This document shows, piece by piece, positions 1-64,000 of a stretch of 64,000 nt of DNA; position 1 is the first letter of the stretch, and each line of letters opens with the position of its first letter. The notes beneath the pieces were generated by a model, which was given only the letters and a program-made list of their open reading frames with translations, was not told the origin of the DNA and made no database searches. Source of the DNA: Arthrobacter sp. SLBN-112 (lineage in GTDB: Bacteria; Actinomycetota; Actinomycetes; Actinomycetales; Micrococcaceae); NCBI RefSeq assembly GCF_030944625.1, contig NZ_JAUSXY010000001.1, forward strand, positions 1,178,001-1,242,000, given 5' to 3'. A program made the translations under genes and the position numbers.

Positions 1-1077
1 GGAACGCCGAACGCCGTGTAGGCCACCACGAAGAGCGAGGCGAACGTACCGGCACGTTCGTGGTCCTCCACCAGCGGGCTGATGGACCGGATCACGCCCA
101 TGAACGCCGTGCCAAAGCCGGCGCCGGCCACCACTACGGCAGCCAGGAACAGGCCGAACGAGTCCAGTCCGATGGCCAGCAGGGACAGCGCGGTCCCCAG
201 GGCCAAAGCCGTGGTGCCGAAGATGGTGATGGTGCGGGCGCCGAACCTGTGCAGGCAGGCAGCTGTGGCGGCGCCGGTGCCGGCCAGGATGGTGATCACC
301 ATGCCTTGCCACAGGTGCTCCTTGATGCCGAACGTGGTGTGGACGATCGCGGCGCCGAGCGAGAGGTACAGCCCGCCCGTGGCCCAGCCGGCAAACACGG
401 CCGGGGCGCCGGAGATGAATCCGCGGCGGGCGGCGGGCGGCAGGGTCAGGTGGGGCTTGAGCGAGGCCGTCACCCCGGGGGTCCGGGGCGAGGTTTCGGG
501 GGGCGGCCCACACCAGCGCCGCGAACACCGCGTACAGGACGGTCAGCGAAACGAAGACCAGGGTGCGCGGCTCCGCCAGCAGATCCAGCAGCAGCCCGGA
601 CATCAGGGCGCCCAGTGCCAGGCCGCCCAGCGGCGCCACGGTGTTCCAGGCGGCACTGGAGCCGGGGTGGTCCTCGGCTTCCAGGTCCGCGATGGTTGCG
701 GAGAGCGTGGTCAGCAGGATGCCGCTGGCGATGCCCTGCAGTACGCGGGCCACCAGGAGCATGGCCAGTGAATCGGCCACCAGGAAGGCCGTGACGCTGC
801 ATGCGAGCAGGATGAAGGCTGCGCTGATCACCGGCCTGCGGCCCAGATGGTCCGAAATGGAGCCGAAGACCAGCAGGGCTGCCAGCAATGCCACGGCGTA
901 AACGGCAAAGATCCCGGTGGTTGCCACGGGCAGCAGGTGCAGCTGCTCCTGGAGGGTGGGGTAGAAGGGCGACGGCGCGCTGGCTCCGGCCATCATCGCT
1001 GCCGTTGCAGCCGCGATCAGGACAAAGCCCAGCCGCCGGCGGGCCTCTTGGGGCCGGACTGCGGGGGAGTGCGTCAA
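1..1077 (-). pseudogene. MFS transporter, 3' end outside window, apparent frameshift
   Basis: Reading the minus strand gives a major facilitator protein with an N-terminal hydrophobic segment, the loop 'GSISDHLGRRPV' (the conserved MFS motif between helices 2 and 3) and 'RVLQGIASG'. It runs off the left edge. The frame breaks at a six-G run at 498-503: before it the product reads 'ALVWAAP', and in the neighbouring frame it resumes as 'ETSPRTPGVTASLKPH' and continues with normal helices. One G fewer would restore a single gene, so this is either a sequencing error or a recent pseudogene. TTG at 1077 is preferred because AAGGCGG lies six bases upstream. An in-frame ATG at 1128 would place the regulator-type palindrome at 1109-1124 inside the gene. 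Divergent from the ArsR gene, so probably a repressed exporter; substrate unknown. Confidence 0.72.
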
Positions 1078-1108
1078 AATGAGCCGCCTTCTGCGTAGGT
1101 GGGGGTGG

Positions 1109-1124
1109 TTCGAAAATAATCGAA
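1109..1124. promoter_or_regulatory. Probable ArsR operator
   Basis: TTCGA-N6-TCGAA inverted repeat in the gap between the divergent MFS and ArsR genes. ArsR-family dimers usually bind AT-rich inverted repeats overlapping their own and the neighbouring promoter. That the regulator at 1173 binds it is inferred from position. Confidence 0.45.
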
Positions 1125-1172
1125 ACATCAGCCTACTGGCAGTGGCGGCATTGGTTCAACTAAAGTCGAACT

Positions 1173-1496
1173 GTGGCTACACCGGCGAACCTTCCCCATC
1201 CCGAACGCGCGGACCTCCATTTGCCCAGCGTGCTTTTTGCCCTGAGTGACCCCGACCGGCTGGAGATCGCGCGCCAGCTGCGTGCCGGCCCCCTTGATAT
1301 GGCCGAGTGCGCGCTGAGTAACCCGGACATGCCCAAGTCCACCAAGTCCCATCTGATGAAGGTGCTCCGCGAGGCCGGCGTGATCCGCAACGAGGCCAAT
1401 GGGCGCGGCCGCCGCCTGACCTTGCGCACGGAGGACCTGGATGCGCGGTTCCCCGGACTCCTCGCGGCAGTGCTGGACGCGCCGGGTACGGACTGA
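1173..1496 (+). CDS. ArsR-family winged-helix transcriptional regulator
   Basis: A 107-residue DNA-binding protein. 'LFALSDPDRLEIARQL' is the typical ArsR N-terminal helix, followed by the recognition region 'KSTKSHLMKVLREAGVI' and a basic wing 'EANGRGRRLTLR'. No cysteine metal site of the ArsR/SmtB type is visible, so the inducer is probably not a soft metal. The GTG start has no clear ribosome binding site and lies only a few bases after a TAAAGT -10-like element, so a leaderless transcript is possible. It is divergent from the MFS transporter, the usual arrangement of a repressor and its exporter target. Confidence 0.85.
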   Translation: MATPANLPHPERADLHLPSVLFALSDPDRLEIARQLRAGPLDMAECALSNPDMPKSTKSHLMKVLREAGVIRNEANGRGRRLTLRTEDLDARFPGLLAAVLDAPGTD

Positions 1497-1553
1497 CGCC
1501 GGCGCACTGTGGCGCCGGCCGCCGTCGTGCGCCCTCTTTGTACGCCGTGAGCA

Positions 1554-1578
1554 AAGTTGAGCGTACTTCGCTCAACTT
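1554..1578. promoter_or_regulatory. HAIR operator 1 (HspR site)
   Basis: Perfect inverted repeat with 9-bp arms (AAGTTGAGC and GCTCAACTT) around a 7-base spacer. This matches the HAIR element bound by HspR (known consensus CTTGAGT-N7-ACTCAAG). It ends just before the -35 hexamer of the dnaK promoter, and the operon encodes HspR. Confidence 0.88.
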
Positions 1579-1581
1579 CGG

Positions 1582-3543
<1,962 letters not shown>

Positions 3544-3545
3544 CC

Positions 3546-4238
3546 ATGCCGCACCACGGTAACGAGGAAGAGCACAACTCATCCGCGAACCATGACGCCA
3601 AGCAGGGCAACGGCGAGCCGGTCATCCGGGACAACCGCAAGGTTGACCCGGTGACCGGGCAGGCCCGGCACCCCGAAGGCGGCCACGCCTCCGGGGCAGG
3701 GCCCCGGCAGGGAGCTGCGGATTCCGACGGCGACGCGCTGGCCCAGGCAGAGGAAATCCTCAACGGCGTGGACGTGCCGGCAGAGGAATCCGTGGCCCAG
3801 GGGGCTCCGGCATCAGCCGGCAACGCCGAGGCAGCCGAACTGCGCAACGACCTGCTCCGCCTCCAGGCCGAGTACGTCAACTACCGCAAGCGGGTCGAAC
3901 GCGACCGCGCCGTGGCAGGGGAAATGGCCGTCATTGGCGTCCTGAACTCCCTGCTCCCGGTCCTGGACGACGTTGACGCCGCACGGCAGCACGGCGACCT
4001 GACCGACGGTCCCTTCGCCGCGATCGCCACCAAGTTGGAGAACGCGCTGAAGACCTACGGCCTGGTCCGGATCAACGAGACCGGCGTGGAGTTCGATCCC
4101 ACGATCCACGAAGCCCTGATCCAGCAGCCCGGCGAAGACATCGAGGTTGACACCGTCAGCCAGGTCCTCCGCTCAGGCTACAAATCAGGAGACCGCGTCC
4201 TCCGCGCCGCGCAAGTGATTGTGGCCGTCCCGGCTTAG
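3546..4238 (+). CDS. grpE: Nucleotide exchange factor GrpE
   Basis: GrpE dimer releases ADP from DnaK. The 230-residue protein has a long, probably disordered, acidic/glycine-rich N-terminus (to about residue 95), then the coiled-coil helix 'LLRLQAEYVNYRKRVERD' and the C-terminal beta-wing ending 'VLRAAQVIVAVPA'. Starts two bases after the dnaK stop codon, so translation is coupled. It is followed by a 304-base spacer with two very long hairpins before dnaJ, which may make dnaK-grpE more abundant than dnaJ-hspR. Confidence 0.96.
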   Translation: MPHHGNEEEHNSSANHDAKQGNGEPVIRDNRKVDPVTGQARHPEGGHASGAGPRQGAADSDGDALAQAEEILNGVDVPAEESVAQGAPASAGNAEAAELRNDLLRLQAEYVNYRKRVERDRAVAGEMAVIGVLNSLLPVLDDVDAARQHGDLTDGPFAAIATKLENALKTYGLVRINETGVEFDPTIHEALIQQPGEDIEVDTVSQVLRSGYKSGDRVLRAAQVIVAVPA

Positions 4239-4281
4239 TCGGGGTACTTCCGGCGCTACGCCCTCGCTGGGACCGCGCCGA

Positions 4282-4384
4282 ACGGATAAGGGGGCCCCGC
4301 CCCTACGCGTGGCGGCTTGGTCCTACGGACCTAAGCCGCCACGCTCCGGCAGGCCCGATGCCACTCCCGGGCCCCCTTATCCGT
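4282..4384. repeat. Nested giant GC-rich hairpin between grpE and dnaJ
   Basis: The outer arms are a perfect 16-bp inverted repeat (ACGGATAAGGGGGCCC at 4282-4297, complement at 4369-4384). Nested inside is another stem, 4307-4323 with 4327-4344, of 17 bp interrupted by one bulged T and closed by a 3-base loop. No protein-like ORF supports this sequence. It may be a palindromic intergenic repeat or an RNA processing/attenuation structure within the heat-shock operon. Confidence 0.75.
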
Positions 4385-4432
4385 CCGTCGCTCAGCGGTT
4401 GTCTCACCTAAGGTGGGAGCTAGCGAAGCGCA

Positions 4433-4492
4433 GCTGGGTAGGGGGCCGCGGCGTGGCGGGCACCGCGAAGCGGGCACGGCCCCCTACCCAGC
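4433..4492. repeat. Second long hairpin between grpE and dnaJ
   Basis: Perfect 16-bp inverted repeat, GCTGGGTAGGGGGCCG at 4433-4448 with its complement at 4477-4492, around a 28-base GC-rich loop. It shares the run GGGGGCC with the first hairpin, suggesting related elements. With the first hairpin it fills nearly all of the 4239-4542 gene-free interval. Confidence 0.75.
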
Positions 4493-4542
4493 GGAGCGTT
4501 GCCCAGCCGGGCACGTAGGTTTGTACAAGAAAGGAAACGCCA

Positions 4543-5514
4543 TTGGCTAGCCAGGATTGGGTGGACAAGGACTTTTACAAGATCCTTGGTGTTGCCAAGG
4601 ACGCTTCCGAAGCCGATATCAAGAAGGCCTACCGGAAGCTTGCGCGGCAGCACCACCCTGATACGAATGCCGGGAACGCTGCTTCCGAGAAGAAGTTCAA
4701 GGACATCTCCGAGGCCTATTCTGTGCTTTCGGACCCCGACGAGCGCCAGCAGTATGACGCCATCCGGGCCATGGGCAGCGGGGCGCGCTTTGCCCCTGGT
4801 GGCGCCGGTGCCACCAACGGCGGGTTCGAGGACATGTTCGGTGGCCTGTTCACGGGCAACACGGGGCGGCACTCGGGCGGGTTCAACCCGTCCGCAGGCG
4901 GTATCCCGCCCGAGTTCGCGGACCTCTTCGGCGGCTTCGGTGGTTCCCCCGGCTTCCAGCGCACGCCGCAGAAGGGCGCCGACCGCACCGCGTCCACGAG
5001 CATTTCGTTCGCCGGTTCCATCCGCGGTACCACCATCGGCCTGCGCGAGCCAAGCGGCGAGGTGATCGACGTCCGGGTCCCGGCCGGCATCAAGGACGGC
5101 CAGAAGGTCCGCGTCCGCGGCAAGGGCCAGCCGGGTGCCGCCGGCAACGGGGACCTGGTGGTGTCCGTCGCGGTGCAGCCGCACCCGTTCTACACGCGCG
5201 ACGGCGACAACCTGCGCATCCACGTCCCCGTCACTTTCCCCGAGGCCGCCCTGGGCGCTGACATCGAAGTTCCCACCATTGACGGCGACACGGTGAAGGT
5301 CCGCGTGCCGGCCGGCACACCGTCGGGCCGCACCCTGCGGGTGAAGGGCAAAGGCGTGAAGACGTCCAAGGCAACTGGTGACCTGCTGGTGACCATCGAC
5401 GTCGCGGTTCCCAAGAATCTCAACAAGGACGCCGAAGCTGCGGTCAAGGCGTTCGCCGAGGCGACGTCGTCGGCGGACGTCCGTGAGGGCCTGGCAGCCA
5501 AGGCCCGGCTCTAG
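4543..5514 (+). CDS. dnaJ: DnaJ/CbpA-type co-chaperone without zinc finger
   Basis: J-domain protein that stimulates DnaK ATP hydrolysis. The 323 residues comprise an N-terminal J domain with 'HHPDT' (the essential HPD), a Gly/Phe-rich linker ('FADLFGGFGGSPGF') and two C-terminal beta-barrel substrate-binding domains. The four CxxCxGxG repeats of classical DnaJ are absent, so this is the class B/CbpA architecture. TTG start preceded by AAAGGAAA. Follows grpE after the hairpin spacer; hspR follows 15 bases later. Confidence 0.93.
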   Translation: MASQDWVDKDFYKILGVAKDASEADIKKAYRKLARQHHPDTNAGNAASEKKFKDISEAYSVLSDPDERQQYDAIRAMGSGARFAPGGAGATNGGFEDMFGGLFTGNTGRHSGGFNPSAGGIPPEFADLFGGFGGSPGFQRTPQKGADRTASTSISFAGSIRGTTIGLREPSGEVIDVRVPAGIKDGQKVRVRGKGQPGAAGNGDLVVSVAVQPHPFYTRDGDNLRIHVPVTFPEAALGADIEVPTIDGDTVKVRVPAGTPSGRTLRVKGKGVKTSKATGDLLVTIDVAVPKNLNKDAEAAVKAFAEATSSADVREGLAAKARL

Positions 5515-5529
5515 GAGCGGAGGTGAGCC

Positions 5530-5955
5530 GTGGACATCAGTGCTGACCAGCCGATCTTCGTGATCTCCGTGGCGGCCGAGCTTGCAGACATGCACCCGCA
5601 GACGCTGCGGCAGTACGACCGGCTTGGCATCGTCAAGCCCAGCCGTGCCCCCGGGAAGTCCCGGCGCTACTCGCAGCGCGATGTCAACATGCTGCGGGAA
5701 GTGCAGCGGCTTTCCCAGGAAGGCGTGTCGCTGGAGGGAATCAAGCGCATCCTGGAACTTGAAAACCAGGTGGCCGCCCTCCAGAGCCGGATCTCGGAAC
5801 TTACCGAGGAACTGGCGCGCCGGCCGCGGGCCGTGGATTCGCGCATCTTCGCGGCCGGTGCCGCAGGCGATGTTGTGAGCCTCTCCCGCGGGCAGCGGCC
5901 CCGGCCGCGGTCGCAGGCTGTTATGCTGTGGCGGCCGCGCGCCATCGGCAAGTAA
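5530..5955 (+). CDS. hspR: Heat-shock repressor HspR (MerR family)
   Basis: A 141-residue MerR-type regulator. The winged helix includes 'AELADMHPQTLRQYDRLGI' and 'RYSQRDVNMLREVQRLSQEGVS', followed by a coiled coil ('LENQVAALQSRISELTEEL') and a basic tail. HspR represses the dnaK operon by binding HAIR sites with DnaK as co-repressor (known in Streptomyces and Mycobacterium); two HAIR sites lie at 1554-1578 and 1609-1627. GTG start at 5530. Last gene of the operon, closing the autoregulatory loop. Confidence 0.95.
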   Translation: MDISADQPIFVISVAAELADMHPQTLRQYDRLGIVKPSRAPGKSRRYSQRDVNMLREVQRLSQEGVSLEGIKRILELENQVAALQSRISELTEELARRPRAVDSRIFAAGAAGDVVSLSRGQRPRPRSQAVMLWRPRAIGK

Positions 5956-6125
5956 GTACAGCCGACGGGCTCCAGCGAAAACTAGAGTACCCACTACTCG
6001 TGACCCAAGAGCCCCCCGAACCTTGAATGGAACCATCGCCGGATCAGCGGCGGTGGTTCCGCAAGTTTCTGGGGGTTTTCCGTGTTTGGTGTATTCAGCA
6101 AAGGCGTCAACCGCAAGGCCCGGCC

Positions 6126-6524
6126 ATGAGCCCGGGAATGGAGTCCGTCGCTGCGTTCAGCGGCTCAATGCCGGGCCAGATTCTCTTGGCCCTGGGGCAG
6201 ACCATCGTGGTGGTCTGCGTCTGCTTCGACATGGTCCGTGAACTGTCCGTCCCGAGGTCGCACCGCCGCTATGTGGCAAGCACCGTGTTCCGGACCTTGG
6301 CCATCCCGTCCATCGTCGCCAATGCCCTGACGGTCTTCGTGGCCCTGGTGATGTCGTCCTGGGTGGACGTGGTGATGGGCATGTTCGTCCTGGTAGCCAT
6401 TGTCTTCCGGTTCCACCACAACCCGGACGAAGACAACTGGTGGAAGGGCAAGGGCAAGAAGCTCGCCCGCTGGGCCCGCCGGCAGTTCGCCGGCCGGACC
6501 GCCGCCGCCCCGGCCATGGCCTAG
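6126..6524 (+). CDS. Small integral membrane protein, unknown function
   Basis: About 132 residues from ATG 6126, or 165 from an in-frame start at 6027. There are two or three hydrophobic stretches ('ILLALGQTIVVVCVC', 'VANALTVFVALVM', 'VVMGMFVLVAIVF') and a basic, Trp-rich C-terminal tail ('NWWKGKGKKLARWARR'), suggesting a cytoplasmic tail. I do not recognise the family. A GTG ORF at 6082-6129 (MFGVFSKGVNRKARP) sits behind a GGGGG site and overlaps this ATG as ATGA. It is either a coupled 15-residue leader or the true N-terminus separated by a frameshift. Confidence 0.55.
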   Translation: MSPGMESVAAFSGSMPGQILLALGQTIVVVCVCFDMVRELSVPRSHRRYVASTVFRTLAIPSIVANALTVFVALVMSSWVDVVMGMFVLVAIVFRFHHNPDEDNWWKGKGKKLARWARRQFAGRTAAAPAMA

Positions 6525-6536
6525 CGCCGCAAACCT

Positions 6537-6575
6537 CGGGAGCCCGGCGCTGGCAATCTGCGTGCCGGGCTCCCG
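6537..6575. terminator. Bidirectional terminator hairpin
   Basis: Perfect 12-bp stem, CGGGAGCCCGGC at 6537-6548 with its complement at 6564-6575, in the 59-base gap between two convergent genes. There is no long U tract, as is common in actinobacteria. Confidence 0.65.
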
Positions 6576-6583
6576 CGTCAACA

Positions 6584-8005
6584 TCAGCCGTTGATGACCT
6601 GGGGGACGCCCAGGGCCTTGAGGCCTTCGACGCCGAATTCGACGCCGTAGCCAGACTTCTTGGCTCCGCCGAACGGGATACGGGGGTCCACGGCGCCGTG
6701 CCGGTTGATCCAGACGGTGCCGGCCTGGATCCGCGCCGCCACCTCGCGGGCGGCGGCCAGGTCCCGTGACCAGACCGAGGCGCCGAGGCCGACGTCGAGC
6801 CCGTTCGCCTTTTCCACTGCTTCGTCGATGGTGCTGTAGCGGATGATGGGCAGGGCGGGTCCGAACTGTTCCTCGGCTACCAGCGGGTTGTCGTTGTCGA
6901 TGTCCGCCACCAGGGTGGTGGGGTAGAAGTAGCCCGGCTGGCTGGTGTCAGGGTTCCCGCCCAGCAGGACGCGTGCCCCGGAAGCCCTCGCCGCCTCCAC
7001 GAGGTTGGCGACGACGTCGTACTGTGCCTTGTTCTGCAGCGGGCCCAGCACGTTGTTCTCGTCCAGGCCGTTGCCCATCGGCATGGCCTCGGCGACGGCG
7101 GTGAGCTCCTCGCAGACGGCGTCGTAGATGTCGTCGTGGACGTACAGCCGCTTGAGGGCCGCGCAGGTCTGGCCGGTGTTGATGAAGGCGCCCCAGAAGA
7201 TGTCCTGGGCGATGGCCTTGGGATCTGCGTCGGGCAGGACGATGCCGGCGTCGTTGCCGCCGAGTTCCAGGGTGAGCCGCTTGACGGTGTCCGCGGAGGA
7301 CTTGATGATCGCGCTGCCGGTGGCGGTGGAACCAGTGAACATCACCTTGCCGATCGCCGGGTGTTCGGCCAGCCGGGCGCCGACGTCGCGGCCGCCGGAG
7401 ACCACGGCCAGGAGGCCTTCCGGAAGTTCCTCGTTGATGACCTTGACCAGGGCAAGGACGGAAAGCGGCGTGTATTCGGAGGGCTTCACCACTACGGTGT
7501 TTCCCATGCGCAGGGCGGGAGCGAGCTGCCAGACGGTGATCATCATGGGCCAGTTCCAGGGGCCGATCGCGCCGACCACGCCGATGGGCCGGTAATTCAG
7601 CTCGGCGCGGGTCTCGCCGTCGTCCACGATGGTTTCCGGCTCCAGCGGCAGGCTGGCGGTGGCGCGCAGCCAGGCCACGCAGGCGCCTACCTCGAACCGG
7701 GCGTTGGGTCCGTTCAGCGGCTTGCCCTGCTCGCGGGAGAGCAGCCGGGCGAGTTCTTCGGCGGAGCGTTCGACGGCGTCGGCTGCCTTCAGGAGCACGG
7801 CGGACCGGGCATCGTGGCCCAGGGCAGCCCAGGCCGGCTGCGCGGCGACGGCCGCCGCCACTGCGCGTTCCAGGTAGTCGACGTCATGGATCGGGGCCTC
7901 GCCCACGGCCTCGCCGGTGGCCGGGTCAAAGATGATACGGCCGGTGCCGGCAGCGGGGGCAATGGACGCCAGGAGCGCATCGTAGGTTTCCAAGGGGTAC
8001 TCCAC
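6584..8005 (-). CDS. NAD(P)-dependent aldehyde dehydrogenase
   Basis: A 473-residue member of the aldehyde dehydrogenase superfamily, which oxidises an aldehyde to its acid. Visible motifs are the Rossmann region 'GPWNWPMMITVWQLAPAL' and 'VVKPSEYTPLS', the catalytic Glu in 'LELGGND', the nucleophilic Cys in 'NTGQTCAALKR', and 'EEQFGPALPI' near the C-terminus. The GTG start at 8005 has a poor ribosome binding site. It stands alone, convergent with the membrane protein, so the substrate cannot be inferred from neighbours. It is distinct from the two aldehyde dehydrogenases of the homoprotocatechuate operon. Confidence 0.88.
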   Translation of the reverse strand: MEYPLETYDALLASIAPAAGTGRIIFDPATGEAVGEAPIHDVDYLERAVAAAVAAQPAWAALGHDARSAVLLKAADAVERSAEELARLLSREQGKPLNGPNARFEVGACVAWLRATASLPLEPETIVDDGETRAELNYRPIGVVGAIGPWNWPMMITVWQLAPALRMGNTVVVKPSEYTPLSVLALVKVINEELPEGLLAVVSGGRDVGARLAEHPAIGKVMFTGSTATGSAIIKSSADTVKRLTLELGGNDAGIVLPDADPKAIAQDIFWGAFINTGQTCAALKRLYVHDDIYDAVCEELTAVAEAMPMGNGLDENNVLGPLQNKAQYDVVANLVEAARASGARVLLGGNPDTSQPGYFYPTTLVADIDNDNPLVAEEQFGPALPIIRYSTIDEAVEKANGLDVGLGASVWSRDLAAAREVAARIQAGTVWINRHGAVDPRIPFGGAKKSGYGVEFGVEGLKALGVPQVING

Positions 8006-8303
8006 TTCGAGTAGTCAAGGTCGCCAGCCGGGCGGCGTAGCGGGTTACTCCCCAGTGTGGGTGACAGCCCGGTCTCAGCTCTTGTGTTTGGGCGCAGGAC
8101 CCTTGACGTGGAGTGAACGGCGCAAAAAATCGTGCCATCTTATTGTGAACTAGTCAGATTAAGCCGTAGAATCGACCTCAGGCCGGCGAAGCCTCAAGAA
8201 CCGCCGGGTAACTCCTCCCCGGATACAGGCAAACGACCCCACCAGGCACCCAGCAGCGGATACCAGGGCTCTTACTGCGCCCCCGTGGCAGAGGTGTTGG
8301 GTA
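8006..8303. other. Divergent intergenic region with possible promoter
   Basis: No coding sequence recognised. A possible plus-strand promoter is TTGTGA (8143-8148), 18-base spacer, TAGAAT (8167-8172), leaving a leader of about 130 bases before the small repeat protein. The aldehyde dehydrogenase promoter must also lie here, but I cannot place it. Confidence 0.35.
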
Positions 8304-8555
8304 TTGTGCGCCGTCGTCACCCTACGCAAGCAGGAGAACATCACGACTTTCGAGGCCGAGGGCACTGAAGTACCCGCAACAGCAGCTACCGATATCTCCC
8401 GAGGGGGCAGCTACGTCACCTTGCCAGCCGGACAGGAGGTGCCGCCGCAGCCGAAGGGCAGCTATGTCTCGCTGCCTGGAGCCCTGCCGGCAAACGGCAG
8501 CAAGGTCCAGGGCACATACGTGACACTTCCGGTGGCCCCGGGCGGGGGAGATTGA
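8304..8555 (+). CDS. Small protein with three GSYVTLP repeats
   Basis: Up to 83 residues. The second half carries three imperfect repeats: 'GGSYVTLPAG', 'KGSYVSLPGA' and 'QGTYVTLPVA', separated by Pro/Gly-rich linkers. No signal peptide or membrane segment is visible and I do not recognise a function. TTG at 8304 has GAGG nine bases upstream. A stronger AGGAG site lies inside the ORF at 8332-8336 and is followed by ATC ACG rather than ATG/GTG/TTG, so the real N-terminus is uncertain. Confidence 0.55.
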   Translation: MCAVVTLRKQENITTFEAEGTEVPATAATDISRGGSYVTLPAGQEVPPQPKGSYVSLPGALPANGSKVQGTYVTLPVAPGGGD

Positions 8556-8683
8556 GATCAGCTGCACCTGCGGCGGCTGACCCACATGGAAAAAGCACCT
8601 GCCACCCAATTCGACCAGGGGTGGAGGCAGACGCTGGTCGACGCGGTGCCGCACTGGCCGCCCGGTTTTAGGGGTCAAAGGCT

Positions 8684-8713
8684 GCGGGACCCCCGGTGTT
8701 GCCGGGGTCCCGC
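8684..8713. terminator. Terminator hairpin between convergent genes
   Basis: A strong stem of GCGGGACCCC(C)GG against CCGGGGTCCCGC with one bulged C and a five-base loop. It lies between the stop codons of the small repeat protein and the convergent gabD gene. No marked U tract on either strand. Confidence 0.6.
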
Positions 8714-8745
8714 TGCCTAAAAGCTGGGCCAGTGCGGCCCGTATG

Positions 8746-10251
8746 TCAGCCGGCGTAGGGGTCTGCGATGCCGATGTATTGGGTGGTGGTGTATTCGGCG
8801 ATGCCTTCGGTTCCGCCTTCGCGGCCGAGGCCTGATTGTTTGACGCCGCCGAAGGGTGCTGCGGCGTTGGAGATGACGCCGGCGTTGAACCCGACCATGC
8901 CGAACTCGATTTGTTCTGCTACCCGGAGGAGGCGGTTGAAATCCTTGCTGTAGAGGTAGGAGGCGAGCCCGTATTCGGTGTTGTTGGCGAGCCGGATGGC
9001 GTCTTCTTCGGTAGCGAAGGTGGTGACCGGGGCGACGGGGCCAAAGATTTCCTGGCCCAGGATCGCGGCGTTGTTGGGGACGTTGGCCAGGACGGTGGGC
9101 TGGTAGAAGTAGCCGGGCCCGTCCACGGGGGCGCCGCCGGTGACGGCCACTGCCCCGGCGTCGACGGCGGCAGCCACCAAAGCGTGCACGTCATCGCGCG
9201 CGCCTCCGTCGATGAGCGGGCCGACCTTTGTGTTTGGGTCGGTGCCGCGGCCGGTGGCCAGGGTGCCCATGGCGGCGGCGAACTTGGCGGTGAATTCGGC
9301 GGCGACGGAGTCGTGGACCAGGAAGCGGTTGGCGGCGGTGCAGGCTTCGCCCATGTTCCGCATCTTCGCGGCCATGGCTCCCTCTACGGCGGCATCGAGG
9401 TCGGCGTCCTCGAACACGATGAACGGGGCGTTTCCGCCGAGCTCCATCGAGGTCCGCAGGACGTTGTGGGCGGCGTCGGCCATGAGGCGTTTGCCCACGG
9501 GGGTGGAGCCGGTGAAGGAGACCTTCCGGAGGCGGGAGTCCTTCAGCAGTGGCCCGGAAATCCCGGAGGCGGAGGAGGAGGCGACGACGTTGAGCACCCC
9601 GGCGGGCAGGCCGGCGTCCAGCATGGTCTGGGCGAAGTACTGGGCGGTGAGCGGGGTGAGTTTGGCGGGTTTCAGGACCATGGTGCAGCCGGCGGCGACG
9701 GCCGGGGCTACCTTGCGGGTGGCCATGGCCAGCGGGAAGTTCCAGGGGGTGATCAGCAGGCAGGGCCCGACCGGTTTGTGCTGGACCAGGATCTTGTTCT
9801 TGCCCTCGGGGGTGGTGAGGTAGCGGCCGTAGTCGCGGACGGTTTCCTCGGCGAACCAGCGCAGGAACTCCGCCCCGTAGGTGACTTCGCCGCGGGCTTC
9901 GGCCAAGGGTTTGCCCATTTCCAGGGTCATTAGCAGGGCGAAGTCCTCGGCCCGTTCGGTGACCAGGTCAAAGGCCCGGCGCAGGATTTCCGCCCGCACC
10001 CTGGGCGCGGTCCGGGCCCAGGACGCCTGCACGGCATCGGCGGCGTCCAACGCCGCGATAGCGTCCGCGCTGGTGGCGGAGGCGAGGGTGGCGAGAACCT
10101 CCCCGGTGGCGGGATCGTGCACGTCGAACGTGCCGCCGTCGGACGCGTCCCGCCATTCGCCGTTGATCAGCAGGCCGGTGGGCACGGACGCCAGCAGGGA
10201 CGCCTCGCGCTCCGGCGAGACGGCAGGGGGCAGCACAGTAGTAACTGTCAT
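8746..10251 (-). CDS. gabD: Succinate-semialdehyde dehydrogenase of the homoprotocatechuate pathway
   Basis: A 501-residue aldehyde dehydrogenase that should oxidise the succinic semialdehyde released by the HpaI aldolase to succinate. Motifs are 'LLITPWNFPLAMATRKVAPA', 'VLKPAKLTPL', the catalytic Glu in 'SMELGGNAPF', the nucleophilic Cys in 'GEACTAANRF' and the C-terminal 'GGVKQSGLGREGG', all typical of GabD. The ATG at 10251 is chosen because upstream sequence in this frame overlaps the real hpaI gene; GGACTTCTCC-type spacing precedes it. Last gene of the seven-gene hpa operon, 23 bases after hpaI. Confidence 0.9.
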   Translation of the reverse strand: MTVTTVLPPAVSPEREASLLASVPTGLLINGEWRDASDGGTFDVHDPATGEVLATLASATSADAIAALDAADAVQASWARTAPRVRAEILRRAFDLVTERAEDFALLMTLEMGKPLAEARGEVTYGAEFLRWFAEETVRDYGRYLTTPEGKNKILVQHKPVGPCLLITPWNFPLAMATRKVAPAVAAGCTMVLKPAKLTPLTAQYFAQTMLDAGLPAGVLNVVASSSASGISGPLLKDSRLRKVSFTGSTPVGKRLMADAAHNVLRTSMELGGNAPFIVFEDADLDAAVEGAMAAKMRNMGEACTAANRFLVHDSVAAEFTAKFAAAMGTLATGRGTDPNTKVGPLIDGGARDDVHALVAAAVDAGAVAVTGGAPVDGPGYFYQPTVLANVPNNAAILGQEIFGPVAPVTTFATEEDAIRLANNTEYGLASYLYSKDFNRLLRVAEQIEFGMVGFNAGVISNAAAPFGGVKQSGLGREGGTEGIAEYTTTQYIGIADPYAG

Positions 10252-10274
10252 GGAGAAGTCCTTAAAAGCGAGGG

Positions 10275-11096
10275 TCAGTAGCTGGCGGGATTGCCGCCGC
10301 CGGCTTGGGGAATGTACTTCGCGGCGAGGGCTTCGGAGCCGCGGGCCAGGAGGGCGACGTCGGCGCCCACCAGGATGAAGTCCGCGCCAAACTCCAGGTA
10401 GTGCTGGGCGGTGTCGGGGTTGAAGGCGTTGACGCCGGCGGGCCTGCCGGCCGCTTTGGCGGCGGACAGGCAGTGTTCGACGGCGGCGCGTACCTCGGGG
10501 TGTTCCTGCTGTCCCAGCAGGCCGATGGACGCTGCGAGGTCGGACGGGCCCACGAAGATCGCGTCCACGCCATCGACGCTGAGGATGTCCTCCACGGCGT
10601 CGACGGCGGCGGTGGATTCGATCTGGACGGTGATGCTGATGGTCTCGCTGGCGCGGGCAAGGTAGTCCGGGATTCGATTCCAGCGGGCGGCGCGGGCCAG
10701 GGCGGAGCCTACCCCGCGGACTCCGTGGGGCGGGTAGCGGGTGGCCGCCACCGCGGCTTCGGCTTCTGTCACCGAGTTCACCATGGGGATCAGCAGGTTC
10801 TGGACACCGAGGTCCAGGTACTGCTTGATCACCACCGTGTCGTTCACCGGCGGCCGGACCAGGGTGTGGACCGGGTAGCCGTGGATGGCCTGCAGCTGCG
10901 CCAGGATGGACTCGAGCCCGTTGGGGCTGTGCTCGGCGTCCACCAACAGCCAGTCCAGGCCGGCACCGGCGCAGAGCTCGGCGATCAGCGGGCTGCCGGA
11001 GCAGACCCACATTCCCGCCAGCGGGCGGCCTGCCTTACCCTTTTGCTTTTGCCCGGCCAGGGCGTCGCGGAAGGTGTCCTCTATTCGAAGCGGCAT
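10275..11096 (-). CDS. hpaI: 4-hydroxy-2-oxoheptanedioate aldolase (HpaI/HpcH)
   Basis: Class II metal-dependent aldolase splitting 4-hydroxy-2-oxoheptane-1,7-dioate into pyruvate and succinic semialdehyde. The 273 residues show the HpcH/HpaI fold with 'DWLLVDAEHSPNG' (catalytic His region), 'VQIESTAAVDAVEDI' (metal-binding Glu) and 'DAIFVGPSDLAASIG' (metal-binding Asp). Start at ATG 11096, overlapping the end of hpaH by 16 bases; gabD follows. Both neighbours agree with the assigned reaction. Confidence 0.92.
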   Translation of the reverse strand: MPLRIEDTFRDALAGQKQKGKAGRPLAGMWVCSGSPLIAELCAGAGLDWLLVDAEHSPNGLESILAQLQAIHGYPVHTLVRPPVNDTVVIKQYLDLGVQNLLIPMVNSVTEAEAAVAATRYPPHGVRGVGSALARAARWNRIPDYLARASETISITVQIESTAAVDAVEDILSVDGVDAIFVGPSDLAASIGLLGQQEHPEVRAAVEHCLSAAKAAGRPAGVNAFNPDTAQHYLEFGADFILVGADVALLARGSEALAAKYIPQAGGGNPASY

Positions 11097-11866
11097 GTCA
11101 CACTCCCCAGGGGGCCGTAGTCTGCGTGCACGGTGTCGCCCTTGTACACCCACATGGGGCGGGTGAACGAGCCTGCCAGGATGATGTCCCCGGCCTTCAG
11201 GGCGTCACCGTGGGCGGCGATCTTATTGGCCAGCCAGTGGACTCCGTTGGCCGGGTGGTCCAGGACGCCGGCGGCCACGCCGGTCTCCTCCACGGTCTGG
11301 TTCTTGTACAGGATGGCGGAGACCCAGCGCAGGTCGACCGCATCCGGATTCACCGGGTTCCCGCCGATCACCATGGCGCCCATTGCTGCGTTGTCCGAGA
11401 TGGTGTCCACGATGGTCCGGCCCTCCATCTCGATCCTGGAGTCCAGGATCTCGAGGGCCGGCACCACGTAGTCGGTGGCCCTCAGCACGTCGAAGATGGT
11501 CACGCCTGGGCCCTTCAGTCCGTCCTTGAGGACGAACGCAAGCTCCACCTCGACCCTCGGGTGGGTGTACTGGTCCCATTCGACCGAGCAGCCGGTCTCC
11601 AGCACCATGTCATCGAAGATGGCGCCGTAGTCCGGTTCGGTGATGCCGGTGGCGGCCTGCATGGCCTTGGACGTGAGGCCGATTTTGCGGCCCACCAGGG
11701 TGCGGCCTGCTTCCTCGTTGCGGCGCCGCCACAACTGCTGCACGGCGTAGGAATCCTCCACCGTCATGTCCGGGTAGCGGGCGGTCAGGCGGGGAACAGG
11801 GGTGCGGGTCCGGCCGGCTTCCACCAGCTCGTCCGCGATCGCCTCAATCGTCTTCGGCTCCAGCAT
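11081..11866 (-). CDS. hpaH: 2-oxo-hept-4-ene-1,7-dioate hydratase
   Basis: 261 residues, the fumarylacetoacetate-hydrolase-like fold of HpaH/MhpD hydratases. Typical motifs are 'GRKIGLTSKAMQ', 'GAIFDDMV', 'PRVEVELAFVL', 'VVPALEILDSRIEM' and 'GVHWLANKIAAHG'. It adds water to 2-oxohept-4-ene-1,7-dioate to give the aldolase substrate. ATG at 11866 follows the mndD stop by two bases, so longer upstream starts in this frame lie inside mndD and are rejected. Confidence 0.92.
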   Translation of the reverse strand: MLEPKTIEAIADELVEAGRTRTPVPRLTARYPDMTVEDSYAVQQLWRRRNEEAGRTLVGRKIGLTSKAMQAATGITEPDYGAIFDDMVLETGCSVEWDQYTHPRVEVELAFVLKDGLKGPGVTIFDVLRATDYVVPALEILDSRIEMEGRTIVDTISDNAAMGAMVIGGNPVNPDAVDLRWVSAILYKNQTVEETGVAAGVLDHPANGVHWLANKIAAHGDALKAGDIILAGSFTRPMWVYKGDTVHADYGPLGSVTCRFE

Positions 11867-11868
11867 GG

Positions 11869-12954
11869 CTACAGCTGCGCTCCCAGCTTGAAGCCGGTCC
11901 GGTCGCCTTCGGGGGCGCCGTCCTTGCGGGTGTAGGAGAATCCGTCGGCGCCCACGGTCACCGCCATCTCGGACTTTTCTTCCCGGATGATGACGGGCTG
12001 GGGGTTGCCGTCGAGGTCCAGGACCAGGGAGGCCTCGGTGTACCAGGACGGGACCACGGGGTTGCCCCACCAGTCGCGGCGCTGGTTGTCGTGAACGTCC
12101 CAGGTGATGGTGGGGTTGTCGGGGTCGCCGGTGTAGTAGTCCTGGGTGTAGATCTCGATGCGGTGGCCGTCAGGGTCCAGGATGTAGAGGTAGAACGCGT
12201 TGGAGACGCCGTGCCGGCCGGGGCCGCGTTCGATCCGGTCGCTGATGCGCAGCGCGCCCATCTTGTCGCAGATCTGGATGATGTTGTGCTTCTCATGGGT
12301 GGCGAACGCGACGTGGTGCATGCGCGGGCCGTTGCCGCCGGTCAGGGCGGTGTCGTGGACGGTCTGCTTGCGGTGCATCCAGGCCGCGTAGGTGACGCCG
12401 TCGGCATCCTTGATGTCCTCGGAGACCCGGAAGCCCAGGTCCTCGAGGTAGGCGCGGCCGCGGGGGACGTCCGGGGTGACCTGGTTGAAGTGGTCCAGGC
12501 GGACCAGTTCCCCGGCGGAGTAGAGGTCGTAGCGCTGGGTGAGGCGTTCCACGTGCTCCACGTCGTAGAAGAATTCGTAGGGGAAGCCCAGCGGGTCCTC
12601 AACGCGGACGGAATCGCCGATGCCCTTCGTGAAGCCTTCCTTGCGGCGCTCCACCCGGCAGCCCAGCTCGCGGTAGTAGGCCTCGGCGGCGTCCACCTCG
12701 GCGGGGGACTTCACCCGGTAGGCGAAGGCTGCGACGGCGGCGATGGGGCCTTTGCGGAGCACCAGGTTGTGGTGGATGAACTCCTCCAGGGAGCGCAGGT
12801 AGATGGCGTTCTCGTCTTCCTCGGTGACGTGCAGGCCCAGGACGTCGACGTAGAACTCGCGGGACCGGGCGAGGTCGGTGACCACGATTTCCATGTAGGC
12901 GCAGCGGACGATGTCCGGAGCCGGGACGGTGGGGGTGGGAACAAAGTTGGTCAT
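11869..12954 (-). CDS. mndD: Homoprotocatechuate 2,3-dioxygenase (extradiol ring cleavage)
   Basis: Two-domain vicinal-oxygen-chelate extradiol dioxygenase, 361 residues, opening 3,4-dihydroxyphenylacetate to 5-carboxymethyl-2-hydroxymuconate semialdehyde. The three metal ligands are visible at His155 ('RLDHFNQV'), His214 ('RMHHVAF') and Glu267 ('HRIEIYTQ'), the same numbers as in the Arthrobacter globiformis enzyme I remember, which uses Mn(II). The protein as a whole resembles MndD more than the Fe-dependent HpcB. Whether the metal is Mn or Fe cannot be read from sequence. Preceded by AAGAGAG and an ATG at 12954; third enzyme gene of the operon. Confidence 0.95.
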   Translation of the reverse strand: MTNFVPTPTVPAPDIVRCAYMEIVVTDLARSREFYVDVLGLHVTEEDENAIYLRSLEEFIHHNLVLRKGPIAAVAAFAYRVKSPAEVDAAEAYYRELGCRVERRKEGFTKGIGDSVRVEDPLGFPYEFFYDVEHVERLTQRYDLYSAGELVRLDHFNQVTPDVPRGRAYLEDLGFRVSEDIKDADGVTYAAWMHRKQTVHDTALTGGNGPRMHHVAFATHEKHNIIQICDKMGALRISDRIERGPGRHGVSNAFYLYILDPDGHRIEIYTQDYYTGDPDNPTITWDVHDNQRRDWWGNPVVPSWYTEASLVLDLDGNPQPVIIREEKSEMAVTVGADGFSYTRKDGAPEGDRTGFKLGAQL

Positions 12955-12985
12955 GATGGTCTCTCTTCTTTGAAAGGGGTACGGG

Positions 12986-14497
12986 CTAGGCGCCGAATTT
13001 AGGGGTGTGGACGGTGCCGAGGGTGATGTGCACGGCCTGCTGGTCGGTGTAGAAGTCGATGGATCGGTAGCCGCCCTCGTGGCCCAGGCCGGAGGCCTTG
13101 ACGCCGCCGAACGGGGTGCGCAGGTCGCGGACGTTGTGGCTGTTCAGCCACACCATGCCGGCCTCGACGTTCTGCGAGAAGTTGTGGGCCCGGGTCAGGT
13201 TCTGGGTCCAGATGTAGGCGGCCAGGCCGTACTTGGTGTTGTTGGCCAGGGCGAGGGCCTCGTCGTCGTTCTCGAACGGGGTGATGGCAACTACGGGTCC
13301 GAAGATTTCCTCCTGGAAGATCCGGGCGTCAGGGGCGACGTCGGCAAAGACCGTGGGTGCGATGTAGTTGCCTTCGGGCAGGTGGTCGGGGCGGCCGCCG
13401 CCGGCCAGCAACCGGCCTTCGGACTTGCCGATCTCCACGTAGGACGCCACCTTCTCGTAGTGTTCCGGGTGGACCAGGGCGCCCACTTGGGTCTTGGGAT
13501 CGTGTGGATCGCCCACCACGATGTTCTTGGCCCGGGCGGCGTACTTCTCGCAGAATTCGTCGTAGATGGCGCGTTCCACCAGGATGCGGGACCCGGCGGT
13601 GCAGCGTTCGCCGTTGAGGGAGAACACGCCGAACAGGGCGGAATCGATGGCAGCGTCCAGGTCGGCGTCGGCAAAGACGACGCACGGGGACTTGCCGCCG
13701 AGTTCCATGGAGAGGCCCTTGAGGTTGGCGGCGGCGTTGCGGAAGATGGTCTGGCCGGTGGTGGTCTCGCCGGTGAAGGAGATCAGTGGGACGTCCGGGT
13801 GCTTGACCAGGGCGTCGCCCGCTTCTTCACCGAGGCCGTTGACCAGGTTGAAGACACCATCGGGCAGCCCCGCGTCCTTGAAGATGGTGGCCCACAGGGA
13901 TGCGGAGAGCGGGGTGAACTCGGCGGGCTTGAGGACCACGGTGTTGCCGGTGGCCAGCGCCGGGGCCAGCTTCCAGGACTCCAGCATGAACGGGGTGTTC
14001 CACGGGGTGATGAGGCCTGCGACGCCGATCGGCTTGCGGTTCACGTAGTTGATCTGCGAACCGGGGACCTTCATGGCGTCATCGAACTGGGCCACGATCA
14101 GGTCCGCGAAGAACCGGAAGTTCTCGGCCGCGCGCAGGGCCTGGCCCTTGGCCTGGGTGATGGGCAGGCCGGTATCGAAGGTTTCCAGTTCGGCCAGGCG
14201 TGCTTCCTGGGCTTCAACGGCGTCGGCGATCTTGTTCAGGATCCGGGCACGCTCACGCGGCTTCATCTTCGGCCACGGGCCGTTGGTGAAGGCTTCGCGG
14301 GCGGCGGCCACGGCGAGGTCGATGTCCTCCTTCTGGCCGGCCGCCGCGGTGGCGTAGTTCCGGTTGGACACCGGGTCCAGGACGTCGAAGGTCTTGCCGC
14401 CCACGGAGTCAACGAACTCGCCGTTGATGAAGTGCTGGATGTGGGTGGGGAGGTCCTCGGGGACGTAGTGCGTGCTGGTTTCTACTGAGGTCGTCAT
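12986..14497 (-). CDS. hpaE: 5-carboxymethyl-2-hydroxymuconate semialdehyde dehydrogenase
   Basis: 503-residue NAD-dependent aldehyde dehydrogenase oxidising the ring-cleavage product of MndD. Visible motifs are 'GLITPWNTPFMLESWKLAPA', 'VLKPAEFTPLS', the catalytic Glu in 'SMELGGKSP', the nucleophilic Cys in 'NGERCTAGSRI' and the C-terminal 'PFGGVKASGLGHEGG'. The N-terminal 'IQHFINGEFVDSVGGKTFDV' is typical of HpaE/HpcC. It lies between the gntR-like gene (21-base gap) and mndD (31-base gap) on one transcript. Confidence 0.93.
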   Translation of the reverse strand: MTTSVETSTHYVPEDLPTHIQHFINGEFVDSVGGKTFDVLDPVSNRNYATAAAGQKEDIDLAVAAAREAFTNGPWPKMKPRERARILNKIADAVEAQEARLAELETFDTGLPITQAKGQALRAAENFRFFADLIVAQFDDAMKVPGSQINYVNRKPIGVAGLITPWNTPFMLESWKLAPALATGNTVVLKPAEFTPLSASLWATIFKDAGLPDGVFNLVNGLGEEAGDALVKHPDVPLISFTGETTTGQTIFRNAAANLKGLSMELGGKSPCVVFADADLDAAIDSALFGVFSLNGERCTAGSRILVERAIYDEFCEKYAARAKNIVVGDPHDPKTQVGALVHPEHYEKVASYVEIGKSEGRLLAGGGRPDHLPEGNYIAPTVFADVAPDARIFQEEIFGPVVAITPFENDDEALALANNTKYGLAAYIWTQNLTRAHNFSQNVEAGMVWLNSHNVRDLRTPFGGVKASGLGHEGGYRSIDFYTDQQAVHITLGTVHTPKFGA

Positions 14498-14518
14498 CGT
14501 TGAAGTCCTATCTGCGGG

Positions 14519-15199
14519 TCAGAGGTTATTGGCCTGGGCGAGGTAGGCGTCCAGGGTGGCGGAGCGGTGAAGCCTGGCGGCTTTTTCGATCTGTTCTGCG
14601 TCGGCTCCCGTTTCGATGAGCTTCAGCAGGTTTTCGTGTTCCTCAACCGACTCGCGGGCGCGGCCGGGGACGAAGCGGAAGGTGGAGGACCGGAGCGAGG
14701 CGAGCCGGTTCCAGCCGCGGTGCACCAGGTCCAGGATGTGCGGGTTGGGGCAGTGTTCGAACAGGACGCTGTGGAAGTCCTGGTTGAGCCGGGTGAACCG
14801 GACGGGGTCGAAGTGGTCCAGGCATTCGCGCATTTCCTGGTTCACGGCGCGGGCTCGGGCAATGGCCGCCGCATCGATCAGCGGGGCGGACATGGCGGTG
14901 GCGGCGCCTTCGACGATGCTCAGGGTCTGCATGGTGTAGAGGTATTCGGTGGGGTCGATCCCGGCCACGGTGGCACCGACGTTGCGTTCGAACGACACCA
15001 GGCCTTCGGCCTCGAGCCGGCGGATGGCTTCCCGCACCGGGACCACGCTGAAGCCGAGGTCCTTCGCAATGGAACCCAGGACCAGGCGGTAGCCGGGGGT
15101 GTAGGTGCCTTCCACGATCCGGGCCTTGACGGCCTGGTAGGCCTGCTCGGATTTGCTGCCGGGAGTGGCAGCGGCGAGGTCGGTCGCCGTGTCAGTCAT
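14519..15199 (-). CDS. GntR/FCD-family regulator of the hpa operon
   Basis: 226 residues: an N-terminal GntR winged helix ('QAYQAVKARIVEGTYTPG', 'PVREAIRRLEAEGLVSFE') and a C-terminal FCD ligand domain with the usual metal/ligand His and Asp positions ('RLNQDFHSVLFEHC', 'EEHENLLKLIE'). Encoded within the operon, overlapping the hpaG-like stop by eight bases. A perfect palindrome, ATCGTATACGAT, sits just downstream of the operon promoter at 16695-16706 and is the obvious operator candidate; the effector would be a pathway intermediate (inference). Confidence 0.88.
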   Translation of the reverse strand: MTDTATDLAAATPGSKSEQAYQAVKARIVEGTYTPGYRLVLGSIAKDLGFSVVPVREAIRRLEAEGLVSFERNVGATVAGIDPTEYLYTMQTLSIVEGAATAMSAPLIDAAAIARARAVNQEMRECLDHFDPVRFTRLNQDFHSVLFEHCPNPHILDLVHRGWNRLASLRSSTFRFVPGRARESVEEHENLLKLIETGADAEQIEKAARLHRSATLDAYLAQANNL

Positions 15200-16670
15200 C
15201 GGCTTGCCCTCCCCATTCCTTGTACTTTGCCTGCCATTCCTTGTTCATCGGGTAGAGGCCGTCCACGCTGTTGCCCTGCTGGACCATCTCGAAGATGAAC
15301 GTTTCTTCCCTTTCCTGGGCGATGCAGTCCTCGACGAGTTCTTCGGCGATGGCCGGCGGGATCACCAGGATGCCGTCGGAATCGGCCACGATGATGTCGC
15401 CGGGCTGGACGGTGGCGCCCCCGCAGGCGATGGTGATGTCCGTGTCCCACGGGATGTGGCGGCGGCCCAGCACGGCAGGGTGCGGGTTGGCGAACCAGGT
15501 GGGCATGTCCAGTCCGGCCACCGCGGTGTAGTCGCGGACACCGCCGTCGGTAATGATGGCAGCCGCACCGCGCACCTGGGCGCGCAGGGCCAGGATGTCG
15601 CCCACCGTGCCGGTGCCCTTCTCGCCGCGGGCCTCCATGACCAGGATCTCACCCTCGTTCACGGAATCGATGGCCCGTTTCTGGGCGTTGAATCCGCCGC
15701 CATGGGTCTTGAACAGGTCCTCGCGGTTGGGTACGTAGCGGAGCGTCCGGGCGAGGCCCACCACACGGCGGTCCGGGCGGGTGCCTTGGAGCCCGTCGAT
15801 GCTGACGTTGTTGAGGCCGCGCTTGCGCATCTGGGAGGACAGGGTGGCGGTGGCAACCGACTCGAGCTTGGCCTTCAGCTCCGGCGGCAGGGCAGGCCCG
15901 ACGGCGGCCTCCGCCTCTGGTGTCAGGCCGGCGGCCTCGCGGGAACCGTAGGCTTCCTCCCGCTGCAGGTCATCGACCTTGGGCTGGGCACCAAAGTCCG
16001 CGAACGCCGTCGTACCTTCCTCCACGGTGGTGACCAGCCGGCCGGTGGTGAGCGCGCCGTCGATCGTCTCCACCTCAACCTCCAGGACGTCGCCGGGCTT
16101 CGCCACGGAGGCGCCGGCCGGGGTGCCGGTGAGGATGATGTCCCCTTCCTCGAGGGTGAGCAGCTGGGACAGGTCCGCCACCAGGCGGGCGAATGGGAAG
16201 AGCAGGTCCCCGGTGGTGTCGTCCTGGACCAGGTCACCGTTGTGCCAGGTCCGGATCCGCAGTTTTGAGGGGTCGACGGCGTCTGCCGGAAGCAGTGCCG
16301 GGCCCACGGGGGTGAACCCGTCCCCGCCCTTGGAACGGAGGTTGGAGCCCTTGTCCGCCCAGCGAAGGTCGTACACGCCGAGGTCGTTGCTGGCCGTGAC
16401 GGCGGCAACGTGGCTCCAGGCGTCCTCGATCCGCACGCGCCGGGCGGCCTTGCCGATCACCAGGGCGATCTCGCCCTCGTAGCCGAGCAGTTCGCAGCCG
16501 GCCGGACGCTCCACGGGGCTTCCACTGAGGGCCAGCGAGCTGGAAGGCTTGAGGAAGTAGGACGGCTGGGCCGGCGTGCGGCCGCGCTGCGCGGCCCGGC
16601 TGGGGTAGTTGATGTGCACTGCGATCACCTTGCGGGCTGCTGCCAGGGTGTCGCCGTTGACCTGCTCCAA
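15192..16670 (-). CDS. hpaG: Fused FAH-family isomerase/decarboxylase and RraA-like protein
   Basis: 492 residues with two unrelated domains. Residues about 15-235 form a fumarylacetoacetate-hydrolase domain ('LLGYEGEIALVIGKAARRV', 'EGDIILTGTPAGASV') like HpaG, which isomerises and decarboxylates 5-carboxymethyl-2-hydroxymuconate. Residues about 280-490 form an RraA/HMG-aldolase-like domain ('GAAAIITDGGVRDYTAVAGL', 'VQPGDIIVADSDGILVIP'), a family that includes oxaloacetate decarboxylases and aldolases. Classical HpaG is a tandem of two FAH halves, so here one half is replaced. Start TTG 16670 is chosen because GGAG lies six bases upstream and longer starts overlap the promoter. First gene of the operon. 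Confidence 0.85.
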   Translation of the reverse strand: MEQVNGDTLAAARKVIAVHINYPSRAAQRGRTPAQPSYFLKPSSSLALSGSPVERPAGCELLGYEGEIALVIGKAARRVRIEDAWSHVAAVTASNDLGVYDLRWADKGSNLRSKGGDGFTPVGPALLPADAVDPSKLRIRTWHNGDLVQDDTTGDLLFPFARLVADLSQLLTLEEGDIILTGTPAGASVAKPGDVLEVEVETIDGALTTGRLVTTVEEGTTAFADFGAQPKVDDLQREEAYGSREAAGLTPEAEAAVGPALPPELKAKLESVATATLSSQMRKRGLNNVSIDGLQGTRPDRRVVGLARTLRYVPNREDLFKTHGGGFNAQKRAIDSVNEGEILVMEARGEKGTGTVGDILALRAQVRGAAAIITDGGVRDYTAVAGLDMPTWFANPHPAVLGRRHIPWDTDITIACGGATVQPGDIIVADSDGILVIPPAIAEELVEDCIAQEREETFIFEMVQQGNSVDGLYPMNKEWQAKYKEWGGQADD

Positions 16671-16694
16671 AGCCTTCTCCTCATCAGGTACGAA

Positions 16695-16706
16695 ATCGTA
16701 TACGAT
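16695..16706. promoter_or_regulatory. Palindromic operator ATCGTATACGAT before the hpa operon
   Basis: Perfect 12-bp palindrome placed between the -10 element and the TTG start of hpaG. GTATAC-centred palindromes are common targets of GntR/FCD regulators, and the operon encodes one. The pairing with that protein is inferred. Confidence 0.6.
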
Positions 16707-16707
16707 C

Positions 16708-16736
16708 ACTATCGCGCATGCTGCCGTATCCGTCAA
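16708..16736 (-). promoter_or_regulatory. Promoter of the homoprotocatechuate operon
   Basis: Minus-strand -35 TTGACG (16736-16731), exactly 17 bases, -10 GATAGT (16713-16708), followed at once by the palindromic operator. Drives hpaG-gntR-hpaE-mndD-hpaH-hpaI-gabD. Confidence 0.68.
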
Positions 16737-16844
16737 CCCCCGCAATATCGCTTATTTACGGGCTTCCGCGACGGTACTTGTCGGCTCGATCACATCGGGC
16801 GTACAGTGGAAACCAAGTCGTTCAGTTTCTAATATCGAATCTCC

Positions 16845-16861
16845 TGTTCTCATATAGAACA
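16845..16861. promoter_or_regulatory. Inverted repeat before the aromatic monooxygenase
   Basis: TGTTCT-N5-AGAACA, 42 bases upstream of the monooxygenase start. Unlike the GTATAC palindrome of the divergent operon, so the monooxygenase may answer to a different regulator. Confidence 0.4.
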
Positions 16862-16902
16862 CCCTGCGGAGATTATCATCCACAACGAAGTGAGGACATC
16901 CC

Positions 16903-18831
16903 GTGCAGTTCCACCACCACGGATACGTATCCGGTGACCCCCGCGTCCAGCCGGCGGCCGGCGTCGGCCTGAACCGCCCCGAGGAGCTCCCCGACGAAGT
17001 GGACGTGCTCATCGTGGGCACGGGTCCGGCGGGCATGCTCGCCGCCGCCCAGCTGTCCATGTTCCCCAACGTGACCACGCGCATCATCGAACGCCGCCCC
17101 GGCAGGCTCGCCATCGGCCAGGCGGACGGAATCCAGGCCCGCAGCGTGGAAACCTTCCAGGCTTTCGGCTTCGCGGAGCGCATCATTGCCGAGGCGTACC
17201 GGATCACCGAGATGGCGTTCTGGAAGCCGGACCCCGAAAACCACGCCAACATCATCCGGACCGCCCGCGCCGTGGACGACGAAATGGGCATCAGCGAGTT
17301 CCCGCACCTGATCGTGAACCAGGCCCGCGTGCTGGACTACTTCGCCGAGTACATGGCCAACGCACCCACCCGGATGAAGCCCGACTACGGCTACGGCTTC
17401 CAGGGACTGGAGGTCACAGGCGAAGGTGACTACCCGGTCACCGTGCGGCTTGTCCACGCCTCCGGCCCCAACGAGGGCCAGGAGCGCGTTGTCCGCGCTA
17501 AATACGTGGTGGGTGCCGACGGCGCCCGCAGCAAGGTGCGCCAGGCCATCGGCTGTACGCTCGCGGGCGACCAGGCCAACCACGCCTGGGGCGTCATGGA
17601 CACCCTCGCCGTCACCGATTTCCCGGATATCCGCACCAAGTGTGCCATCCAGGGCGCCGAAGGCAGCATCCTGCTCATCCCGCGCGAAGGCGGCCACCTC
17701 TTCCGGATGTACGTGGATCTGGGGGAAGTGGACCCGAACAGCCAGCACTCCGTCCGGAACACCACCATCGAGGAGATCATTGCCAAGGCGAACGCCATCC
17801 TGCACCCCTATACGCTGGATGTGCGGAACGTGGCGTGGCACAGCGTGTACGAGGTGGGCCACCGACTCACGGACAGGTTCGACGACGTCCTGCCGGCGGA
17901 CCGCGGCACGCGGACCCCGCGGGTGTTCATCACCGGCGACGCCTGCCATACCCACAGCGCCAAGGCCGGCCAGGGCATGAACGTCTCCATGCAGGACGGA
18001 TTCAACATCGCCTGGAAGCTGGGACACGTCCTGGAGGGGCGCAGCCCGGAGAGCCTGCTGTCCACCTACTCGGAGGAGCGCCAGGTGGTAGCCAAGAACC
18101 TGATCGACTTCGACAAGGAATGGTCCACGATGATGGCCAAGAAGCCGGAGGAGTTCGAGCACCCTTCCGATCTTGAGGACTTCTACGTGCAGACGGCGGA
18201 GTTCCCGGCCGGGTTCATGACCCAGTACGCGCCGTCCCTGATCATTGGTTCTGCGGATCACCAGGAGCTGGCCGCCGGGTTCCCGGTGGGCAAGCGCTTC
18301 AAGTCGGCGCCCGCAGTCCGCGTGGGGGACACCAACCCCATCCACCTTGGCCACCACGCCACAGCTGACGGACGGTGGCGGATCTACGTCTTCGCCGATC
18401 CCGCGCTGCCCGGCACCGGCTCCGCCACGGACACACTGGCGGACTGGTTCGCGACGTCACCGGACTCACCGCTGGCTGCCACCCCGGCCGGCGCCGACCC
18501 GGATGCGTGGTTCGACCTGAAGGTCATCTACCAGCAGCCGCACACCGCCGTCGACATCAATGCGGTGCCTGCCGTGTTCAAGCCGCAGGTGGGCCCGTTC
18601 AAGTTGACCGACTACGAAAAGGTGTACGCCACCGATCCCAAGGCGGACATCTTCGAGCTCCGCGGCATCGACCGTGCGGGCGCCGTGGTGGTGGTCCGGC
18701 CGGACCAGTACGTGGCGAACGTCCTGCCGCTCACCGCAACGGCGGAACTCGGTGGGTTCTTCGGCCCCCTGCTGAAGCGCCCGGCACCCGTGAAGGAACC
18801 GCGTCAGGCGGTGGCTGCGGCAGCCCGGTAG
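16903..18831 (+). CDS. FAD-dependent aromatic monooxygenase, MobA/phenol hydroxylase type
   Basis: 642-residue single-component flavoprotein hydroxylase. FAD-binding motifs are 'VDVLIVGTGPAGMLAAAQL', 'VVGADGARSKVRQAIG' and 'VFITGDACHTHSAKAGQGMN'; the last roughly 200 residues form the thioredoxin-like C-terminal domain of phenol hydroxylases. Length and order match 3-hydroxybenzoate 4-monooxygenase. Its place opposite the homoprotocatechuate operon suggests it may hydroxylate a hydroxyphenylacetate to homoprotocatechuate, since no HpaBC is present in the window; that is inference. GTG start with GAGG upstream. Its last 28 bases overlap the convergent pheA gene. Confidence 0.85.
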   Translation: MQFHHHGYVSGDPRVQPAAGVGLNRPEELPDEVDVLIVGTGPAGMLAAAQLSMFPNVTTRIIERRPGRLAIGQADGIQARSVETFQAFGFAERIIAEAYRITEMAFWKPDPENHANIIRTARAVDDEMGISEFPHLIVNQARVLDYFAEYMANAPTRMKPDYGYGFQGLEVTGEGDYPVTVRLVHASGPNEGQERVVRAKYVVGADGARSKVRQAIGCTLAGDQANHAWGVMDTLAVTDFPDIRTKCAIQGAEGSILLIPREGGHLFRMYVDLGEVDPNSQHSVRNTTIEEIIAKANAILHPYTLDVRNVAWHSVYEVGHRLTDRFDDVLPADRGTRTPRVFITGDACHTHSAKAGQGMNVSMQDGFNIAWKLGHVLEGRSPESLLSTYSEERQVVAKNLIDFDKEWSTMMAKKPEEFEHPSDLEDFYVQTAEFPAGFMTQYAPSLIIGSADHQELAAGFPVGKRFKSAPAVRVGDTNPIHLGHHATADGRWRIYVFADPALPGTGSATDTLADWFATSPDSPLAATPAGADPDAWFDLKVIYQQPHTAVDINAVPAVFKPQVGPFKLTDYEKVYATDPKADIFELRGIDRAGAVVVVRPDQYVANVLPLTATAELGGFFGPLLKRPAPVKEPRQAVAAAAR

Positions 18832-19658
18832 TCCGCGGCCGGGTACACGCCGAGGATCCGCACCTCGGTGGTGAAGAAGTCCAGTTCCTCGAGGGCCAGC
18901 TTCAGCGGCAGGTCCTCGGGGTGGCCTTCGACGTCGGCCATGAACATGGTGGCCGCGAATTCGTTGCCCACCATGTAGCTCTCCAGGCGGGTCATATTCA
19001 CGCCGTTGGTGGCAAAGCCGCCCAGTGCCTTGTACAGCGCGGAAGGGACGTTGCGGACGCGGAACACGAAGCTGGTGACTGCCGGCCCGGGGAGTTCGTC
19101 CTTGGCCGGCAGTGCCGTTTCCCGGGCCAGGACCACGAAGCGGGTGGTGTTGGAGGGGTCGTCCTCCACGCGCGAGGCCAGGACTTCGAGGCCATAGATC
19201 TGAGCCGCCAGCGGGGGAGCCAGGGAGAGCTTGCGGGGATCGTTCCACTCGGCCACTTCGCGGGCGGACCCTGCAGTGTCGCCGGCGATGACGGGCTTGA
19301 GGCCGTGGTCGCGGATCAGCTTCCGGCACTGGCCCAGGGCGTGGATGTGGCTGTGCACCTCGGTGGCGCCCTCGATGGTGCTGCCCGGGATGCCCAGCAG
19401 GTCGAAGTGGATGGGCAGGAAGTATTCGCCCACGATCTGCAGGCTGGACTGCGGCAGCAGGATGTGGATGTCCGCCACCCGTCCGGCGATGGAGTTCTCG
19501 ATGGGGATCATGGCCAGGTCGGCTTCGCCGGTGGTCACCAGCTCGAACGCGTCCTCAAAGCTGGCGCACGGGACGCTTTCGAAGTCCGGGAACATCTGCT
19601 GACACGCGATATTGGAGTTGGCACCGGGCTCACCCTGGTACGCAATCTTGGAGGCCAT
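18804..19658 (-). CDS. pheA: Prephenate dehydratase
   Basis: 284 residues. The catalytic domain starts 'KIAYQGEPGANSNIACQQMFP' and contains 'LAMIPIENSIAGRVADIH' and 'NTTRFVVLA' (the conserved Thr-Arg-Phe). A C-terminal ACT domain ('SFVFRVRNVPSALYKALGGF', 'RLESYMVG') gives phenylalanine feedback. It converts prephenate to phenylpyruvate in phenylalanine synthesis. Free-standing, without a fused chorismate mutase, as usual in actinobacteria. It overlaps the monooxygenase tail-to-tail by 28 bases; the function has no evident link to the hpa cluster. Confidence 0.95.
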   Translation of the reverse strand: MASKIAYQGEPGANSNIACQQMFPDFESVPCASFEDAFELVTTGEADLAMIPIENSIAGRVADIHILLPQSSLQIVGEYFLPIHFDLLGIPGSTIEGATEVHSHIHALGQCRKLIRDHGLKPVIAGDTAGSAREVAEWNDPRKLSLAPPLAAQIYGLEVLASRVEDDPSNTTRFVVLARETALPAKDELPGPAVTSFVFRVRNVPSALYKALGGFATNGVNMTRLESYMVGNEFAATMFMADVEGHPEDLPLKLALEELDFFTTEVRILGVYPAADYRAAAATA

Positions 19659-19682
19659 GATCCGTATGGTTTCACGCGCGCG

Positions 19683-19704
19683 GGCCCGTTGGGAAAACGG
19701 GTCC
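19683..19704 (-). terminator. Hairpin after amylosucrase
   Basis: CCCGTT-GGGAA-AACGGG stem with flanking partial pairing, directly after the amylosucrase stop codon and before pheA. No U tract. It could separate the two transcripts. Confidence 0.4.
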
Positions 19705-19710
19705 GCGATG

Positions 19711-21624
19711 CTACGCCGGGGTGACGCGCAGCCAGAGGTATTGCCGGGGGAGGAGCGTGACGCCGTCGTGCAGGTTCAGGGCCGCCTCGGAGAGGAGGTC
19801 GACGGCGGCAGGAAAGTATCCGCCGAAGGTTTCCCCGGGCAGCGCCTGGGCGGAATCGCTGAAGTTGGCCAGCGCCAGGACGACGCTGCCGCCCTCCCCG
19901 TCGCCGGGCCGCTGGTACGCCAGCACGGAGCGGTTGTTCGTGGCGAAATCCACCAGCGTGGTTCCGGCCAGTTCCGGGGTGCCGGCGCGGACCTCGATCA
20001 TCCGCTTGATGCCTGCGTACACTGCCCCCTCGGGTGTGGCGGGGTCGTCCCGCCGGGCGTACTGTTGCGCCGGGTAGTGCGGGCGGTGCACCCAGCGGCT
20101 GTCATCGCCGTGGCCCGGTTCGGCGGCGTAGCCGTAGTCGTTGAGCTGCCCCACCTCATCGCCCAGGTACAGCAGCGGGACGCCGCCGGTGCTGAACGGC
20201 ACCGAGTGGGCCAGGAGGATCCGTTCCACCGCCTCGGCCGGGTCAACCTCCATGCCGCACAGTGAAGCCGTCGTCCCTGAAATCCGGCAGTCCCCGGTCT
20301 TGGGGTTGTCCTGGAACGGGACCCCGCGGGCGAAGCTGCCGGGGAACCGGTTGACGTAAAAGGAATTCAGGAAGCGGCGGTGGTCGAACCCGTTGATGCC
20401 CAGCTCGGCCGCGTCCTCGTCGGCGAAGGTCCAGCCGATGTCGTCGTGGCTGCGGACATAGTTCACCCAGGCGGTGCCGTCCGGGATGTTGTGCCTGCGT
20501 TCCAGGGCCTGGGCCAGGAGCGAGACGTCGCGGGTGGCCAGGGACTCCCAGATCAGCGCCATCTGCAGCGGGTTGTAGGAAAGCTGGCACTCTTTGGGGT
20601 CGATGTACAGCGCCACCTCATCCGGGTGCACGATCGCCTCGGACTTGAACAGCAGCGACGGCGCCGCCAGCCGGCACACGGCGTTGAAGGCCCGCAGCAG
20701 CGTGTGAGCCTGGGGCAGGTTCTCGCACGGGGTGCCCAGCTGCTTCCAGATGAACGCCACGGCGTCCATGCGCAGGATGTCCACGCCCTGGTTGGCCAGG
20801 AACAGCATCTCGCCCGCCATGGCCCGGAACACCTCGGGATTGGAGTAGTTCAGGTCCCACTGATAGGTGTGGAAGGTGGCCCAAACCCAGCGGCCGTCCT
20901 CCATTTGGATGAAGGATCCGGAGTGGTTCTCGGGGAAAATCTCGCGGACGTTCGCCTCGAACGCGTCCGGCATGGTCCGGTCCGGGAAGATCCAGTAGTA
21001 GTCGCTGTACTCGGGATCCCCCGCGGCCGCTTTGCGCGCCCACTCGTGCTCGTCGGAGGTGTGGTTGAAGATGAAGTCCACCACCAGGCTGATCCCGTTG
21101 GCCTTGAGCTCGGCGGCGAGGCCGCGCAGTTGCTCCATGGTGCCCAGTACCGGGTTGACCTGGCGGTAACTGGAGACCGCGTAACCGCCGTCCGAGTGCG
21201 GCTCTGGTGCCAGGAACAGGGGCATGAGGTGCAGGTAGGTGAGGCCCAGCTCCTTGAAGTACGGGATGCGGGCCCGCACCCCTTCGAGGCTCTCGGCATA
21301 GCGGTCCACGTAGCACACCCCGCCGAGCATCCGGTTGGACTGGAACCAGTCCGGCGTCTGTTCGCGGCTGGCATCCAGGGCCTTCAGTTCCGGGGAGCGC
21401 TCCTGCCAGAACCGTGCGCATTGGAGTACTAGGTCAGTGAGTTGATTCAACCAGTCCTGGCGTGCACCGTACAAGGAATGGAACAGGCTCCGGAGGGTGG
21501 GAAAGTGCTCGTCGAGGCGCCGGTCAAAGTCCGCGTCCCGGCGCAGGCCGTGTTCGTGTTCCCGTGACAACGCTGACAGCACGTGCCGGCGCGCTTCTTC
21601 GTTCTCGTTGACGTACTCCTGCAT
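19711..21624 (-). CDS. Amylosucrase (GH13)
   Basis: 637 residues, the length of Neisseria polysaccharea amylosucrase. Catalytic groups are seen at Asp287 ('DILRMDAVAFIWKQ'), Glu329 ('LFKSEAIVHPDEV') and Asp394 ('RSHDDIGWTF'), one position later than in the Neisseria enzyme. 'VVDFIFNHTSDEHEWA' is the subfamily signature. The enzyme uses sucrose to elongate alpha-1,4-glucan and releases fructose, without nucleotide sugars. No signal peptide is seen, so probably intracellular. Sucrose phosphorylase or trehalose synthase are close relatives, but the length and the long helical N-terminus favour amylosucrase. Monocistronic. Confidence 0.88.
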   Translation of the reverse strand: MQEYVNENEEARRHVLSALSREHEHGLRRDADFDRRLDEHFPTLRSLFHSLYGARQDWLNQLTDLVLQCARFWQERSPELKALDASREQTPDWFQSNRMLGGVCYVDRYAESLEGVRARIPYFKELGLTYLHLMPLFLAPEPHSDGGYAVSSYRQVNPVLGTMEQLRGLAAELKANGISLVVDFIFNHTSDEHEWARKAAAGDPEYSDYYWIFPDRTMPDAFEANVREIFPENHSGSFIQMEDGRWVWATFHTYQWDLNYSNPEVFRAMAGEMLFLANQGVDILRMDAVAFIWKQLGTPCENLPQAHTLLRAFNAVCRLAAPSLLFKSEAIVHPDEVALYIDPKECQLSYNPLQMALIWESLATRDVSLLAQALERRHNIPDGTAWVNYVRSHDDIGWTFADEDAAELGINGFDHRRFLNSFYVNRFPGSFARGVPFQDNPKTGDCRISGTTASLCGMEVDPAEAVERILLAHSVPFSTGGVPLLYLGDEVGQLNDYGYAAEPGHGDDSRWVHRPHYPAQQYARRDDPATPEGAVYAGIKRMIEVRAGTPELAGTTLVDFATNNRSVLAYQRPGDGEGGSVVLALANFSDSAQALPGETFGGYFPAAVDLLSEAALNLHDGVTLLPRQYLWLRVTPA

Positions 21625-21872
21625 GTGACCGGCCCCTTCCGCAATTCCGCCGGACCTCCCGGCCGCGCACCTGTACGGAAGTATTCCACGTCACATTCGG
21701 CCGAACGCGTTCCGGGTTGCTGCGTGACTCCCACGTGGCGGTTCCCAGCGGGGGGTTCCGCGCCTCGCTCTACGCAACATCTGCCAGGTTGGATCCTAAG
21801 ACTTTCTGGGCGGCGAGTAAGGAATACGAAAATAGAGCCCTATCTTGACGTGTTTGGCTGGCATCCCTGACG
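21625..21872. other. Upstream region of amylosucrase
   Basis: No gene recognised. It should contain the amylosucrase promoter (minus strand), but no convincing -35/-10 pair could be chosen. Base composition is less biased than in the surrounding genes. Confidence 0.3.
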
Positions 21873-22154
21873 TCAGGCTGGGGTGTGCCCTGACCGGGCA
21901 ATCAACCGCACTGAGCCTTCTTCTTCCCAGGCGTCACTACATGCCTCACCCGGCCCGTGCCTGTCGTCAAGGGACGTTTTTTTGATCAGCGTGGTTGCTT
22001 CATCAGTCTCAGTGGAGTGGTGCCCGCCGAGGATTACTTGCCGGCTCTGGTTGGCACTTTCCCAAGTCAAGGTGTAGGAGATGCCCGAGGAGCGAGCAGC
22101 ACGTGGGCCTTGCCGATAGCTCCCGGCCTCGTTCGATTCATCTGGTGCTTGCAT
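21873..22154 (-). CDS. Hypothetical small protein
   Basis: 93-residue ORF with a credible ribosome binding site (GGAAGG four bases before the ATG). It is hydrophilic, with the middle 'SGISYTLTWESANQSRQVIL' looking like a beta-hairpin. No family recognised. It lies in a patch without strong codon bias between amylosucrase and the IS remnant, so it may be horizontally acquired or not a gene. Confidence 0.4.
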   Translation of the reverse strand: MQAPDESNEAGSYRQGPRAARSSGISYTLTWESANQSRQVILGGHHSTETDEATTLIKKTSLDDRHGPGEACSDAWEEEGSVRLIARSGHTPA

Positions 22155-22424
22155 AGTGCCTTCCGCCGTCGCCGATTGCTCACCGCTTAGAAATGGAGCT
22201 CTGATGAGCGCGAAGAGTGTGGAGCCTTGCGAGGACGGCCAACAGCCCAGGTCCTAGGAGCAAAAGAGGTGCGTTCATTAGGGCACGGGGATAGGCCGCA
22301 ACCGGGGCCGGGTAACGAAGGGTCAATTCCTCGACCCGGCCCCTAGATTCTCGCCGCGAGGCAGTTCGAGCGTCTAATGACTCGGCCCCTGCCAGCCCTT
22401 TGCAAAGGGCAAAGAGGACTCTAA
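22155..22424. other. Gene-free stretch beside the IS remnant
   Basis: No gene recognised. It contains a 10-bp inverted repeat, GGGGCCGGGT at 22304-22313 with its complement at 22334-22343. The stretch is not long enough or arranged correctly for a tRNA. Confidence 0.35.
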
Positions 22425-23611
22425 CCCCGATTTTTCATGATGGCCGGTGATGCCCGTTGAGTTGGGGCTGGTGGGTGGCTGGCGGTTGTTTTCTGTTTTC
22501 GGGCAGTGTGGTGTGGCCCGTTGGTTCGTCTTGGGGTTGGCGCCGGTTCCACTGCCGGTTCATGGGGCTGTTCGTCGGGACGGGATGAGGGTCTGTTCAG
22601 CCCGAGGACAGCAACTGTTTGAGGTCACTGGTGTTGGCCAGGAGCAGTTTCAGGAGGTCCTTTTCTGGGGCTGATTCGGGGAGCAGGAGCCGGTGGCGGC
22701 GAGCTCGGGTGATGATTTTCCCGGCGGTCGCGAAGAGCCGGTAGCGCCAGCGTTTGATGTCCCAGGCTTTGGAGCGGTGGCCGTCCGGGAGGGCTGCGAG
22801 CTGGAGCCAGGAGACCAGGTTGAAGGCGAGGGCTGCGATGTTTGCCCAGGCCTGGTTCACGGCGAAATCAAAGAACGGGAGCTTGCCCAGGCCGGTGTTT
22901 TTCAGGGTATTGATCCTGTTCTCGCACCGGCCGCGGGCGCGGTGCCGGGCGTCCAGGAACGGTCCGTGCCAGCGTGGTGAGTTGGTCAGCATCGCGGTGA
23001 TCCGGTGCCCGTCGGTATCGAGCAGGGTCGGCTGGGCTCCGGGGTGCAGCGGCTCGGCCCGCAGGAACAGTTTGGTGCCCGGCGGGTAGTCGGTGAACGG
23101 GATGACGTCGGTGGCGTTGATAACCCACGCATCGGTGCGGTCGTTGCCGGTCTGGTCAGGGCCGGCTGCCAGTACTCCTTGTCGTTTATCCAGTCGATCA
23201 TGTGGGCCCTGCCGAACGGGAGGGTGTAGCTGGTGGAGAACTGCACGCCGAGGCCGTGCAGGTGCCAGAGGAATTTCCGTGAGGCCCCGGCACTGTCGGT
23301 GCGGACCAGGATCTTCTCCCCGGTCAGGGCTCCGGTGTCGTTGTGGAGGCTTTCGGGCAGTTGGGCTGCGGCGGTGTGGAAGACCCGGAAGTGGTCCTCG
23401 GCGCTGTTCGCTCCGGCGTTGCCGGGACGCAGCACGGCGGCGAGGATTTCCCCGGAACCCTTGCCGGCGCCGTAGTCACAGGAGGCGATGAAGGGGGCGA
23501 ATCCGTAGCCGCCTTTGTAGGTTCCGGCGATGTTTTCCTTGTCCGAGTGCGAGGTCACGAGGGTCGCGTCGATAGCCGTTTGGAAACGAGCGGCTAAATC
23601 TCCTGCTGTAG
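22425..23611 (-). mobile_element. Truncated IS1380-family insertion sequence
   Basis: Holds the C-terminal two thirds or so of an IS1380-type transposase plus its downstream end. The right boundary is placed tentatively at CCCCGATTTTTCATGA (22425-22440), which resembles an IS1380-type terminus. The left end is missing: the transposase reading starts abruptly at the livF 3' end, so the 5' part and one inverted repeat are lost. No target duplication can be recognised. The livF stop codon itself lies in IS-derived sequence. Confidence 0.7.
22597..23611 (-). pseudogene. IS1380-type transposase, 5'-truncated and frameshifted
   Basis: The first readable part is 'AGDLAARFQTAIDATLVTSH' then 'SDKENIAGTYKGGYGFAPF' and 'ILVRTDSAGASRKFLWHL', the DDE catalytic region of IS1380 transposases. 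At about 23150-23158 the frame slips after 'EYWQPALT'; the neighbouring frame continues 'TGNDRTDAWVINATDVIPFT' and ends with 'ENRINTLKNTGLGKLPFFDF' and 'LVSWLQLAAL', the conserved C-terminal part. With the N-terminus gone and the frame broken, it cannot make active transposase. Confidence 0.8.
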
Positions 23612-24349
23612 GTCTGTGGGCGCAGAGCGGGCGGAAACTCCGTGTGAGGTGGTTCCGTTCTTGCCGCCGAATGCGATGGATTCCAAACGTCGGAGGCCGT
23701 CACTGTCACTGGCCTTCACTTGTTCACGGCTTCTTCCGATAGAGATGAGCATCGCGTCGTCAGCGAGGTTTGCGACTCTGCTTGCGCTCTGTTCCACGAG
23801 GACCACGGCGAGGTTGGGATTCAGCAGCGAGCGGATCTGGGCGTAGATTTCATCCACGATAACCGGAGCCAGACCCAGCCCGGGTTCATCGAGCAGGAGG
23901 ATTTTTGGATCCCGCATGAAAGTACGAGCCAGGGCCACCATTTGGCGTTGCCCGCCTGACAGCGCTCCAACGTCGGTGGTAGTGCGCGATTGAAGCATTG
24001 GAAAGAGATCCAGCGTCATGTCGAGATTCCTGATCGCGGCCTTGGTCTGGCCGACCATCATGTTTTCGCGTACTGTCATGGCCGAAAAGAGGCTATGGGC
24101 CTCCGGCACGACGCCAACCCCTACTTCCCTGACCCGGCGATGTGTCGGCCAAGACGATACGTCTGTGCCGTACATAGTGACCGTCCCACGGGTCTTGATA
24201 AGACCAAGGGTGGCTTTGACGGTACTGGACTTACCGGCACCGTTGGTTCCGACAAGTGCAAGAACCTGCCCTGGAACCACGGTGAGAGAGACGTCAAAGA
24301 GGGCTTGTGTGCGGCCGTACCAGGCTTCGATATGGTCAAGCGAGAGCAT
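23594..24349 (-). CDS. livF: Branched-chain-type ABC transporter ATPase LivF
   Basis: 251-residue ATPase: Walker A 'LVGTNGAGKSST', signature 'LSGGQRQMVAL', Walker B 'ILLLDEPGLGLAP'. ATG 24349 (GGAG seven bases upstream) overlaps the livG stop by 14 bases. The last 15 or so residues ('TSHGVSARSAPTDLQQEI') extend beyond the usual LivF end and run into the IS1380 remnant, so the original 3' end was probably replaced by the insertion. The core ATPase is complete. Last gene of livKHMGF; substrate likely amide or nitrile related because of the shared operator (inference). Confidence 0.88.
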   Translation of the reverse strand: MLSLDHIEAWYGRTQALFDVSLTVVPGQVLALVGTNGAGKSSTVKATLGLIKTRGTVTMYGTDVSSWPTHRRVREVGVGVVPEAHSLFSAMTVRENMMVGQTKAAIRNLDMTLDLFPMLQSRTTTDVGALSGGQRQMVALARTFMRDPKILLLDEPGLGLAPVIVDEIYAQIRSLLNPNLAVVLVEQSASRVANLADDAMLISIGRSREQVKASDSDGLRRLESIAFGGKNGTTSHGVSARSAPTDLQQEI

Positions 24350-25112
24350 GTGATTCTCCGAAATAGGCAAGGCGAACGTCTGGACGGTCAAGCACTTGGT
24401 CGGTTGGACCCTCGGCAAGGACAGTTCCGGCTACCAGTGCGATGCATCGGTCGCATGATTTCCGGACGATGTTGACGTCATGTTCTACGAGGATCAGGAG
24501 GCATCCGACTTTGGAGGGCAGGTCACGAAGGATAGCGGCAAGCTGTTCCCGGCTTCCTGAGTCAAGGCCGGCGGCTGGTTCATCGAGGAATATCACCCGG
24601 GGTTCGGCCATGAGCACACGCCCGATTTCGACCAACCGGCGGGTAGCCGTGGACAGGGATGAGACTTGGGCGTCGGCGTAGTCAACGAGCTTGAGCAGGT
24701 CGAGGGTTGCGTAGGCCTGACCCAACCAGGCGCGTTCGGACTTACGATGGCGGGCAGACCCGAAGAGTTGCCGAAGCGCGCCGGCGCCGCTGAACCGCTG
24801 GCGTCCCAGTAGCAGATTGGTGATGACGGTTTCATCTTCCAGCAGCTGAGCAGTTTGAAAGCTTCTCACCACCCCGGCTTTTGCATGAAGTTCCGGTGAA
24901 AGCGCGGTGATGTCCTCCTGGTCGAGAAGGATGGTGCCTTCTGTTGGACGAACAAACCCGGACAGTGCGTTAAGCAGGGTGCTCTTACCTGCCCCGTTTG
25001 GACCGATGAGGCCTATTGTTCCTGGCCCCTTGAGGTGGAGGTTCACATTATGCAGAGCGACTAATCCGCCAAAACTCACGCCCACATCCTTGATTTCCAA
25101 CTGAATGGTCAT
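24336..25112 (-). CDS. livG: Branched-chain-type ABC transporter ATPase LivG
   Basis: 258 residues: Walker A 'LIGPNGAGKSTLLNALSG', Walker B 'RVIFLDEPAAGLDSG', switch His in 'LILVEHDVNIV'. The signature loop reads 'LSTATRRLVEIGR' in place of the common LSGGQ, a degenerate form I believe also occurs in other LivG-type proteins. ATG 25112 overlaps the livM stop as ATGA. Pairs with LivF as the motor of the importer. Confidence 0.9.
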   Translation of the reverse strand: MTIQLEIKDVGVSFGGLVALHNVNLHLKGPGTIGLIGPNGAGKSTLLNALSGFVRPTEGTILLDQEDITALSPELHAKAGVVRSFQTAQLLEDETVITNLLLGRQRFSGAGALRQLFGSARHRKSERAWLGQAYATLDLLKLVDYADAQVSSLSTATRRLVEIGRVLMAEPRVIFLDEPAAGLDSGSREQLAAILRDLPSKVGCLLILVEHDVNIVRKSCDRCIALVAGTVLAEGPTDQVLDRPDVRLAYFGESHALA

Positions 25113-26170
25113 GGAGTGACCTTTCCGGTGTTCTTGCTTTGGCTGAATATATTCTTGAGCTGCACAGCTCCACCGGGCAGCAAGTAGATGAGCGCTACAA
25201 GCAGTGCGCCGGACAACAGGACGTAGAGGCGGTCTTGGCCAAGGGCGCTGAACAGCGGCGGGACCAGGGACACGTAGGCCGCGCCAATCCATGCGCCCAG
25301 GGTGGAACCTGAGCCGCCAAGGATGACCCCCACCAGGATGTAAACCGACGGAAAAAGTCCGAAGGTGGCCGGCGTCACCGATCCGACCAGATGGGCAACC
25401 AGGAAACCTGACACTCCCGCGCAGACACCGGCTACGACGAAGGCGGCCAATTTGGTGCGCGAGAGACTGACCCCGACGGAACGGGCTGCGAATTGCGACT
25501 CGCGCACTGCCGCCATGTTCCTGCCCAACTGGGTATGAGGTATTCGCGCCAGAACGACGGTGGCCAGGCCAACCGAGACAGCGCACAAACCGTAAAGGAA
25601 GTAGGGGCTGTCAGTCTCCAGCCCCGGAATGTAGAAGGAGGCGACCGGAAGGCCTTGAAGGCCGCCGGTAACCGCCCGTTGCTCACGGATCCACCATTGG
25701 AACAGCTCGCCCACGGCGAGCGTCACCAAGGCAAGACGCAGTCCGCTGACCCGCAGCGCTGGGATTCCAACCAGAAGCGCCGCAGCCACCGAAACACCTA
25801 TGACCAGGACGATTTCATAGAGGCCTGTGAGGCCGAGCACCGTTGCTCCTACAGCCGCCGTGTAGGCGCCGATTCCAACGAACGTCGCCTGCGACAACGA
25901 AAAGATCCCTGTGATCCCGAATAAAACCCGGGCACCCATGACGGCAATGGTGTACGCCATCCATGACGACGCCAGATAAAGCCAGTAAGGATCCAGAAAG
26001 AAGGGTAGAAGCGCCACGACGATAGTGAAGAGTGCCACGGTGATGATGGTTCTCCTGCGGCGCCCGGCCAGCAGGTGAGTGATTCTTTCTTTTGCCCCTG
26101 GTGAAAGGGGCAGCGCCCAGCCGTTACCCGTGGTGGTGGCGGAATCTGCGTGTATTTTTGCCTGAGTCAT
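25109..26170 (-). CDS. livM: Branched-chain-type ABC transporter permease LivM
   Basis: 353 residues with about ten hydrophobic segments after a 40-residue polar N-terminus; 'GITGIFSLSQATFVGIGAYT' and 'GGSGSTLGAWIGAAYVSLVP' are characteristic LivM segments, the latter being the ATPase-contact loop. ATGA overlaps with livH before it and livG after it show one polycistronic message. Confidence 0.92.
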   Translation of the reverse strand: MTQAKIHADSATTTGNGWALPLSPGAKERITHLLAGRRRRTIITVALFTIVVALLPFFLDPYWLYLASSWMAYTIAVMGARVLFGITGIFSLSQATFVGIGAYTAAVGATVLGLTGLYEIVLVIGVSVAAALLVGIPALRVSGLRLALVTLAVGELFQWWIREQRAVTGGLQGLPVASFYIPGLETDSPYFLYGLCAVSVGLATVVLARIPHTQLGRNMAAVRESQFAARSVGVSLSRTKLAAFVVAGVCAGVSGFLVAHLVGSVTPATFGLFPSVYILVGVILGGSGSTLGAWIGAAYVSLVPPLFSALGQDRLYVLLSGALLVALIYLLPGGAVQLKNIFSQSKNTGKVTP

Positions 26171-27051
26171 ACGCGTACGACTCCTTTCTCGGACAGGAAA
26201 CGCTTGGGCAGCACGGCGAGGAGCAGGATAACGACGATGAACACCGCGGGTGTGCCGTAGTTGGTGCCAATGGCGTAAGTCGCCAGGCCTTCGAAGAGGG
26301 CCAGGCCAAAGGCAGCCGTCAGGGGAGCTACGAAACGGTCGAGCCCGCCAATAATTCCTGCGATGACAGACTTAATGAGGAAGGGCGTCATGTAATAGGC
26401 GTCCAAAGACAGCCGACTGGCCACAACGATTCCGACGACGCCCGCGGTCAGCCCGGCGAACGCCCACGTAGCTCCTCGGACGCGGCTGACGTTCAGGCCC
26501 ATGCTTTTGGCCAGCGCCGGGTCGGTGGCAACAGCCCGCATTGCCAGACCGAACTGTGTCTTTGAGAGAAACCATGCGAAGCCGGCGAGTAGCACGAGGA
26601 CGCCGAGGGTCACCACGACCTGATTGAGGTTCAGGAACAGGTCGCCTATTTCCACCGGGACATCAGTGCCCAAGGGAACAAATGAACGGGTGGTCGTGCC
26701 AAAGAGTGCTTCGGCGACAGCTGTCAGCAGGAGCAAGATGCCCAGAGTCACCACGAGATCCAGTCCGTCGCGGCCCGCTTTGCGACTGATCGGTTCAAGG
26801 ATGAACCGATCAGTGGCAAAGGAGATCACAGCCGCGGCGGCTAAGCCTGCAAGGATTCCTACCCAAAGGGGCTGAGTGCGGGCAGCCAAGGTAAAGGTGA
26901 TGAAGGCTGCCATCATTCCCAGAGCTCCGTGAGCGAAGTTCACTGCCTTGCTGACGCGGTAAACGATGAGCATGCCAAACAGAAGCAGAGCGTACAGCGC
27001 CCCCGTGGCGAGCGAGCTTAGGAGTATTTGTAATAGTCCGGACAACTGCAC
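26167..27051 (-). CDS. livH: Branched-chain-type ABC transporter permease LivH
   Basis: 294 residues, mostly transmembrane; 'LIVYRVSKAVNFAHGALGMM' is the hallmark LivH N-terminal motif and 'AIVGGLDR'-like 'GIIGGLDRFVAPLTAAFGLA' the conserved cytoplasmic loop. GTG 27051 is chosen because it follows the livK stop by eight bases; longer in-frame starts overlap livK. Confidence 0.9.
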   Translation of the reverse strand: MQLSGLLQILLSSLATGALYALLLFGMLIVYRVSKAVNFAHGALGMMAAFITFTLAARTQPLWVGILAGLAAAAVISFATDRFILEPISRKAGRDGLDLVVTLGILLLLTAVAEALFGTTTRSFVPLGTDVPVEIGDLFLNLNQVVVTLGVLVLLAGFAWFLSKTQFGLAMRAVATDPALAKSMGLNVSRVRGATWAFAGLTAGVVGIVVASRLSLDAYYMTPFLIKSVIAGIIGGLDRFVAPLTAAFGLALFEGLATYAIGTNYGTPAVFIVVILLLAVLPKRFLSEKGVVRV

Positions 27052-27059
27052 GCGATGTC

Positions 27060-28301
27060 CTACTTGCCTGTCACTGTTTGGAACGGCGCGACCTGCACGG
27101 CCTTGCCGTCTTCGATGCGGGCTACACCGACGGCATTGGTTCCCTGCCTGGAATTGGGACCAAAGGTGACCGGCGGGATCAGGCCGGTTTTGAAGTCCTT
27201 CATGCTTTCGAGGGAAAAGGCAAGGCAATCCCGGGTCAGAGCCGGCGCGTCTTTCAAGGCTTTGAGGGTGACAAGTGCCTGGGTGTAGCCGACGGCGTTC
27301 CACATCGTGGGGGCTGTTCCTGTGGTTTTGGTGTACTCAGAGACAAACTCCCGGACCAGCGGATCATCGCTGGCGAACGGCGCGACCTTCGTAGGTACGG
27401 TCATTCCTTCCACCACGTTCCCGTACTCCGACAGAAAGGATTCATCGGTGATGTCAGACTGGGCAAGTAGTTTCGGCTTGTAGCCGATCTGGTTCATGGC
27501 CGCGATGACCTGGCCAACGACGACCGGGCCCGCCACCAGCGCGACCAGCTCGGAGTTCTTGTTCTTCAGTGCCTGTGCAACCGCCGAAAAGTCGGTCATG
27601 GTCGGTTCGACTGTTTGCGTTGTCCCAATCGTCAGCCCGCTGCCGTCAAGGGCCTTCTTTATGCCGCTCAGTGCGTCGTCGCCGACGTCCCCCACCTGCT
27701 GCACGAAGGAGATGCTCGCGGGCTTCTGCTCCTTCATCAGCCAGCTCAGCGCGACGTTGTATTCGTCAATGAAATTTGGCCAGATCATGTAAACGTCCGG
27801 GTTTTGCATGACACCGACCTGGTTGGAAGGAGCATATGGGCCCACGGATGGTATGTGCTTTTCTTTGATGAAGGGCAGCACACCAACGAAGTTTGGTGTG
27901 CCTATGCCGCCTGCAAACGCGAATACGCCTTCGCTCGTCTCAAGACGCCGCGCTGCCTGCTGCGCTACTGCAGCGTCATACTGATCATCCTCGGCGACGA
28001 CTTCCACCTGACGGCCCTGCACGCCTCCTGCCGCATTAACTTTGTCGAGTGCGAACTGGAAGCCCTTCAGTGCGCCGTTGCCCGGGGCCGCAAGCGGCCC
28101 GGTCAATGGGGTGAACATTCCAAGCTTGATCTTGCTGTCCGTGATGCCCTGGGCTACACCGTTCGTGTCGCAGCTGGTGCGGGCGGTACGGGCAGCCGAA
28201 GCCTGCCCTTCGGAGGTGTCGCCGCGAGTGGCGCACCCGGTTGCGACCAGTGCGGTGGCAACCGTGATGGCCCCCAGGGTCAGTCGGCTCGAAATTTTCA
28301 T
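27060..28301 (-). CDS. livK: Substrate-binding lipoprotein of the Liv-type importer
   Basis: 413-residue periplasmic-binding-protein type I. The N-terminus has a signal sequence ending in a lipobox-like 'LVATGC', so it is anchored outside the membrane. The mature part shows 'KLGMFTPLTGPLAAPGNGAL' and 'VEVVAEDDQYDAAVAQQAARRL', typical of the Liv/amide/urea-binding group. ATG 28301 has AGGAG upstream. A near copy (one mismatch) of the nitrile hydratase operator lies 66 bases upstream at 28367-28378, suggesting the transported compound is an amide, nitrile or derived acid rather than leucine (inference). Confidence 0.9.
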   Translation of the reverse strand: MKISSRLTLGAITVATALVATGCATRGDTSEGQASAARTARTSCDTNGVAQGITDSKIKLGMFTPLTGPLAAPGNGALKGFQFALDKVNAAGGVQGRQVEVVAEDDQYDAAVAQQAARRLETSEGVFAFAGGIGTPNFVGVLPFIKEKHIPSVGPYAPSNQVGVMQNPDVYMIWPNFIDEYNVALSWLMKEQKPASISFVQQVGDVGDDALSGIKKALDGSGLTIGTTQTVEPTMTDFSAVAQALKNKNSELVALVAGPVVVGQVIAAMNQIGYKPKLLAQSDITDESFLSEYGNVVEGMTVPTKVAPFASDDPLVREFVSEYTKTTGTAPTMWNAVGYTQALVTLKALKDAPALTRDCLAFSLESMKDFKTGLIPPVTFGPNSRQGTNAVGVARIEDGKAVQVAPFQTVTGK

Positions 28302-28740
28302 GCTTGCTCCTGATGTGCGATGCGAAAGATTAGGCCTTGAAACGGCCGGGAAATTCTGCTTGGTACTTCCAAATGGAAGGGTTGGTGCAACCACTGTCAC
28401 ACACGGGGTGGCGTTTCGCCATAGCAAGGGCGGGATTCGGGCAAATATGGCAGAAGAGGTGAGGCAGTGGCGCGCCGGCGGCAGTGTCTCGTGGTGCACC
28501 CCGGAGCCGCGGCCGGCTGACGTCAGGAAGGTGCACGGCGGTCACTTCGCAGAGGTAGAAACGCGGCCGTTCCTCCACGCTTGCGGCAGATCCGGGCGCC
28601 CGCTATCCCGCTCTGGGTAGCTGCGAGGACCAGAACGAATACCGCCTGCCTTTGAAAACAAGTACGTCCCGCTGTCTGCAGATATGGCCAGGCTTCCTGG
28701 CTCGAGGGGAGTAGAAGCCCGGGTCAGAGTCGGATTGGAT
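28302..28740. other. Intergenic region holding the liv promoter
   Basis: Between the nhlF stop and livK start, both minus strand. Apart from the palindrome at 28367-28378 and a GTGACA -35-like hexamer upstream of it, nothing recognisable is present; no gene is supported. Confidence 0.45.
28367..28378. promoter_or_regulatory. TTCCAAATGGAA operator before livK
   Basis: Eleven of twelve bases match the perfect palindrome TTCCATATGGAA found at 33417 and 34621 in the nitrile hydratase cluster. It lies 66 bases before the livK start. It is probably bound by the same MarR-type regulator. Confidence 0.6.
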
Positions 28741-29853
28741 TCAGGCTCCGGGATCACTCCCGTGAGTCGCCGAAGCCGCCGTCCGGAGAGCACTGCTGCC
28801 GGACTGGCTGCGCCAGATGAGGGCTGCCACCAGCCAGGTGAGCACAAAGATTCCAGCAATGATGTAGCCCATGAGCTCGAATTGCTCGGCCAGTGCGGCT
28901 ACTGGCTCCAGCCACGCCCAGCCTAAGAGCTGGGAGGCCAAGCCGCTCGCGTAAACGGTCGCGACAACGAGCGCGATCACGACGGTCATGGTGGTGGTGG
29001 CGATGTTAAAGAACAGAGTACGCACGGGGTCGCGGTGGGACCAGGAATACAGCTTGGTCATGATGAGGCTGTCAGCGGTGTCAAAGGTGCTCATGCCGGC
29101 TGCGAACAGCAGGGGCAGGCTGAGTACAGCCAGGAGGGAAACGCTTCCGGCGTCGGTGGCCGATGCAGTCATGGCTAGGAGGGCCACTTCGCTTGCAGTT
29201 TCCAGCCCCAGGCCCATCAGCAGGCCGACCGGGTAGAGGTGCCATGAGGATGTGATCATTGACCGGCCGCGGGAACCAAGGAGCCGGGAGACCAGGGCCC
29301 GGGATGCGAGCTGCTGGTCGATGCGCTTGCCATCATGTCTGCCTTGCTTCGACTCCCGCCACAGAGCACGAAGCCCGCGCAGGACTGAACCGTTAAGGAC
29401 TGCGACGAGGACCAGGAAGAAGAAAGCAACCGCCGCTGCCACCTTTCCTCCGGCGTCGGTGACGGTGGCCAGGGCCCCTTCGTCAATTGCTCCGGCACCC
29501 CACCAGATCAACAGGGCCAGGATGACGACGACGGAGGAATGGCCCATGGCGAAGAAAAAGCCCACCCCGACGGGGCGGCGTCCCCGGTACATCATGGCCC
29601 GGGTGGTGTCGTCGATGACCGCGATGTGATCAGCATCGAACGCGTGCCGCATGCCCAGAACGTAGGCAAGAGCACCGGCGCCGGCCAGACCGCCGGCGCC
29701 GGCAAGTTCTCCTTGCCCTGCCAGATAGAGGACGACACCTCCGAGGTGAAGTGCGACGATAACTCCTATGATCGCCGCGATACGGCGCTTTTCCCCTCGG
29801 CTCCATGCCATCGTCTGGCCACGTCCCGCGGCCGGTGAGATCATCGTTGTCAT
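28741..29853 (-). CDS. nhlF: Cobalt transporter, NiCoT family (NhlF)
   Basis: 370-residue integral membrane permease. The family signature 'LGMRHAFDADHIAVIDD' (HX4DH metal site in helix 2) is intact, as are 'FFFAMGHSSVVV' and 'GLLMGLGLETASEVALL'. It imports Co2+ for the cobalt-type nitrile hydratase encoded upstream, as NhlF does in Rhodococcus. ATG 29853 is chosen because it overlaps the stop of a 66-residue ORF as ATGA; a TTG at 29892 is the alternative. Confidence 0.9.
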   Translation of the reverse strand: MTTMISPAAGRGQTMAWSRGEKRRIAAIIGVIVALHLGGVVLYLAGQGELAGAGGLAGAGALAYVLGMRHAFDADHIAVIDDTTRAMMYRGRRPVGVGFFFAMGHSSVVVILALLIWWGAGAIDEGALATVTDAGGKVAAAVAFFFLVLVAVLNGSVLRGLRALWRESKQGRHDGKRIDQQLASRALVSRLLGSRGRSMITSSWHLYPVGLLMGLGLETASEVALLAMTASATDAGSVSLLAVLSLPLLFAAGMSTFDTADSLIMTKLYSWSHRDPVRTLFFNIATTTMTVVIALVVATVYASGLASQLLGWAWLEPVAALAEQFELMGYIIAGIFVLTWLVAALIWRSQSGSSALRTAASATHGSDPGA

Positions 29854-30050
29854 CGGCGTGGCCCGTGGGTCTCGGGACTGCCGGCGGAACAAGAACTTTC
29901 ATCATGGTTCGGTGTCTGCGCCGGCCAGGTGCCTCGGCCGCGGACAACATTGATTTGGTTGAGGTTGGCCCCCGCCCCCGATGTGGAGGGTTCCGGCCGG
30001 TGGGTCTGGAGGCCCTGCCGGGAGGGAGCAGCGGGGATCCACTGAGTCAC
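29850..30050 (-). CDS. Small ORF translationally coupled to nhlF
   Basis: 66 residues from GTG 30050, with AAAGGA six bases upstream, ending in an ATGA overlap with nhlF. The product is polar and Pro/Gly/Arg-rich ('PAAPSRQGLQTHRPEPST') with one Cys near the end and no recognised family. The overlap and ribosome binding site argue it is translated. It may only serve to couple nhlF translation, or encode a small accessory protein. No cobalamin riboswitch motif was recognised here. Confidence 0.5.
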   Translation of the reverse strand: MTQWIPAAPSRQGLQTHRPEPSTSGAGANLNQINVVRGRGTWPAQTPNHDESSCSAGSPETHGPRR

Positions 30051-30190
30051 TGGGTGTCCTTTCTCGGACGGGAATGGCTGACGGCGACGCACAGCGAGTG
30101 CGCGTGAGGCCGCGCAGTGCGGCCCTGCCTTGTAGCAGGATCCGGTGCGGGGCCACGCGCAGGGCGAGGCCCAGCAGCAATGCAGGTCGA

Positions 30191-30577
30191 TTAGTGGACG
30201 TGGCCGTGGTCGTCGTCACCGTGTGGATGTTTGTGCGTGTCATCCCGTGGCGTGTCGAGGATCGCCCGGGTGCGGCGGTCGACCTCTTCGAGATCGAGGC
30301 CGCCGCGTTCGGCTAGAAGTGCCTCGAGTGCTTCGACCCAACGAGCGTAATAGTGCTCCGGTTTGTTCTTGTCTTCAGCCTTGTCGATGGCTCTGATCAG
30401 GCTGGACTGGAAGTCGCTCCAGGAGAAGTTGGCGTTCTCGTAGTAGGCGACGCCCAGTGCGAAGCTACGCAGCTCCCAGGGAAGCCGGAAGGCTTCCTCT
30501 CCGTCCCGGGGTGTCCGGGCGCTGCTCACGTGAATGTCCTGGATGTTTTCTTCGGACAGGGTTTGGCACTGTGACAT
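30191..30577 (-). CDS. nhlE: Nitrile hydratase accessory protein (NhlE/P14K-like) with His-rich tail
   Basis: 128 residues related to the N-terminal half of nitrile hydratase beta subunits ('PWELRSFALGVAYYENANF', 'HYYARWVEALEALLAERG'). Such proteins carry alpha subunit and cobalt during self-subunit-swapping maturation of Co-type enzymes. The C-terminus 'HKHPHGDDDHGHVH' has five His in fourteen residues and looks like a metal store or docking tail. It starts two bases after the alpha-subunit stop codon. Confidence 0.87.
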   Translation of the reverse strand: MSQCQTLSEENIQDIHVSSARTPRDGEEAFRLPWELRSFALGVAYYENANFSWSDFQSSLIRAIDKAEDKNKPEHYYARWVEALEALLAERGGLDLEEVDRRTRAILDTPRDDTHKHPHGDDDHGHVH

Positions 30578-30579
30578 GA

Positions 30580-31224
30580 TCAGGCACCCACTTTGGCCGG
30601 TGCGACCACGCCTACACCAAGCATCGAGTCCCGGGTTACCAGTTCGGCGAGTTCCTCAGCGGACAGGCCTTCGGTCCCTGTCGGCCGTTGGGGGAGCACC
30701 CAGTAGCGCAGTTCGGAGCTGGAATCCCATACCCGGATTTCCTTCTCCGGAGCAAGGTCCAGGCCGAATTCTTTCAGGACCGACCTGGGGTCACGGACGA
30801 CGCGGCTTCGGTAGGCCTCCTTCTTGTACCAGTTGGGCGGGAGGCCGAGAACTGGCCACGGGTAGCAGGAGCACAGGGTGCAGACAATCACGTTGTGGAC
30901 CTCATCGGTGTTTTCGACCGCGAGCATGTCCTCGCCCTGCAGGCCGCTGACGCCCATTTCGGCGCAGGCTGCTGTCGCGTCTTCAAGAAGCCGGGCCTTG
31001 AAGTCGGGCTCGGTCCACGCCCTGGCCACCACCTTGGCTCCGATTTGGGGGCCCACCTGGTGTTCGTAGATGTTCGAGATGCGTTCAACTGCTTCTTCGG
31101 AAACGACACCGCGTTCAATGAGGATTGCTTCCATTGCTTTGACTCTTGCGGTCATGTACTCGTCAAACTCTGCTGTGGCAGCGGGGACGACCGGGCCGCT
31201 GAAGGCATGGATAAAGTCAGTCAC
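30580..31224 (-). CDS. nhlA: Nitrile hydratase alpha subunit, cobalt type
   Basis: 214 residues. The active-site claw is 'VCTLCSC' with Cys115, Cys118 and Cys120. Thr at the third position marks the Co(III) class (Fe enzymes have Ser), and two of the Cys are oxidised in the mature enzyme. It hydrates nitriles to amides. The N-terminal '[20 protein letters not shown]' is typical. It lies between beta and the accessory gene, the order beta-alpha-E known for the low-molecular-mass Rhodococcus enzyme. Confidence 0.96.
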
Positions 31225-31233
31225 TTTTGTCTC

Positions 31234-31932
31234 CTAGGTGTTTGAGGTGGTGCTGGCGAGACTGAGGTAAGGCTCCCAGAGGTCACAGATGATCCTCGCC
31301 TTGGGGTCACCGATTGACTCCCCGAACAGTTCTTCGGCCGAGAACTGGACGGAATAGACGTAGTCCGGCGCCTCGCCGCCGCCGTGGGCGTTGGTATCCG
31401 GAAAGACGAAACTGCCGTGCGAAGAGATGATGGTTCCCACCCGGCCGGTCGCGTACCCCACCTTGCGCGTATGGCCTACCGGAACGGATCCGGAGACCCG
31501 GACCAGGTCCCCGATCTTGAAACCAGCTGGGCGGTCCACATCACGGCGCGTGGGTGCGCCGGCAAAGGCCAGCGCGCCGATGGTGTCGGCGAGCTCGTGG
31601 TTGACGGTTGGAGGCAGCGGAAGCTCAGGGGACTTCCGATACTCGGCCGTCCGGCGGTCCAGCTCCGCTGTGAACGTGGAGTCGTCACGTGCAAGGTATT
31701 CCTCGAACGAGTGCATCCAATGCGCATAGTACGGGTGGGATAGATACTCGACAGGATCCATCTTCTCCATCGAATGCCGGAATTCGTCGAGGTTGAAGTA
31801 GCCGGCGATGGCACACTGCGCGAAGAAGGAAAAGGCAGCCTTTTCCCACTCCGCATGCCAGACTGGTTCGTTCTCTTCAACAAGGATGGGCCCGAAACCG
31901 TCGGCGCCTCCTACATCATGGATACCCCTCAT
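31234..31932 (-). CDS. nhlB: Nitrile hydratase beta subunit
   Basis: 232 residues starting 'MRGIHDVGGADGFGPI', the invariant N-terminus of beta subunits; the C-terminal SH3-like barrel ('FKIGDLVRVSG', 'DYVYSVQFSAEELFG') packs on the metal site. ATG overlaps the amidase stop as ATGA; alpha follows nine bases later. Confidence 0.96.
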   Translation of the reverse strand: MRGIHDVGGADGFGPILVEENEPVWHAEWEKAAFSFFAQCAIAGYFNLDEFRHSMEKMDPVEYLSHPYYAHWMHSFEEYLARDDSTFTAELDRRTAEYRKSPELPLPPTVNHELADTIGALAFAGAPTRRDVDRPAGFKIGDLVRVSGSVPVGHTRKVGYATGRVGTIISSHGSFVFPDTNAHGGGEAPDYVYSVQFSAEELFGESIGDPKARIICDLWEPYLSLASTTSNT

Positions 31933-33374
31933 AACACTGCCCTTTCGAGTTGACGTGCCTTTTGTGCCATCGGCGGGTGTTTCGTGTGAAAGTCAGTCAC
32001 GGACTGGAATGCATGCCCGGCCTGAAGCAACAGCTGCTCGGAGAAGTCGCGGCCGATGAACTGGACACCCAGTGGAGTCCCGCGAGGTGAAAAGCCCGCC
32101 GGCAGCGTGATGGTGGGGCTGCCGGTCATATTGAAGGGCGCAGTAGGTGTCAGCAGGGCAGCGAAGAGTTCCATGTCTTCGCCCAGGGTGCTGAGCTTTT
32201 CCAGCGTGGGGGAAGCAAAGCCGACTCCGGGCATCAGGACCAGGTCAACCTTCTGGAAGACCCGACGGAACTCCCCAACGAATGCCATCCGCTGCTTGAC
32301 CAGCTTCTGGTAGCCCACGGCCATGCTCGCCCTGCCCGCTTCAATAAAGTCGCCGAGAGCCTCTCCGTATTCGGCGGCTCGTGCCGGAAAAGTGTCCTCA
32401 TGTGCAAGGGCAGTTTCAACCGCGAGGAGCGGACCAAAAGCCTCCGAGATCGCGGCCAGGTCCGGTAGACGGAGCTCGACAACGGGCCAGCCAAGGCTTT
32501 CAAGGAGAACTACAGTATCAACGAGCATCTGGCGGGTGGTCTCGTCGAAGGACGCCATCGCCGTCCAGTCAACCCCTACACGGGGCGGAGCTGCCAGCGA
32601 AAGATTGGCTGCATATGACGGAACGGGTTCCAGGGACGCGGTGGGATCGTTCGGGTCCGCCCCGGCCATGACCTCCAGCAGGGCGGCGCAGTCGCGCGCG
32701 CTCCGGGCCATGGGCCCTACGTGGTCAAGGCTCGCCGCCAATTCAACGACACCGTAGCGGCTGACCCGGCCCCACGTGGGCTTGAGCCCGGTAACCCCAT
32801 TCATGCTGGAGGGGAGCCGGATGGAACCGCCAGTGTCCGAGCCGGTGGCACCAAAACACAGCCCGGCTGCTACGGCAACTCCGGAGCCGCTGGACGATAC
32901 CCCGGCCCACGTTTCCGCGTCCCAGGGGTTGACCGGCGCGGCTACTTGGGGATGGTGTTCGGTGTAGGCACCCTCGGTCATCTTCAGCTTGCCGACCATG
33001 ACTACCCTCTTGACTGCACCCGCGTCACGGAAACGTGTCACGACCGTTGCGTCATAGGGCGGGGTGAAGTCATTGAAAATGGGCATGCCGGCCGTTGTTA
33101 CGGCATCGGTGGTGTAGCAGAGGTCCTTGATGCCGAGTGGAATTCCATGCAAGGGGCCCTTGTAATTGCCTCGGCTGATCTCTTTGTCCGCTTTGGCTGC
33201 CGCAGCGCGGGCAACGTCGCCCATCACCGTGACATAGCTTCCCAAAACCTGGTCGTGATCGGCGATTCGCTCCAGAGTTGCGTCTAGAACTTCCGATGCG
33301 CTGATCTGGCGGGACCGGATCAGCTCGGCCACTTCTGTTAGTTCAAGGAAACAGATTTCCTCATGATTAACCAA
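31929..33374 (-). CDS. Amidase of the amidase-signature family
   Basis: 481 residues. The Ser-cisSer-Lys triad is visible: Lys83 in 'GIPLGIKDL', cis-Ser around 160 in 'GVSSSGSGVAVAAG', nucleophile Ser184 in 'GSDTGGSIRLP'. It hydrolyses the amide made by nitrile hydratase to acid and ammonia. TTG 33374 is chosen because AGGAGG lies eight bases upstream. First gene of the amidase-beta-alpha-accessory operon; a perfect TTCCATATGGAA sits 43 bases upstream. Confidence 0.93.
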   Translation of the reverse strand: MVNHEEICFLELTEVAELIRSRQISASEVLDATLERIADHDQVLGSYVTVMGDVARAAAAKADKEISRGNYKGPLHGIPLGIKDLCYTTDAVTTAGMPIFNDFTPPYDATVVTRFRDAGAVKRVVMVGKLKMTEGAYTEHHPQVAAPVNPWDAETWAGVSSSGSGVAVAAGLCFGATGSDTGGSIRLPSSMNGVTGLKPTWGRVSRYGVVELAASLDHVGPMARSARDCAALLEVMAGADPNDPTASLEPVPSYAANLSLAAPPRVGVDWTAMASFDETTRQMLVDTVVLLESLGWPVVELRLPDLAAISEAFGPLLAVETALAHEDTFPARAAEYGEALGDFIEAGRASMAVGYQKLVKQRMAFVGEFRRVFQKVDLVLMPGVGFASPTLEKLSTLGEDMELFAALLTPTAPFNMTGSPTITLPAGFSPRGTPLGVQFIGRDFSEQLLLQAGHAFQSVTDFHTKHPPMAQKARQLERAVL

Positions 33375-33416
33375 GACTTTTTCCTCCTGTACGTCGGGCG
33401 CGCGGCGCCCAACTCC

Positions 33417-33428
33417 TTCCATATGGAA
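33417..33428. promoter_or_regulatory. TTCCATATGGAA operator before the amidase-nitrile hydratase operon
   Basis: Perfect 12-bp palindrome. On the minus strand a TTGACG -35 hexamer lies at 33454-33449, so the palindrome covers the expected -10/start region. An identical copy is at 34621-34632. Confidence 0.75.
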
Positions 33429-33512
33429 AGGTATGGGGAAGATGTTTCCGTCAAGTGCACCAAAAGTAAAGGGTTTGTTAACGCGAATCCGAAAAAGACC
33501 GGGGTCGGGACC

Positions 33513-34598
33513 CTAGACGTCGATGACCTCGAAGGAGAGGCCGGCAGTGACAGCCAGGTGAGCCCGGTACTCCCGGGCAACTACTGATGGACCCTGGACC
33601 CGCGGCACCCCTCCGGGCGTACCCAGGTTGGCTACGTCCAAGGCGCCGGTGTCGTCCAGCTGCCCCAGAAGATGCATTCCATCGTAGGCGTGTTCGCCCC
33701 AGCTGGTGAGGACGGGGGAGGAGTCACCGAACATGAACCGGTAGCGATCGTTCAGGTCAGCGCGGCGGTCGGTGCCCACGGCGTGGAACGAGTGCATGGA
33801 TGCATACAGGTTGCCGCTGCGGTCCCCGTCGAGCGCATAAAGGAGATTCTCGTCCAGGGATCCCGGGGAGAAAATAACGAGTCGCTTTTCCAGACCACAG
33901 GCGCGGGCTGCGCGAAGAGCTGTTATCAGATCACGCCCCGGCATATTGACTATCAGGCCCTTGGCGCCGCTGGCAGCAACCTCTTGCAGTAAGGCCCGGA
34001 TGCTCGACTTCACTGCGCCGAGGGGTATCAGCCGGTCCAAGACGACCCTGCCGCCGCTCGCCTCGATCTGACGGCGTTCAAAGTCCCGGGCCATTCGAGG
34101 CCAGATGTACTCGGTACCCAATATTGCCCATTCGCTGACACTGCGTGCCGCCATGATCCATCGAAGGCTGTCCGCCGATTGGTTGGGCGTTTCCCCTACA
34201 CAATAGAAGCCCGGCAGGCGGGAGGCGCCCTCATGTCCCGCGGCGAAAATATAGGGCACGGCAGCGCCAAGGGACTGCTCCACGTGTTCGAGCGTCTGGC
34301 TCGTATGCAGGCCAATGAAAGCCTCCACCGACTTGCTCATTGCGAGGTCCCGGACCTGGGCGGCGACTTGCGCCGGGGGAGCCCCGGAATCTACGAGAAT
34401 CAGTTCCAATTTGCGTGCGCGTCCGGACCGAGCGGCATTGAGCTCATGGGCTGCCAAGGAGACTGCGTCAAGAACGGTGGGTCCGGTAACTCCCAATACC
34501 CCCGATAACGGAAAGACCAGACCCACCCGGAACGCGCCCGGGTTCGGCCCGTGCAGCATCGCCTCAAGTGAGTCGAGCATCGGTATAGTTGCTGGCAT
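33513..34598 (-). CDS. AmiC/NhhC-like ligand-sensing protein
   Basis: 361-residue periplasmic-binding-protein-type-I fold without any signal peptide, hence cytoplasmic ('FRVGLVFPLSGVLGVTGPTV', 'HTSQTLEHVEQSLGAAVPYI', 'SADSLRWIMAARSVSEWAIL'). AmiC in Pseudomonas senses amides and controls amidase; NhhC does so for Rhodococcus nitrile hydratase. It is divergent from the MarR gene, sharing the operator at 34621. Likely amide sensor and positive factor for the cluster. Start at ATG 34598 has only a weak AAAAG site. Confidence 0.82.
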   Translation of the reverse strand: MPATIPMLDSLEAMLHGPNPGAFRVGLVFPLSGVLGVTGPTVLDAVSLAAHELNAARSGRARKLELILVDSGAPPAQVAAQVRDLAMSKSVEAFIGLHTSQTLEHVEQSLGAAVPYIFAAGHEGASRLPGFYCVGETPNQSADSLRWIMAARSVSEWAILGTEYIWPRMARDFERRQIEASGGRVVLDRLIPLGAVKSSIRALLQEVAASGAKGLIVNMPGRDLITALRAARACGLEKRLVIFSPGSLDENLLYALDGDRSGNLYASMHSFHAVGTDRRADLNDRYRFMFGDSSPVLTSWGEHAYDGMHLLGQLDDTGALDVANLGTPGGVPRVQGPSVVAREYRAHLAVTAGLSFEVIDV

Positions 34599-34620
34599 CT
34601 TTTCAATGTAGATTTGCTGG

Positions 34621-34632
34621 TTCCATATGGAA
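34621..34632. promoter_or_regulatory. TTCCATATGGAA operator between AmiC-like and MarR genes
   Basis: Perfect 12-bp palindrome in the 46-base divergent gap, immediately before the probable GTG start of the MarR gene. It implies autoregulation and control of the AmiC-like gene. Confidence 0.75.
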
Positions 34633-34644
34633 AGGGGCCGTGGA

Positions 34645-35037
34645 GTGGAAGACCTTCAGCTGATCGACAATGCCACCGCCGAACTGGCCGAATTCCTCAC
34701 AGCTGCCCGCCGCACCGCTCAAGAGTTGAACAGAATTCTTGGTGAAGACAATCTGCGGGAAGATTTGTGGCGGATCCTGATGTGCTTGTCACAGGCTGAC
34801 GGTATGTCAATGGGTGAAATATCGGAATCCCAGGTTATTCCGCACGCCACCACGACACGGCTCATTGACGAAATGACCGACAACGGCCTCGTCTTTCGTC
34901 GACCGTCGCCGGATGACGGAAGAAAGGCGATCGTTCACCTCTCCCAGAGGGGAAAAGAAAGGCTGCTGCGTGCCAACGCGCTGCTCTCGGCGCGGGTAGG
35001 AAAATTGCCCGAGGCGCTGGTTTCGTCCCGCGCCTGA
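34645..35037 (+). CDS. MarR-family regulator of the nitrile hydratase cluster
   Basis: 130 residues (136 if ATG 34627 is used, but that start lies within the operator). MarR winged helix: 'LREDLWRILMCLSQADGMSM', recognition helix 'HATTTRLIDEMTDNGLV', wing 'FRRPSPDDGRKAIVHLS'. GTG 34645 has AAAGGGG seven bases upstream. The arrangement of MarR-like plus AmiC-like genes next to nitrile hydratase matches nhhD-nhhC of Rhodococcus rhodochrous J1. Three copies of the same palindrome outline its probable regulon. Confidence 0.85.
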   Translation: MEDLQLIDNATAELAEFLTAARRTAQELNRILGEDNLREDLWRILMCLSQADGMSMGEISESQVIPHATTTRLIDEMTDNGLVFRRPSPDDGRKAIVHLSQRGKERLLRANALLSARVGKLPEALVSSRA

Positions 35038-35181
35038 CTGCACCCCAGTTGTTCTGCGGCCGGCCCTGTGCTGTTTCTTCCCCGGCAGCGGCATCGAAGG
35101 CACCTACCTGACTGCTCGCCCTGTCTCCTGGAAAGGGATGAGGGCTGCAGGCACGCTGCAGGGCAGCGGCGTCAAAACGTC

Positions 35182-35880
35182 TTAGGCCAACTCGTCCGCG
35201 GTAGCCCCGGACCGGAGGTCGTCAATCTCCAGTGAATCGATTCTGTCGAAGTGGCTGTCCATGGCGGCCATGGCGGCGGCTGGATCCTTGGCCTTGACCG
35301 CTTCAAGGATGGCACGGTGAAGCACCCTCATTTCGTCCAGATCGTTGGCGAGCCGAAGCATTCTCGAACGGCGGGAACTCACAGAGTCCGCGATGAGATC
35401 ACCGACCGCGCTGGAGAAGAAGATCAACGAAGGATCACCGGATGCCTGGAAAATTGCGCGGTGAAAATCGAGATCAGCCGCGTAGAGGTCATCAGGCGTT
35501 GTGGACTTTTCCATTCGCATCACAGCATCTTCTGCATGCGCTACAGGAATGGGCTTGAAGTCCTCCGCCGCCATCTTGGCCGCCTGCCGTTCGAGCGCGA
35601 CCCGAACCGGCTGGAAAGCCGACGCGGAGGACAGGGCCGAGGAATGCAGGCCTATCTTCAGGGCCGCTGCCACATCCTGCGGTTTCACAGTGCGGGTGTA
35701 TGTGCCTGCCCCGCCTCTCCTCTCGAGGGCGCCCATGGCTTCGAGCATCCTGAGCCGGTGACGCAGAGCGGTGCGCGACGTCCCCCACTGGACCGCAAGA
35801 TCTCGCTCTGACGGAATTCGCTCGTCAGGGCCAGCCTCCTCCACCAGGTTCAGCAGTTTGACCAGAAGATTGTCTTCCAT
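35182..35880 (-). CDS. GntR/FadR-type (FCD) regulator 1
   Basis: 232 residues. N-terminal winged helix ('ERIPSERDLAVQWGTSRTAL', 'RLRMLEAMGALERR'), C-terminal FCD domain ('ADLDFHRAIFQASGDPSLIF', 'LHRAILEAVKAKDPAAAMAAM'). ATG 35880 has GGGAGGG six bases upstream. It is divergent from the SDR gene, whose promoter holds a perfect TTGGTA-N-TACCAA palindrome; related sites occur before three other units of the island, so this protein is the best candidate regulator for them (inference). Confidence 0.88.
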   Translation of the reverse strand: MEDNLLVKLLNLVEEAGPDERIPSERDLAVQWGTSRTALRHRLRMLEAMGALERRGGAGTYTRTVKPQDVAAALKIGLHSSALSSASAFQPVRVALERQAAKMAAEDFKPIPVAHAEDAVMRMEKSTTPDDLYAADLDFHRAIFQASGDPSLIFFSSAVGDLIADSVSSRRSRMLRLANDLDEMRVLHRAILEAVKAKDPAAAMAAMDSHFDRIDSLEIDDLRSGATADELA

Positions 35881-35973
35881 CTGAATCCCTCCCGTGTAGC
35901 CGTTGGCGATACCAAACAGCCCCCCAACTGTCCCCTTTGACCTTATGGTACTTGGATTTGGAACAAGTTGTCC

Positions 35974-36003
35974 TTGACAGCACCACCTTGGTAGTACCAA
36001 AAT
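35974..36003 (+). promoter_or_regulatory. SDR promoter with TTGGTA-N-TACCAA operator
   Basis: -35 TTGACA 35974-35979, 18-base spacer, -10 CAAAAT 35998-36003. The perfect palindrome TTGGTAGTACCAA (35988-36000) fills the spacer, so a bound repressor would block polymerase. The same layout recurs at 38090-38119. Confidence 0.7.
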
Positions 36004-36183
36004 TACGCAGGGAGTGACCGCATGGCGGTTTAGGCAACCATGCCGCCCCTGATTAGGAGGAGCAGCCGTCCGGGAAGCTTTAGCTCCACTGGGGCGCCAC
36101 GCTCAAGCGGAGCCGTTCGGCAAAGCTCCCGCAGGTTGTGCGGGCCTTCGTTTTGGAAATTCAGAATCGACAAAGGAGACGTT

Positions 36184-36999
36184 ATGACAGCACGTATGGC
36201 AGGGAAGACGGCCATCGTCTTCGGCGGTGGGTCCGTAGGCGGGGAGATCAACAATGGTCTGGCCGCGGCGCTGACGTATGCCGAAGAGGGTGCCAACGTA
36301 TTTGTGGTGGATGTGTCCCCGGATGCAGTGAAGGGCTCGGTTGAAAAACTGGAGGAGCTGAAAGATTCGAAGGCTCTCTCGATTTCCGTGGGCGGTGCGG
36401 TAGCGGATGTTTCGGATAACGCGGCAGTGGAAGCTTCTGTCCGGGAGTGTGTTGCCCAGGTGGGGAAGCCAAGCGTGCTCCACAACAACGTGGGCATCGC
36501 GCGGATGGGCGGTCCCGTCGAGATGACTCTCGAGGATTGGGACCTGGTCATGAAGGTCAACCTCACGAGTGCATTCATCACCTGTAAGCATGTTCTGCCG
36601 ATCTTCCTCGAACAGGGCTACGGCAGCATCGTCAACATCGCCTCGGTCGGCGGCATGCGCTACCTGGGATACAACTACCCGAGCTATTCCGCGACAAAGG
36701 GTGGCCTGATTCAGTTCACGGTCAACCTGGCCCTTGAATACGCCGATAAGGGCATCCGTGCCAACGCCGTCGCGCCTGGCTTCATCGAAACACCCATGAT
36801 GTACAAGCAAATTGCCGGCAACTACCCCTCCATTGAAGCGATGCTTGAGGCCCGCCACGCTCTTAGCCCGACCGGAAAGATGGGGACATCATTTGACGTA
36901 GCCCAGGCGGCACTCTTCTTGGCCTCCGACGAGTCGAAGTACGTCAACGGCGTTTGCTTGCCCGTAGATGGCGGCCTGACAGCCTCCATCGGCCAGTAA
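36184..36999 (+). CDS. Short-chain dehydrogenase/reductase
   Basis: 271-residue SDR. Coenzyme motif is the variant 'VFGGGSVGGEI' instead of TGxxxGIG; 'LHNNVG' replaces NNAG; the catalytic Ser-Tyr-Lys are in 'VNIASVGGM' and 'YPSYSATKGG'; C-terminus 'YVNGVCLPVDGGLTASIGQ'. ATG 36184 has AAAGGAGA upstream, behind a leader of about 180 bases. In acetoin-type clusters an SDR reduces or oxidises the diol/ketone substrate; here the substrate is unknown. Same strand as GntR regulator 2, 86 bases before it. Confidence 0.88.
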   Translation: MTARMAGKTAIVFGGGSVGGEINNGLAAALTYAEEGANVFVVDVSPDAVKGSVEKLEELKDSKALSISVGGAVADVSDNAAVEASVRECVAQVGKPSVLHNNVGIARMGGPVEMTLEDWDLVMKVNLTSAFITCKHVLPIFLEQGYGSIVNIASVGGMRYLGYNYPSYSATKGGLIQFTVNLALEYADKGIRANAVAPGFIETPMMYKQIAGNYPSIEAMLEARHALSPTGKMGTSFDVAQAALFLASDESKYVNGVCLPVDGGLTASIGQ

Positions 37000-37030
37000 T
37001 CTGCCAGGAAAAGGGGAACCCATCACCTGC

Positions 37031-37045
37031 AGGATCCAGGATCCT
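37031..37045. promoter_or_regulatory. GGATCC-N-GGATCC operator before GntR regulator 2
   Basis: Perfect 15-bp palindrome AGGATCCAGGATCCT, 40 bases before the start of the GntR gene. A matching palindrome, GGGATCCTGGATCCC, occurs at 46916-46930 and an 11/12 version at 40503-40515. Confidence 0.6.
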
Positions 37046-37085
37046 AAGGATAGGATGAGCCATACCGCTACCTGAGGAGCAATAC

Positions 37086-37820
37086 ATGTCCCTGCCTAAT
37101 TCACACACTGTGCCAGGCTTCGGAACGAGCATGCCTCAGGCCGGCGGACCCGCCATGACAGAGATTCCTGCCCGGGACTCGACGACACTGGCCCGAACAG
37201 TGCGCGACAGGCTGCGCCTTGCAGTGGCGCGCGACGAACTGCCCTCCGGGGTCCGCCTCAGCCAGGAGCAGGTCGCCAACCAGCTTGGCGTCAGCCGGAT
37301 GCCTGTTCGGGCAGCCATCAGCGAACTGGTGACTGAAGGGCTGCTCGAAAAGCTGCCCGGGGGAGGGGTCGCCGTCCGGCCTCTGTACGTAAAGGATCTG
37401 CAGGACGTTTACGAAATCCGGCAGGCTCTTGAATCCCAGGCCGTACGGCATGTGGCCACTCATCGCCCAATGGAGGGTGTGGAACAGATCCGTCGCGTCC
37501 TCGAGCGGCATCGGGACCACGTGGCTGGCTACAATGCCGAGCAACTGCTTGAAGTCGACAGAGAGTTCCACATGTCGATCCTGGCCGCCACCGGAAATTT
37601 GCAGTTCCAGAAAGTCGTCATCCCCGTATGGTCGGTGGTGGAGCGCGCCATGTTCAAAATGCTGAAAATGCCGGACGTGGCTGCCATCGCATGGGACGAG
37701 CACGAAATGATAGCTGCTGCAATCATCGACGGTGACCCCGATCTGGCGGAGAGCAGATTGAGGCAGCATCTCGAGAATGGGGCAGCTCAGCTGGCCAGGG
37801 TCATCTCCCTCTCAGACTAA
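37086..37820 (+). CDS. GntR/FCD-family regulator 2
   Basis: 244 residues: winged helix 'QVANQLGVSRMPVRAAISEL' with 'TEGLLEKLPGGGVAVRPL', FCD domain 'DVYEIRQALESQAVRHVA' and 'VDREFHMSILAATGNLQF'. The first 25 residues are a non-conserved extension; ATG 37086 is kept because GAGGAG lies six bases upstream. Probably autoregulated through 37031-37045 and controlling the amidohydrolase operon through the same motif (inference). Confidence 0.88.
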   Translation: MSLPNSHTVPGFGTSMPQAGGPAMTEIPARDSTTLARTVRDRLRLAVARDELPSGVRLSQEQVANQLGVSRMPVRAAISELVTEGLLEKLPGGGVAVRPLYVKDLQDVYEIRQALESQAVRHVATHRPMEGVEQIRRVLERHRDHVAGYNAEQLLEVDREFHMSILAATGNLQFQKVVIPVWSVVERAMFKMLKMPDVAAIAWDEHEMIAAAIIDGDPDLAESRLRQHLENGAAQLARVISLSD

Positions 37821-38152
37821 GGCCTCTGCCGCACGCATCCGTGCCCGGGGAATCCGGCTGCCACCTGCCGGTTAAGCACGGGAGAACCTCCAGGTTTCGT
37901 AACGCCTCAGACGAGCTAACGGCTTGTTGGATCTCGTCGAGCAAATGGCGAGCAGGAACCGGCAACGAAAAGCTACTCGCCGTACATGTCCGTCGCCCTG
38001 CCGGCAGCCGCCCCGGCAGCGCTGATCAAATCCGGGCCGGGCGCCTCGGCGCCCACGTCAAGCAATCATGTGCATTTTCAGCCGTACCATTGACAGGATG
38101 CGCTTGGTAGCACCATGATGAATTAAGGCAACACCAACGAAGGGATTTTATT
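37821..38152. other. Intergenic region before the lipoyl-E1 operon
   Basis: No coding sequence recognised. A weak hairpin near 37842-37880 (CCGTGC/GCACGG with inner CCGG/CCGG) may end the GntR transcript. The lipoyl operon promoter lies at 38090-38119. Confidence 0.4.
38090..38119 (+). promoter_or_regulatory. Promoter and imperfect TTGGTA-type operator of the lipoyl-E1 operon
   Basis: -35 TTGACA 38090-38095, 18-base spacer, -10 CATGAT 38114-38119. TTGGTAGCACCAT (38104-38116) lies in the spacer; its left half is perfect and its right half has two mismatches to TACCAA. Same geometry as the SDR promoter. Confidence 0.62.
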
Positions 38153-38380
38153 GTGGATGTCATTGTGGGCCAGGAACTCCTCGGCACCGAAACTGAAGCC
38201 GACCTCAGCGAATGGCTGGTAGAGGATGGCAGTGAAGTCACCGCAGGCCAGGCCATCGCCGAACTTGAGACCTCCAAGGTCCAGGTCGAAGTGGTGTCCC
38301 CGGCCACCGGAACTATTACGTACGTAGCAGCCGAGGGAGATGTCGTGGAACCCGAGAGCATCATCGCGAGGGTGAACTAA
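38153..38380 (+). CDS. Stand-alone lipoyl-domain carrier protein
   Basis: 75 residues that are nothing but a lipoyl/biotinyl domain: 'GTETEADLSEWLVEDGSEV', the lipoylation loop 'AELETSKVQVEV' with Lys42, and 'GDVVEPESIIARVN'. Lys in an E-T-S-K context favours lipoate rather than biotin (which uses MKM). The E2 gene 2.2 kb downstream lacks such a domain, so this protein probably acts as the free swinging arm between E1 and E2. GTG start, two bases before the E1-alpha gene. Confidence 0.88.
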   Translation: MDVIVGQELLGTETEADLSEWLVEDGSEVTAGQAIAELETSKVQVEVVSPATGTITYVAAEGDVVEPESIIARVN

Positions 38381-38382
38381 CG

Positions 38383-39378
38383 ATGACTGCCGAAACCACG
38401 ACATCCACCACGTTCGATCTCGAGATGGATGGGCCGTCAGCCTTGGAGCTGATGAGTACCATCCGTGAGTTCGAGTCCAGGCTGCCTGGGTACTCGGAGG
38501 AAGGCCTCATCCGAGGCTCCACGCACCCTTCCGTAGGCATGGAGGCCGTCGCAGTAGGCGTCTCATGGGCACTGCGGGCTTCCGACAGCGTCGCGAGCAA
38601 CCATCGCGGGCACGCCCACTGTCTGGCCAAGGGCGCAGATGCCGGACGGACGCTGGCCGAAATCCTGGGACGCAGCGATGGATATTGCGGCGGCAAGGGA
38701 GGCTCCATGCACATTGGCGTGAAAGAGCTGGGCCTGCTGGGCACCAACGGCATCGTCGGGGCCGGAATCGGGCTCGCAACAGGCGCGGCACTGGCGGCCC
38801 AGGCACAGGGAACAGACGACGTCGCTGTCGCCTACTTCGGTGACGGGGCAACCAATCAGGGCGTGCTCGCCGAGGCCTTTAATCTCGCAGCGATCTGGAA
38901 CCTCCCGGTGATCTTTGTGTGTGAGAACAACCATTTCGCCCAGTCCGCAACCTTGGAGGAGATGGTGGCCCAGCCCGATCTTCGCCGGCGGGGAGAAGCT
39001 TATGGAGTGCCCTCCGTCGATGTCGACGGAATGGACGTCGAAGCAGTCAGCAATGCCGCCGCTGAAGCCGTCCGTCGGGCCCGGTCGGGACAGGGACCCT
39101 CGTTTATCGTCGCTGATACCTATCGGTACCTGGGCCACATGGCCGGCGACACCGAAATTTATAGGACCGCTGAACAGGTGGAGCAGTGGAAGGGCCGCGA
39201 CCCAATCGCGCGGCTTGCGAAAAAACTCCTCGACTCGAACGTTTTGGACGAGGCGCAACTGAACGTGATTGCAGCAGCCGCCGTGACGGTAGTAGACGGC
39301 GCTGAGGAATTCGCCAAGGCTTCTCCCTACCCGGACGTTTCTTCAGCCTTCACTCAAGTCAGCGAGGACAACCGATGA
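38383..39378 (+). CDS. 2-oxoacid/acetoin dehydrogenase E1 alpha subunit
   Basis: 331 residues of the thiamine-diphosphate E1-alpha family. ThDP/Mg motif 'AYFGDGATNQGVLAEAFN' ending near 'CENN'; 'GYCGGKGGSMHI' and 'LGTNGIVGAGIGLATGAAL' resemble AcoA of acetoin dehydrogenase more than pyruvate dehydrogenase, but substrate cannot be settled from sequence. Couples to the beta gene by an ATGA overlap. Works with the free lipoyl protein encoded just upstream. Confidence 0.9.
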   Translation: MTAETTTSTTFDLEMDGPSALELMSTIREFESRLPGYSEEGLIRGSTHPSVGMEAVAVGVSWALRASDSVASNHRGHAHCLAKGADAGRTLAEILGRSDGYCGGKGGSMHIGVKELGLLGTNGIVGAGIGLATGAALAAQAQGTDDVAVAYFGDGATNQGVLAEAFNLAAIWNLPVIFVCENNHFAQSATLEEMVAQPDLRRRGEAYGVPSVDVDGMDVEAVSNAAAEAVRRARSGQGPSFIVADTYRYLGHMAGDTEIYRTAEQVEQWKGRDPIARLAKKLLDSNVLDEAQLNVIAAAAVTVVDGAEEFAKASPYPDVSSAFTQVSEDNR

Positions 39379-40385
39379 ACAAACCAGCTCAACAACTGAC
39401 GATTTGGCGGGCACTGAACGCAGCCTTGCATGATGAATTCGCTGAGGATCCCTCGACGATCATCATGGGTGAGGATCTCACCACCTGGGGTACAGGCGGC
39501 GGGATTTACGGTGTAACACGCAAGATGGCGGACACGTTTGGCAAGGAACGCGTCCGGGACACTCCCATCAGCGAAGAGGCGTTGATCTCTGCCGGAGCCG
39601 GAGCCGCTATGGCGGGCACACGCACCGTCGTTGAGATCATGTACTCCGACTTCATGCTTCTTGGAGCAGATGGGCTGATTAACCAGGCAGCCAAAGCCCG
39701 GTACATGTTCGGGGGACAGTTCTCCACCCCGCTGGTGGTGCGCAGCAACGGGGGATCCGGCATCGGCAAAGCGGCCCAGCATTCACAGTCACTGGAAACC
39801 CTCTATGCCCATATCCCCGGGCTGGAGGTTGTGGTTCCCGGTACAGCAAACGATGCCTATGGTCTCTTGCGCAGCGCCATCAAGAGCAATAACCCCACGA
39901 TTTTCCTCGAGCACAAGGCCCTGTACTACGACAAGGGTCCAGTCACGAAGGAAATTATTCCGCTGGGCAAGGCCCGGGTGGCACGTGAGGGCAAGGATCT
40001 CACCATCGTTGCCACCCAACTCATGACCAAGCGTGCACTGGAAGCGGCGGACGTTCTCAGCTCACAGGGGGTGGACGTGGAAATCATTGATCCGCGGACT
40101 CTGTACCCCTTCGACATGGAGACCGTTTTTGCTTCAGTCCGCAAAACCCGTCACCTCCTGGTTGTTCACGAAGCAGTCCGGGACTTCGGCTGGGGCGGTG
40201 AGTTCATCAGTAATACCGTGCAGGAATGCTGGGGAGAACTTGACGCAGCACCCCGCAGATTGGGCGCCGCACGTACACCGATCCCCTACTCAGAAGAGCT
40301 GGAGAGCGCCGTGGTTCCCTCAACGCAGGACATCGTCGCCGAAGCTCTGACAACTGTGGGGCATCACAACAAGCTCACGGTGTGA
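39375..40385 (+). CDS. 2-oxoacid/acetoin dehydrogenase E1 beta subunit
   Basis: 336 residues. 'GGIYGVTRKMADTFG', 'DTPISEEALISAGAGAAMAG' and 'EIMYSDFMLLGADGLINQAA' are standard E1-beta segments; the C-terminal transketolase domain has 'DVEIIDPRTLYPFD'. It is followed by a 190-base gap holding a long hairpin and a GGATCC-type operator before E2, so E2 may be expressed separately. Confidence 0.92.
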   Translation: MNKPAQQLTIWRALNAALHDEFAEDPSTIIMGEDLTTWGTGGGIYGVTRKMADTFGKERVRDTPISEEALISAGAGAAMAGTRTVVEIMYSDFMLLGADGLINQAAKARYMFGGQFSTPLVVRSNGGSGIGKAAQHSQSLETLYAHIPGLEVVVPGTANDAYGLLRSAIKSNNPTIFLEHKALYYDKGPVTKEIIPLGKARVAREGKDLTIVATQLMTKRALEAADVLSSQGVDVEIIDPRTLYPFDMETVFASVRKTRHLLVVHEAVRDFGWGGEFISNTVQECWGELDAAPRRLGAARTPIPYSEELESAVVPSTQDIVAEALTTVGHHNKLTV

Positions 40386-40417
40386 CTCCACCACCGAAGA
40401 CACACCGGCTTTGACTT

Positions 40418-40460
40418 TCAGACTGTGCGCCGCGACCGCATCGCGCAGCGCACAGTCTGA
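40418..40460. terminator. Intercistronic hairpin between E1 beta and E2
   Basis: Perfect 13-bp stem TCAGACTGTGCGC (40418-40430) with complement at 40448-40460, and an inner CGCGA/TCGCG stem. No U tract. It may end the lipoyl-E1 transcript or trim it. Confidence 0.55.
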
Positions 40461-40502
40461 GTCGTCATTCCACGAACTCAGGCGCCACATGGCACGGAAC
40501 CC

Positions 40503-40515
40503 GGATCTTGGATCC
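40503..40515. promoter_or_regulatory. GGATCT-T-GGATCC site before E2
   Basis: Eleven of twelve arm bases match GGATCC-N-GGATCC. It lies 60 bases before the E2 start codon and after a hairpin, as expected for an operator of a separate E2 promoter, but no clear -35/-10 pair was found. Confidence 0.45.
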
Positions 40516-40574
40516 CCTACCAGAAGCTGGACGCAACAGACACGCTTTGTCGACAGCATCAAGAGAGCTGACTA

Positions 40575-41273
40575 ATGCAGGACACAGACCACGCACGCAC
40601 GGAAATCCTCAAGGTCCGGGGTGCCCGCAAGATCACCGCCCAGCGGATGCGGGCATCACTGCAAGAAACGGCACAAGTCACCCTGACTCGATATGCCGTC
40701 GCCACGAACCTGGTTTCCTTCCGAAGCGGCCTTAAAGCGCAGAGCGCCAAGAACCCCGAGGATGTCTGCCCTACCCTCAATGACATCATCATGCACTGCG
40801 TTTCACGGGTGCTGGAAGCTCATACCGAGATCAACGCCCTCTTCACCCCAGAGGGGATCGAACGGCATTCCGCTGTCAACCTTGGATTCGCGGTGGACAC
40901 GGGAAGGTCGCTCCTGGTTCCGGTTATCCATGGCGCCAACGAACTGAGTCTGAAAGAACTGGCGCATCGGAGCAAGGAGCTGATTGACCTTGCAAAAACC
41001 GGAAAGATCACTGCGGACGCCATGACGGGAGGAACCTTTACGGTCTCCAACCTGGGAGGGCTCGGAATCCACTGGTTCACTCCCGTTCTAAACGCACCAG
41101 AGGTCGGCATCCTGGGCATCGGTGCCATGCACACTTTCTTCCCTGGAGGCGCCCCCCAGATTCCGTTGTCCTTAACCTTCGATCATCAAGCCCTTGACGG
41201 GGCAGCCGCAGCAACGGTGCTTGGCGCCTTTGCTTCCGCAATCGAAGATGCAGGTTTGACAGCGACGGTTTGA
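40575..41273 (+). CDS. E2 acyltransferase core without lipoyl or binding domain
   Basis: 232 residues, only the catalytic domain of dihydrolipoamide acyltransferases ('RGARKITAQRMRASLQET', 'DTGRSLLVPVIHGANELSL', 'GGTFTVSNLGGLGI', active-site 'TFDHQALDGA'). Normal E2 proteins exceed 400 residues because of N-terminal lipoyl and E1/E3-binding domains, both absent here. The lipoyl domain is encoded separately at 38153. No E3 gene is in the window, so a housekeeping dihydrolipoamide dehydrogenase must serve. Alternative: a degraded E2, but the reading frame and motifs are clean. Confidence 0.87.
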   Translation: MQDTDHARTEILKVRGARKITAQRMRASLQETAQVTLTRYAVATNLVSFRSGLKAQSAKNPEDVCPTLNDIIMHCVSRVLEAHTEINALFTPEGIERHSAVNLGFAVDTGRSLLVPVIHGANELSLKELAHRSKELIDLAKTGKITADAMTGGTFTVSNLGGLGIHWFTPVLNAPEVGILGIGAMHTFFPGGAPQIPLSLTFDHQALDGAAAATVLGAFASAIEDAGLTATV

Positions 41274-41414
41274 GCGCCCCATGGTCCTCCTTCTGGGCCC
41301 GGTGTGTCCTCCAGGTCAGCAGGCTTATGTGCCAACCCGAGGACAGCCGCATCACCCACGATCTTCTCGCGGTTCCAGACGCACTATATTTGCGCGGACA
41401 CTTGCTCCAACGTT

Positions 41415-41456
41415 TGCAACAGGCCGGCACTCCTTGCGGGGTGCCGGCCTGTTGCA
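41415..41456. terminator. Terminator hairpin after E2
   Basis: Perfect 16-bp stem TGCAACAGGCCGGCAC (41415-41430) with complement at 41441-41456 and a 10-base loop, about 140 bases after the E2 stop. Preceded by TTT, no U tract after it. Confidence 0.65.
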
Positions 41457-42004
41457 TAGAACGTCGCATCCGGAAGTCAAGGCCGTGGTTATGGGCACGA
41501 GTCCGGGTTTAGTCGATCACCCTGCTGCAGCTTGTAGCGGAGGACCACGCACTCGCAACAGCCTCCAGGCTCTTGTGATGTTGCCGGTGGCCGCAAATTC
41601 AGGGCGTGGTCGACCCCATGACTCAGGGTTAGGTCCCCGGCTCCTCCCTCTTCACAGGGCCTGATCGACCGCCGAAGGCGTGGGCGCCTGTCAATGGCCA
41701 TTAGTTTCTGCCCAGGGACAGAGAAAAAGCGCCGGTGCAGCTGCCAACTCTTACCTGCCAGGCCGGACAGCAGACGTATGGCGTGACGGGCCGAAGCTGA
41801 GGCGTTGTTATGACGGGCCCGGCACCCCAACCTTCGCCTTAACTCCTTCGGCAGCGAAGCGAGGTTGCCTCCGTTATGCCGCTGGGCCTGACCCAGGCTC
41901 CAGACCTCGTGCGTCGTTAACGTCGCCGGCCCATGAGGGACCAGGCGAAAGAGAGCGGGACCGGTAGTCGAGACGGACAGTTCCTCCGGATCGACGCGCT
42001 CCCT
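41457..42004. other. Gene-free interval between E2 and the AEC permease
   Basis: No supported gene on either strand. Open frames exist (a 113-codon one on the minus strand) but they are rich in Arg/Cys, lack ribosome binding sites and resemble no family known to me. It may be decayed coding DNA. Confidence 0.4.
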
Positions 42005-42970
42005 CTAGGTGAATAACTGTGCGGCAATGGGAAGGGTGACGATCCCGAAAAAGTTGGTCACAAGTATGATCGCCGCAACTGTCCGGCCGTCTCCTCCACT
42101 GGATTGGGACAGCACAAAGGCAGTGGCTGAGGTCGGCATTCCAGCCATGATGATGAGGGTAACGAGCCAGGGCTGCGGCATGTCCGGAGCGAAAATCAGC
42201 GCCGCCGCCGCTGTTGCCGCTGGCATAAGGAGGAGCTTGCCGGCGCCAGCCGCCCACACGGGCATCAGGCGAAGTCTGCCGCCGCGAAAAACTCGGACGG
42301 CGCCCCGGAGGGTTAGGCCGATGGCGAAGAGCGCCCCTGGGGCAGCTGCTCCTGCCAGCATGCTTGTAAATTCCATCAGCGGCGCGACCACATGGATCTT
42401 GGTCGTGCTCACTACCATCCCCAGCACGATGGCCCAGATCAGCGGGCTGCACGTCAACGCTCTCCCTACCGTGGCGGCAATCGTCTTCCATCGGCCCGCT
42501 CCGGCGGGCCGCTTGCTGAATAGCAGTTCATGGAGGACGGGGTAGCCCAGCAGGAATATGAGGTTATGGACGAGTTGGCCGATTACTGCAGGAAGACCCC
42601 CTGCTGTGCCCAAAATTCCCAACACCACCGGTATGCCGAGGTAAGAGACGTTGCCATAAGTCGCGGAAAGGCTTGCGGCAATACTGTTTGGCAGTTCTCT
42701 TTTTGAGATTATCCAAAGCGGAACGAAGCCAATAAGGCCGACTCCAAGGGTCGCAGCCACGGCCAAGACGGGAAAGGCTGGTGGGATGCCTTGGGTCAGA
42801 TCGGCCTCAGCTGCGACGACGAAGAGCAGGGCCGGCAGGGCGATATAGAAGACGAAGGCACTGATTGCAGACTCTGTATTTTCCTGGAACCGAGGCCAGT
42901 AACTTGCAAGGTACCCAACGAGGATTCCAAGGAAGAGGGGGAGTACTTTGAAAAATACTTCAACAAACAT
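42005..42970 (-). CDS. AEC-family transporter
   Basis: 321 residues, about ten transmembrane segments ('VLPLFLGILVGYLASYW', 'ISAFVFYIALPALLFVVAAE', 'SLSATYGNVSYLGIPVVLGI'). AEC (auxin efflux carrier) proteins move small acids such as malonate or malate, usually driven by proton or sodium gradients. Last gene of the amidohydrolase operon, seven bases after the reductase gene; it likely imports or exports a pathway acid (inference). Confidence 0.88.
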   Translation of the reverse strand: MFVEVFFKVLPLFLGILVGYLASYWPRFQENTESAISAFVFYIALPALLFVVAAEADLTQGIPPAFPVLAVAATLGVGLIGFVPLWIISKRELPNSIAASLSATYGNVSYLGIPVVLGILGTAGGLPAVIGQLVHNLIFLLGYPVLHELLFSKRPAGAGRWKTIAATVGRALTCSPLIWAIVLGMVVSTTKIHVVAPLMEFTSMLAGAAAPGALFAIGLTLRGAVRVFRGGRLRLMPVWAAGAGKLLLMPAATAAAALIFAPDMPQPWLVTLIIMAGMPTSATAFVLSQSSGGDGRTVAAIILVTNFFGIVTLPIAAQLFT

Positions 42971-42977
42971 GACAGGA

Positions 42978-43964
42978 TCACAGATCGAGAACCAGGCGTT
43001 TGCTGCATGACCTGGAGCAGCACACCATCATGACTTCATTGGAGGCTTTCTCGCCCGGTGTCAGGTATGAGTCCCTGTGATCGGGTGTTCCTTCCAGGAC
43101 GACAGTTTCGCAGGTTCCGCAGGTACCCTCCCGACACGACGTGGGGACATGTACCCCGGCTGCTTCAAGGGTTTCTGCGATGGATTTGTCCGCGGCAACG
43201 GTGAATACTGCTCCTGATGAGTCCAGTTCGATTTCGAACTCTGTGTTTTTGCCGTCCAACGCGCCGGCCTTGGGCCGGAACCGCTCCAGGTGCAGGCTGC
43301 CCACACCGGCGGGCCACTTTTCGCAGTGGCTTTCGACTGCATCGAGGAGCACGCCAGGTCCGCAGCAGTAGACGGCAAAGCCTTCTCGTGGTTCCTTGAG
43401 CAGGGTGGGCAGGTCAATCAGTCCGTGTTTGTCTTGGGGCCACAGTGTGACCTTGTCACCATAGCGTGCCAGCTCGGCGGTGAATGCCATCGATGATTCG
43501 CTGCGGCCGCCGTAGATCAGGCGCCAGGGCAGCCCTTGTTCCTCGCACTGGGCAATCATGGGCAGAATGGGGGTAATACCGATGCCGCCTGCGATGAACA
43601 GGTATTCCCGCTGTACGGTCAGTTCGAAGTTGTTCAGGGGACTGCCCAGGACAAGGTGATCGCCCACGGACAGTTTGTCGTGGACCCATTCCGAGCCTCC
43701 GCGGCTCTGCGGCTCCCGGAGAACCGAGACCCGCCACTTGTGCCGATCTTTGGGGTCGCTGCAGAGAGAATACTGGCGTACCAGGTCCGGGGCGAGATTG
43801 AGGTCGATGTGGGCGCCCGGCTGCCACTCGGGAAAGACTCCCGCCGTGGGTTCAAAGTGCAGCGAAATGATTCCCTCGGCCTCGGTGACGATGTCGGAAA
43901 TGACAGCGTCCACGTGGGTAAGGTGCGGAAGGGTATGTGCCGTGGTTGGAGTTGAATTGGTCAT
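42978..43964 (-). CDS. Flavin/2Fe-2S oxidoreductase, VanB/phthalate dioxygenase reductase type
   Basis: 328 residues in the order FMN domain ('RQYSLCSDPKD'), NAD domain ('LFIAGGIGITPILPMIAQ', 'YCCGPGVLLDAV'), C-terminal plant-type 2Fe-2S ferredoxin ('CREGTCGTCETVVLEG' plus a late Cys). It passes electrons from NADH to an oxygenase. ATG 43964 is chosen because AGG lies eight bases upstream; GTG 43973 is possible. No oxygenase large subunit is nearby, only a Rieske ferredoxin-like gene upstream. Confidence 0.9.
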   Translation of the reverse strand: MTNSTPTTAHTLPHLTHVDAVISDIVTEAEGIISLHFEPTAGVFPEWQPGAHIDLNLAPDLVRQYSLCSDPKDRHKWRVSVLREPQSRGGSEWVHDKLSVGDHLVLGSPLNNFELTVQREYLFIAGGIGITPILPMIAQCEEQGLPWRLIYGGRSESSMAFTAELARYGDKVTLWPQDKHGLIDLPTLLKEPREGFAVYCCGPGVLLDAVESHCEKWPAGVGSLHLERFRPKAGALDGKNTEFEIELDSSGAVFTVAADKSIAETLEAAGVHVPTSCREGTCGTCETVVLEGTPDHRDSYLTPGEKASNEVMMVCCSRSCSKRLVLDL

Positions 43965-44015
43965 GGATCTCACCTGTAAGAGTTGGGCACGGATGTACCG
44001 GCGGGTTGCTGTTTG

Positions 44016-44050
44016 GGCAGCTCAGATGCCTGTGAGGCATCTGAGCTGCC
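44016..44050. terminator. Intercistronic hairpin between Rieske and reductase genes
   Basis: Perfect 16-bp stem GGCAGCTCAGATGCCT (44016-44031) with complement at 44035-44050 and a 3-base loop, in a 140-base gap within an otherwise tightly packed minus-strand operon. No U tract. It may be an attenuator or mRNA-stability element rather than a full stop. Confidence 0.6.
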
Positions 44051-44104
44051 ACGGAAAAGTGCCATCCCCTCCAAAAGGGGGGCGGGCCTGCAAGCAGCGG
44101 ACTA

Positions 44105-44584
44105 CTACTCGCTCCCGGGACGACGTTCTTTGCGGCGACGGCTCGTATCCACAACGATGGCGCCGCCCTCGATACTGACCTCGTACCCCTCCATAACGTA
44201 GGGCCCCTTTTGCAGGCCACCCTCAGGGTCTGTTAAGGCCTCGGGGGAACCGGGGAACACTTCGACGTCGTACTTGCGTACTCTGGCGTTTTTCGGATCG
44301 TAAAAGGATTCACCGGTGCGGATGTCGAATTCCCACTGGTGCCAAGGGCACCTGATGGAGCGGCCGCGCTGGTAGGTAATGGGGGTGTCAGGCTTTTCAG
44401 CGGAAGACACTCCAAAGATGGTGCCGAATTTGCACAGTTCGGCGCCGGCATGCGGGCAGTGGTTCAGGAGAGCAAAGTACTCACCATCGACATTCAAGAC
44501 GCCAACCGAGCGTCCTTCGAGTTCGATGATTTTCCGGCCGCCTGGCTCAATCTCGTCGGCTCGGGCAACAACGTACTTACTCAC
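44105..44584 (-). CDS. Rieske 2Fe-2S ferredoxin-like protein
   Basis: 159 residues. Cluster ligands Cys43 and His45 in 'HCPHAG', Cys79 and His82 in 'RCPWHQWEF'. The spacing between the two pairs is long (33 residues) and the protein is about 50 residues longer than simple Rieske ferredoxins; a basic tail ('TSRRRKERRPG') closes it. It has no catalytic iron domain, so it is an electron carrier or a partial oxygenase component. ATG overlaps the amidohydrolase stop as ATGA. Confidence 0.88.
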   Translation of the reverse strand: MSKYVVARADEIEPGGRKIIELEGRSVGVLNVDGEYFALLNHCPHAGAELCKFGTIFGVSSAEKPDTPITYQRGRSIRCPWHQWEFDIRTGESFYDPKNARVRKYDVEVFPGSPEALTDPEGGLQKGPYVMEGYEVSIEGGAIVVDTSRRRKERRPGSE

Positions 44585-45717
44585 TTTCCCTCGTTCTCCA
44601 ATCCGAAGAACCGCATGCCGTTGGTCCTGAAAATCTTCTCTTTGAGCTCGGGCGAGAAGCTTGCCGGGAACACCGTTTCGGGCGAGTCAAAATCAAAGTG
44701 TGGATAGTCGGAAGCAAAGAGCACGTTGTCCGGGCAGAACTCTTCAATGATTTCCTGAAGATGCCGGGGGTTCTGCGGTTCATCGATGGGCTGGGTGGAT
44801 GCCCAGACGTGATCGTAGATGTACTCGGACGGTTTGCGCTGCAAGTTCGGAACTTCACTGCGCAGCGTCTTCCAGTGGTAGTCGAGCCGCTGGATCAACG
44901 GGACGAAATGTGCGACGTTGCCCTCGACGAACATGATCTTGAGGCCGGGGAAACGGTCGAAGACGCCTTGAAGAATGAGGCTCAGCATTTGCGATTGAAT
45001 GCTTTGTACGTGACCGACGTGGTACTCGGCGTGATATGAGGTCCACCCTGTGCCCGTGTTGGCGTGTCCGCCGCCCTGGGAAAGGTGCACCTGGATGGGC
45101 AGGTTGTGCGCAACCGCGGCCTCGTAGATGGGCCAGTACTTCCTGCTGCCCAACGGTTCCATGGTCTTGCTGAGGCCAAGAATGGAAATGACTGCGGGGT
45201 CGGAGCCAACACGTTCGATTTCCTTGACGGCCAGGTCGGGCGCTTCGAAGGTTATCGCCATCGAAACGCGCAGACGAGGCTCGGGGTGCACCAAGTGCTC
45301 GATCTGGTAATCGTTGAGTGCGCTGCACAGGGCTGATCCGAGTTCAGGATTCAGAGCCTGCCCGGCGGGGTTCAGTGTCTGACCTCCGGGTGACAGGCAC
45401 TGCAGCACGCCGAGTTCGATGTTGTACAGGTCAAGAAGCTGGGTTCGCATGAGGTCCAGGTCGCTGCCCGGGTATCCGTCTTCAGGCCAGGCGTCGGCGC
45501 GCATCGCGTTGCCATACATCTGCGGGTACTCGCTGATGAGCTGGAGCCCCGTGGTTGACCTCATCCCATACTCATCAAGCTGCTTCAAGATGCCTGTTGG
45601 CAGGTACTCGTTGAGTCCACCAACTTTGGGAAGGGGGTGGATATCAACATCGATAAGTCCGGTAGTGACGACTGGCTTGGACAAAGCAGTTGCCTTTTCG
45701 CTTTTAGCTGTAGTCAT
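44581..45717 (-). CDS. ACMSD-type amidohydrolase 2 (decarboxylase/hydrolase)
   Basis: 378-residue TIM-barrel metal enzyme of the amidohydrolase-2 family. Metal site: 'LIDVDIHPLPK' (Asp-x-His in place of His-x-His), 'PIQVHLSQGG' (His), 'NVLFASDYPHFDFDSP' (Asp). Family members decarboxylate aromatic or enol acids or hydrolyse C-C/C-N bonds. AGGAG before the ATG. Second gene of the operon, five bases after its 375-residue paralogue; substrate unknown. Confidence 0.87.
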   Translation of the reverse strand: MTTAKSEKATALSKPVVTTGLIDVDIHPLPKVGGLNEYLPTGILKQLDEYGMRSTTGLQLISEYPQMYGNAMRADAWPEDGYPGSDLDLMRTQLLDLYNIELGVLQCLSPGGQTLNPAGQALNPELGSALCSALNDYQIEHLVHPEPRLRVSMAITFEAPDLAVKEIERVGSDPAVISILGLSKTMEPLGSRKYWPIYEAAVAHNLPIQVHLSQGGGHANTGTGWTSYHAEYHVGHVQSIQSQMLSLILQGVFDRFPGLKIMFVEGNVAHFVPLIQRLDYHWKTLRSEVPNLQRKPSEYIYDHVWASTQPIDEPQNPRHLQEIIEEFCPDNVLFASDYPHFDFDSPETVFPASFSPELKEKIFRTNGMRFFGLENEGK

Positions 45718-45722
45718 GGCTC

Positions 45723-46850
45723 CTAATTCCCCTCAATCCGGTTTTCGGCAACGACCAGGTTGTAGAGCTCGGCGGCATTCTGGCGGTAGATCCGGTCCAG
45801 AAGCGCTGGGTCGTTGGTTCCCGCTTCTATGTCTCGTGGCCCTGAGGCGTGGTTGTGCGGATAGTCGCTGGAGTAAACCAGCAGGCGATCGGAGCCCATC
45901 CGATCAACGGTCTTGTCGAGTTGCCCCGGAATCTCGGCACCGTCAGAGGGGCTGGTGGTGAACCTGAAGTGCTCCCGGATCAGTTCCGAGGGTGCCCGGT
46001 CAAGCCATGGGGTGTCGGGCCGGTAGCTCTTCCAGAGCTTGTCGAATTTCCACATGTACGCCGGCAGCCAGTTGAATCCGACCTCGCTGACAACCACCTT
46101 GGTTCCGGGGAACTTTTGAAGTACGCCTTCACAGACAATCGAGCTGATCTGCGCTTCAAGATTGGACGTCTGGCCGGCATACCATTCCAGATGGGTAGCG
46201 GGCCATCCAACCGAGGTTGGGGCCTGGCGAAATACGCCTCCGATGTGAATCGCAACCGGAAGCCCTGCCCGTTCTGCGGCTTCCCAGATCGGCCAATTGA
46301 TCTGGCGCCCGTAGAGCAGTTCCGACTGGCCCACCAGCAGTACCTGAACGAATCGATCGTCGTTGGCCCAGAAATCGATTTCCGCTGCAGCGGCTTCCGG
46401 CGTTCCCAGGGGGACAACAATGGATGCCCTGAGCCTTGAGTCCTTGGCCAGCCACTCGTTGGCGATCCATGTGTTCAGTGCCCGGACGTGGGCCTGCTCC
46501 CGCCGTGGCTGGTGGATCTGCTGGGTGCCATACAGGCAGTTCAGAATGGCGAAATCGGTGAATCCGTCTTCGAAGACATCGGCAACCAGGTTTTCCACCG
46601 TGGTCGCGGCCCGGCCATTGCCATCGGTCCTGGTTTCAGGACGTTGGGCAATCGCAGAGTTGCGCGGGTGATAGTTCGGTTCATACGTGGGTGTCCTCGC
46701 GGCCACCAGCTGATCGTGCCAGTACTCATCCAGATATGGCAGCAACTGAGCCGATGACTCCAGAATGGGGTGAACGTCGCAATCGACGACGGGCGGGCGG
46801 GCACCGCTGGGCGAGGTGAGATCAGCCTCGCTCTTTTGGACAAGACTCAT
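45723..46850 (-). CDS. ACMSD-type amidohydrolase 1
   Basis: 375 residues of the same family: 'VVDCDVHPILE' (Asp-x-His), 'PVAIHIGGVF' (His), 'LLVYSSDYPHNHASGP' (Asp). Length and motif layout match the next gene, but the two are clearly diverged, suggesting two subunits or two successive steps. GGAAGAG site before the ATG. First gene of the operon, downstream of a promoter carrying three GGATCC palindromes. Confidence 0.87.
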   Translation of the reverse strand: MSLVQKSEADLTSPSGARPPVVDCDVHPILESSAQLLPYLDEYWHDQLVAARTPTYEPNYHPRNSAIAQRPETRTDGNGRAATTVENLVADVFEDGFTDFAILNCLYGTQQIHQPRREQAHVRALNTWIANEWLAKDSRLRASIVVPLGTPEAAAAEIDFWANDDRFVQVLLVGQSELLYGRQINWPIWEAAERAGLPVAIHIGGVFRQAPTSVGWPATHLEWYAGQTSNLEAQISSIVCEGVLQKFPGTKVVVSEVGFNWLPAYMWKFDKLWKSYRPDTPWLDRAPSELIREHFRFTTSPSDGAEIPGQLDKTVDRMGSDRLLVYSSDYPHNHASGPRDIEAGTNDPALLDRIYRQNAAELYNLVVAENRIEGN

Positions 46851-46890
46851 AGGGATTCTCTTCCTTCCACTTCGTTGTGCTGAAAAACTA

Positions 46891-46930
46891 AGCGGATCCG
46901 CTGGATCCAGAATCCGGGATCCTGGATCCC
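46891..46930. promoter_or_regulatory. Triple GGATCC operator cluster
   Basis: Three overlapping or adjacent palindromes: AGCGGATCCGCT (46891-46902), CTGGATCCAG (46901-46910) and GGGATCCTGGATCCC (46916-46930). They lie just downstream of the predicted -10, where a bound GntR protein would block transcription. The last is the same type as the site before GntR regulator 2. Confidence 0.65.
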
Positions 46931-46940
46931 GTTTCGAATT

Positions 46941-46969
46941 ACAATACGCCTCTGTGAGGTGGATCTCAA
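46941..46969 (-). promoter_or_regulatory. Promoter of the amidohydrolase operon
   Basis: Minus-strand -35 TTGAGA (46969-46964), 17-base spacer, -10 TATTGT (46946-46941), upstream of the operator cluster and about 90 bases from the first start codon. Confidence 0.6.
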
Positions 46970-47038
46970 GTGGACTGCTTTTTGGGATGCTCGTTGCGCA
47001 AGTCCACGCGGGACCGCTGGTGTTCGGTCAGTTAGGGG

Positions 47039-48376
47039 TTAGTGGACGGCGTCCAGGGCCTCGTTGCGCGTTTCTTTCAAGGCAATGGTGCTCAGCAGGC
47101 TAAGCAGTACAAGAGTTGCCATCATGGCCCCAACTGCCCAGCTCCCATACGCCACGAGGAGGCCGCCGATGATGAGCGGCGGGATAGCGCCACCAATAAT
47201 GCCACTGACGTGGAACGCCAGGCTGGCTCCGGTGTAGCGGTACCGGGTGGCGAAGAGTTCCGGGATGAAGGATGCGAGCGGGCCGTAGAAGACACCCATG
47301 ATGGCGGACGTTCCCATGACTCCGAGGATAAAAAGGGCTGCTGATCCGGTATCGAGAAGCGGTATGACTGCGAAGGACCAGGGGAGGGCCAGGCCGAATC
47401 CCAGGATCATCATTGCCCGGCGCCCGTATTTGTCGCAGAGGATTGCCGAGAGTGCGGTGACCGCCATCAGGGCGAGTCCACCGAGGACACCGCCCACCAG
47501 GATCAGTGTCCGAGGGTGATGTACAGAGGTGCTGGCATAGCCAAGAAGGAATGTTCCACCCATGAAGCTGTAGATGTAGGCTCCGAGGATGCAGCCGCCT
47601 GCGAGGACTACCCGGCCTCCCTGGTGACGGAACAGCTCGACGATGGGTGCCTTGGTGGCCCCCGATTTCGCTTTCTCGGCGCGGAAGACCGGGGTCTCTT
47701 CGATGGTGAGGCGCACATACAGCGCAACGATGACCAGGACGGCACTGAAAAGGAACGGCACCCGCCAGCCCCAGGCGAGGAACGCCTCGCTCTTTTCTCC
47801 CATGGTGAAGTTGACGACAAGGAAGACCAGATTTGTCAGCACCAGGCCGGCACCCACGCCCAGCTGGGTGAACATGCCATAGAGCCCACGTTTATTGGCT
47901 GGCGCGTATTCTGCACTCAGCAGGGCCGAGCCGGCCCATTCGCCACCTACCGCCACTCCCTGCAGAAGGCGAAGTGCCAACAGGATGATGGGGGCGGCTA
48001 CGCCAATAACGGCAGATCCCGGCAGAATTCCAACGGCCACAGTCGAAAGCCCCATAATGAGCAGGGTGGCAACAAGTGTCTTCTTCCGCCCCAGGCGGTC
48101 ACCAAAATGGCCAAAGATCGCGGCACCGAGGGGCCGTGAGAGGAAGGCCACGGCAAAGGTAGCGAAGGAAGCCGTTGCGGCCAGCGCTGGAGTCATTTCA
48201 GGAAAAAACACTGTCGGGAAGACCAGCGCCGCTGCTGTCCCGTAAACGAAAAAGTCGTAATACTCGATCGCTGTGCCAACAAAACTCGCGAAAGCGACTT
48301 TCTTCATGATCGGAGGAGATTTCTCGGCCGACCGTTCTGTGGCCTCGGAATTCGAGACGGAGGATTTGTTGCTCAT
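47039..48376 (-). CDS. MHS-family MFS permease
   Basis: 445 residues, twelve predicted helices. 'KKVAFASFVGTAIEYYDFFV' and 'FGHFGDRLGRKKTLV' plus 'RLLQGVAVGGEWAGSALL' are the hallmarks of the metabolite:proton symporters (shikimate, proline, dicarboxylate). ATG 48376 follows a GGGACAAATG context with AAGGGA upstream. Probably the uptake system for the island's substrate; the gene's upstream region holds a perfect TTGGTA-N-TACCAA site (inference of control). Confidence 0.9.
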   Translation of the reverse strand: MSNKSSVSNSEATERSAEKSPPIMKKVAFASFVGTAIEYYDFFVYGTAAALVFPTVFFPEMTPALAATASFATFAVAFLSRPLGAAIFGHFGDRLGRKKTLVATLLIMGLSTVAVGILPGSAVIGVAAPIILLALRLLQGVAVGGEWAGSALLSAEYAPANKRGLYGMFTQLGVGAGLVLTNLVFLVVNFTMGEKSEAFLAWGWRVPFLFSAVLVIVALYVRLTIEETPVFRAEKAKSGATKAPIVELFRHQGGRVVLAGGCILGAYIYSFMGGTFLLGYASTSVHHPRTLILVGGVLGGLALMAVTALSAILCDKYGRRAMMILGFGLALPWSFAVIPLLDTGSAALFILGVMGTSAIMGVFYGPLASFIPELFATRYRYTGASLAFHVSGIIGGAIPPLIIGGLLVAYGSWAVGAMMATLVLLSLLSTIALKETRNEALDAVH

Positions 48377-48475
48377 TTGTCCCTTTCGCGCGGGCGATGA
48401 GGCCTCGCGCATATGTAGGTATAACGCACATGCAGATTAATCGGAAGGCAGGGACCTGACGGCCTCTACCCTCCG

Positions 48476-48748
48476 TCAGCGGAGGTTTGCGACCGACGTG
48501 TGGACCCAGACTTCATGCCCTTGGGACTTTTCGATCGCACGTCTTCCTGCACCATCTGTGATCAGCCACAGGAGGGTGGAGTCAGGCATCGCGTCATCGA
48601 CCCGACCGGTAATACGGTGTCCTGGCTCGAGGCGAACCTCTACCTCAAGGCCAACCAGGAGGCTCCACTGGTTGACCCGCAGGGCCGCTACGCCGACCGG
48701 CTCCTGCTTCGGCTCCGGTCGAAGCGCGCAGGTTTGCGCGCTGCTCAT
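48476..48748 (-). CDS. Hypothetical small protein
   Basis: About 90 residues from ATG 48748 (GGAAG six bases upstream); a GTG at 48865 would add 39 poorly conserved-looking residues. The core 'VGLEVEVRLEPGHRITGRVD' and 'GHEVWVHTSV' reads as a small beta-barrel. No family recognised. It precedes the MHS permease on the same strand. Confidence 0.55.
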   Translation of the reverse strand: MSSAQTCALRPEPKQEPVGVAALRVNQWSLLVGLEVEVRLEPGHRITGRVDDAMPDSTLLWLITDGAGRRAIEKSQGHEVWVHTSVANLR

Positions 48749-48910
48749 CGGAGACTTCCGCTTGACGACAGTGTCCAAAGCAGAATCCTTTCGCTTTCGC
48801 CCGTTAAGGGGATATTGACTGCGGGCATTTAGTGGGGGCTCCCACGTTCGCTCTGGTGTGACCAAAGTTCGAAAGGCGCATGATGGCTTTCACCTACACG
48901 GGCCAAAATT

Positions 48911-48923
48911 TTGGTACTACCAA
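48911..48923. promoter_or_regulatory. TTGGTA-N-TACCAA operator, permease side
   Basis: Perfect palindrome TTGGTACTACCAA. On the minus strand, 19 bases (48925-48907) are identical to 35986-36004 in the SDR promoter, including the CAAAAT -10-like element, so it most likely controls the minus-strand units. A good -35 hexamer is not visible. Confidence 0.65.
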
Positions 48924-49135
48924 GGCACAAGTTTGGCATGACCGAGAAATGTGGTCAAGCCCACATCGCCGACTGGCGTGGGATCGGCTTTGCCATACGG
49001 CTACAAAGGTTTAAAGGTGTCGGGGCCAGAAGATGCGGAAGCGAAGCAGCGGACAGCCCTGCTGCCTCATCCCGCCTGTCGTGCAGCCCACGCGGGAGTG
49101 CTGGATTTTTGGGGGAGTACCTGCGGCTGGACACC

Positions 49136-49148
49136 TTGGTAATACCAA
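49136..49148. promoter_or_regulatory. TTGGTA-N-TACCAA operator, dehydrogenase side
   Basis: Perfect palindrome TTGGTAATACCAA. Flanked by TGGACA (49128-49133) and TTAGGC (49150-49155) with a 16-base spacer, again placing the operator between weak -35 and -10 elements. Confidence 0.62.
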
Positions 49149-49323
49149 GTTAGGCTTTGGGCTGACCGTAGATTGTATTCCTGGCCTTCTGAGGGCTGCT
49201 AGGCGGCTCAAGCGCTACTCCCATGGGGGACTTACCGCGCAATCCAACCACCACCACCCCGTGGGCGGGCATGGCATACCGACCCGCTCTCCGATTTTTT
49301 CATCACAAGGCGGCGCAGACAGT

Positions 49324-50220
49324 ATGAGCAGAGTGAAAGGGATTCCGCTTGCCGGTTTTCTTGGGATAGGTGCCATGGGTCTGCCTATGGCGCAGCGGAT
49401 ACATGACAGCGGCCAGCCTCTGCACGCCGTAGACGTAAGTCATGACCAGGTCCTGAAAGCCTCCGAGCTGGGAATCCCGGCTTCAATGGCAATTGAGGAT
49501 CTCGCTGACGCCCACGCCCTCTTTGTAGTGGTCGCAACCGGCGACCAGCTGATGAACCTGCTGAAGTCCCGACTGCTTTCAGGAGCCTGCGCTACCAAAG
49601 TTGTTGTGGTACTCAGCACCGTAGGTGTCCATGCGGTAAGAGACTTCGCTGACAAACTCAGGGTGCGAGGTATCAGCGCCGTCGATTGCCCCGTAACAGG
49701 AGGAGTCAGCGGCGCGGTTGATGGGCGACTGACTCTCTTCGCCGCGGGTAACCCGGCGGACGTAGGACCCCTCCGGAACATATTGGCAACCATGGGGACC
49801 CTCCAGGATTGCGGAAGCAAAGTCGGCGACGGACAGGCCTACAAAATGGTCAATCAGCTGCTGGCTGCGTCCCATCTCGCCGTTGCAGGCGAAGCACTCG
49901 CCTTCGCTCAATCGCTCGGATTGGATCAAGGCAAAGTATTCAAAGCCGTCAGCGAAGGCGCCGGCGGATCCTGGATGCTCACCGACCGAGGTCCCCGCAT
50001 GCTCCAATCCCCGGAACAGCGCCCCACGCAGACCCATCTGTCCATCTTCGTTAAGGACACGCAACTGGTGAAGGCCGCAGCGGCAGCGGCGGGATTCGAC
50101 GCCAGAATCCTCGACGCAGTCACCCGCGAATTCCAGCGCGCGACCGAAGAAGGCCTGGCTGCCGCTGACGACTCCTCAATCGTGGATGTCCGGCGGGGTC
50201 CGGCCACCCACGAAGGGTAG
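49324..50220 (+). CDS. 3-hydroxyisobutyrate dehydrogenase-like beta-hydroxyacid dehydrogenase
   Basis: 298 residues. Rossmann motif 'GFLGIGAMGLPMAQRI', substrate motif 'DCPVTGGVSGA', catalytic Lys in 'GQAYKMVNQLL'. The family oxidises beta-hydroxyacids or reduces their semialdehydes with NAD(P). ATG 49324 with AAGGCGG upstream; longer in-frame starts run through the operator. Substrate unknown; the tartronate-semialdehyde reductase family is close. Confidence 0.88.
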   Translation: MSRVKGIPLAGFLGIGAMGLPMAQRIHDSGQPLHAVDVSHDQVLKASELGIPASMAIEDLADAHALFVVVATGDQLMNLLKSRLLSGACATKVVVVLSTVGVHAVRDFADKLRVRGISAVDCPVTGGVSGAVDGRLTLFAAGNPADVGPLRNILATMGTLQDCGSKVGDGQAYKMVNQLLAASHLAVAGEALAFAQSLGLDQGKVFKAVSEGAGGSWMLTDRGPRMLQSPEQRPTQTHLSIFVKDTQLVKAAAAAAGFDARILDAVTREFQRATEEGLAAADDSSIVDVRRGPATHEG

Positions 50221-50291
50221 AACCTTCGACAACGCAAGTGCGTAACTCCAGCAACCTGTATCCACATGACAAGCAAGAAGGAGGAGACCCG

Positions 50292-50965
50292 ATGACATCC
50301 GCCCACGCGGTCGTGCCCCTACCATTGCATGGTCTGGAAAGGAAGAACCTCCGTGAGCAGGCACTGGGCGCGCTCCGCGCCGCCATCACGAGCGGCGAAC
50401 TCCCACCCGGCCGGCCCCTAGTTGAGACAGAGCTTTCGGACATGCTACAGATCAGCCGCGGAACCCTCCGTGAAGCGCCTAGATCGCTCGAACAAGAAGG
50501 CCTGATCACTGCAGAGGATCACAAGGCCGACTCTCGGTCCGCCGTATTGACGCCGCTGCGACGCGCGATATTTATGCTGTGCGTGCCGCGCTGGAATCGT
50601 TGGCCGTTCGTACACTTTGCGAACTCCCGGACCGTGAAATGGCAGTGAGATTACTGCATCAGGCAGTCGACGCGATAGAGGCTGCCCGTGAGGCATCAGT
50701 CGAGGAACGGATTGAAACCGAAACAGAATTCCACCGGAGCCTCTGCAGGCTAACTGGTAACCAAACACTGCTTCGCTCCTGGACCTCCCTTGAAGGCTCC
50801 TGCCGCATGTCCGTCGCTTTTCGCGGTCCGGAAAAGGACGACGCCAAGGGTAAGCGCGAAGCGTCACCGCGACATCGTGATCGTCATCGAAACCGGTGAC
50901 CCTCTTTGTCAATCAGAGCCCTCAACGAACACTTGAACGACGCCGCGAAAATTGTCGTGGCCTAG
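50292..50965 (+). pseudogene. GntR/FCD regulator 3, multiply frameshifted
   Basis: Begins as a normal GntR winged helix ('EQALGALRAAITSGELPPGR', 'ISRGTLREA') and breaks at 50525-50526, where one missing G shifts the frame. The next frame resumes 'GRLSVRRIDAAATRDIYAVR' and 'LESLAVRTLCELPDREMAV'. A further slip near 50860 and another near 50910 are needed to reach 'SIRALNEHLNDAAKIVVA' before the TAG at 50963. Several independent breaks make a real pseudogene more likely than sequencing errors. Confidence 0.75.
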
Positions 50966-50994
50966 CAATGAGAGTTATGGGCTACAAGCATCCG

Positions 50995-51039
50995 GCGCAT
51001 CAGTGGTGCCAACTTTTGGTTCCGGTGCCGCTGATGCGC
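50995..51039. terminator. Hairpin after the GntR pseudogene
   Basis: GCGCATCAG (50995-51003) pairs with CTGATGCGC (51031-51039) around a 27-base loop with some inner pairing. It lies 114 bases before lipA. Could terminate upstream transcription. Confidence 0.4.
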
Positions 51040-51152
51040 AGGCTCAGCAAAAGTTGCTCGCAAATCGCGAGTAGCACTCAACGAATCAGAGCGGAAACAG
51101 GCACTAATGACCGCACCACCATCGAACCATCCAGAGGCAAGGGAGCGTTGAA

Positions 51153-52178
51153 ATGACATTGGCACCTGAAGGCCGGAAGCTTTTGCGCGTTGAACAGCGC
51201 AACTCTGCTGTTCCGGTGGAGCGCAAGCCGGAGTGGATCAAGGCCAAGGTCCAGATGGGCCCGGAGTTCGTCGGGCTGAAGAACCTCGTGAAGAAAGAGG
51301 GCCTGCACACGGTGTGTGAGGAGGCCGGCTGCCCGAACATTTTTGAGTGCTGGGAGGACAAGGAAGCCACGTTCCTGATCGGCGGGTCCGAGTGCACGCG
51401 GCGGTGTGATTTCTGCCAGATCGATACCGGCAAACCCTCCCCGGTGGACATGTTCGAGCCCACCAAGGTGGCCCGGTCCGTGCAGGCCATGCAGCTGCGC
51501 TACGCCACCGTCACCGGGGTGGCCCGGGACGACCTGGCGGACGAGGGCGTGTGGCTGTACGCCGAGACCGTCCGGAAGATCCACGAGCTGAACCCGGGCA
51601 CCGGGGTGGAGCTGCTGATCCCGGACTTCTCCGGCAAACCCGAACACATCGCCGCGATCTGCGACTCCAAGCCGGAGGTGTTCGCGCACAACGTGGAGAC
51701 CGTGCCGCGGATTTTCAAGCGGATCCGGCCGGCGTTCCGGTACGAGCGGTCCCTGGATGTGATCACACAGGGCCGGAACCTTGGCATGGTGACCAAGTCC
51801 AACCTGATCCTGGGCATGGGCGAAACCCGCGAAGAAATCTCCGAAGCGCTGCGGGACCTGCATGAGGCCGGGTGCGACCTGATCACCATCACCCAGTACC
51901 TGCGCCCGAGTGAGCGGCACCTGCCGGTGGACCGGTGGTTCAAGCCCCAGGAGTTCGTGGACCTGCAGGACGAGGCCACCGAGCTGGGCTTCCTCGGCGT
52001 CATGAGTGGCCCGCTGGTGCGCTCCTCGTACCGGGCCGGCCGGCTCTGGGCCACGGCGATGCGGAAGAAAGGCCGGGACATCCCCGCCGAACTCGCCCAC
52101 ATCGCAGAAGGCATCCAGGATTCCGGCACCACCCGCCAGGAAGCCAGCTCACTGCTCCTGCCTCCTGGCAAAAGCTAA
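51153..52178 (+). CDS. lipA: Lipoyl synthase
   Basis: 341-residue radical-SAM enzyme inserting two sulfurs into octanoyl-lysine of lipoyl domains. Auxiliary cluster '[12 protein letters not shown]', radical-SAM cluster 'CTRRCDFC', and the C-terminal 'RSSYRAGR'. Placed near an unusual lipoyl carrier and E2 core, it may be a dedicated second copy, as lipA-like acoS accompanies some acetoin dehydrogenase operons (known for Pelobacter). Its codon bias is strongly GC-rich, unlike the decayed genes beside it. Whether the genome has another lipA cannot be seen here. Confidence 0.95.
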
Positions 52179-52314
52179 CGATCAGATGTGACAAACGATG
52201 CCACGGCAAAGGTATCTACGTAAGACGTATGGCCCCGTCACCATTATTCAAGTTCGGGTTGCACACGATGACGACCACACCTATGTTTCCATGTCAGCGG
52301 CCATTTCGCCGTCA

Positions 52315-52343
52315 GGATTGTTACTCGGAAACGGGGCAAGACC
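52315..52343 (+). promoter_or_regulatory. RAT antiterminator site (BglG/LicT type)
   Basis: The left half is GGATTGTTACT and the right half GGGGCAAGACC, closely matching the ribonucleic antiterminator of bgl operons. Its last six bases are shared with the following terminator stem, so binding of a BglG/LicT protein would prevent terminator folding. No such protein gene is in the window. Confidence 0.82.
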
Positions 52344-52378
52344 TGAGAAGCACTTATGTGCGTCTCGGGTCTTTTTTT
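52338..52378 (+). terminator. Rho-independent terminator in the bglF leader
   Basis: AAGACC(T)GAGA...TCTC(G)GGTCTT stem with an inner GCAC/GTGC pairing and a run of seven T. It overlaps the RAT site and precedes bglF by 29 bases, the classical antitermination layout. Confidence 0.88.
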
Positions 52379-52407
52379 GTGCCCAAAAATAGACAGAGAG
52401 GTCTGGC

Positions 52408-53967
52408 ATGGCAAATGTGAACTACCGGTCGCTGGCCGGAGAGATTTTGCAAGGAGTGGGCGGCGAAAAGAACATCGTCAGCGCCGCCCACTGCGCTACC
52501 CGGCTCCGACTCAAGCTGAGGGACGAGGCAAAGGCCGACACCGCCGCCGTCGAAAAGCTGCCAGGTGTGATCACCGTAATGAAGGCTGGCGGCCAATACC
52601 AGGTAGTCATCGGCGACAACGTCCCAACCGTCTACGCAGAACTGGGCAAAATCACCAAGCTCACCGAAGATTCCACGGTGGATGACGAGCCGGTATCAAA
52701 GGGCAACCTTTTGAGCCGCTTCATTGACCTGATTTCCTGGATTTTTTCACCTGTCATCTGGCCACTGGCCGCTTCCGGTCTGCTCAAAGCCTTCTTGAGT
52801 CTGGCCACCCAAACGGGGTTGCTTGACCCAACGTCCCAGACCAATGTGATTCTGGCCGCCACCGCGGACGCACTGTTCTACTTCCTTCCGCTCTTTCTGG
52901 CAGTCACGGCAGCAAAAACGTCCATGGCCATAGCCGGCGCACTCGTTTACCCGAGCATCGTCGCGCTGGCCGCGCAGACCGAGCCCGTAAGCTTCGCCGG
53001 CCTTCCGGTGGTGATGATGAACTACAACAGCTCTGTCATCCCGATCATCGTGGCCGTCTGGCTCCAGGGCTACCTTGAACGCTTCCTCACCCGGGCACTT
53101 CCCTCAGCCATCCGGAACTTCACTACACCACTGCTGACCCTGCTGGTGATGGTGCCGCTGGTTCTTCTCACTGTCGGCCCGATCACCACCTACGCTGCAC
53201 AGGGTCTTTCAGCCGGCATCAGCACCGCCTTCACTGTCGCACCCTGGCTCGCCGGAGCCATCATAGGCGGCTTCTGGCAAGTCTTTGTCCTCTTCGGCCT
53301 GCACTGGGGCTTCGTTCCTGGCATGCTGAACGAAATCGCCCAGGGCCACTCCCTCCTGTTCGGGCCGCTGCTGCCCGCCGTGCTCGCCCAAGCAGCTGCC
53401 AGCCCTTGCCGTGGCCTTCCGAACCCGCAACAAAGCCCGCCGTGCCGTCGCAGGTCCCGCTTCGCTATCGGGCTTCCTTGCAGGCATCACTGAACCGCGC
53501 ATCTATGGCGTCAACCTTCCCCTAAAAAGGCCGTTTTACTTCGGTATCGCCGGTGGTGTCCTAGGCGACGCAGTTGTAGCGGCCGGCGGCAGCGGTGCAA
53601 CTTCCTTCGTGTTCCCGTCGCTGCTGGAACTGCCCGCATTCACCACCGTGGGCGACTTCGGCCTACTGTTGGTAGGAACAGGCACAGCCGTAATGATCGC
53701 CTTCGGTCTAACCTTCTTCTTCGGCCCACGTGAGGCGGAATCGGCAGCGACGTCCGACGCCGGCACCTCCATTCCCGAAGCTGACCCTGTTCCCGCTCCC
53801 ACCTTCGCTGGCACGGTAGAGGTCCTGGCCCCCGTCACCGGACAGGCCGTGGCCCTCAAGGACGTTCAAGACAAAGTGTTCGCCTCTGGCGCCATGGGCA
53901 AGGGCCTAGGCATCATCCCCGCGGACGGCCGGATCTACTCCCCAATCACGGGCACCATCAAAGCGGC
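52408..53967 (+). pseudogene. bglF: Beta-glucoside PTS permease (EIIBCA), frameshifted and truncated
   Basis: Begins with an EIIB domain ('GGEKNIVSAAHCATRLRLKL', phosphorylated Cys29) and continues into a multi-helix EIIC. At about 53393-53397 the frame shifts: reading changes from 'LLPAVLAQAAA' to 'ALAVAFRTRNKARRAV' and 'GFLAGITEPRIYGVNLPLKR'. The EIIA domain starts ('VLAPVTGQAVALKDVQDKVF') but stops being EIIA after 'SPITGTIKAA', well before its active-site His, because it runs into an inverted GH1 fragment. Two lesions make a functional transporter unlikely. Confidence 0.85.
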
Positions 53968-54165
53968 CAGGCCTGCTGCGGATTCGAGGGTGATGTCCAG
54001 GTCGATGCCGTTGTCCCGGAAGTATCGCAGCAGGTAGCCGGGGTATTCGCCGGGGCAGTGGATGTCACCGAACGCGTAGCTGTCATGTGCCGTATGCATT
54101 GCCGCCAAGACGTCGGAGGGATCGGGGCTCAACGGGTACGTGGGAAGTGCAAGGATCATGCAAGG
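53968..54165 (-). pseudogene. Inverted fragment of GH1 6-phospho-beta-glucosidase
   Basis: On the minus strand the sequence reads 'LALPTYPLSPDPSDVLAAMH' followed by 'SYAFGDIHCPGEYPGYLLRY' and 'NGIDLDITLE', which matches the middle of family-1 6-phospho-beta-glucosidases as I remember them (the segment before 'VDFIGFSYY'). About 65 codons survive, with no catalytic Glu. It faces opposite to bglF, whose EIIA it interrupts, so an inversion-deletion joined the two genes of a former bgl operon. Confidence 0.68.
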
Positions 54166-54172
54166 TCCTGCC

Positions 54173-54721
54173 ATGAGCGGACTTAGAACCATCCTCAAAG
54201 AAATCCAGGCCGTCGTGCCGCGGATCGATCCGGCACAACTCGAGGAGCTGACCAACCGACTCGCGCTGGCCGAACGGGTGTTCATCACTGGCGAAGGACG
54301 CAGCGGATTCATGGCCCGCGCGTTTGCAATGCGTCTGATGCACCTCGGCTTGCAGGTCTATGTGATCGGAGAGACCGTCACTCCCTCGGTCCGCGAGGGC
54401 GACACGATCTTTGCCGTATCGGGATCGGGAACGACAGCAGGAACGGTCCGTGTTGCCGAACAGGCCCAGTCTGTCCGTGCAAACGTGCTTGCAGTGACGA
54501 CTGAACCTGCCTCACCGCTCGGGCTGCTCGCCGCGGCCGTGATGGTGATCCCGGCAGCGACCAAGTACCGCCGTGAAGGCGAGGCCCCAACCGTACAGCC
54601 ACTGTCGAGCCTGTTCGACCAGGTCACTCACCTGGCCCTGGATGCCATATGTCTCGAAATCGCCACCCGCCGCGGCGTTGACAACTCAGCGGCCAAATCT
54701 GCCCACGCCAACACTGAGTAG
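54173..54721 (+). CDS. hxlB: 6-phospho-3-hexuloisomerase (SIS domain)
   Basis: 182 residues, one SIS sugar-isomerase domain: 'VFITGEGRSGFMARAFAMRL', 'GSGTTAGTV' and the C-terminal 'TVQPLSSLFDQ' characteristic of HxlB. It interconverts hexulose-6-phosphate and fructose-6-phosphate in the ribulose monophosphate formaldehyde pathway. Its partner hexulose-phosphate synthase is not beside it; the region upstream is rearranged, so it may have been lost or lie elsewhere. Formaldehyde from sarcosine oxidase 5 kb away would be a plausible use (inference). ATG 54173 follows AAGG. Confidence 0.85.
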   Translation: MSGLRTILKEIQAVVPRIDPAQLEELTNRLALAERVFITGEGRSGFMARAFAMRLMHLGLQVYVIGETVTPSVREGDTIFAVSGSGTTAGTVRVAEQAQSVRANVLAVTTEPASPLGLLAAAVMVIPAATKYRREGEAPTVQPLSSLFDQVTHLALDAICLEIATRRGVDNSAAKSAHANTE

Positions 54722-55009
54722 CCCCAACTGCATCAACGCAGCCCCGAACCGATCAGGCGACCGCGCCCGCTACGCTCAGAGCAGCACGTTTTCCGCTGTA
54801 TCGGCGGCCGCCCGATCGGTTCGAGCCCCGCCACACGTCTCGGCGCAAGGTCGACGGCATCGGCTCGTGTACACGTTCGTTTTCCGCAGGTGTGGTGTAG
54901 CCCGGGGCACACAGTGGGGCAGACCGAAAATAGCAATCCGCAAAGAGCCGATAGTTTACCTTACGTAAAACTGGCGCGAAGGAGGGGGCTCCACGCCCCT
55001 CCCGGCCGT
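54722..55009. other. Gene-free spacer after hxlB
   Basis: No supported gene on either strand. Contains TTTAC-N5-GTAAA near 54955-54969, of unknown meaning. Confidence 0.35.
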
Positions 55010-55351
55010 TTAGGAAAGGCTGTGGATTGCCCCGGCCCAGCGGGGGCCCGAGACGGCCCGGCGGACCGCCCTGGCACGGGTGTGGAAGTCGATCTTTGGC
55101 ATGCGCGGGGAATCCTCAGTTTGGCCCCCAGGATCCCTCCAGACTGCTGGTTGTGCGGCATTTGCGGGTGTTGTGCAGTGGTCGCTGATCAGGCCCATGC
55201 CGGCGTATTCGCGCACGGCGGCGATGCCGGCAACAGCGTCCGTCTTGGTGTCGAAGGGCTTGGACACTGCCATGATGGTGCCGTCTGGCGCTGTCAGCCG
55301 GAACCTGAACGCTGATTCCGCGTCGACAAATAGTTCGAACATTCCTGCCAT
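55010..55351 (-). CDS. DUF1508/YegP-like small protein
   Basis: 113 residues. The first 60 ('MFELFVDAESAFRFRLTAPD', 'GIAAVREYAGMGLISD') form one YegP-type beta-alpha repeat, a stress-associated fold of unknown function that often occurs in tandem; only one copy is present. The remaining 50 residues are basic and low in structure and may be a read-on of a shortened gene. Stand-alone. Confidence 0.72.
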   Translation of the reverse strand: MAGMFELFVDAESAFRFRLTAPDGTIMAVSKPFDTKTDAVAGIAAVREYAGMGLISDHCTTPANAAQPAVWRDPGGQTEDSPRMPKIDFHTRARAVRRAVSGPRWAGAIHSLS

Positions 55352-55602
55352 TGCGATCCTTTCGGTCTGCGGGATCTTGGGGTGGCATCTTTGCCGCCCC
55401 GACAGGCACGAGGCATCCTTGCCTCTGTAATTCCTGCTATCCCGCCATCCAAATTTCCGTCAAATTCAGCACGCGTACCTTGAGTGTTTCGCAGGGACGC
55501 TTGCCCGCGCAAGGCTTTGCCCGGCATCCAACCCAAGTGATCCCCTGCTCTCAAGTTCAGCCAGGGGCAATAGCGCGTGAGGAAACCACGCGGACGCAGA
55601 AG

Positions 55603-56271
55603 CTACAGCACGTTGCGGATGGCCTGCTCGAAACTGGTGACGTGCTCCAGGGCGAGCTTGCCCGCACGGTCCGAGTCGCCGTCGGCCACGGCCTCCAGCA
55701 GCGCCACGTGCTCGGCAATGTGGGCCGCCACAGACGGTACCTTTTCCAGCACCATGCACCAGATGCGGGTGGCCAGGTTGTCGTAGCGGATCAGGACGTC
55801 TTCAAGGTGGGTATTGGCGGCCGCCCGGTAGATCAGGCGGTGCACCTTGATGTCATAGCGCATCAGGTCATAAGGGTCCTCGGCATCACCCATGGTGGAG
55901 ATTGCTGCGGCGGTGTCACGGATTTCCTGGCGCAGCGCCGGGGTGGCCAGCTTGGCAGCGCGGCGCGCTGCCAAAGGTTCCAGGGACTCGCGGAGTTCGG
56001 AGACGTCGGCGAGTTCGGTGATGTCGACGACGGTGGCGAACGTTCCGCGGCGGGGGTACGAGACCACGAGGTGGTCGCCTTCCAGGCGCTTGAGCGCTTC
56101 CCGCACCGGCGTGCGGCCGATCCCGAGTTCCGCGGCCAGCTTGCCGTCGTTGATGGCCTCGCCCGGCCTGATGTCGAGCATGATGAGCCGGTCCCGAAGG
56201 TGCCGGTAGGCCTGCTCTGCGAGCGAGAGGTCGCCTTCTCCGGCCAGCTGGTTCTCTAGCATTACGCTCAT
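55603..56271 (-). CDS. GntR/FCD-family regulator of the sarcosine operon
   Basis: 222 residues: winged helix ('LAAELGIGRTPVREALKRLE', wing 'VVSYPRRGTFATVV') and FCD domain with 'YDIKVHRLIYRAAANTHLED' and 'EHVALLEAVADGDSDRAG'. It is divergent from glyA-soxBDAG across a 124-base AT-richer control region containing AGTTAC/GTAACT inverted arms. Local repressor of the operon by position. Confidence 0.87.
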   Translation of the reverse strand: MSVMLENQLAGEGDLSLAEQAYRHLRDRLIMLDIRPGEAINDGKLAAELGIGRTPVREALKRLEGDHLVVSYPRRGTFATVVDITELADVSELRESLEPLAARRAAKLATPALRQEIRDTAAAISTMGDAEDPYDLMRYDIKVHRLIYRAAANTHLEDVLIRYDNLATRIWCMVLEKVPSVAAHIAEHVALLEAVADGDSDRAGKLALEHVTSFEQAIRNVL

Positions 56272-56343
56272 CCGGGCTCTCCCAAGGTAGCTATTGACTG
56301 CCGCGTGATCTACAACATACTATTACGTCAGTTCTAATATATC

Positions 56344-56372
56344 AGTTACAGATCAGTTATGGATCAGTAACT
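56344..56372. promoter_or_regulatory. Inverted repeat in the glyA-sox control region
   Basis: AGTTAC (56344-56349) and GTAACT (56367-56372) flank two GATC boxes. It lies 24 bases before the glyA start, downstream of a TTCTAATATA-type AT-rich stretch. Candidate operator for the divergent GntR regulator, or a leader hairpin. Confidence 0.4.
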
Positions 56373-56395
56373 CCGAAGGGCTCAAAAGGAGAACA

Positions 56396-57736
56396 ATGCA
56401 GGACGTACTGAACGCCTCGCTCGCCACCGTGGACGCCGACGTCGCCGCCGCTGTGGCACAGGAACTGCACCGCCAGCAGTCCACCCTGGAAATGATTGCC
56501 TCGGAGAACTTCGCTCCGGCATCCGTGATGGAAGCCCAGGGCTCGGTTCTGACCAACAAGTACGCCGAGGGCTACCCGGGCAAGCGCTACTACGGCGGCT
56601 GCGAGCATGTCGACGTGATCGAGCAGCTCGCCATCGACCGCGTGAAGGCCCTGTTCGGCGCCGAGTTCGCCAACGTGCAGCCGCACTCCGGCGCGCAGGC
56701 CAACGCCGCCGCCATGTTCGCCCTGCTGAACCCGGGCGACACCATCCTTGGACTCTCCCTGGCCCACGGCGGCCACCTCACCCACGGCATGAAGATCAAC
56801 TTCTCCGGCAAGCTCTACAACGTGGTTCCGTACCACGTCCGCGAATCCGACCTCCGGGTGGACATGGCAGAGGTGGAAGCCCTGGCCCTGGAACACAAGC
56901 CCAAGCTGATCGTGGCCGGCTGGTCCGCCTACTCACGCCAGTTGGACTTCGCCGAATTCCGCCGGATCGCCGACCTCGTGGGTGCCTACCTCATGGTGGA
57001 CATGGCCCACTTCGCCGGCCTCGTCGCCGCAGGGCTGCACCCCAACCCCGTCCCGTACGCGGACGTGGTCACCACCACCACGCACAAGACCCTGGGCGGT
57101 CCGCGAGGCGGCGTCATCCTGGCCAAGGAGGAGTACGCCAAGAAGATCAACAGCGCCGTGTTCCCCGGCCAGCAGGGCGGACCACTGGAGCACGTGGTGG
57201 CCGCAAAGGCCGTCGCCTTCAAGCTCGCTGCTGCACCGGAATTCAAGGAGCGCCAGGAGCGCGTCCTGCAGGGCGCCAAGCTGCTGGCCGAACGCCTCCT
57301 CCAGCCCGACGTCCAGGCCGCAGGCATCTCCGTGGTCAACGGCGGCACCGACGTCCACCTGGTCCTGGTGGATCTCCGGAACTCCGAGCTCGATGGCCAG
57401 CAGGGCGAGGACGCCCTCCACAAGATCGGCATCACCGTCAACCGCAATGCCGTCCCGTTCGACCCCCGCCCGCCGATGGTTTCCTCGGGCCTGCGCATCG
57501 GCACCCCCGCACTGGCCACCCGCGGCTTCGGCGCCGCCGAATTCACCGAAGTGGCAGACATCATCGCCACGGCGCTGATTGCCTCCGCCGGCACGGGCAC
57601 CCTGCCCGGGGACACCGCCGTCGAACTCCGCAACCGGGTGACGGCCCTGGCCGACAAGTTCCCCCTCTACCCGCACCTCACCGCCGGCGCCGGCCTGGAC
57701 GAAGCCGAAGCAGACCTGATTGGAGCCGCCCAGTGA
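56396..57736 (+). CDS. glyA: Serine hydroxymethyltransferase
   Basis: 446 residues, slightly long for the family. PLP lysine in '[14 protein letters not shown]'; '[20 protein letters not shown]' and '[16 protein letters not shown]' are family landmarks. It joins glycine and 5,10-methylene-tetrahydrofolate, both products of tetrameric sarcosine oxidase, into serine. AAAAGGAGAACA before the ATG. First gene of the operon, overlapping soxB by ATGA-type 4 bases; a dedicated copy separate from any biosynthetic glyA is likely. Confidence 0.96.
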
Positions 57737-58953
57737 ACACCCAGCACCTTCCGGAGCACCCGGACTTCCTCTGGCGGAACCCGGAACCCAAATCCTCCTA
57801 TGACGCTGTGATCGTGGGCGGCGGCGGCCACGGCCTGGCCACCGCCTACTTCCTGGCCAAGAACCACGGCATGACCAACATCGCCGTCCTGGAAAAGGGC
57901 TGGCTGGCCGGCGGCAACATGGCCCGCAACACCACCATCATCCGCTCCAACTACCTCTGGGACGAGAGCGCCGCCATCTACGAGCACGCCCTCAAGCTCT
58001 GGGAGATCCTGCCCGAGGAACTCGAATACGACTTCCTCTTCAGCCAGCGCGGCGTGATGAACCTGGCCCACACCCTGGGCGACGTGCGCGAAAGCATCCG
58101 CCGTGTGGGCGCCAACAAGCTCAACGGGGTGGACGCCGAATGGCTGGACCCGCAGCAGGTCAAGGAACTCTGCCCCATCCTGAACATCCGCGACAACATC
58201 CGCTACCCCGTCATGGGCGCCACCTACCAGCCGCGCGCCGGCATTGCCAAGCACGACCATGTGGCCTGGGCCTTCGCCCGCAAGTGCGACGAAATGGGCG
58301 TGGACATCATCCAGAACTGCGAAGTCACCGGCTTCCTCAAGGACGGCGACCGGGTGGTGGGCGTCAAGACCAACCGCGGCACCATCAACACCGAAAAGGT
58401 GGGCCTCTGCGCCGCCGGCCACAGCTCAGTCCTGGCAGAGATGGCCGGCTTCCAGCTCCCCATCCAGTCCCACCCGCTGCAGGCACTGGTGTCCGAACTG
58501 CATGAGCCCGTCCACCCCACCGTGGTCATGTCCAACCACGTGCACGTCTACGTGTCCCAGGCCCACAAGGGCGAACTGGTGATGGGCGCCGGCGTGGACT
58601 CCTACAACGGCTACGGCCAGCGCGGCTCCTTCCACGTCATCGAGCAGCAGATGGCGGCCGCCGTCGAACTCTTCCCCATCTTCGCCCGGGCCCACGTGCT
58701 CCGGACCTGGGGCGGCATCGTGGACACCACCCTGGACGCCTCGCCGATCGTGGGCCTGACCCCGGTGGAGAACATGTTCGTGAACTGCGGCTGGGGGACC
58801 GGCGGGTTCAAGGGAATCCCCGCTGCCGGCATGACGTTCGCGCACACGATCGCCACCGGCACCCCGCACCGGCTGAACAAGCCGTTCTCGCTGGAACGCT
58901 TCGAAACCGGCGCGCTCATCGACGAACACGGCGCCGCCGCCGTGGCCCACTAG
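57733..58953 (+). CDS. soxB: Sarcosine oxidase beta subunit
   Basis: 406-residue FAD protein of the DAO family: '[20 protein letters not shown]', '[11 protein letters not shown]', '[14 protein letters not shown]'. The His at about 174 in 'AKHDHVAW' corresponds to the covalent FMN-binding His of characterised tetrameric enzymes. It oxidises sarcosine to glycine. GTG start overlapping the glyA stop. Confidence 0.96.
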
Positions 58954-58982
58954 CCGCCGCCACCAGAAAAGGACTAACGCAC

Positions 58983-59405
58983 ATGCTGCTGATCCCATGC
59001 CCCAACTGCGGCCCGCGGGACGAAACCGAATTCCACTACGGGGGACAGGCCCACGTCCCCTACCCGGAAAACCCGAACGAGCTGAGCGATACCGAGTGGT
59101 CCCGCTACCTCTTCTACCGGGAAAACCCCAAAGGCATCTTCGCCGAGCGCTGGGTCCACAGCACCGGCTGCCGCCAGTGGTTCAACATGCTCCGCGACAC
59201 CGTGAGCTATGACATCCAGGCCATCTATCCCATGGGTGCCCGCCGGCCGGACCTGGCTGCCGCCCCCGCCGGGGAATCCGGCACGGCCAGCCTCGCCGCT
59301 GACAGCACCACCACCGGAACCGCCGCACCCAGCCTCGCTGCAACCAGCCTTGCCGCCAGCACCACGCCCGCCACCACCACCGCCCCGGAAGGAGCAACCA
59401 AGTGA
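58983..59405 (+). CDS. soxD: Sarcosine oxidase delta subunit with Ala/Thr-rich tail
   Basis: 140 residues. The core (about 95) has the zinc-binding '[18 protein letters not shown]' and '[12 protein letters not shown]'. A further 45 residues are low-complexity Ala/Thr/Ser/Pro ('[19 protein letters not shown]'), making it longer than the roughly 100-residue delta subunits I know. The tail has no evident function and may be a slippage-expanded end. Confidence 0.94.
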
Positions 59406-62344
59406 CCTCGCAGAACGCCCGCCTGGCAACCGGCGGCCGCATCGACCGAACCATCTCCTGGCGCTTCACCGTGGACGGCGAGGAATTCACCGGGCACCCC
59501 GGCGACACGCTTGCCTCCGCGCTGCTGGCCAACGGCCGCGTCGCCGTCGGCAATTCGCTCTATGAGGACCGCCCCCGCGGCATCATGTCCGCGGGTGTGG
59601 AAGAGGCCAACGCCCTGGTCCGCATCGAAGCCCGCTTCCCCGGCCACGTCGCCGAATCCATGCTCCCCGCCACCACCGTTTCCCTCGTTGACGGGCTCAA
59701 GGCCACCCTGCTTAACGGGCTGGGCAAACTGGACCCGGAAGACGACCGCGCCGAATACGACAAGAAGTACGTCCACACCGACGTCCTGGTGGTCGGCGGC
59801 GGTCCCGCCGGCCTCGCCGCAGCCCGCGAAGCAGTCCGCACCGGCGCCCGCGTCATGCTGCTGGACGACCAGCCCGAACTCGGCGGCTCACTGCTCTCCG
59901 GCTCCACCGCGCCCGGCCTGGCCGAGACCATCGAAGGCAAGCCCGCCCTGGAGTGGGTGGCCGACGTCGAGGCCGAGCTGGTGTCCGGTGCGGAATCCAC
60001 CGTCCTGAACCGCACCACCGCCTTCGGCGCCTACGACGCCAACTACGTCATCGCGGTCCAGAACCGCACCGACCATCTCTCCAGCCCCGCGGCCCCCGGC
60101 GTTTCCCGCCAGCGGATTTGGCACATCCGTGCCAACCAGGTGGTGCTGGCCCCCGGCGCCCACGAGCGTCCCCTGGTGTTCGAGAACAACGACCGCCCCG
60201 GCATCATGCTCGCCTCCGCCGTGCGCAGCTACCTCAACCGGTACGGCCTTGCCGCCGGCAAGCGCGTGGCCATCAGCACCACCAATGACAGCGCCTATGC
60301 CGTGGCAGCCGACCTCGCCGCCGCAGGCGTCAAGGTGGCTGCCGTCATCGACGCCCGTCCTGCCCTGACCGCCGCGGCAACCGCCGCCGTCGAATCCGGA
60401 ATCCGGGTGCTGATCGGCAGCGCGGTGGCCAACACCTCCGCCGACGGGTCCGGCCGGCTGGACGGCGTCACCGTCCGCAGCATCAACGACGACGGCGAGC
60501 TCACCTCGGGCGTCGAGCAGATCGCCTGCGACCTGCTGGCCGTGTCCGGCGGCTGGAGCCCGCTGGTCCACCTGCACTCGCAGCGGCAGGGTAAGTTGCG
60601 CTGGGACGACGCCCTGGCAGCTTTCGTGCCCAGCACCGAAGTGCCCAACCAGCAGACCATCGGCTCCGGCCGCGGCTCCTTCGCCACCGCGGACTGCGTT
60701 GCCGAGGGCGTCTCCGCGGGCGCCCGGGCGGCCATCGCGGCGGGCTTCGCGTCCGCCGTCGAGCCTTCCCCCCTCGCCGAGCCGAAGGCCTCCGCTCCCA
60801 CCCGCCAGCTCTGGCTGGTACCCGGCGAGAGCGGCACCCCGGACGACTGGCACCACCACTTCGTGGACTTCCAGCGCGACCAGTCCGTGGCGGACGTCCT
60901 CCGCTCCACCGGAGCCGGCATGCGCTCCGTTGAGCACATCAAGCGGTACACCTCCATCAGCACCGCCAATGACCAAGGCAAGACCTCCGGCGTCAACGCC
61001 ATCGGCGTCATTGCCGCGGCGCTGCGGACCGCCGGGGAGGCCTCCCGCGGCATCGGCGACATAGGCACCACCACCTACCGGGCACCGTTCACCCCGGTGG
61101 CGTTCGCGGCACTGGCCGGACGCCAGCGCGGAGAACTGTTCGATCCCGCCCGCATCACGTCCATCCACCCCTGGCACGTTGCCAAGGGTGCGCTGTTCGA
61201 GGACGTCGGGCAATGGAAGCGCCCCTGGTACTACCCGCAGGACGGGGAGGACATGGACGCTGCCGTGCTGCGCGAATGCGCAGCCGTCCGCGACTCCGTG
61301 GGCTTCATGGACGCCACCACCCTGGGCAAGATCGAGATCCGCGGCAAGGACGCGGGGGAGTTCCTGAACCGGGTCTACACCAACGCGTTCAAGAAGCTTG
61401 CGCCGGGTTCGGCACGCTACGGCGTCATGTGCACCCCGGACGGCATGATTTTCGACGACGGCGTGACCCTCCGCGTGGACGACGACACCTACTTCATGAC
61501 CACCACCACCGGCGGCGCCGCCAAGGTGCTCGACTGGCTGGAGGAATGGCTGCAGACCGAGTGGCCAGAGCTGGACGTGAAGTGCACCTCGGTGACGGAG
61601 CAGTGGAGCACCATTGCCGTCGTCGGGCCCAAATCCCGTGAGGTCATCGCCAAGGTGGCACCGGAACTGGCAGCCAACGGCGGCCTGGACGCCGAAGCCT
61701 TCCCGTTCATGACCTTCCGCGAAACCACCCTCGCCTCCGGCGTCCGCGCCCGGGTCTGCCGCATCTCGTTCTCCGGCGAACTCGCCTACGAGATCAACAT
61801 CCCGGCCTGGTATGGACTGAACACCTGGGAAGCCGTGGCCGCTGCCGGCGCCGAATTCAACATCACCCCGTACGGGACCGAAACCATGCACGTGCTGCGC
61901 GCCGAAAAGGGCTACCCGATCGTCGGGCAGGACACGGACGGCACCGTCACCCCGCAGGACGCGGGCATGGAGTGGATCGTTTCCAAGGCCAAGGACTTCA
62001 TCGGCAAGCGCTCGTACTCACGGGCGGACTCCAGTCGCGAGGACCGCAAGCACCTGGTCAGCGTCCTCCCGGTCGACGGCACGCTCCGGCTGCCGGAAGG
62101 CACCCAGCTCGTGGAGAAGGGCCGCTCCACCAACCCGGCCTACGGTCCTGTACCGATGGAGGGCTTCGTCACTTCCAGCTACCACAGCGCAGCGTTGGGC
62201 AGGTCTTTTGGCCTGGCCCTGATCAAGAATGGCCGCAACCGCATTGGCGAAACCCTGGTGGCCGCCGCCGGCGACCAGTTGGTGGACGTGGTTGTTGCAG
62301 AAACAGTGCTTTTTGACCCAGAAGGGACCCGTAAAGATGGCTGA
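59402..62344 (+). CDS. soxA: Sarcosine oxidase alpha subunit
   Basis: 980 residues. N-terminal ferredoxin-like fold ('[20 protein letters not shown]'), NAD/FAD-binding domains ('[20 protein letters not shown]', '[20 protein letters not shown]'), and a C-terminal aminomethyltransferase domain (about residues 595-980, '[11 protein letters not shown]', '[11 protein letters not shown]'-like '[15 protein letters not shown]') that binds tetrahydrofolate and captures the methyl carbon as methylene-THF. GTG start overlaps soxD by 4 bases. Confidence 0.96.
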
Positions 62345-62981
62345 AACAGCAGCATCCCCCACCCAGAGCTCCGCAGAGCAGAACAATTCGGCCCGTGTCA
62401 GCCCGGCACGCCAGCTGGCGGAAGCCTTCGCCGCAGGTTCCCTGGCCGGAACCGTTGAGATCTCGGAAGTACCCTTCCTGACTATGGTGGGCCTCCGGGC
62501 TGACGCAGGCTCGGACGAGGCAACGCGCCTGGCCGCCGTCACCGGCGGCGTGCCGGCCGGTTCCGGTGATGTGGTCAACTCCGGCGACACCTCGGTCCTG
62601 TGGCTGGGCCCCTCGGAATTCCTGGTGGTGGCACCCACCGAGGCGCACGAATCCCTGGGCGGCCACCTGATCCCGGCCCTCCGGGAAGCACTTGGCACCG
62701 GCGCAGGCCAGGTGGTGGATCTTTCCGCCAACCGGACCACGTTCGAGCTGGTTGGCCCCCGGGCCCGCGCCGTCCTGGAAAAGGGCTGCTCGCTGGACCT
62801 GCACCCCCGGGTGTTCAAGGCAGGCACCGCCTTGTCCACCGAGATCGCGAACATCCCCGCCATCCTGTGGAAGACCGGCGAGGACTCCTTCCGGATCTTC
62901 CCCCGGGCGTCGTTCGCCGAGTTCCTGGGCCGGTGGCTCCTGGACGCCATGCGGGAGTACGCCTCACCAGAGGTCCCCTGA
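62337..62981 (+). CDS. soxG: Sarcosine oxidase gamma subunit
   Basis: 214 residues, the smaller GcvT-like subunit: '[20 protein letters not shown]', '[20 protein letters not shown]', '[20 protein letters not shown]'. ATG 62337 overlaps the soxA stop by eight bases with AAAG in front; upstream in-frame starts lie within soxA. Completes the alpha-beta-gamma-delta enzyme. Confidence 0.95.
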
Positions 62982-64000
62982 TGGCGCTCAGCGTCCTGGA
63001 CCTGTTCTCTGTTGGCATCGGGCCCTCGTCGTCACACACGGTGGGCCCGATGCGGGCGGCCAAGCGCTTCGCCGATGGGCTGAAGGGCGACGGCCACCTG
63101 GCCTCCACCGTGCGCGTCCAGTCGGAACTTTTCGGTTCCCTGGGCGCCACGGGGCGCGGGCACGGCTCCGACAAGGCAGTGGTCCTGGGCCTGCAGGGCC
63201 TGGAGCCCGAAACAGTCAACACCTTCACGGCCGATGACCAGGTTGCGGCCGCCGCCCTGAACGCCGAGCTGCAGATCGCCGGCAGCCACCGCGTGGATTT
63301 CAACTGGGAAGAGGACGTGGTGCTGCACCGGCGCAAGTCCCTTCCCGCGCACCCCAACGGCATGACTTTCCGCGCCCTTGACCACACCGGCGCCGTACTC
63401 AGCGAACGGAGCTACTACTCCATTGGCGGCGGCTTCGTGGTGGACGGCGACGCCGAAGGGGCAGACAAGGTGGTGGCAGACGACACCGTGCTGCCCTACC
63501 CGTTCTCCACGGCGGACGAGCTGCTGCAGATCTGCAGCCGCGAGGGCATGTCCATTTCCGACGTCATGCTGGCCAACGAACTCACCTGGCACAGCGAAGC
63601 GGAGCTCCGGGAGAAGCTGCTGGGGCTCTGGGCCGTGATGCGCGAATGCGTGGAGAACGGCTGCAACGCCGAGGGCATCCTGCCGGGCGGCCTCAAGGTG
63701 CCCCGGCGCGCCCCCGGACTGTTCCGCACCCTGACCGCCTCCGCCGCGGCATCGGCGGAAGCCTCCGCCCAGGCGGCGGCAGCAACGCCGTCGCCCGTCC
63801 AGGCGCCGGCGGACCCGCTGCTGGCGATGGAATGGGTCAACCTGTTCGCGCTCGCCGTGAACGAGGAGAATGCCGCCGGCGGACGGATCGTCACCGCGCC
63901 CACCAACGGCGCGGCCGGAATTGTGCCTGCCGTCCTGCACTACTACGTGAAGTTTGTTCCAGGAGCGGGCGACGACGGTGTGGTCCGCTTCCTGCTGGCG
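62981..64000 (+). CDS. sdaA: L-serine ammonia-lyase, partial at right edge
   Basis: 340 residues are visible and the gene continues past the window. 'LDLFSVGIGPSSSHTVGPMR' opens the beta domain; 'GGRIVTAPTNGAAGIVPAVL' is the alpha-domain signature. The Fe-S cysteines would lie further on. It deaminates serine to pyruvate, ending the route sarcosine-glycine-serine-pyruvate. The ATG overlaps the soxG stop by one base. A 40-residue Ala-rich linker (about 250-275) is longer than usual. Confidence 0.95.
   Translation, partial: MALSVLDLFSVGIGPSSSHTVGPMRAAKRFADGLKGDGHLASTVRVQSELFGSLGATGRGHGSDKAVVLGLQGLEPETVNTFTADDQVAAAALNAELQIAGSHRVDFNWEEDVVLHRRKSLPAHPNGMTFRALDHTGAVLSERSYYSIGGGFVVDGDAEGADKVVADDTVLPYPFSTADELLQICSREGMSISDVMLANELTWHSEAELREKLLGLWAVMRECVENGCNAEGILPGGLKVPRRAPGLFRTLTASAAASAEASAQAAAATPSPVQAPADPLLAMEWVNLFALAVNEENAAGGRIVTAPTNGAAGIVPAVLHYYVKFVPGAGDDGVVRFLLA

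Follow-up and report, generated by a model that had tools for sequence, protein, structure and literature searches.

A putative fused operator ahead of a Liv-type importer near a nitrile hydratase cluster in Arthrobacter sp. SLBN-112

Two operator-like motifs are joined in one short element upstream of livK in the window, the 64,000-nucleotide stretch of Arthrobacter sp. SLBN-112 analysed here. At livK, TTCCAAATGGAA and TTGGTACTTCCAA overlap by 6 bp and form the 19-bp element TTGGTACTTCCAAATGGAA (28360-28378). The overlap forces a conflict between the motifs at two positions; each motif yields one of them, and there is no unforced mismatch. Because the two conflicts cost each motif a single position, TTGGTACTTCCAAATGGAA looks like a fused operator. 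Given one site, such an overlap arose by chance in 2 and 3 events per 200,000, depending on which site was given, in random sequence of 60% GC. We tentatively propose, with somewhat more doubt than trust, that the sites of a MarR and of a FadR-type GntR regulator have merged here into a putative operator at the price of one base each, and that a nitrile- or amide-linked ABC importer is thereby the meeting point of two regulons on one acquired island, with uptake only in the presence of both amide and downstream acid signals. This suggests that uptake by a nutrient importer of a soil actinobacterium may answer to two regulators at once.

The nitrile hydratase cluster and the importer genes

The genes for the nitrile hydratase (NHase) alpha subunit (30580..31224, minus strand; TIGR01323, 307 bits, cut-off 250) and beta subunit (31234..31932, minus strand; TIGR03888, 225 bits, cut-off 152) are both present, and AmiC-like and MarR-like genes adjoin the enzyme genes, as in clusters of the nhl/nhh type. 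The MarR-family gene (34645..35037, plus strand; Pfam MarR, 47.7 bits, over the cut-off), the proposed source of the protein that binds TTCCATATGGAA, is divergent from the gene for an AmiC-like ligand sensor with no evident signal peptide (33513..34598, minus strand; Peripla_BP_6, 157 bits; AmiC 1pea, E 5.7e-10). Among the matches listed, a divergent MarR gene adjoins the AmiC relative in 77 of 80, and the AmiC/MarR pair is thus a module. The remaining genes of the cluster are an amidase gene with a predicted start (31929..33374, minus strand; amidase families), a gene for an NHase accessory protein (30191..30577, minus strand), so named because it resembles accessory proteins annotated on Rhodococcus plasmids and giving no NCBIfam match at 1e-40, and a gene for a NiCoT-type nickel/cobalt transporter (28741..29892, minus strand; TIGR00802, 320 bits, slightly below the cut-off of 333). 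A GntR-FCD regulator gene (35182..35880, minus strand; Pfam FCD and GntR), whose product is the proposed binder of TTGGTANTACCAA, lies beyond the MarR gene. PADLOC gave only weak matches of the MarR protein to CARF proteins and none for the AmiC-like protein. A search of viral_contigs returned no relative, Rfam had no match in 21500-52500, and no tRNA was found in the window.

The importer comprises a livK-like gene for an extracellular binding lipoprotein (27060..28301, minus strand; Peripla_BP_6, 222 bits), whose lipobox was read in the sequence, and livH-, livM-, livG- and livF-like genes (23594..27051, minus strand), whose best NCBIfam matches were the Liv and Urt families, under the equivalog cut-offs. 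All five proteins fell below the cut-offs of the LivK/H/M/G/F models, and only the superfamily is clear. In LivJ, glutamate E226 binds the amino group of the ligand. The LivK protein has no such leucine-binder glutamate: on alignment with 4n0q, V261 occupies the column of E213, and none of 16 homologues has a Glu there. That the substrate is an amide, a nitrile or a derived acid is a guess.

A rare palindrome at three promoters

The palindrome TTCCATATGGAA occurs exactly at 33417-33428, ahead of the amidase-NHase genes, and at 34621-34632, between the AmiC-like and MarR genes, and with one mismatch as TTCCAAATGGAA at 28367-28378, the right half of the fused element; no strand was assigned to these sites. 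Letters and coordinates are exactly those of an earlier note on this DNA. The start codons of the four genes concerned are our predicted choices, and the distances depend on them. The livK copy is 66-77 nt upstream of ATG 28301 (minus strand), the amidase copy 43-54 nt upstream of a start that is probably TTG 33374 (minus strand), and the third copy 23-34 nt upstream of the AmiC-like start, ATG 34598 (minus strand). The MarR gene starts at GTG 34645 (plus strand) or at ATG 34627, within the palindrome. Read on the coding strand, the motif faces amiC, amidase and livK in one and the same orientation, and all three sites have the CC flank, CCYTTCCATWTGGAA. In the livK copy both half-sites, TTCCA and TGGAA, are intact and the mismatch is central. 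Scans for sigma-70 promoters near the sites gave no match.

The earlier note had allowed that the palindrome might be common genome-wide, and a scan of all 4,386,623 bases answered that it is not: there are two exact copies, both at the amidase-NHase/MarR cluster, and four one-mismatch copies. This total of six sites at up to one mismatch compares with two for a reversed-pattern control. Three of the one-mismatch sites are outside the window, inside open frames of 646, 676 and 751 codons, and sites outside long open frames are found solely at the amiC/MarR, amidase and livK promoters. From the three stray sites in 4.39 Mb, a one-mismatch site would be expected by chance about 0.0002 times per 300-bp promoter and about 0.02 times per 33-kb island. 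At up to two mismatches there was little excess, 46 sites against 40 in the control; when the genome's own 40 two-mismatch sites were checked for overlap with genes, L234 and L252 at least stood out as possibly intergenic. The next-best match to CCYTTCCATWTGGAA among the 46 sites has two mismatches, the extended form itself being derived from the three sites.

Within the window, three sites alone were found at up to two mismatches; the expectation from shuffled sequence was 0.76, and a count of three was reached in 3 of 100 shuffles. When the window was simulated 300 times with a first-order model, a repeated 12-bp palindrome of any kind appeared in 64 runs, and the real window holds another, GCCGGCGCCGGC, three times. 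Repetition by itself is weak evidence; the strength of TTCCATATGGAA is its rarity in the genome together with its position.

A second motif of GntR type and the control of liv

The second motif, TTGGTANTACCAA, has three exact copies and one inexact copy at one mismatch in the genome, all four within the island. The inexact copy, TTGGTACTTCCAA (28360..28372), is the one at livK and shares its 6 bp with the site at 28367..28378. The exact copies, like the others without strand assignment, are TTGGTAGTACCAA (35988..36000), between the first GntR-FCD gene and a short-chain dehydrogenase gene, and TTGGTACTACCAA (48911..48923) and TTGGTAATACCAA (49136..49148), both in the region between the genes for an MFS symporter and a hydroxyacid dehydrogenase. 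A core, TTGGTAGCACCA (38104..38115, no strand assigned), lies directly 3' of TTGACA, ahead of a lipoyl-domain/E1/E2 gene group. The motif is not commoner than its control, with four sites at up to one mismatch against three for the reversed pattern, and its core TTGGTANNACCA occurs at six places against four control matches; therefore only exactness and clustering favour TTGGTANTACCAA. The second GntR-FCD gene of the island has a different candidate motif alongside, GGATCCNGGATCC at 37032, for which the control count was 47 one-mismatch places.

In PMC4494728 and PMC2230225, operators of the FadR subfamily of GntR regulators have the consensus boxes TKGT and ACMA, and the core of TTGGTANTACCAA, TGGT-N3-ACCA, agrees with them. 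All three exact copies (35988, 48911, 49136) contain the pattern TKGT-N3-ACMA. In contrast to those published operators, the livK copy is merged with a different palindrome, and its conserved AC box is disrupted, with TCCA in place of ACCA.

The earlier note had proposed that the MarR palindrome links liv to the NHase cluster. This part of its reading is supported, since sites at up to one mismatch outside long frames are confined to three promoters, in one orientation and with the CC flank; what it missed is the overlapping motif at livK. The link between liv and the NHase genes is probably real, and liv seems to be tied to a second regulon as well. Since the livK site overlaps a second rare operator-like motif, and a GntR-FCD gene adjoins an exact copy of TTGGTANTACCAA, control of liv need not be by MarR alone. 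For TTCCATATGGAA the MarR gene is the best candidate to encode the binder, because it adjoins the palindrome and the two other regulators found in the island have other candidate operators.

The best explanation as a whole, to which we give nearly even credence, is a MarR repressor on TTCCATATGGAA and a fused MarR/GntR-FCD putative operator at livK. The palindrome would be the operator of the repressor encoded at 34645-35037, which would occupy the divergent MarR/AmiC promoters, the promoter of the amidase, NHase and cobalt transporter genes, and livK; binding of an amide by the AmiC-like protein would relieve repression. At livK the MarR site would be merged with an operator for the GntR-FCD regulator encoded nearby. 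Binding of the two proteins to TTGGTACTTCCAAATGGAA would be mutually exclusive, and each by itself would suffice to prevent transcription. The importer would therefore be expressed only on release of both; an amide would release one, and a carboxylic or hydroxy acid would probably release the other. While the sequences, rarity and positions of the sites are observed, we infer the binding proteins, repression, effectors, logic and transported compound.

Control by MarR alone, the proposal of the earlier note, with the GntR-like match an accident or a relic, is unlikely but deserves serious weight. The whole half-sites with their central mismatch and the broken AC box at livK would agree with it; against it, the GntR match is the genome's sole one-mismatch copy, it stands in the island that has all three exact copies, and the overlap involves no unforced mismatch. 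It is improbable that the GntR-FCD regulator alone controls liv and that the NHase link is mere neighbourhood. What favours this is the presence of GntR-type sites in three further promoter regions of the island, but a TTCC match that is expected about 0.0002 times per 300-bp promoter, and retains both half-sites and the CC flank, would then be accidental.

That no ortholog of MarR turned up with the site conserved would be consistent with a binder of TTCCATATGGAA other than the adjacent MarR protein. We consider such a binder quite improbable, since the sites outside long open frames occur only at the cluster that encodes MarR, and both GntR-FCD genes adjoin other candidate motifs (TTGGTANTACCAA at 35988, GGATCCNGGATCC at 37032). 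That the repeats are due to chance is very improbable, even with the 64 of 300 simulated windows and the 46 against 40 sites in its favour, because promoters of one cluster account for both of the genome's exact copies and for the sole one-mismatch copy that is not inside a long frame.

Comparison with other genomes and known systems

No MarR ortholog close enough for footprinting was found. In 34 intergenic regions besides its own, the best match to TTCCATATGGAA had three mismatches, and in AmiC/MarR pairs (at most 77, among 80 loci) it had four. Of 80 loci, 22 had another element, GAGTATNCTC, no more than 300 bp from amiC; by the pattern used it never occurred more than once per locus and therefore could not be called an operator. 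In 20 regions around other NHases in a sample of the phylum, several ended by contig ends, no livK, livH, livM or livF was found, and livG matches were present in three (L199, L209, L218). An NHase alpha match was found in one of 58 other genomes in the search of relatives; its cluster has a different layout and no TTCCATATGGAA site at up to two mismatches. Relatives of liv occurred in 21 of 393 other genomes of the class (E 1e-30, at most 32% identity), and none of 10 neighbourhoods had a match to the amidase, NHase, AmiC or MarR query. The liv-NHase neighbourhood was thus not seen elsewhere in the regions compared.

On Rhodococcus plasmids we read similar sets of MarR, AmiC and NHase genes; the AmiC/MarR pairs there are only distantly related to the present one, with AmiC at about 33% identity. 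None of the seven plasmid loci scanned has a TTCCATATGGAA site at up to one mismatch, and a crude search found no palindrome common to the intergenic regions of four Rhodococcus plasmid loci. In our literature search, which reached few subscription journals, none of the titles and opening lines of abstracts listed told of an ABC importer controlled together with an NHase. The fmdCABDEF system of Methylophilus methylotrophus encodes a formamidase, whereas an NHase is encoded here; the accessible part of PMC10781810 names neither a shared palindrome nor a MarR/AmiC pair.

If true, our reading would offer a short example in which two operators have merged and each has lost as little as it could. 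Because NHases serve as industrial catalysts, there would be practical uses for the imported compound and for its sensor. NHase regulons are known mainly as enzyme plus cobalt uptake, and a dedicated importer would be added to them. In Rhodococcus rhodochrous J1, nhlC/nhlD and nhhC/nhhD control cobalt NHases. AmiC-like and MarR-like genes stand beside cobalt-type NHase genes both there and here; unlike nhl and nhh, the cluster described here shares its operator-like palindrome with a liv-type ABC importer.

TTCC palindrome at three sites of the nitrile hydratase cluster

The 12-bp TTCC palindrome was present at the three places described in the earlier note, with the letters reported there: exactly at 33417-33428 and 34621-34632, and with one mismatch at 28367-28378. 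With gene starts inferred from sequence, the sites lie 43-54 nt upstream of the probable amidase start (33374, -), between the AmiC-like (34598, -) and MarR (34645, +) genes, and 66-77 nt upstream of livK (28301, -), respectively. An ATG falls inside the palindrome itself at the amidase and AmiC/MarR sites; we infer that translation begins further downstream, where the start codons follow GAGGAAAA or AAAGGGG. Read on the coding strand toward amiC, amidase and livK, all three sites match CC[CT]TTCCAT[AT]TGGAA, and the next-best among 46 genome sites has two mismatches; since this extended form was built from the three sites, only the gap to the next-best is informative.

Some repeated 12-bp palindrome arose in 64 of 300 simulated windows, so that such a repeat is not rare in itself. 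The genome was searched as one contig of 4,386,623 bases, of which the window comprises bases 1178001-1242000, with the reversed pattern as control. The exact palindrome occurs twice, both times in this cluster. At up to one mismatch, the scan proposed in the earlier note indeed returned few sites, six versus two for the control. Three of these are outside the window, inside open frames of 646, 676 and 751 codons, and thus all remaining sites precede genes of one cluster. At two mismatches there was little excess (46 versus 40). A second perfect 12-bp palindrome, GCCGGCGCCGGC, is present three times in the window.

Candidate binders and a putative fused element at livK

One exact TTCC copy sits in the gap from which the MarR and AmiC-like genes are read in opposite directions, and the adjacent MarR protein is the candidate binder. 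The AmiC relative has a divergent MarR gene next to it in 77 of 80 loci (the best 80 of 570 relatives found), which argues that the MarR/AmiC pair forms a module. In 22 of these 80 AmiC loci, GAGTATNCTC occurs no more than 300 bp upstream of amiC and could be either an operator or a -10 element.

The two further regulators found in the island, the low-GC part of the window, are GntR-FCD proteins, each with another candidate operator; these motifs, GGATCCNGGATCC and TTGGTANTACCAA, were chosen from a longer list of inverted repeats and afterwards tested on the genome. GGATCCNGGATCC has two exact copies in the genome, one next to GntR-FCD gene 2 (37032-37044) and one ahead of an amidohydrolase gene (46917), and at up to one mismatch it occurs in 47 places versus 3 for the control. 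Around 46917, three copies overlap within 46903-46929; two of these carry a single mismatch. TTGGTANTACCAA occurs exactly three times genome-wide: once next to GntR-FCD gene 1 (35988) and twice (48911, 49136) in the region that separates an MFS symporter gene from a hydroxyacid dehydrogenase gene. It agrees with the FadR-subfamily consensus (PMC4494728, PMC2230225). Its core, TTGGTANNACCA, was found at six genome places, versus 4 for the control. Four of the six are in the island, and the fourth of these (38104) is a short way downstream of a TTGACA and ahead of a lipoyl-domain/E1/E2 gene group. There seems to be a TTGGTANNACCA regulon joining a short-chain dehydrogenase, the lipoyl/E1/E2 group, the MFS symporter and the hydroxyacid dehydrogenase (35988, 38104, 48911, 49136).

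When one mismatch is allowed, TTGGTANTACCAA is found at four genome places (control 3), all in the island, and the sole inexact copy is at 28360-28372 in the livK promoter. There it shares six bases with the TTCC site, forming the 19-bp element TTGGTACTTCCAAATGGAA (28360-28378). The two motifs require different bases at two overlap positions, and the sequence satisfies each motif once; with one contested base yielded to each, neither carries an unforced mismatch. In simulated random sequence, a MarR site overlapped a given GntR site in 2 of 200,000 trials, and the reverse occurred in 3 of 200,000. The FadR-type AC box is broken in the livK copy, so it is possible that the GntR site there is weak or a relic.

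LivK, its possible ligands and a putative acquired island

LivK has a lipobox, read from the sequence, and a Peripla_BP_6 domain, but none of the five liv proteins reaches the cut-offs of the curated Liv families. In the alignment, LivK has valine opposite a glutamate of 4n0q that presumably holds the ligand amino group, and none of 16 aligned homologues has glutamate in that column. Amides, hydroxy acids and acids derived from nitriles are all compatible candidates for the imported compound.

From about 22 to 56 kb of the window, GC content lies at 0.58-0.64, compared with 0.65-0.69 on either side, with transposase remnants at the left end of the island (22.6-23.6 kb). LivK had no match at E 1e-40 among 100 other genus genomes sampled, and the best match of MarR among 294 other family genomes sampled was 37% identical. 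The liv and nitrile hydratase (NHase) genes appear to belong to a single acquired island. The left flank (4000-21000) is similar, at 83% identity across 67% of 17 kb, to a region for aromatic degradation of the homoprotocatechuate type on a plasmid of Paenarthrobacter aurescens TC1, and 15 of 29 records among the flank's plasmid matches are from Arthrobacter and Paenarthrobacter.

Several comparisons count against shared control of importer and hydratase by the palindrome. None of 20 other NHase regions held livK, livH or livM, and hits to our cluster stood beside liv relatives in none of 10 neighbourhoods; among the genomes compared, the liv-NHase association was seen in this one only. The searches found no close ortholog, the TTCC motif was absent from the distant AmiC/MarR pairs scanned, and promoter scans around the sites gave no match.

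Proposed control and comparison with known systems

By analogy with the nhl/nhh and AmiC systems, MarR probably acts as a repressor at three places, namely its own region, the amidase-NHase genes and livK. This repression is probably relieved by the AmiC-like protein when it senses an amide. A GntR-FCD protein could occupy the overlapping candidate site at livK; as the two sites overlap, the importer would be free only once both regulators were released.

Control of NHase by AmiC/MarR-like proteins is already known from nhl/nhh. An amide importer linked to an amidase is likewise known, fmdCABDEF (PMC10781810). In the open-access literature searched, we found neither NHase control and an amide importer under one palindrome nor a fused operator of the kind proposed here.
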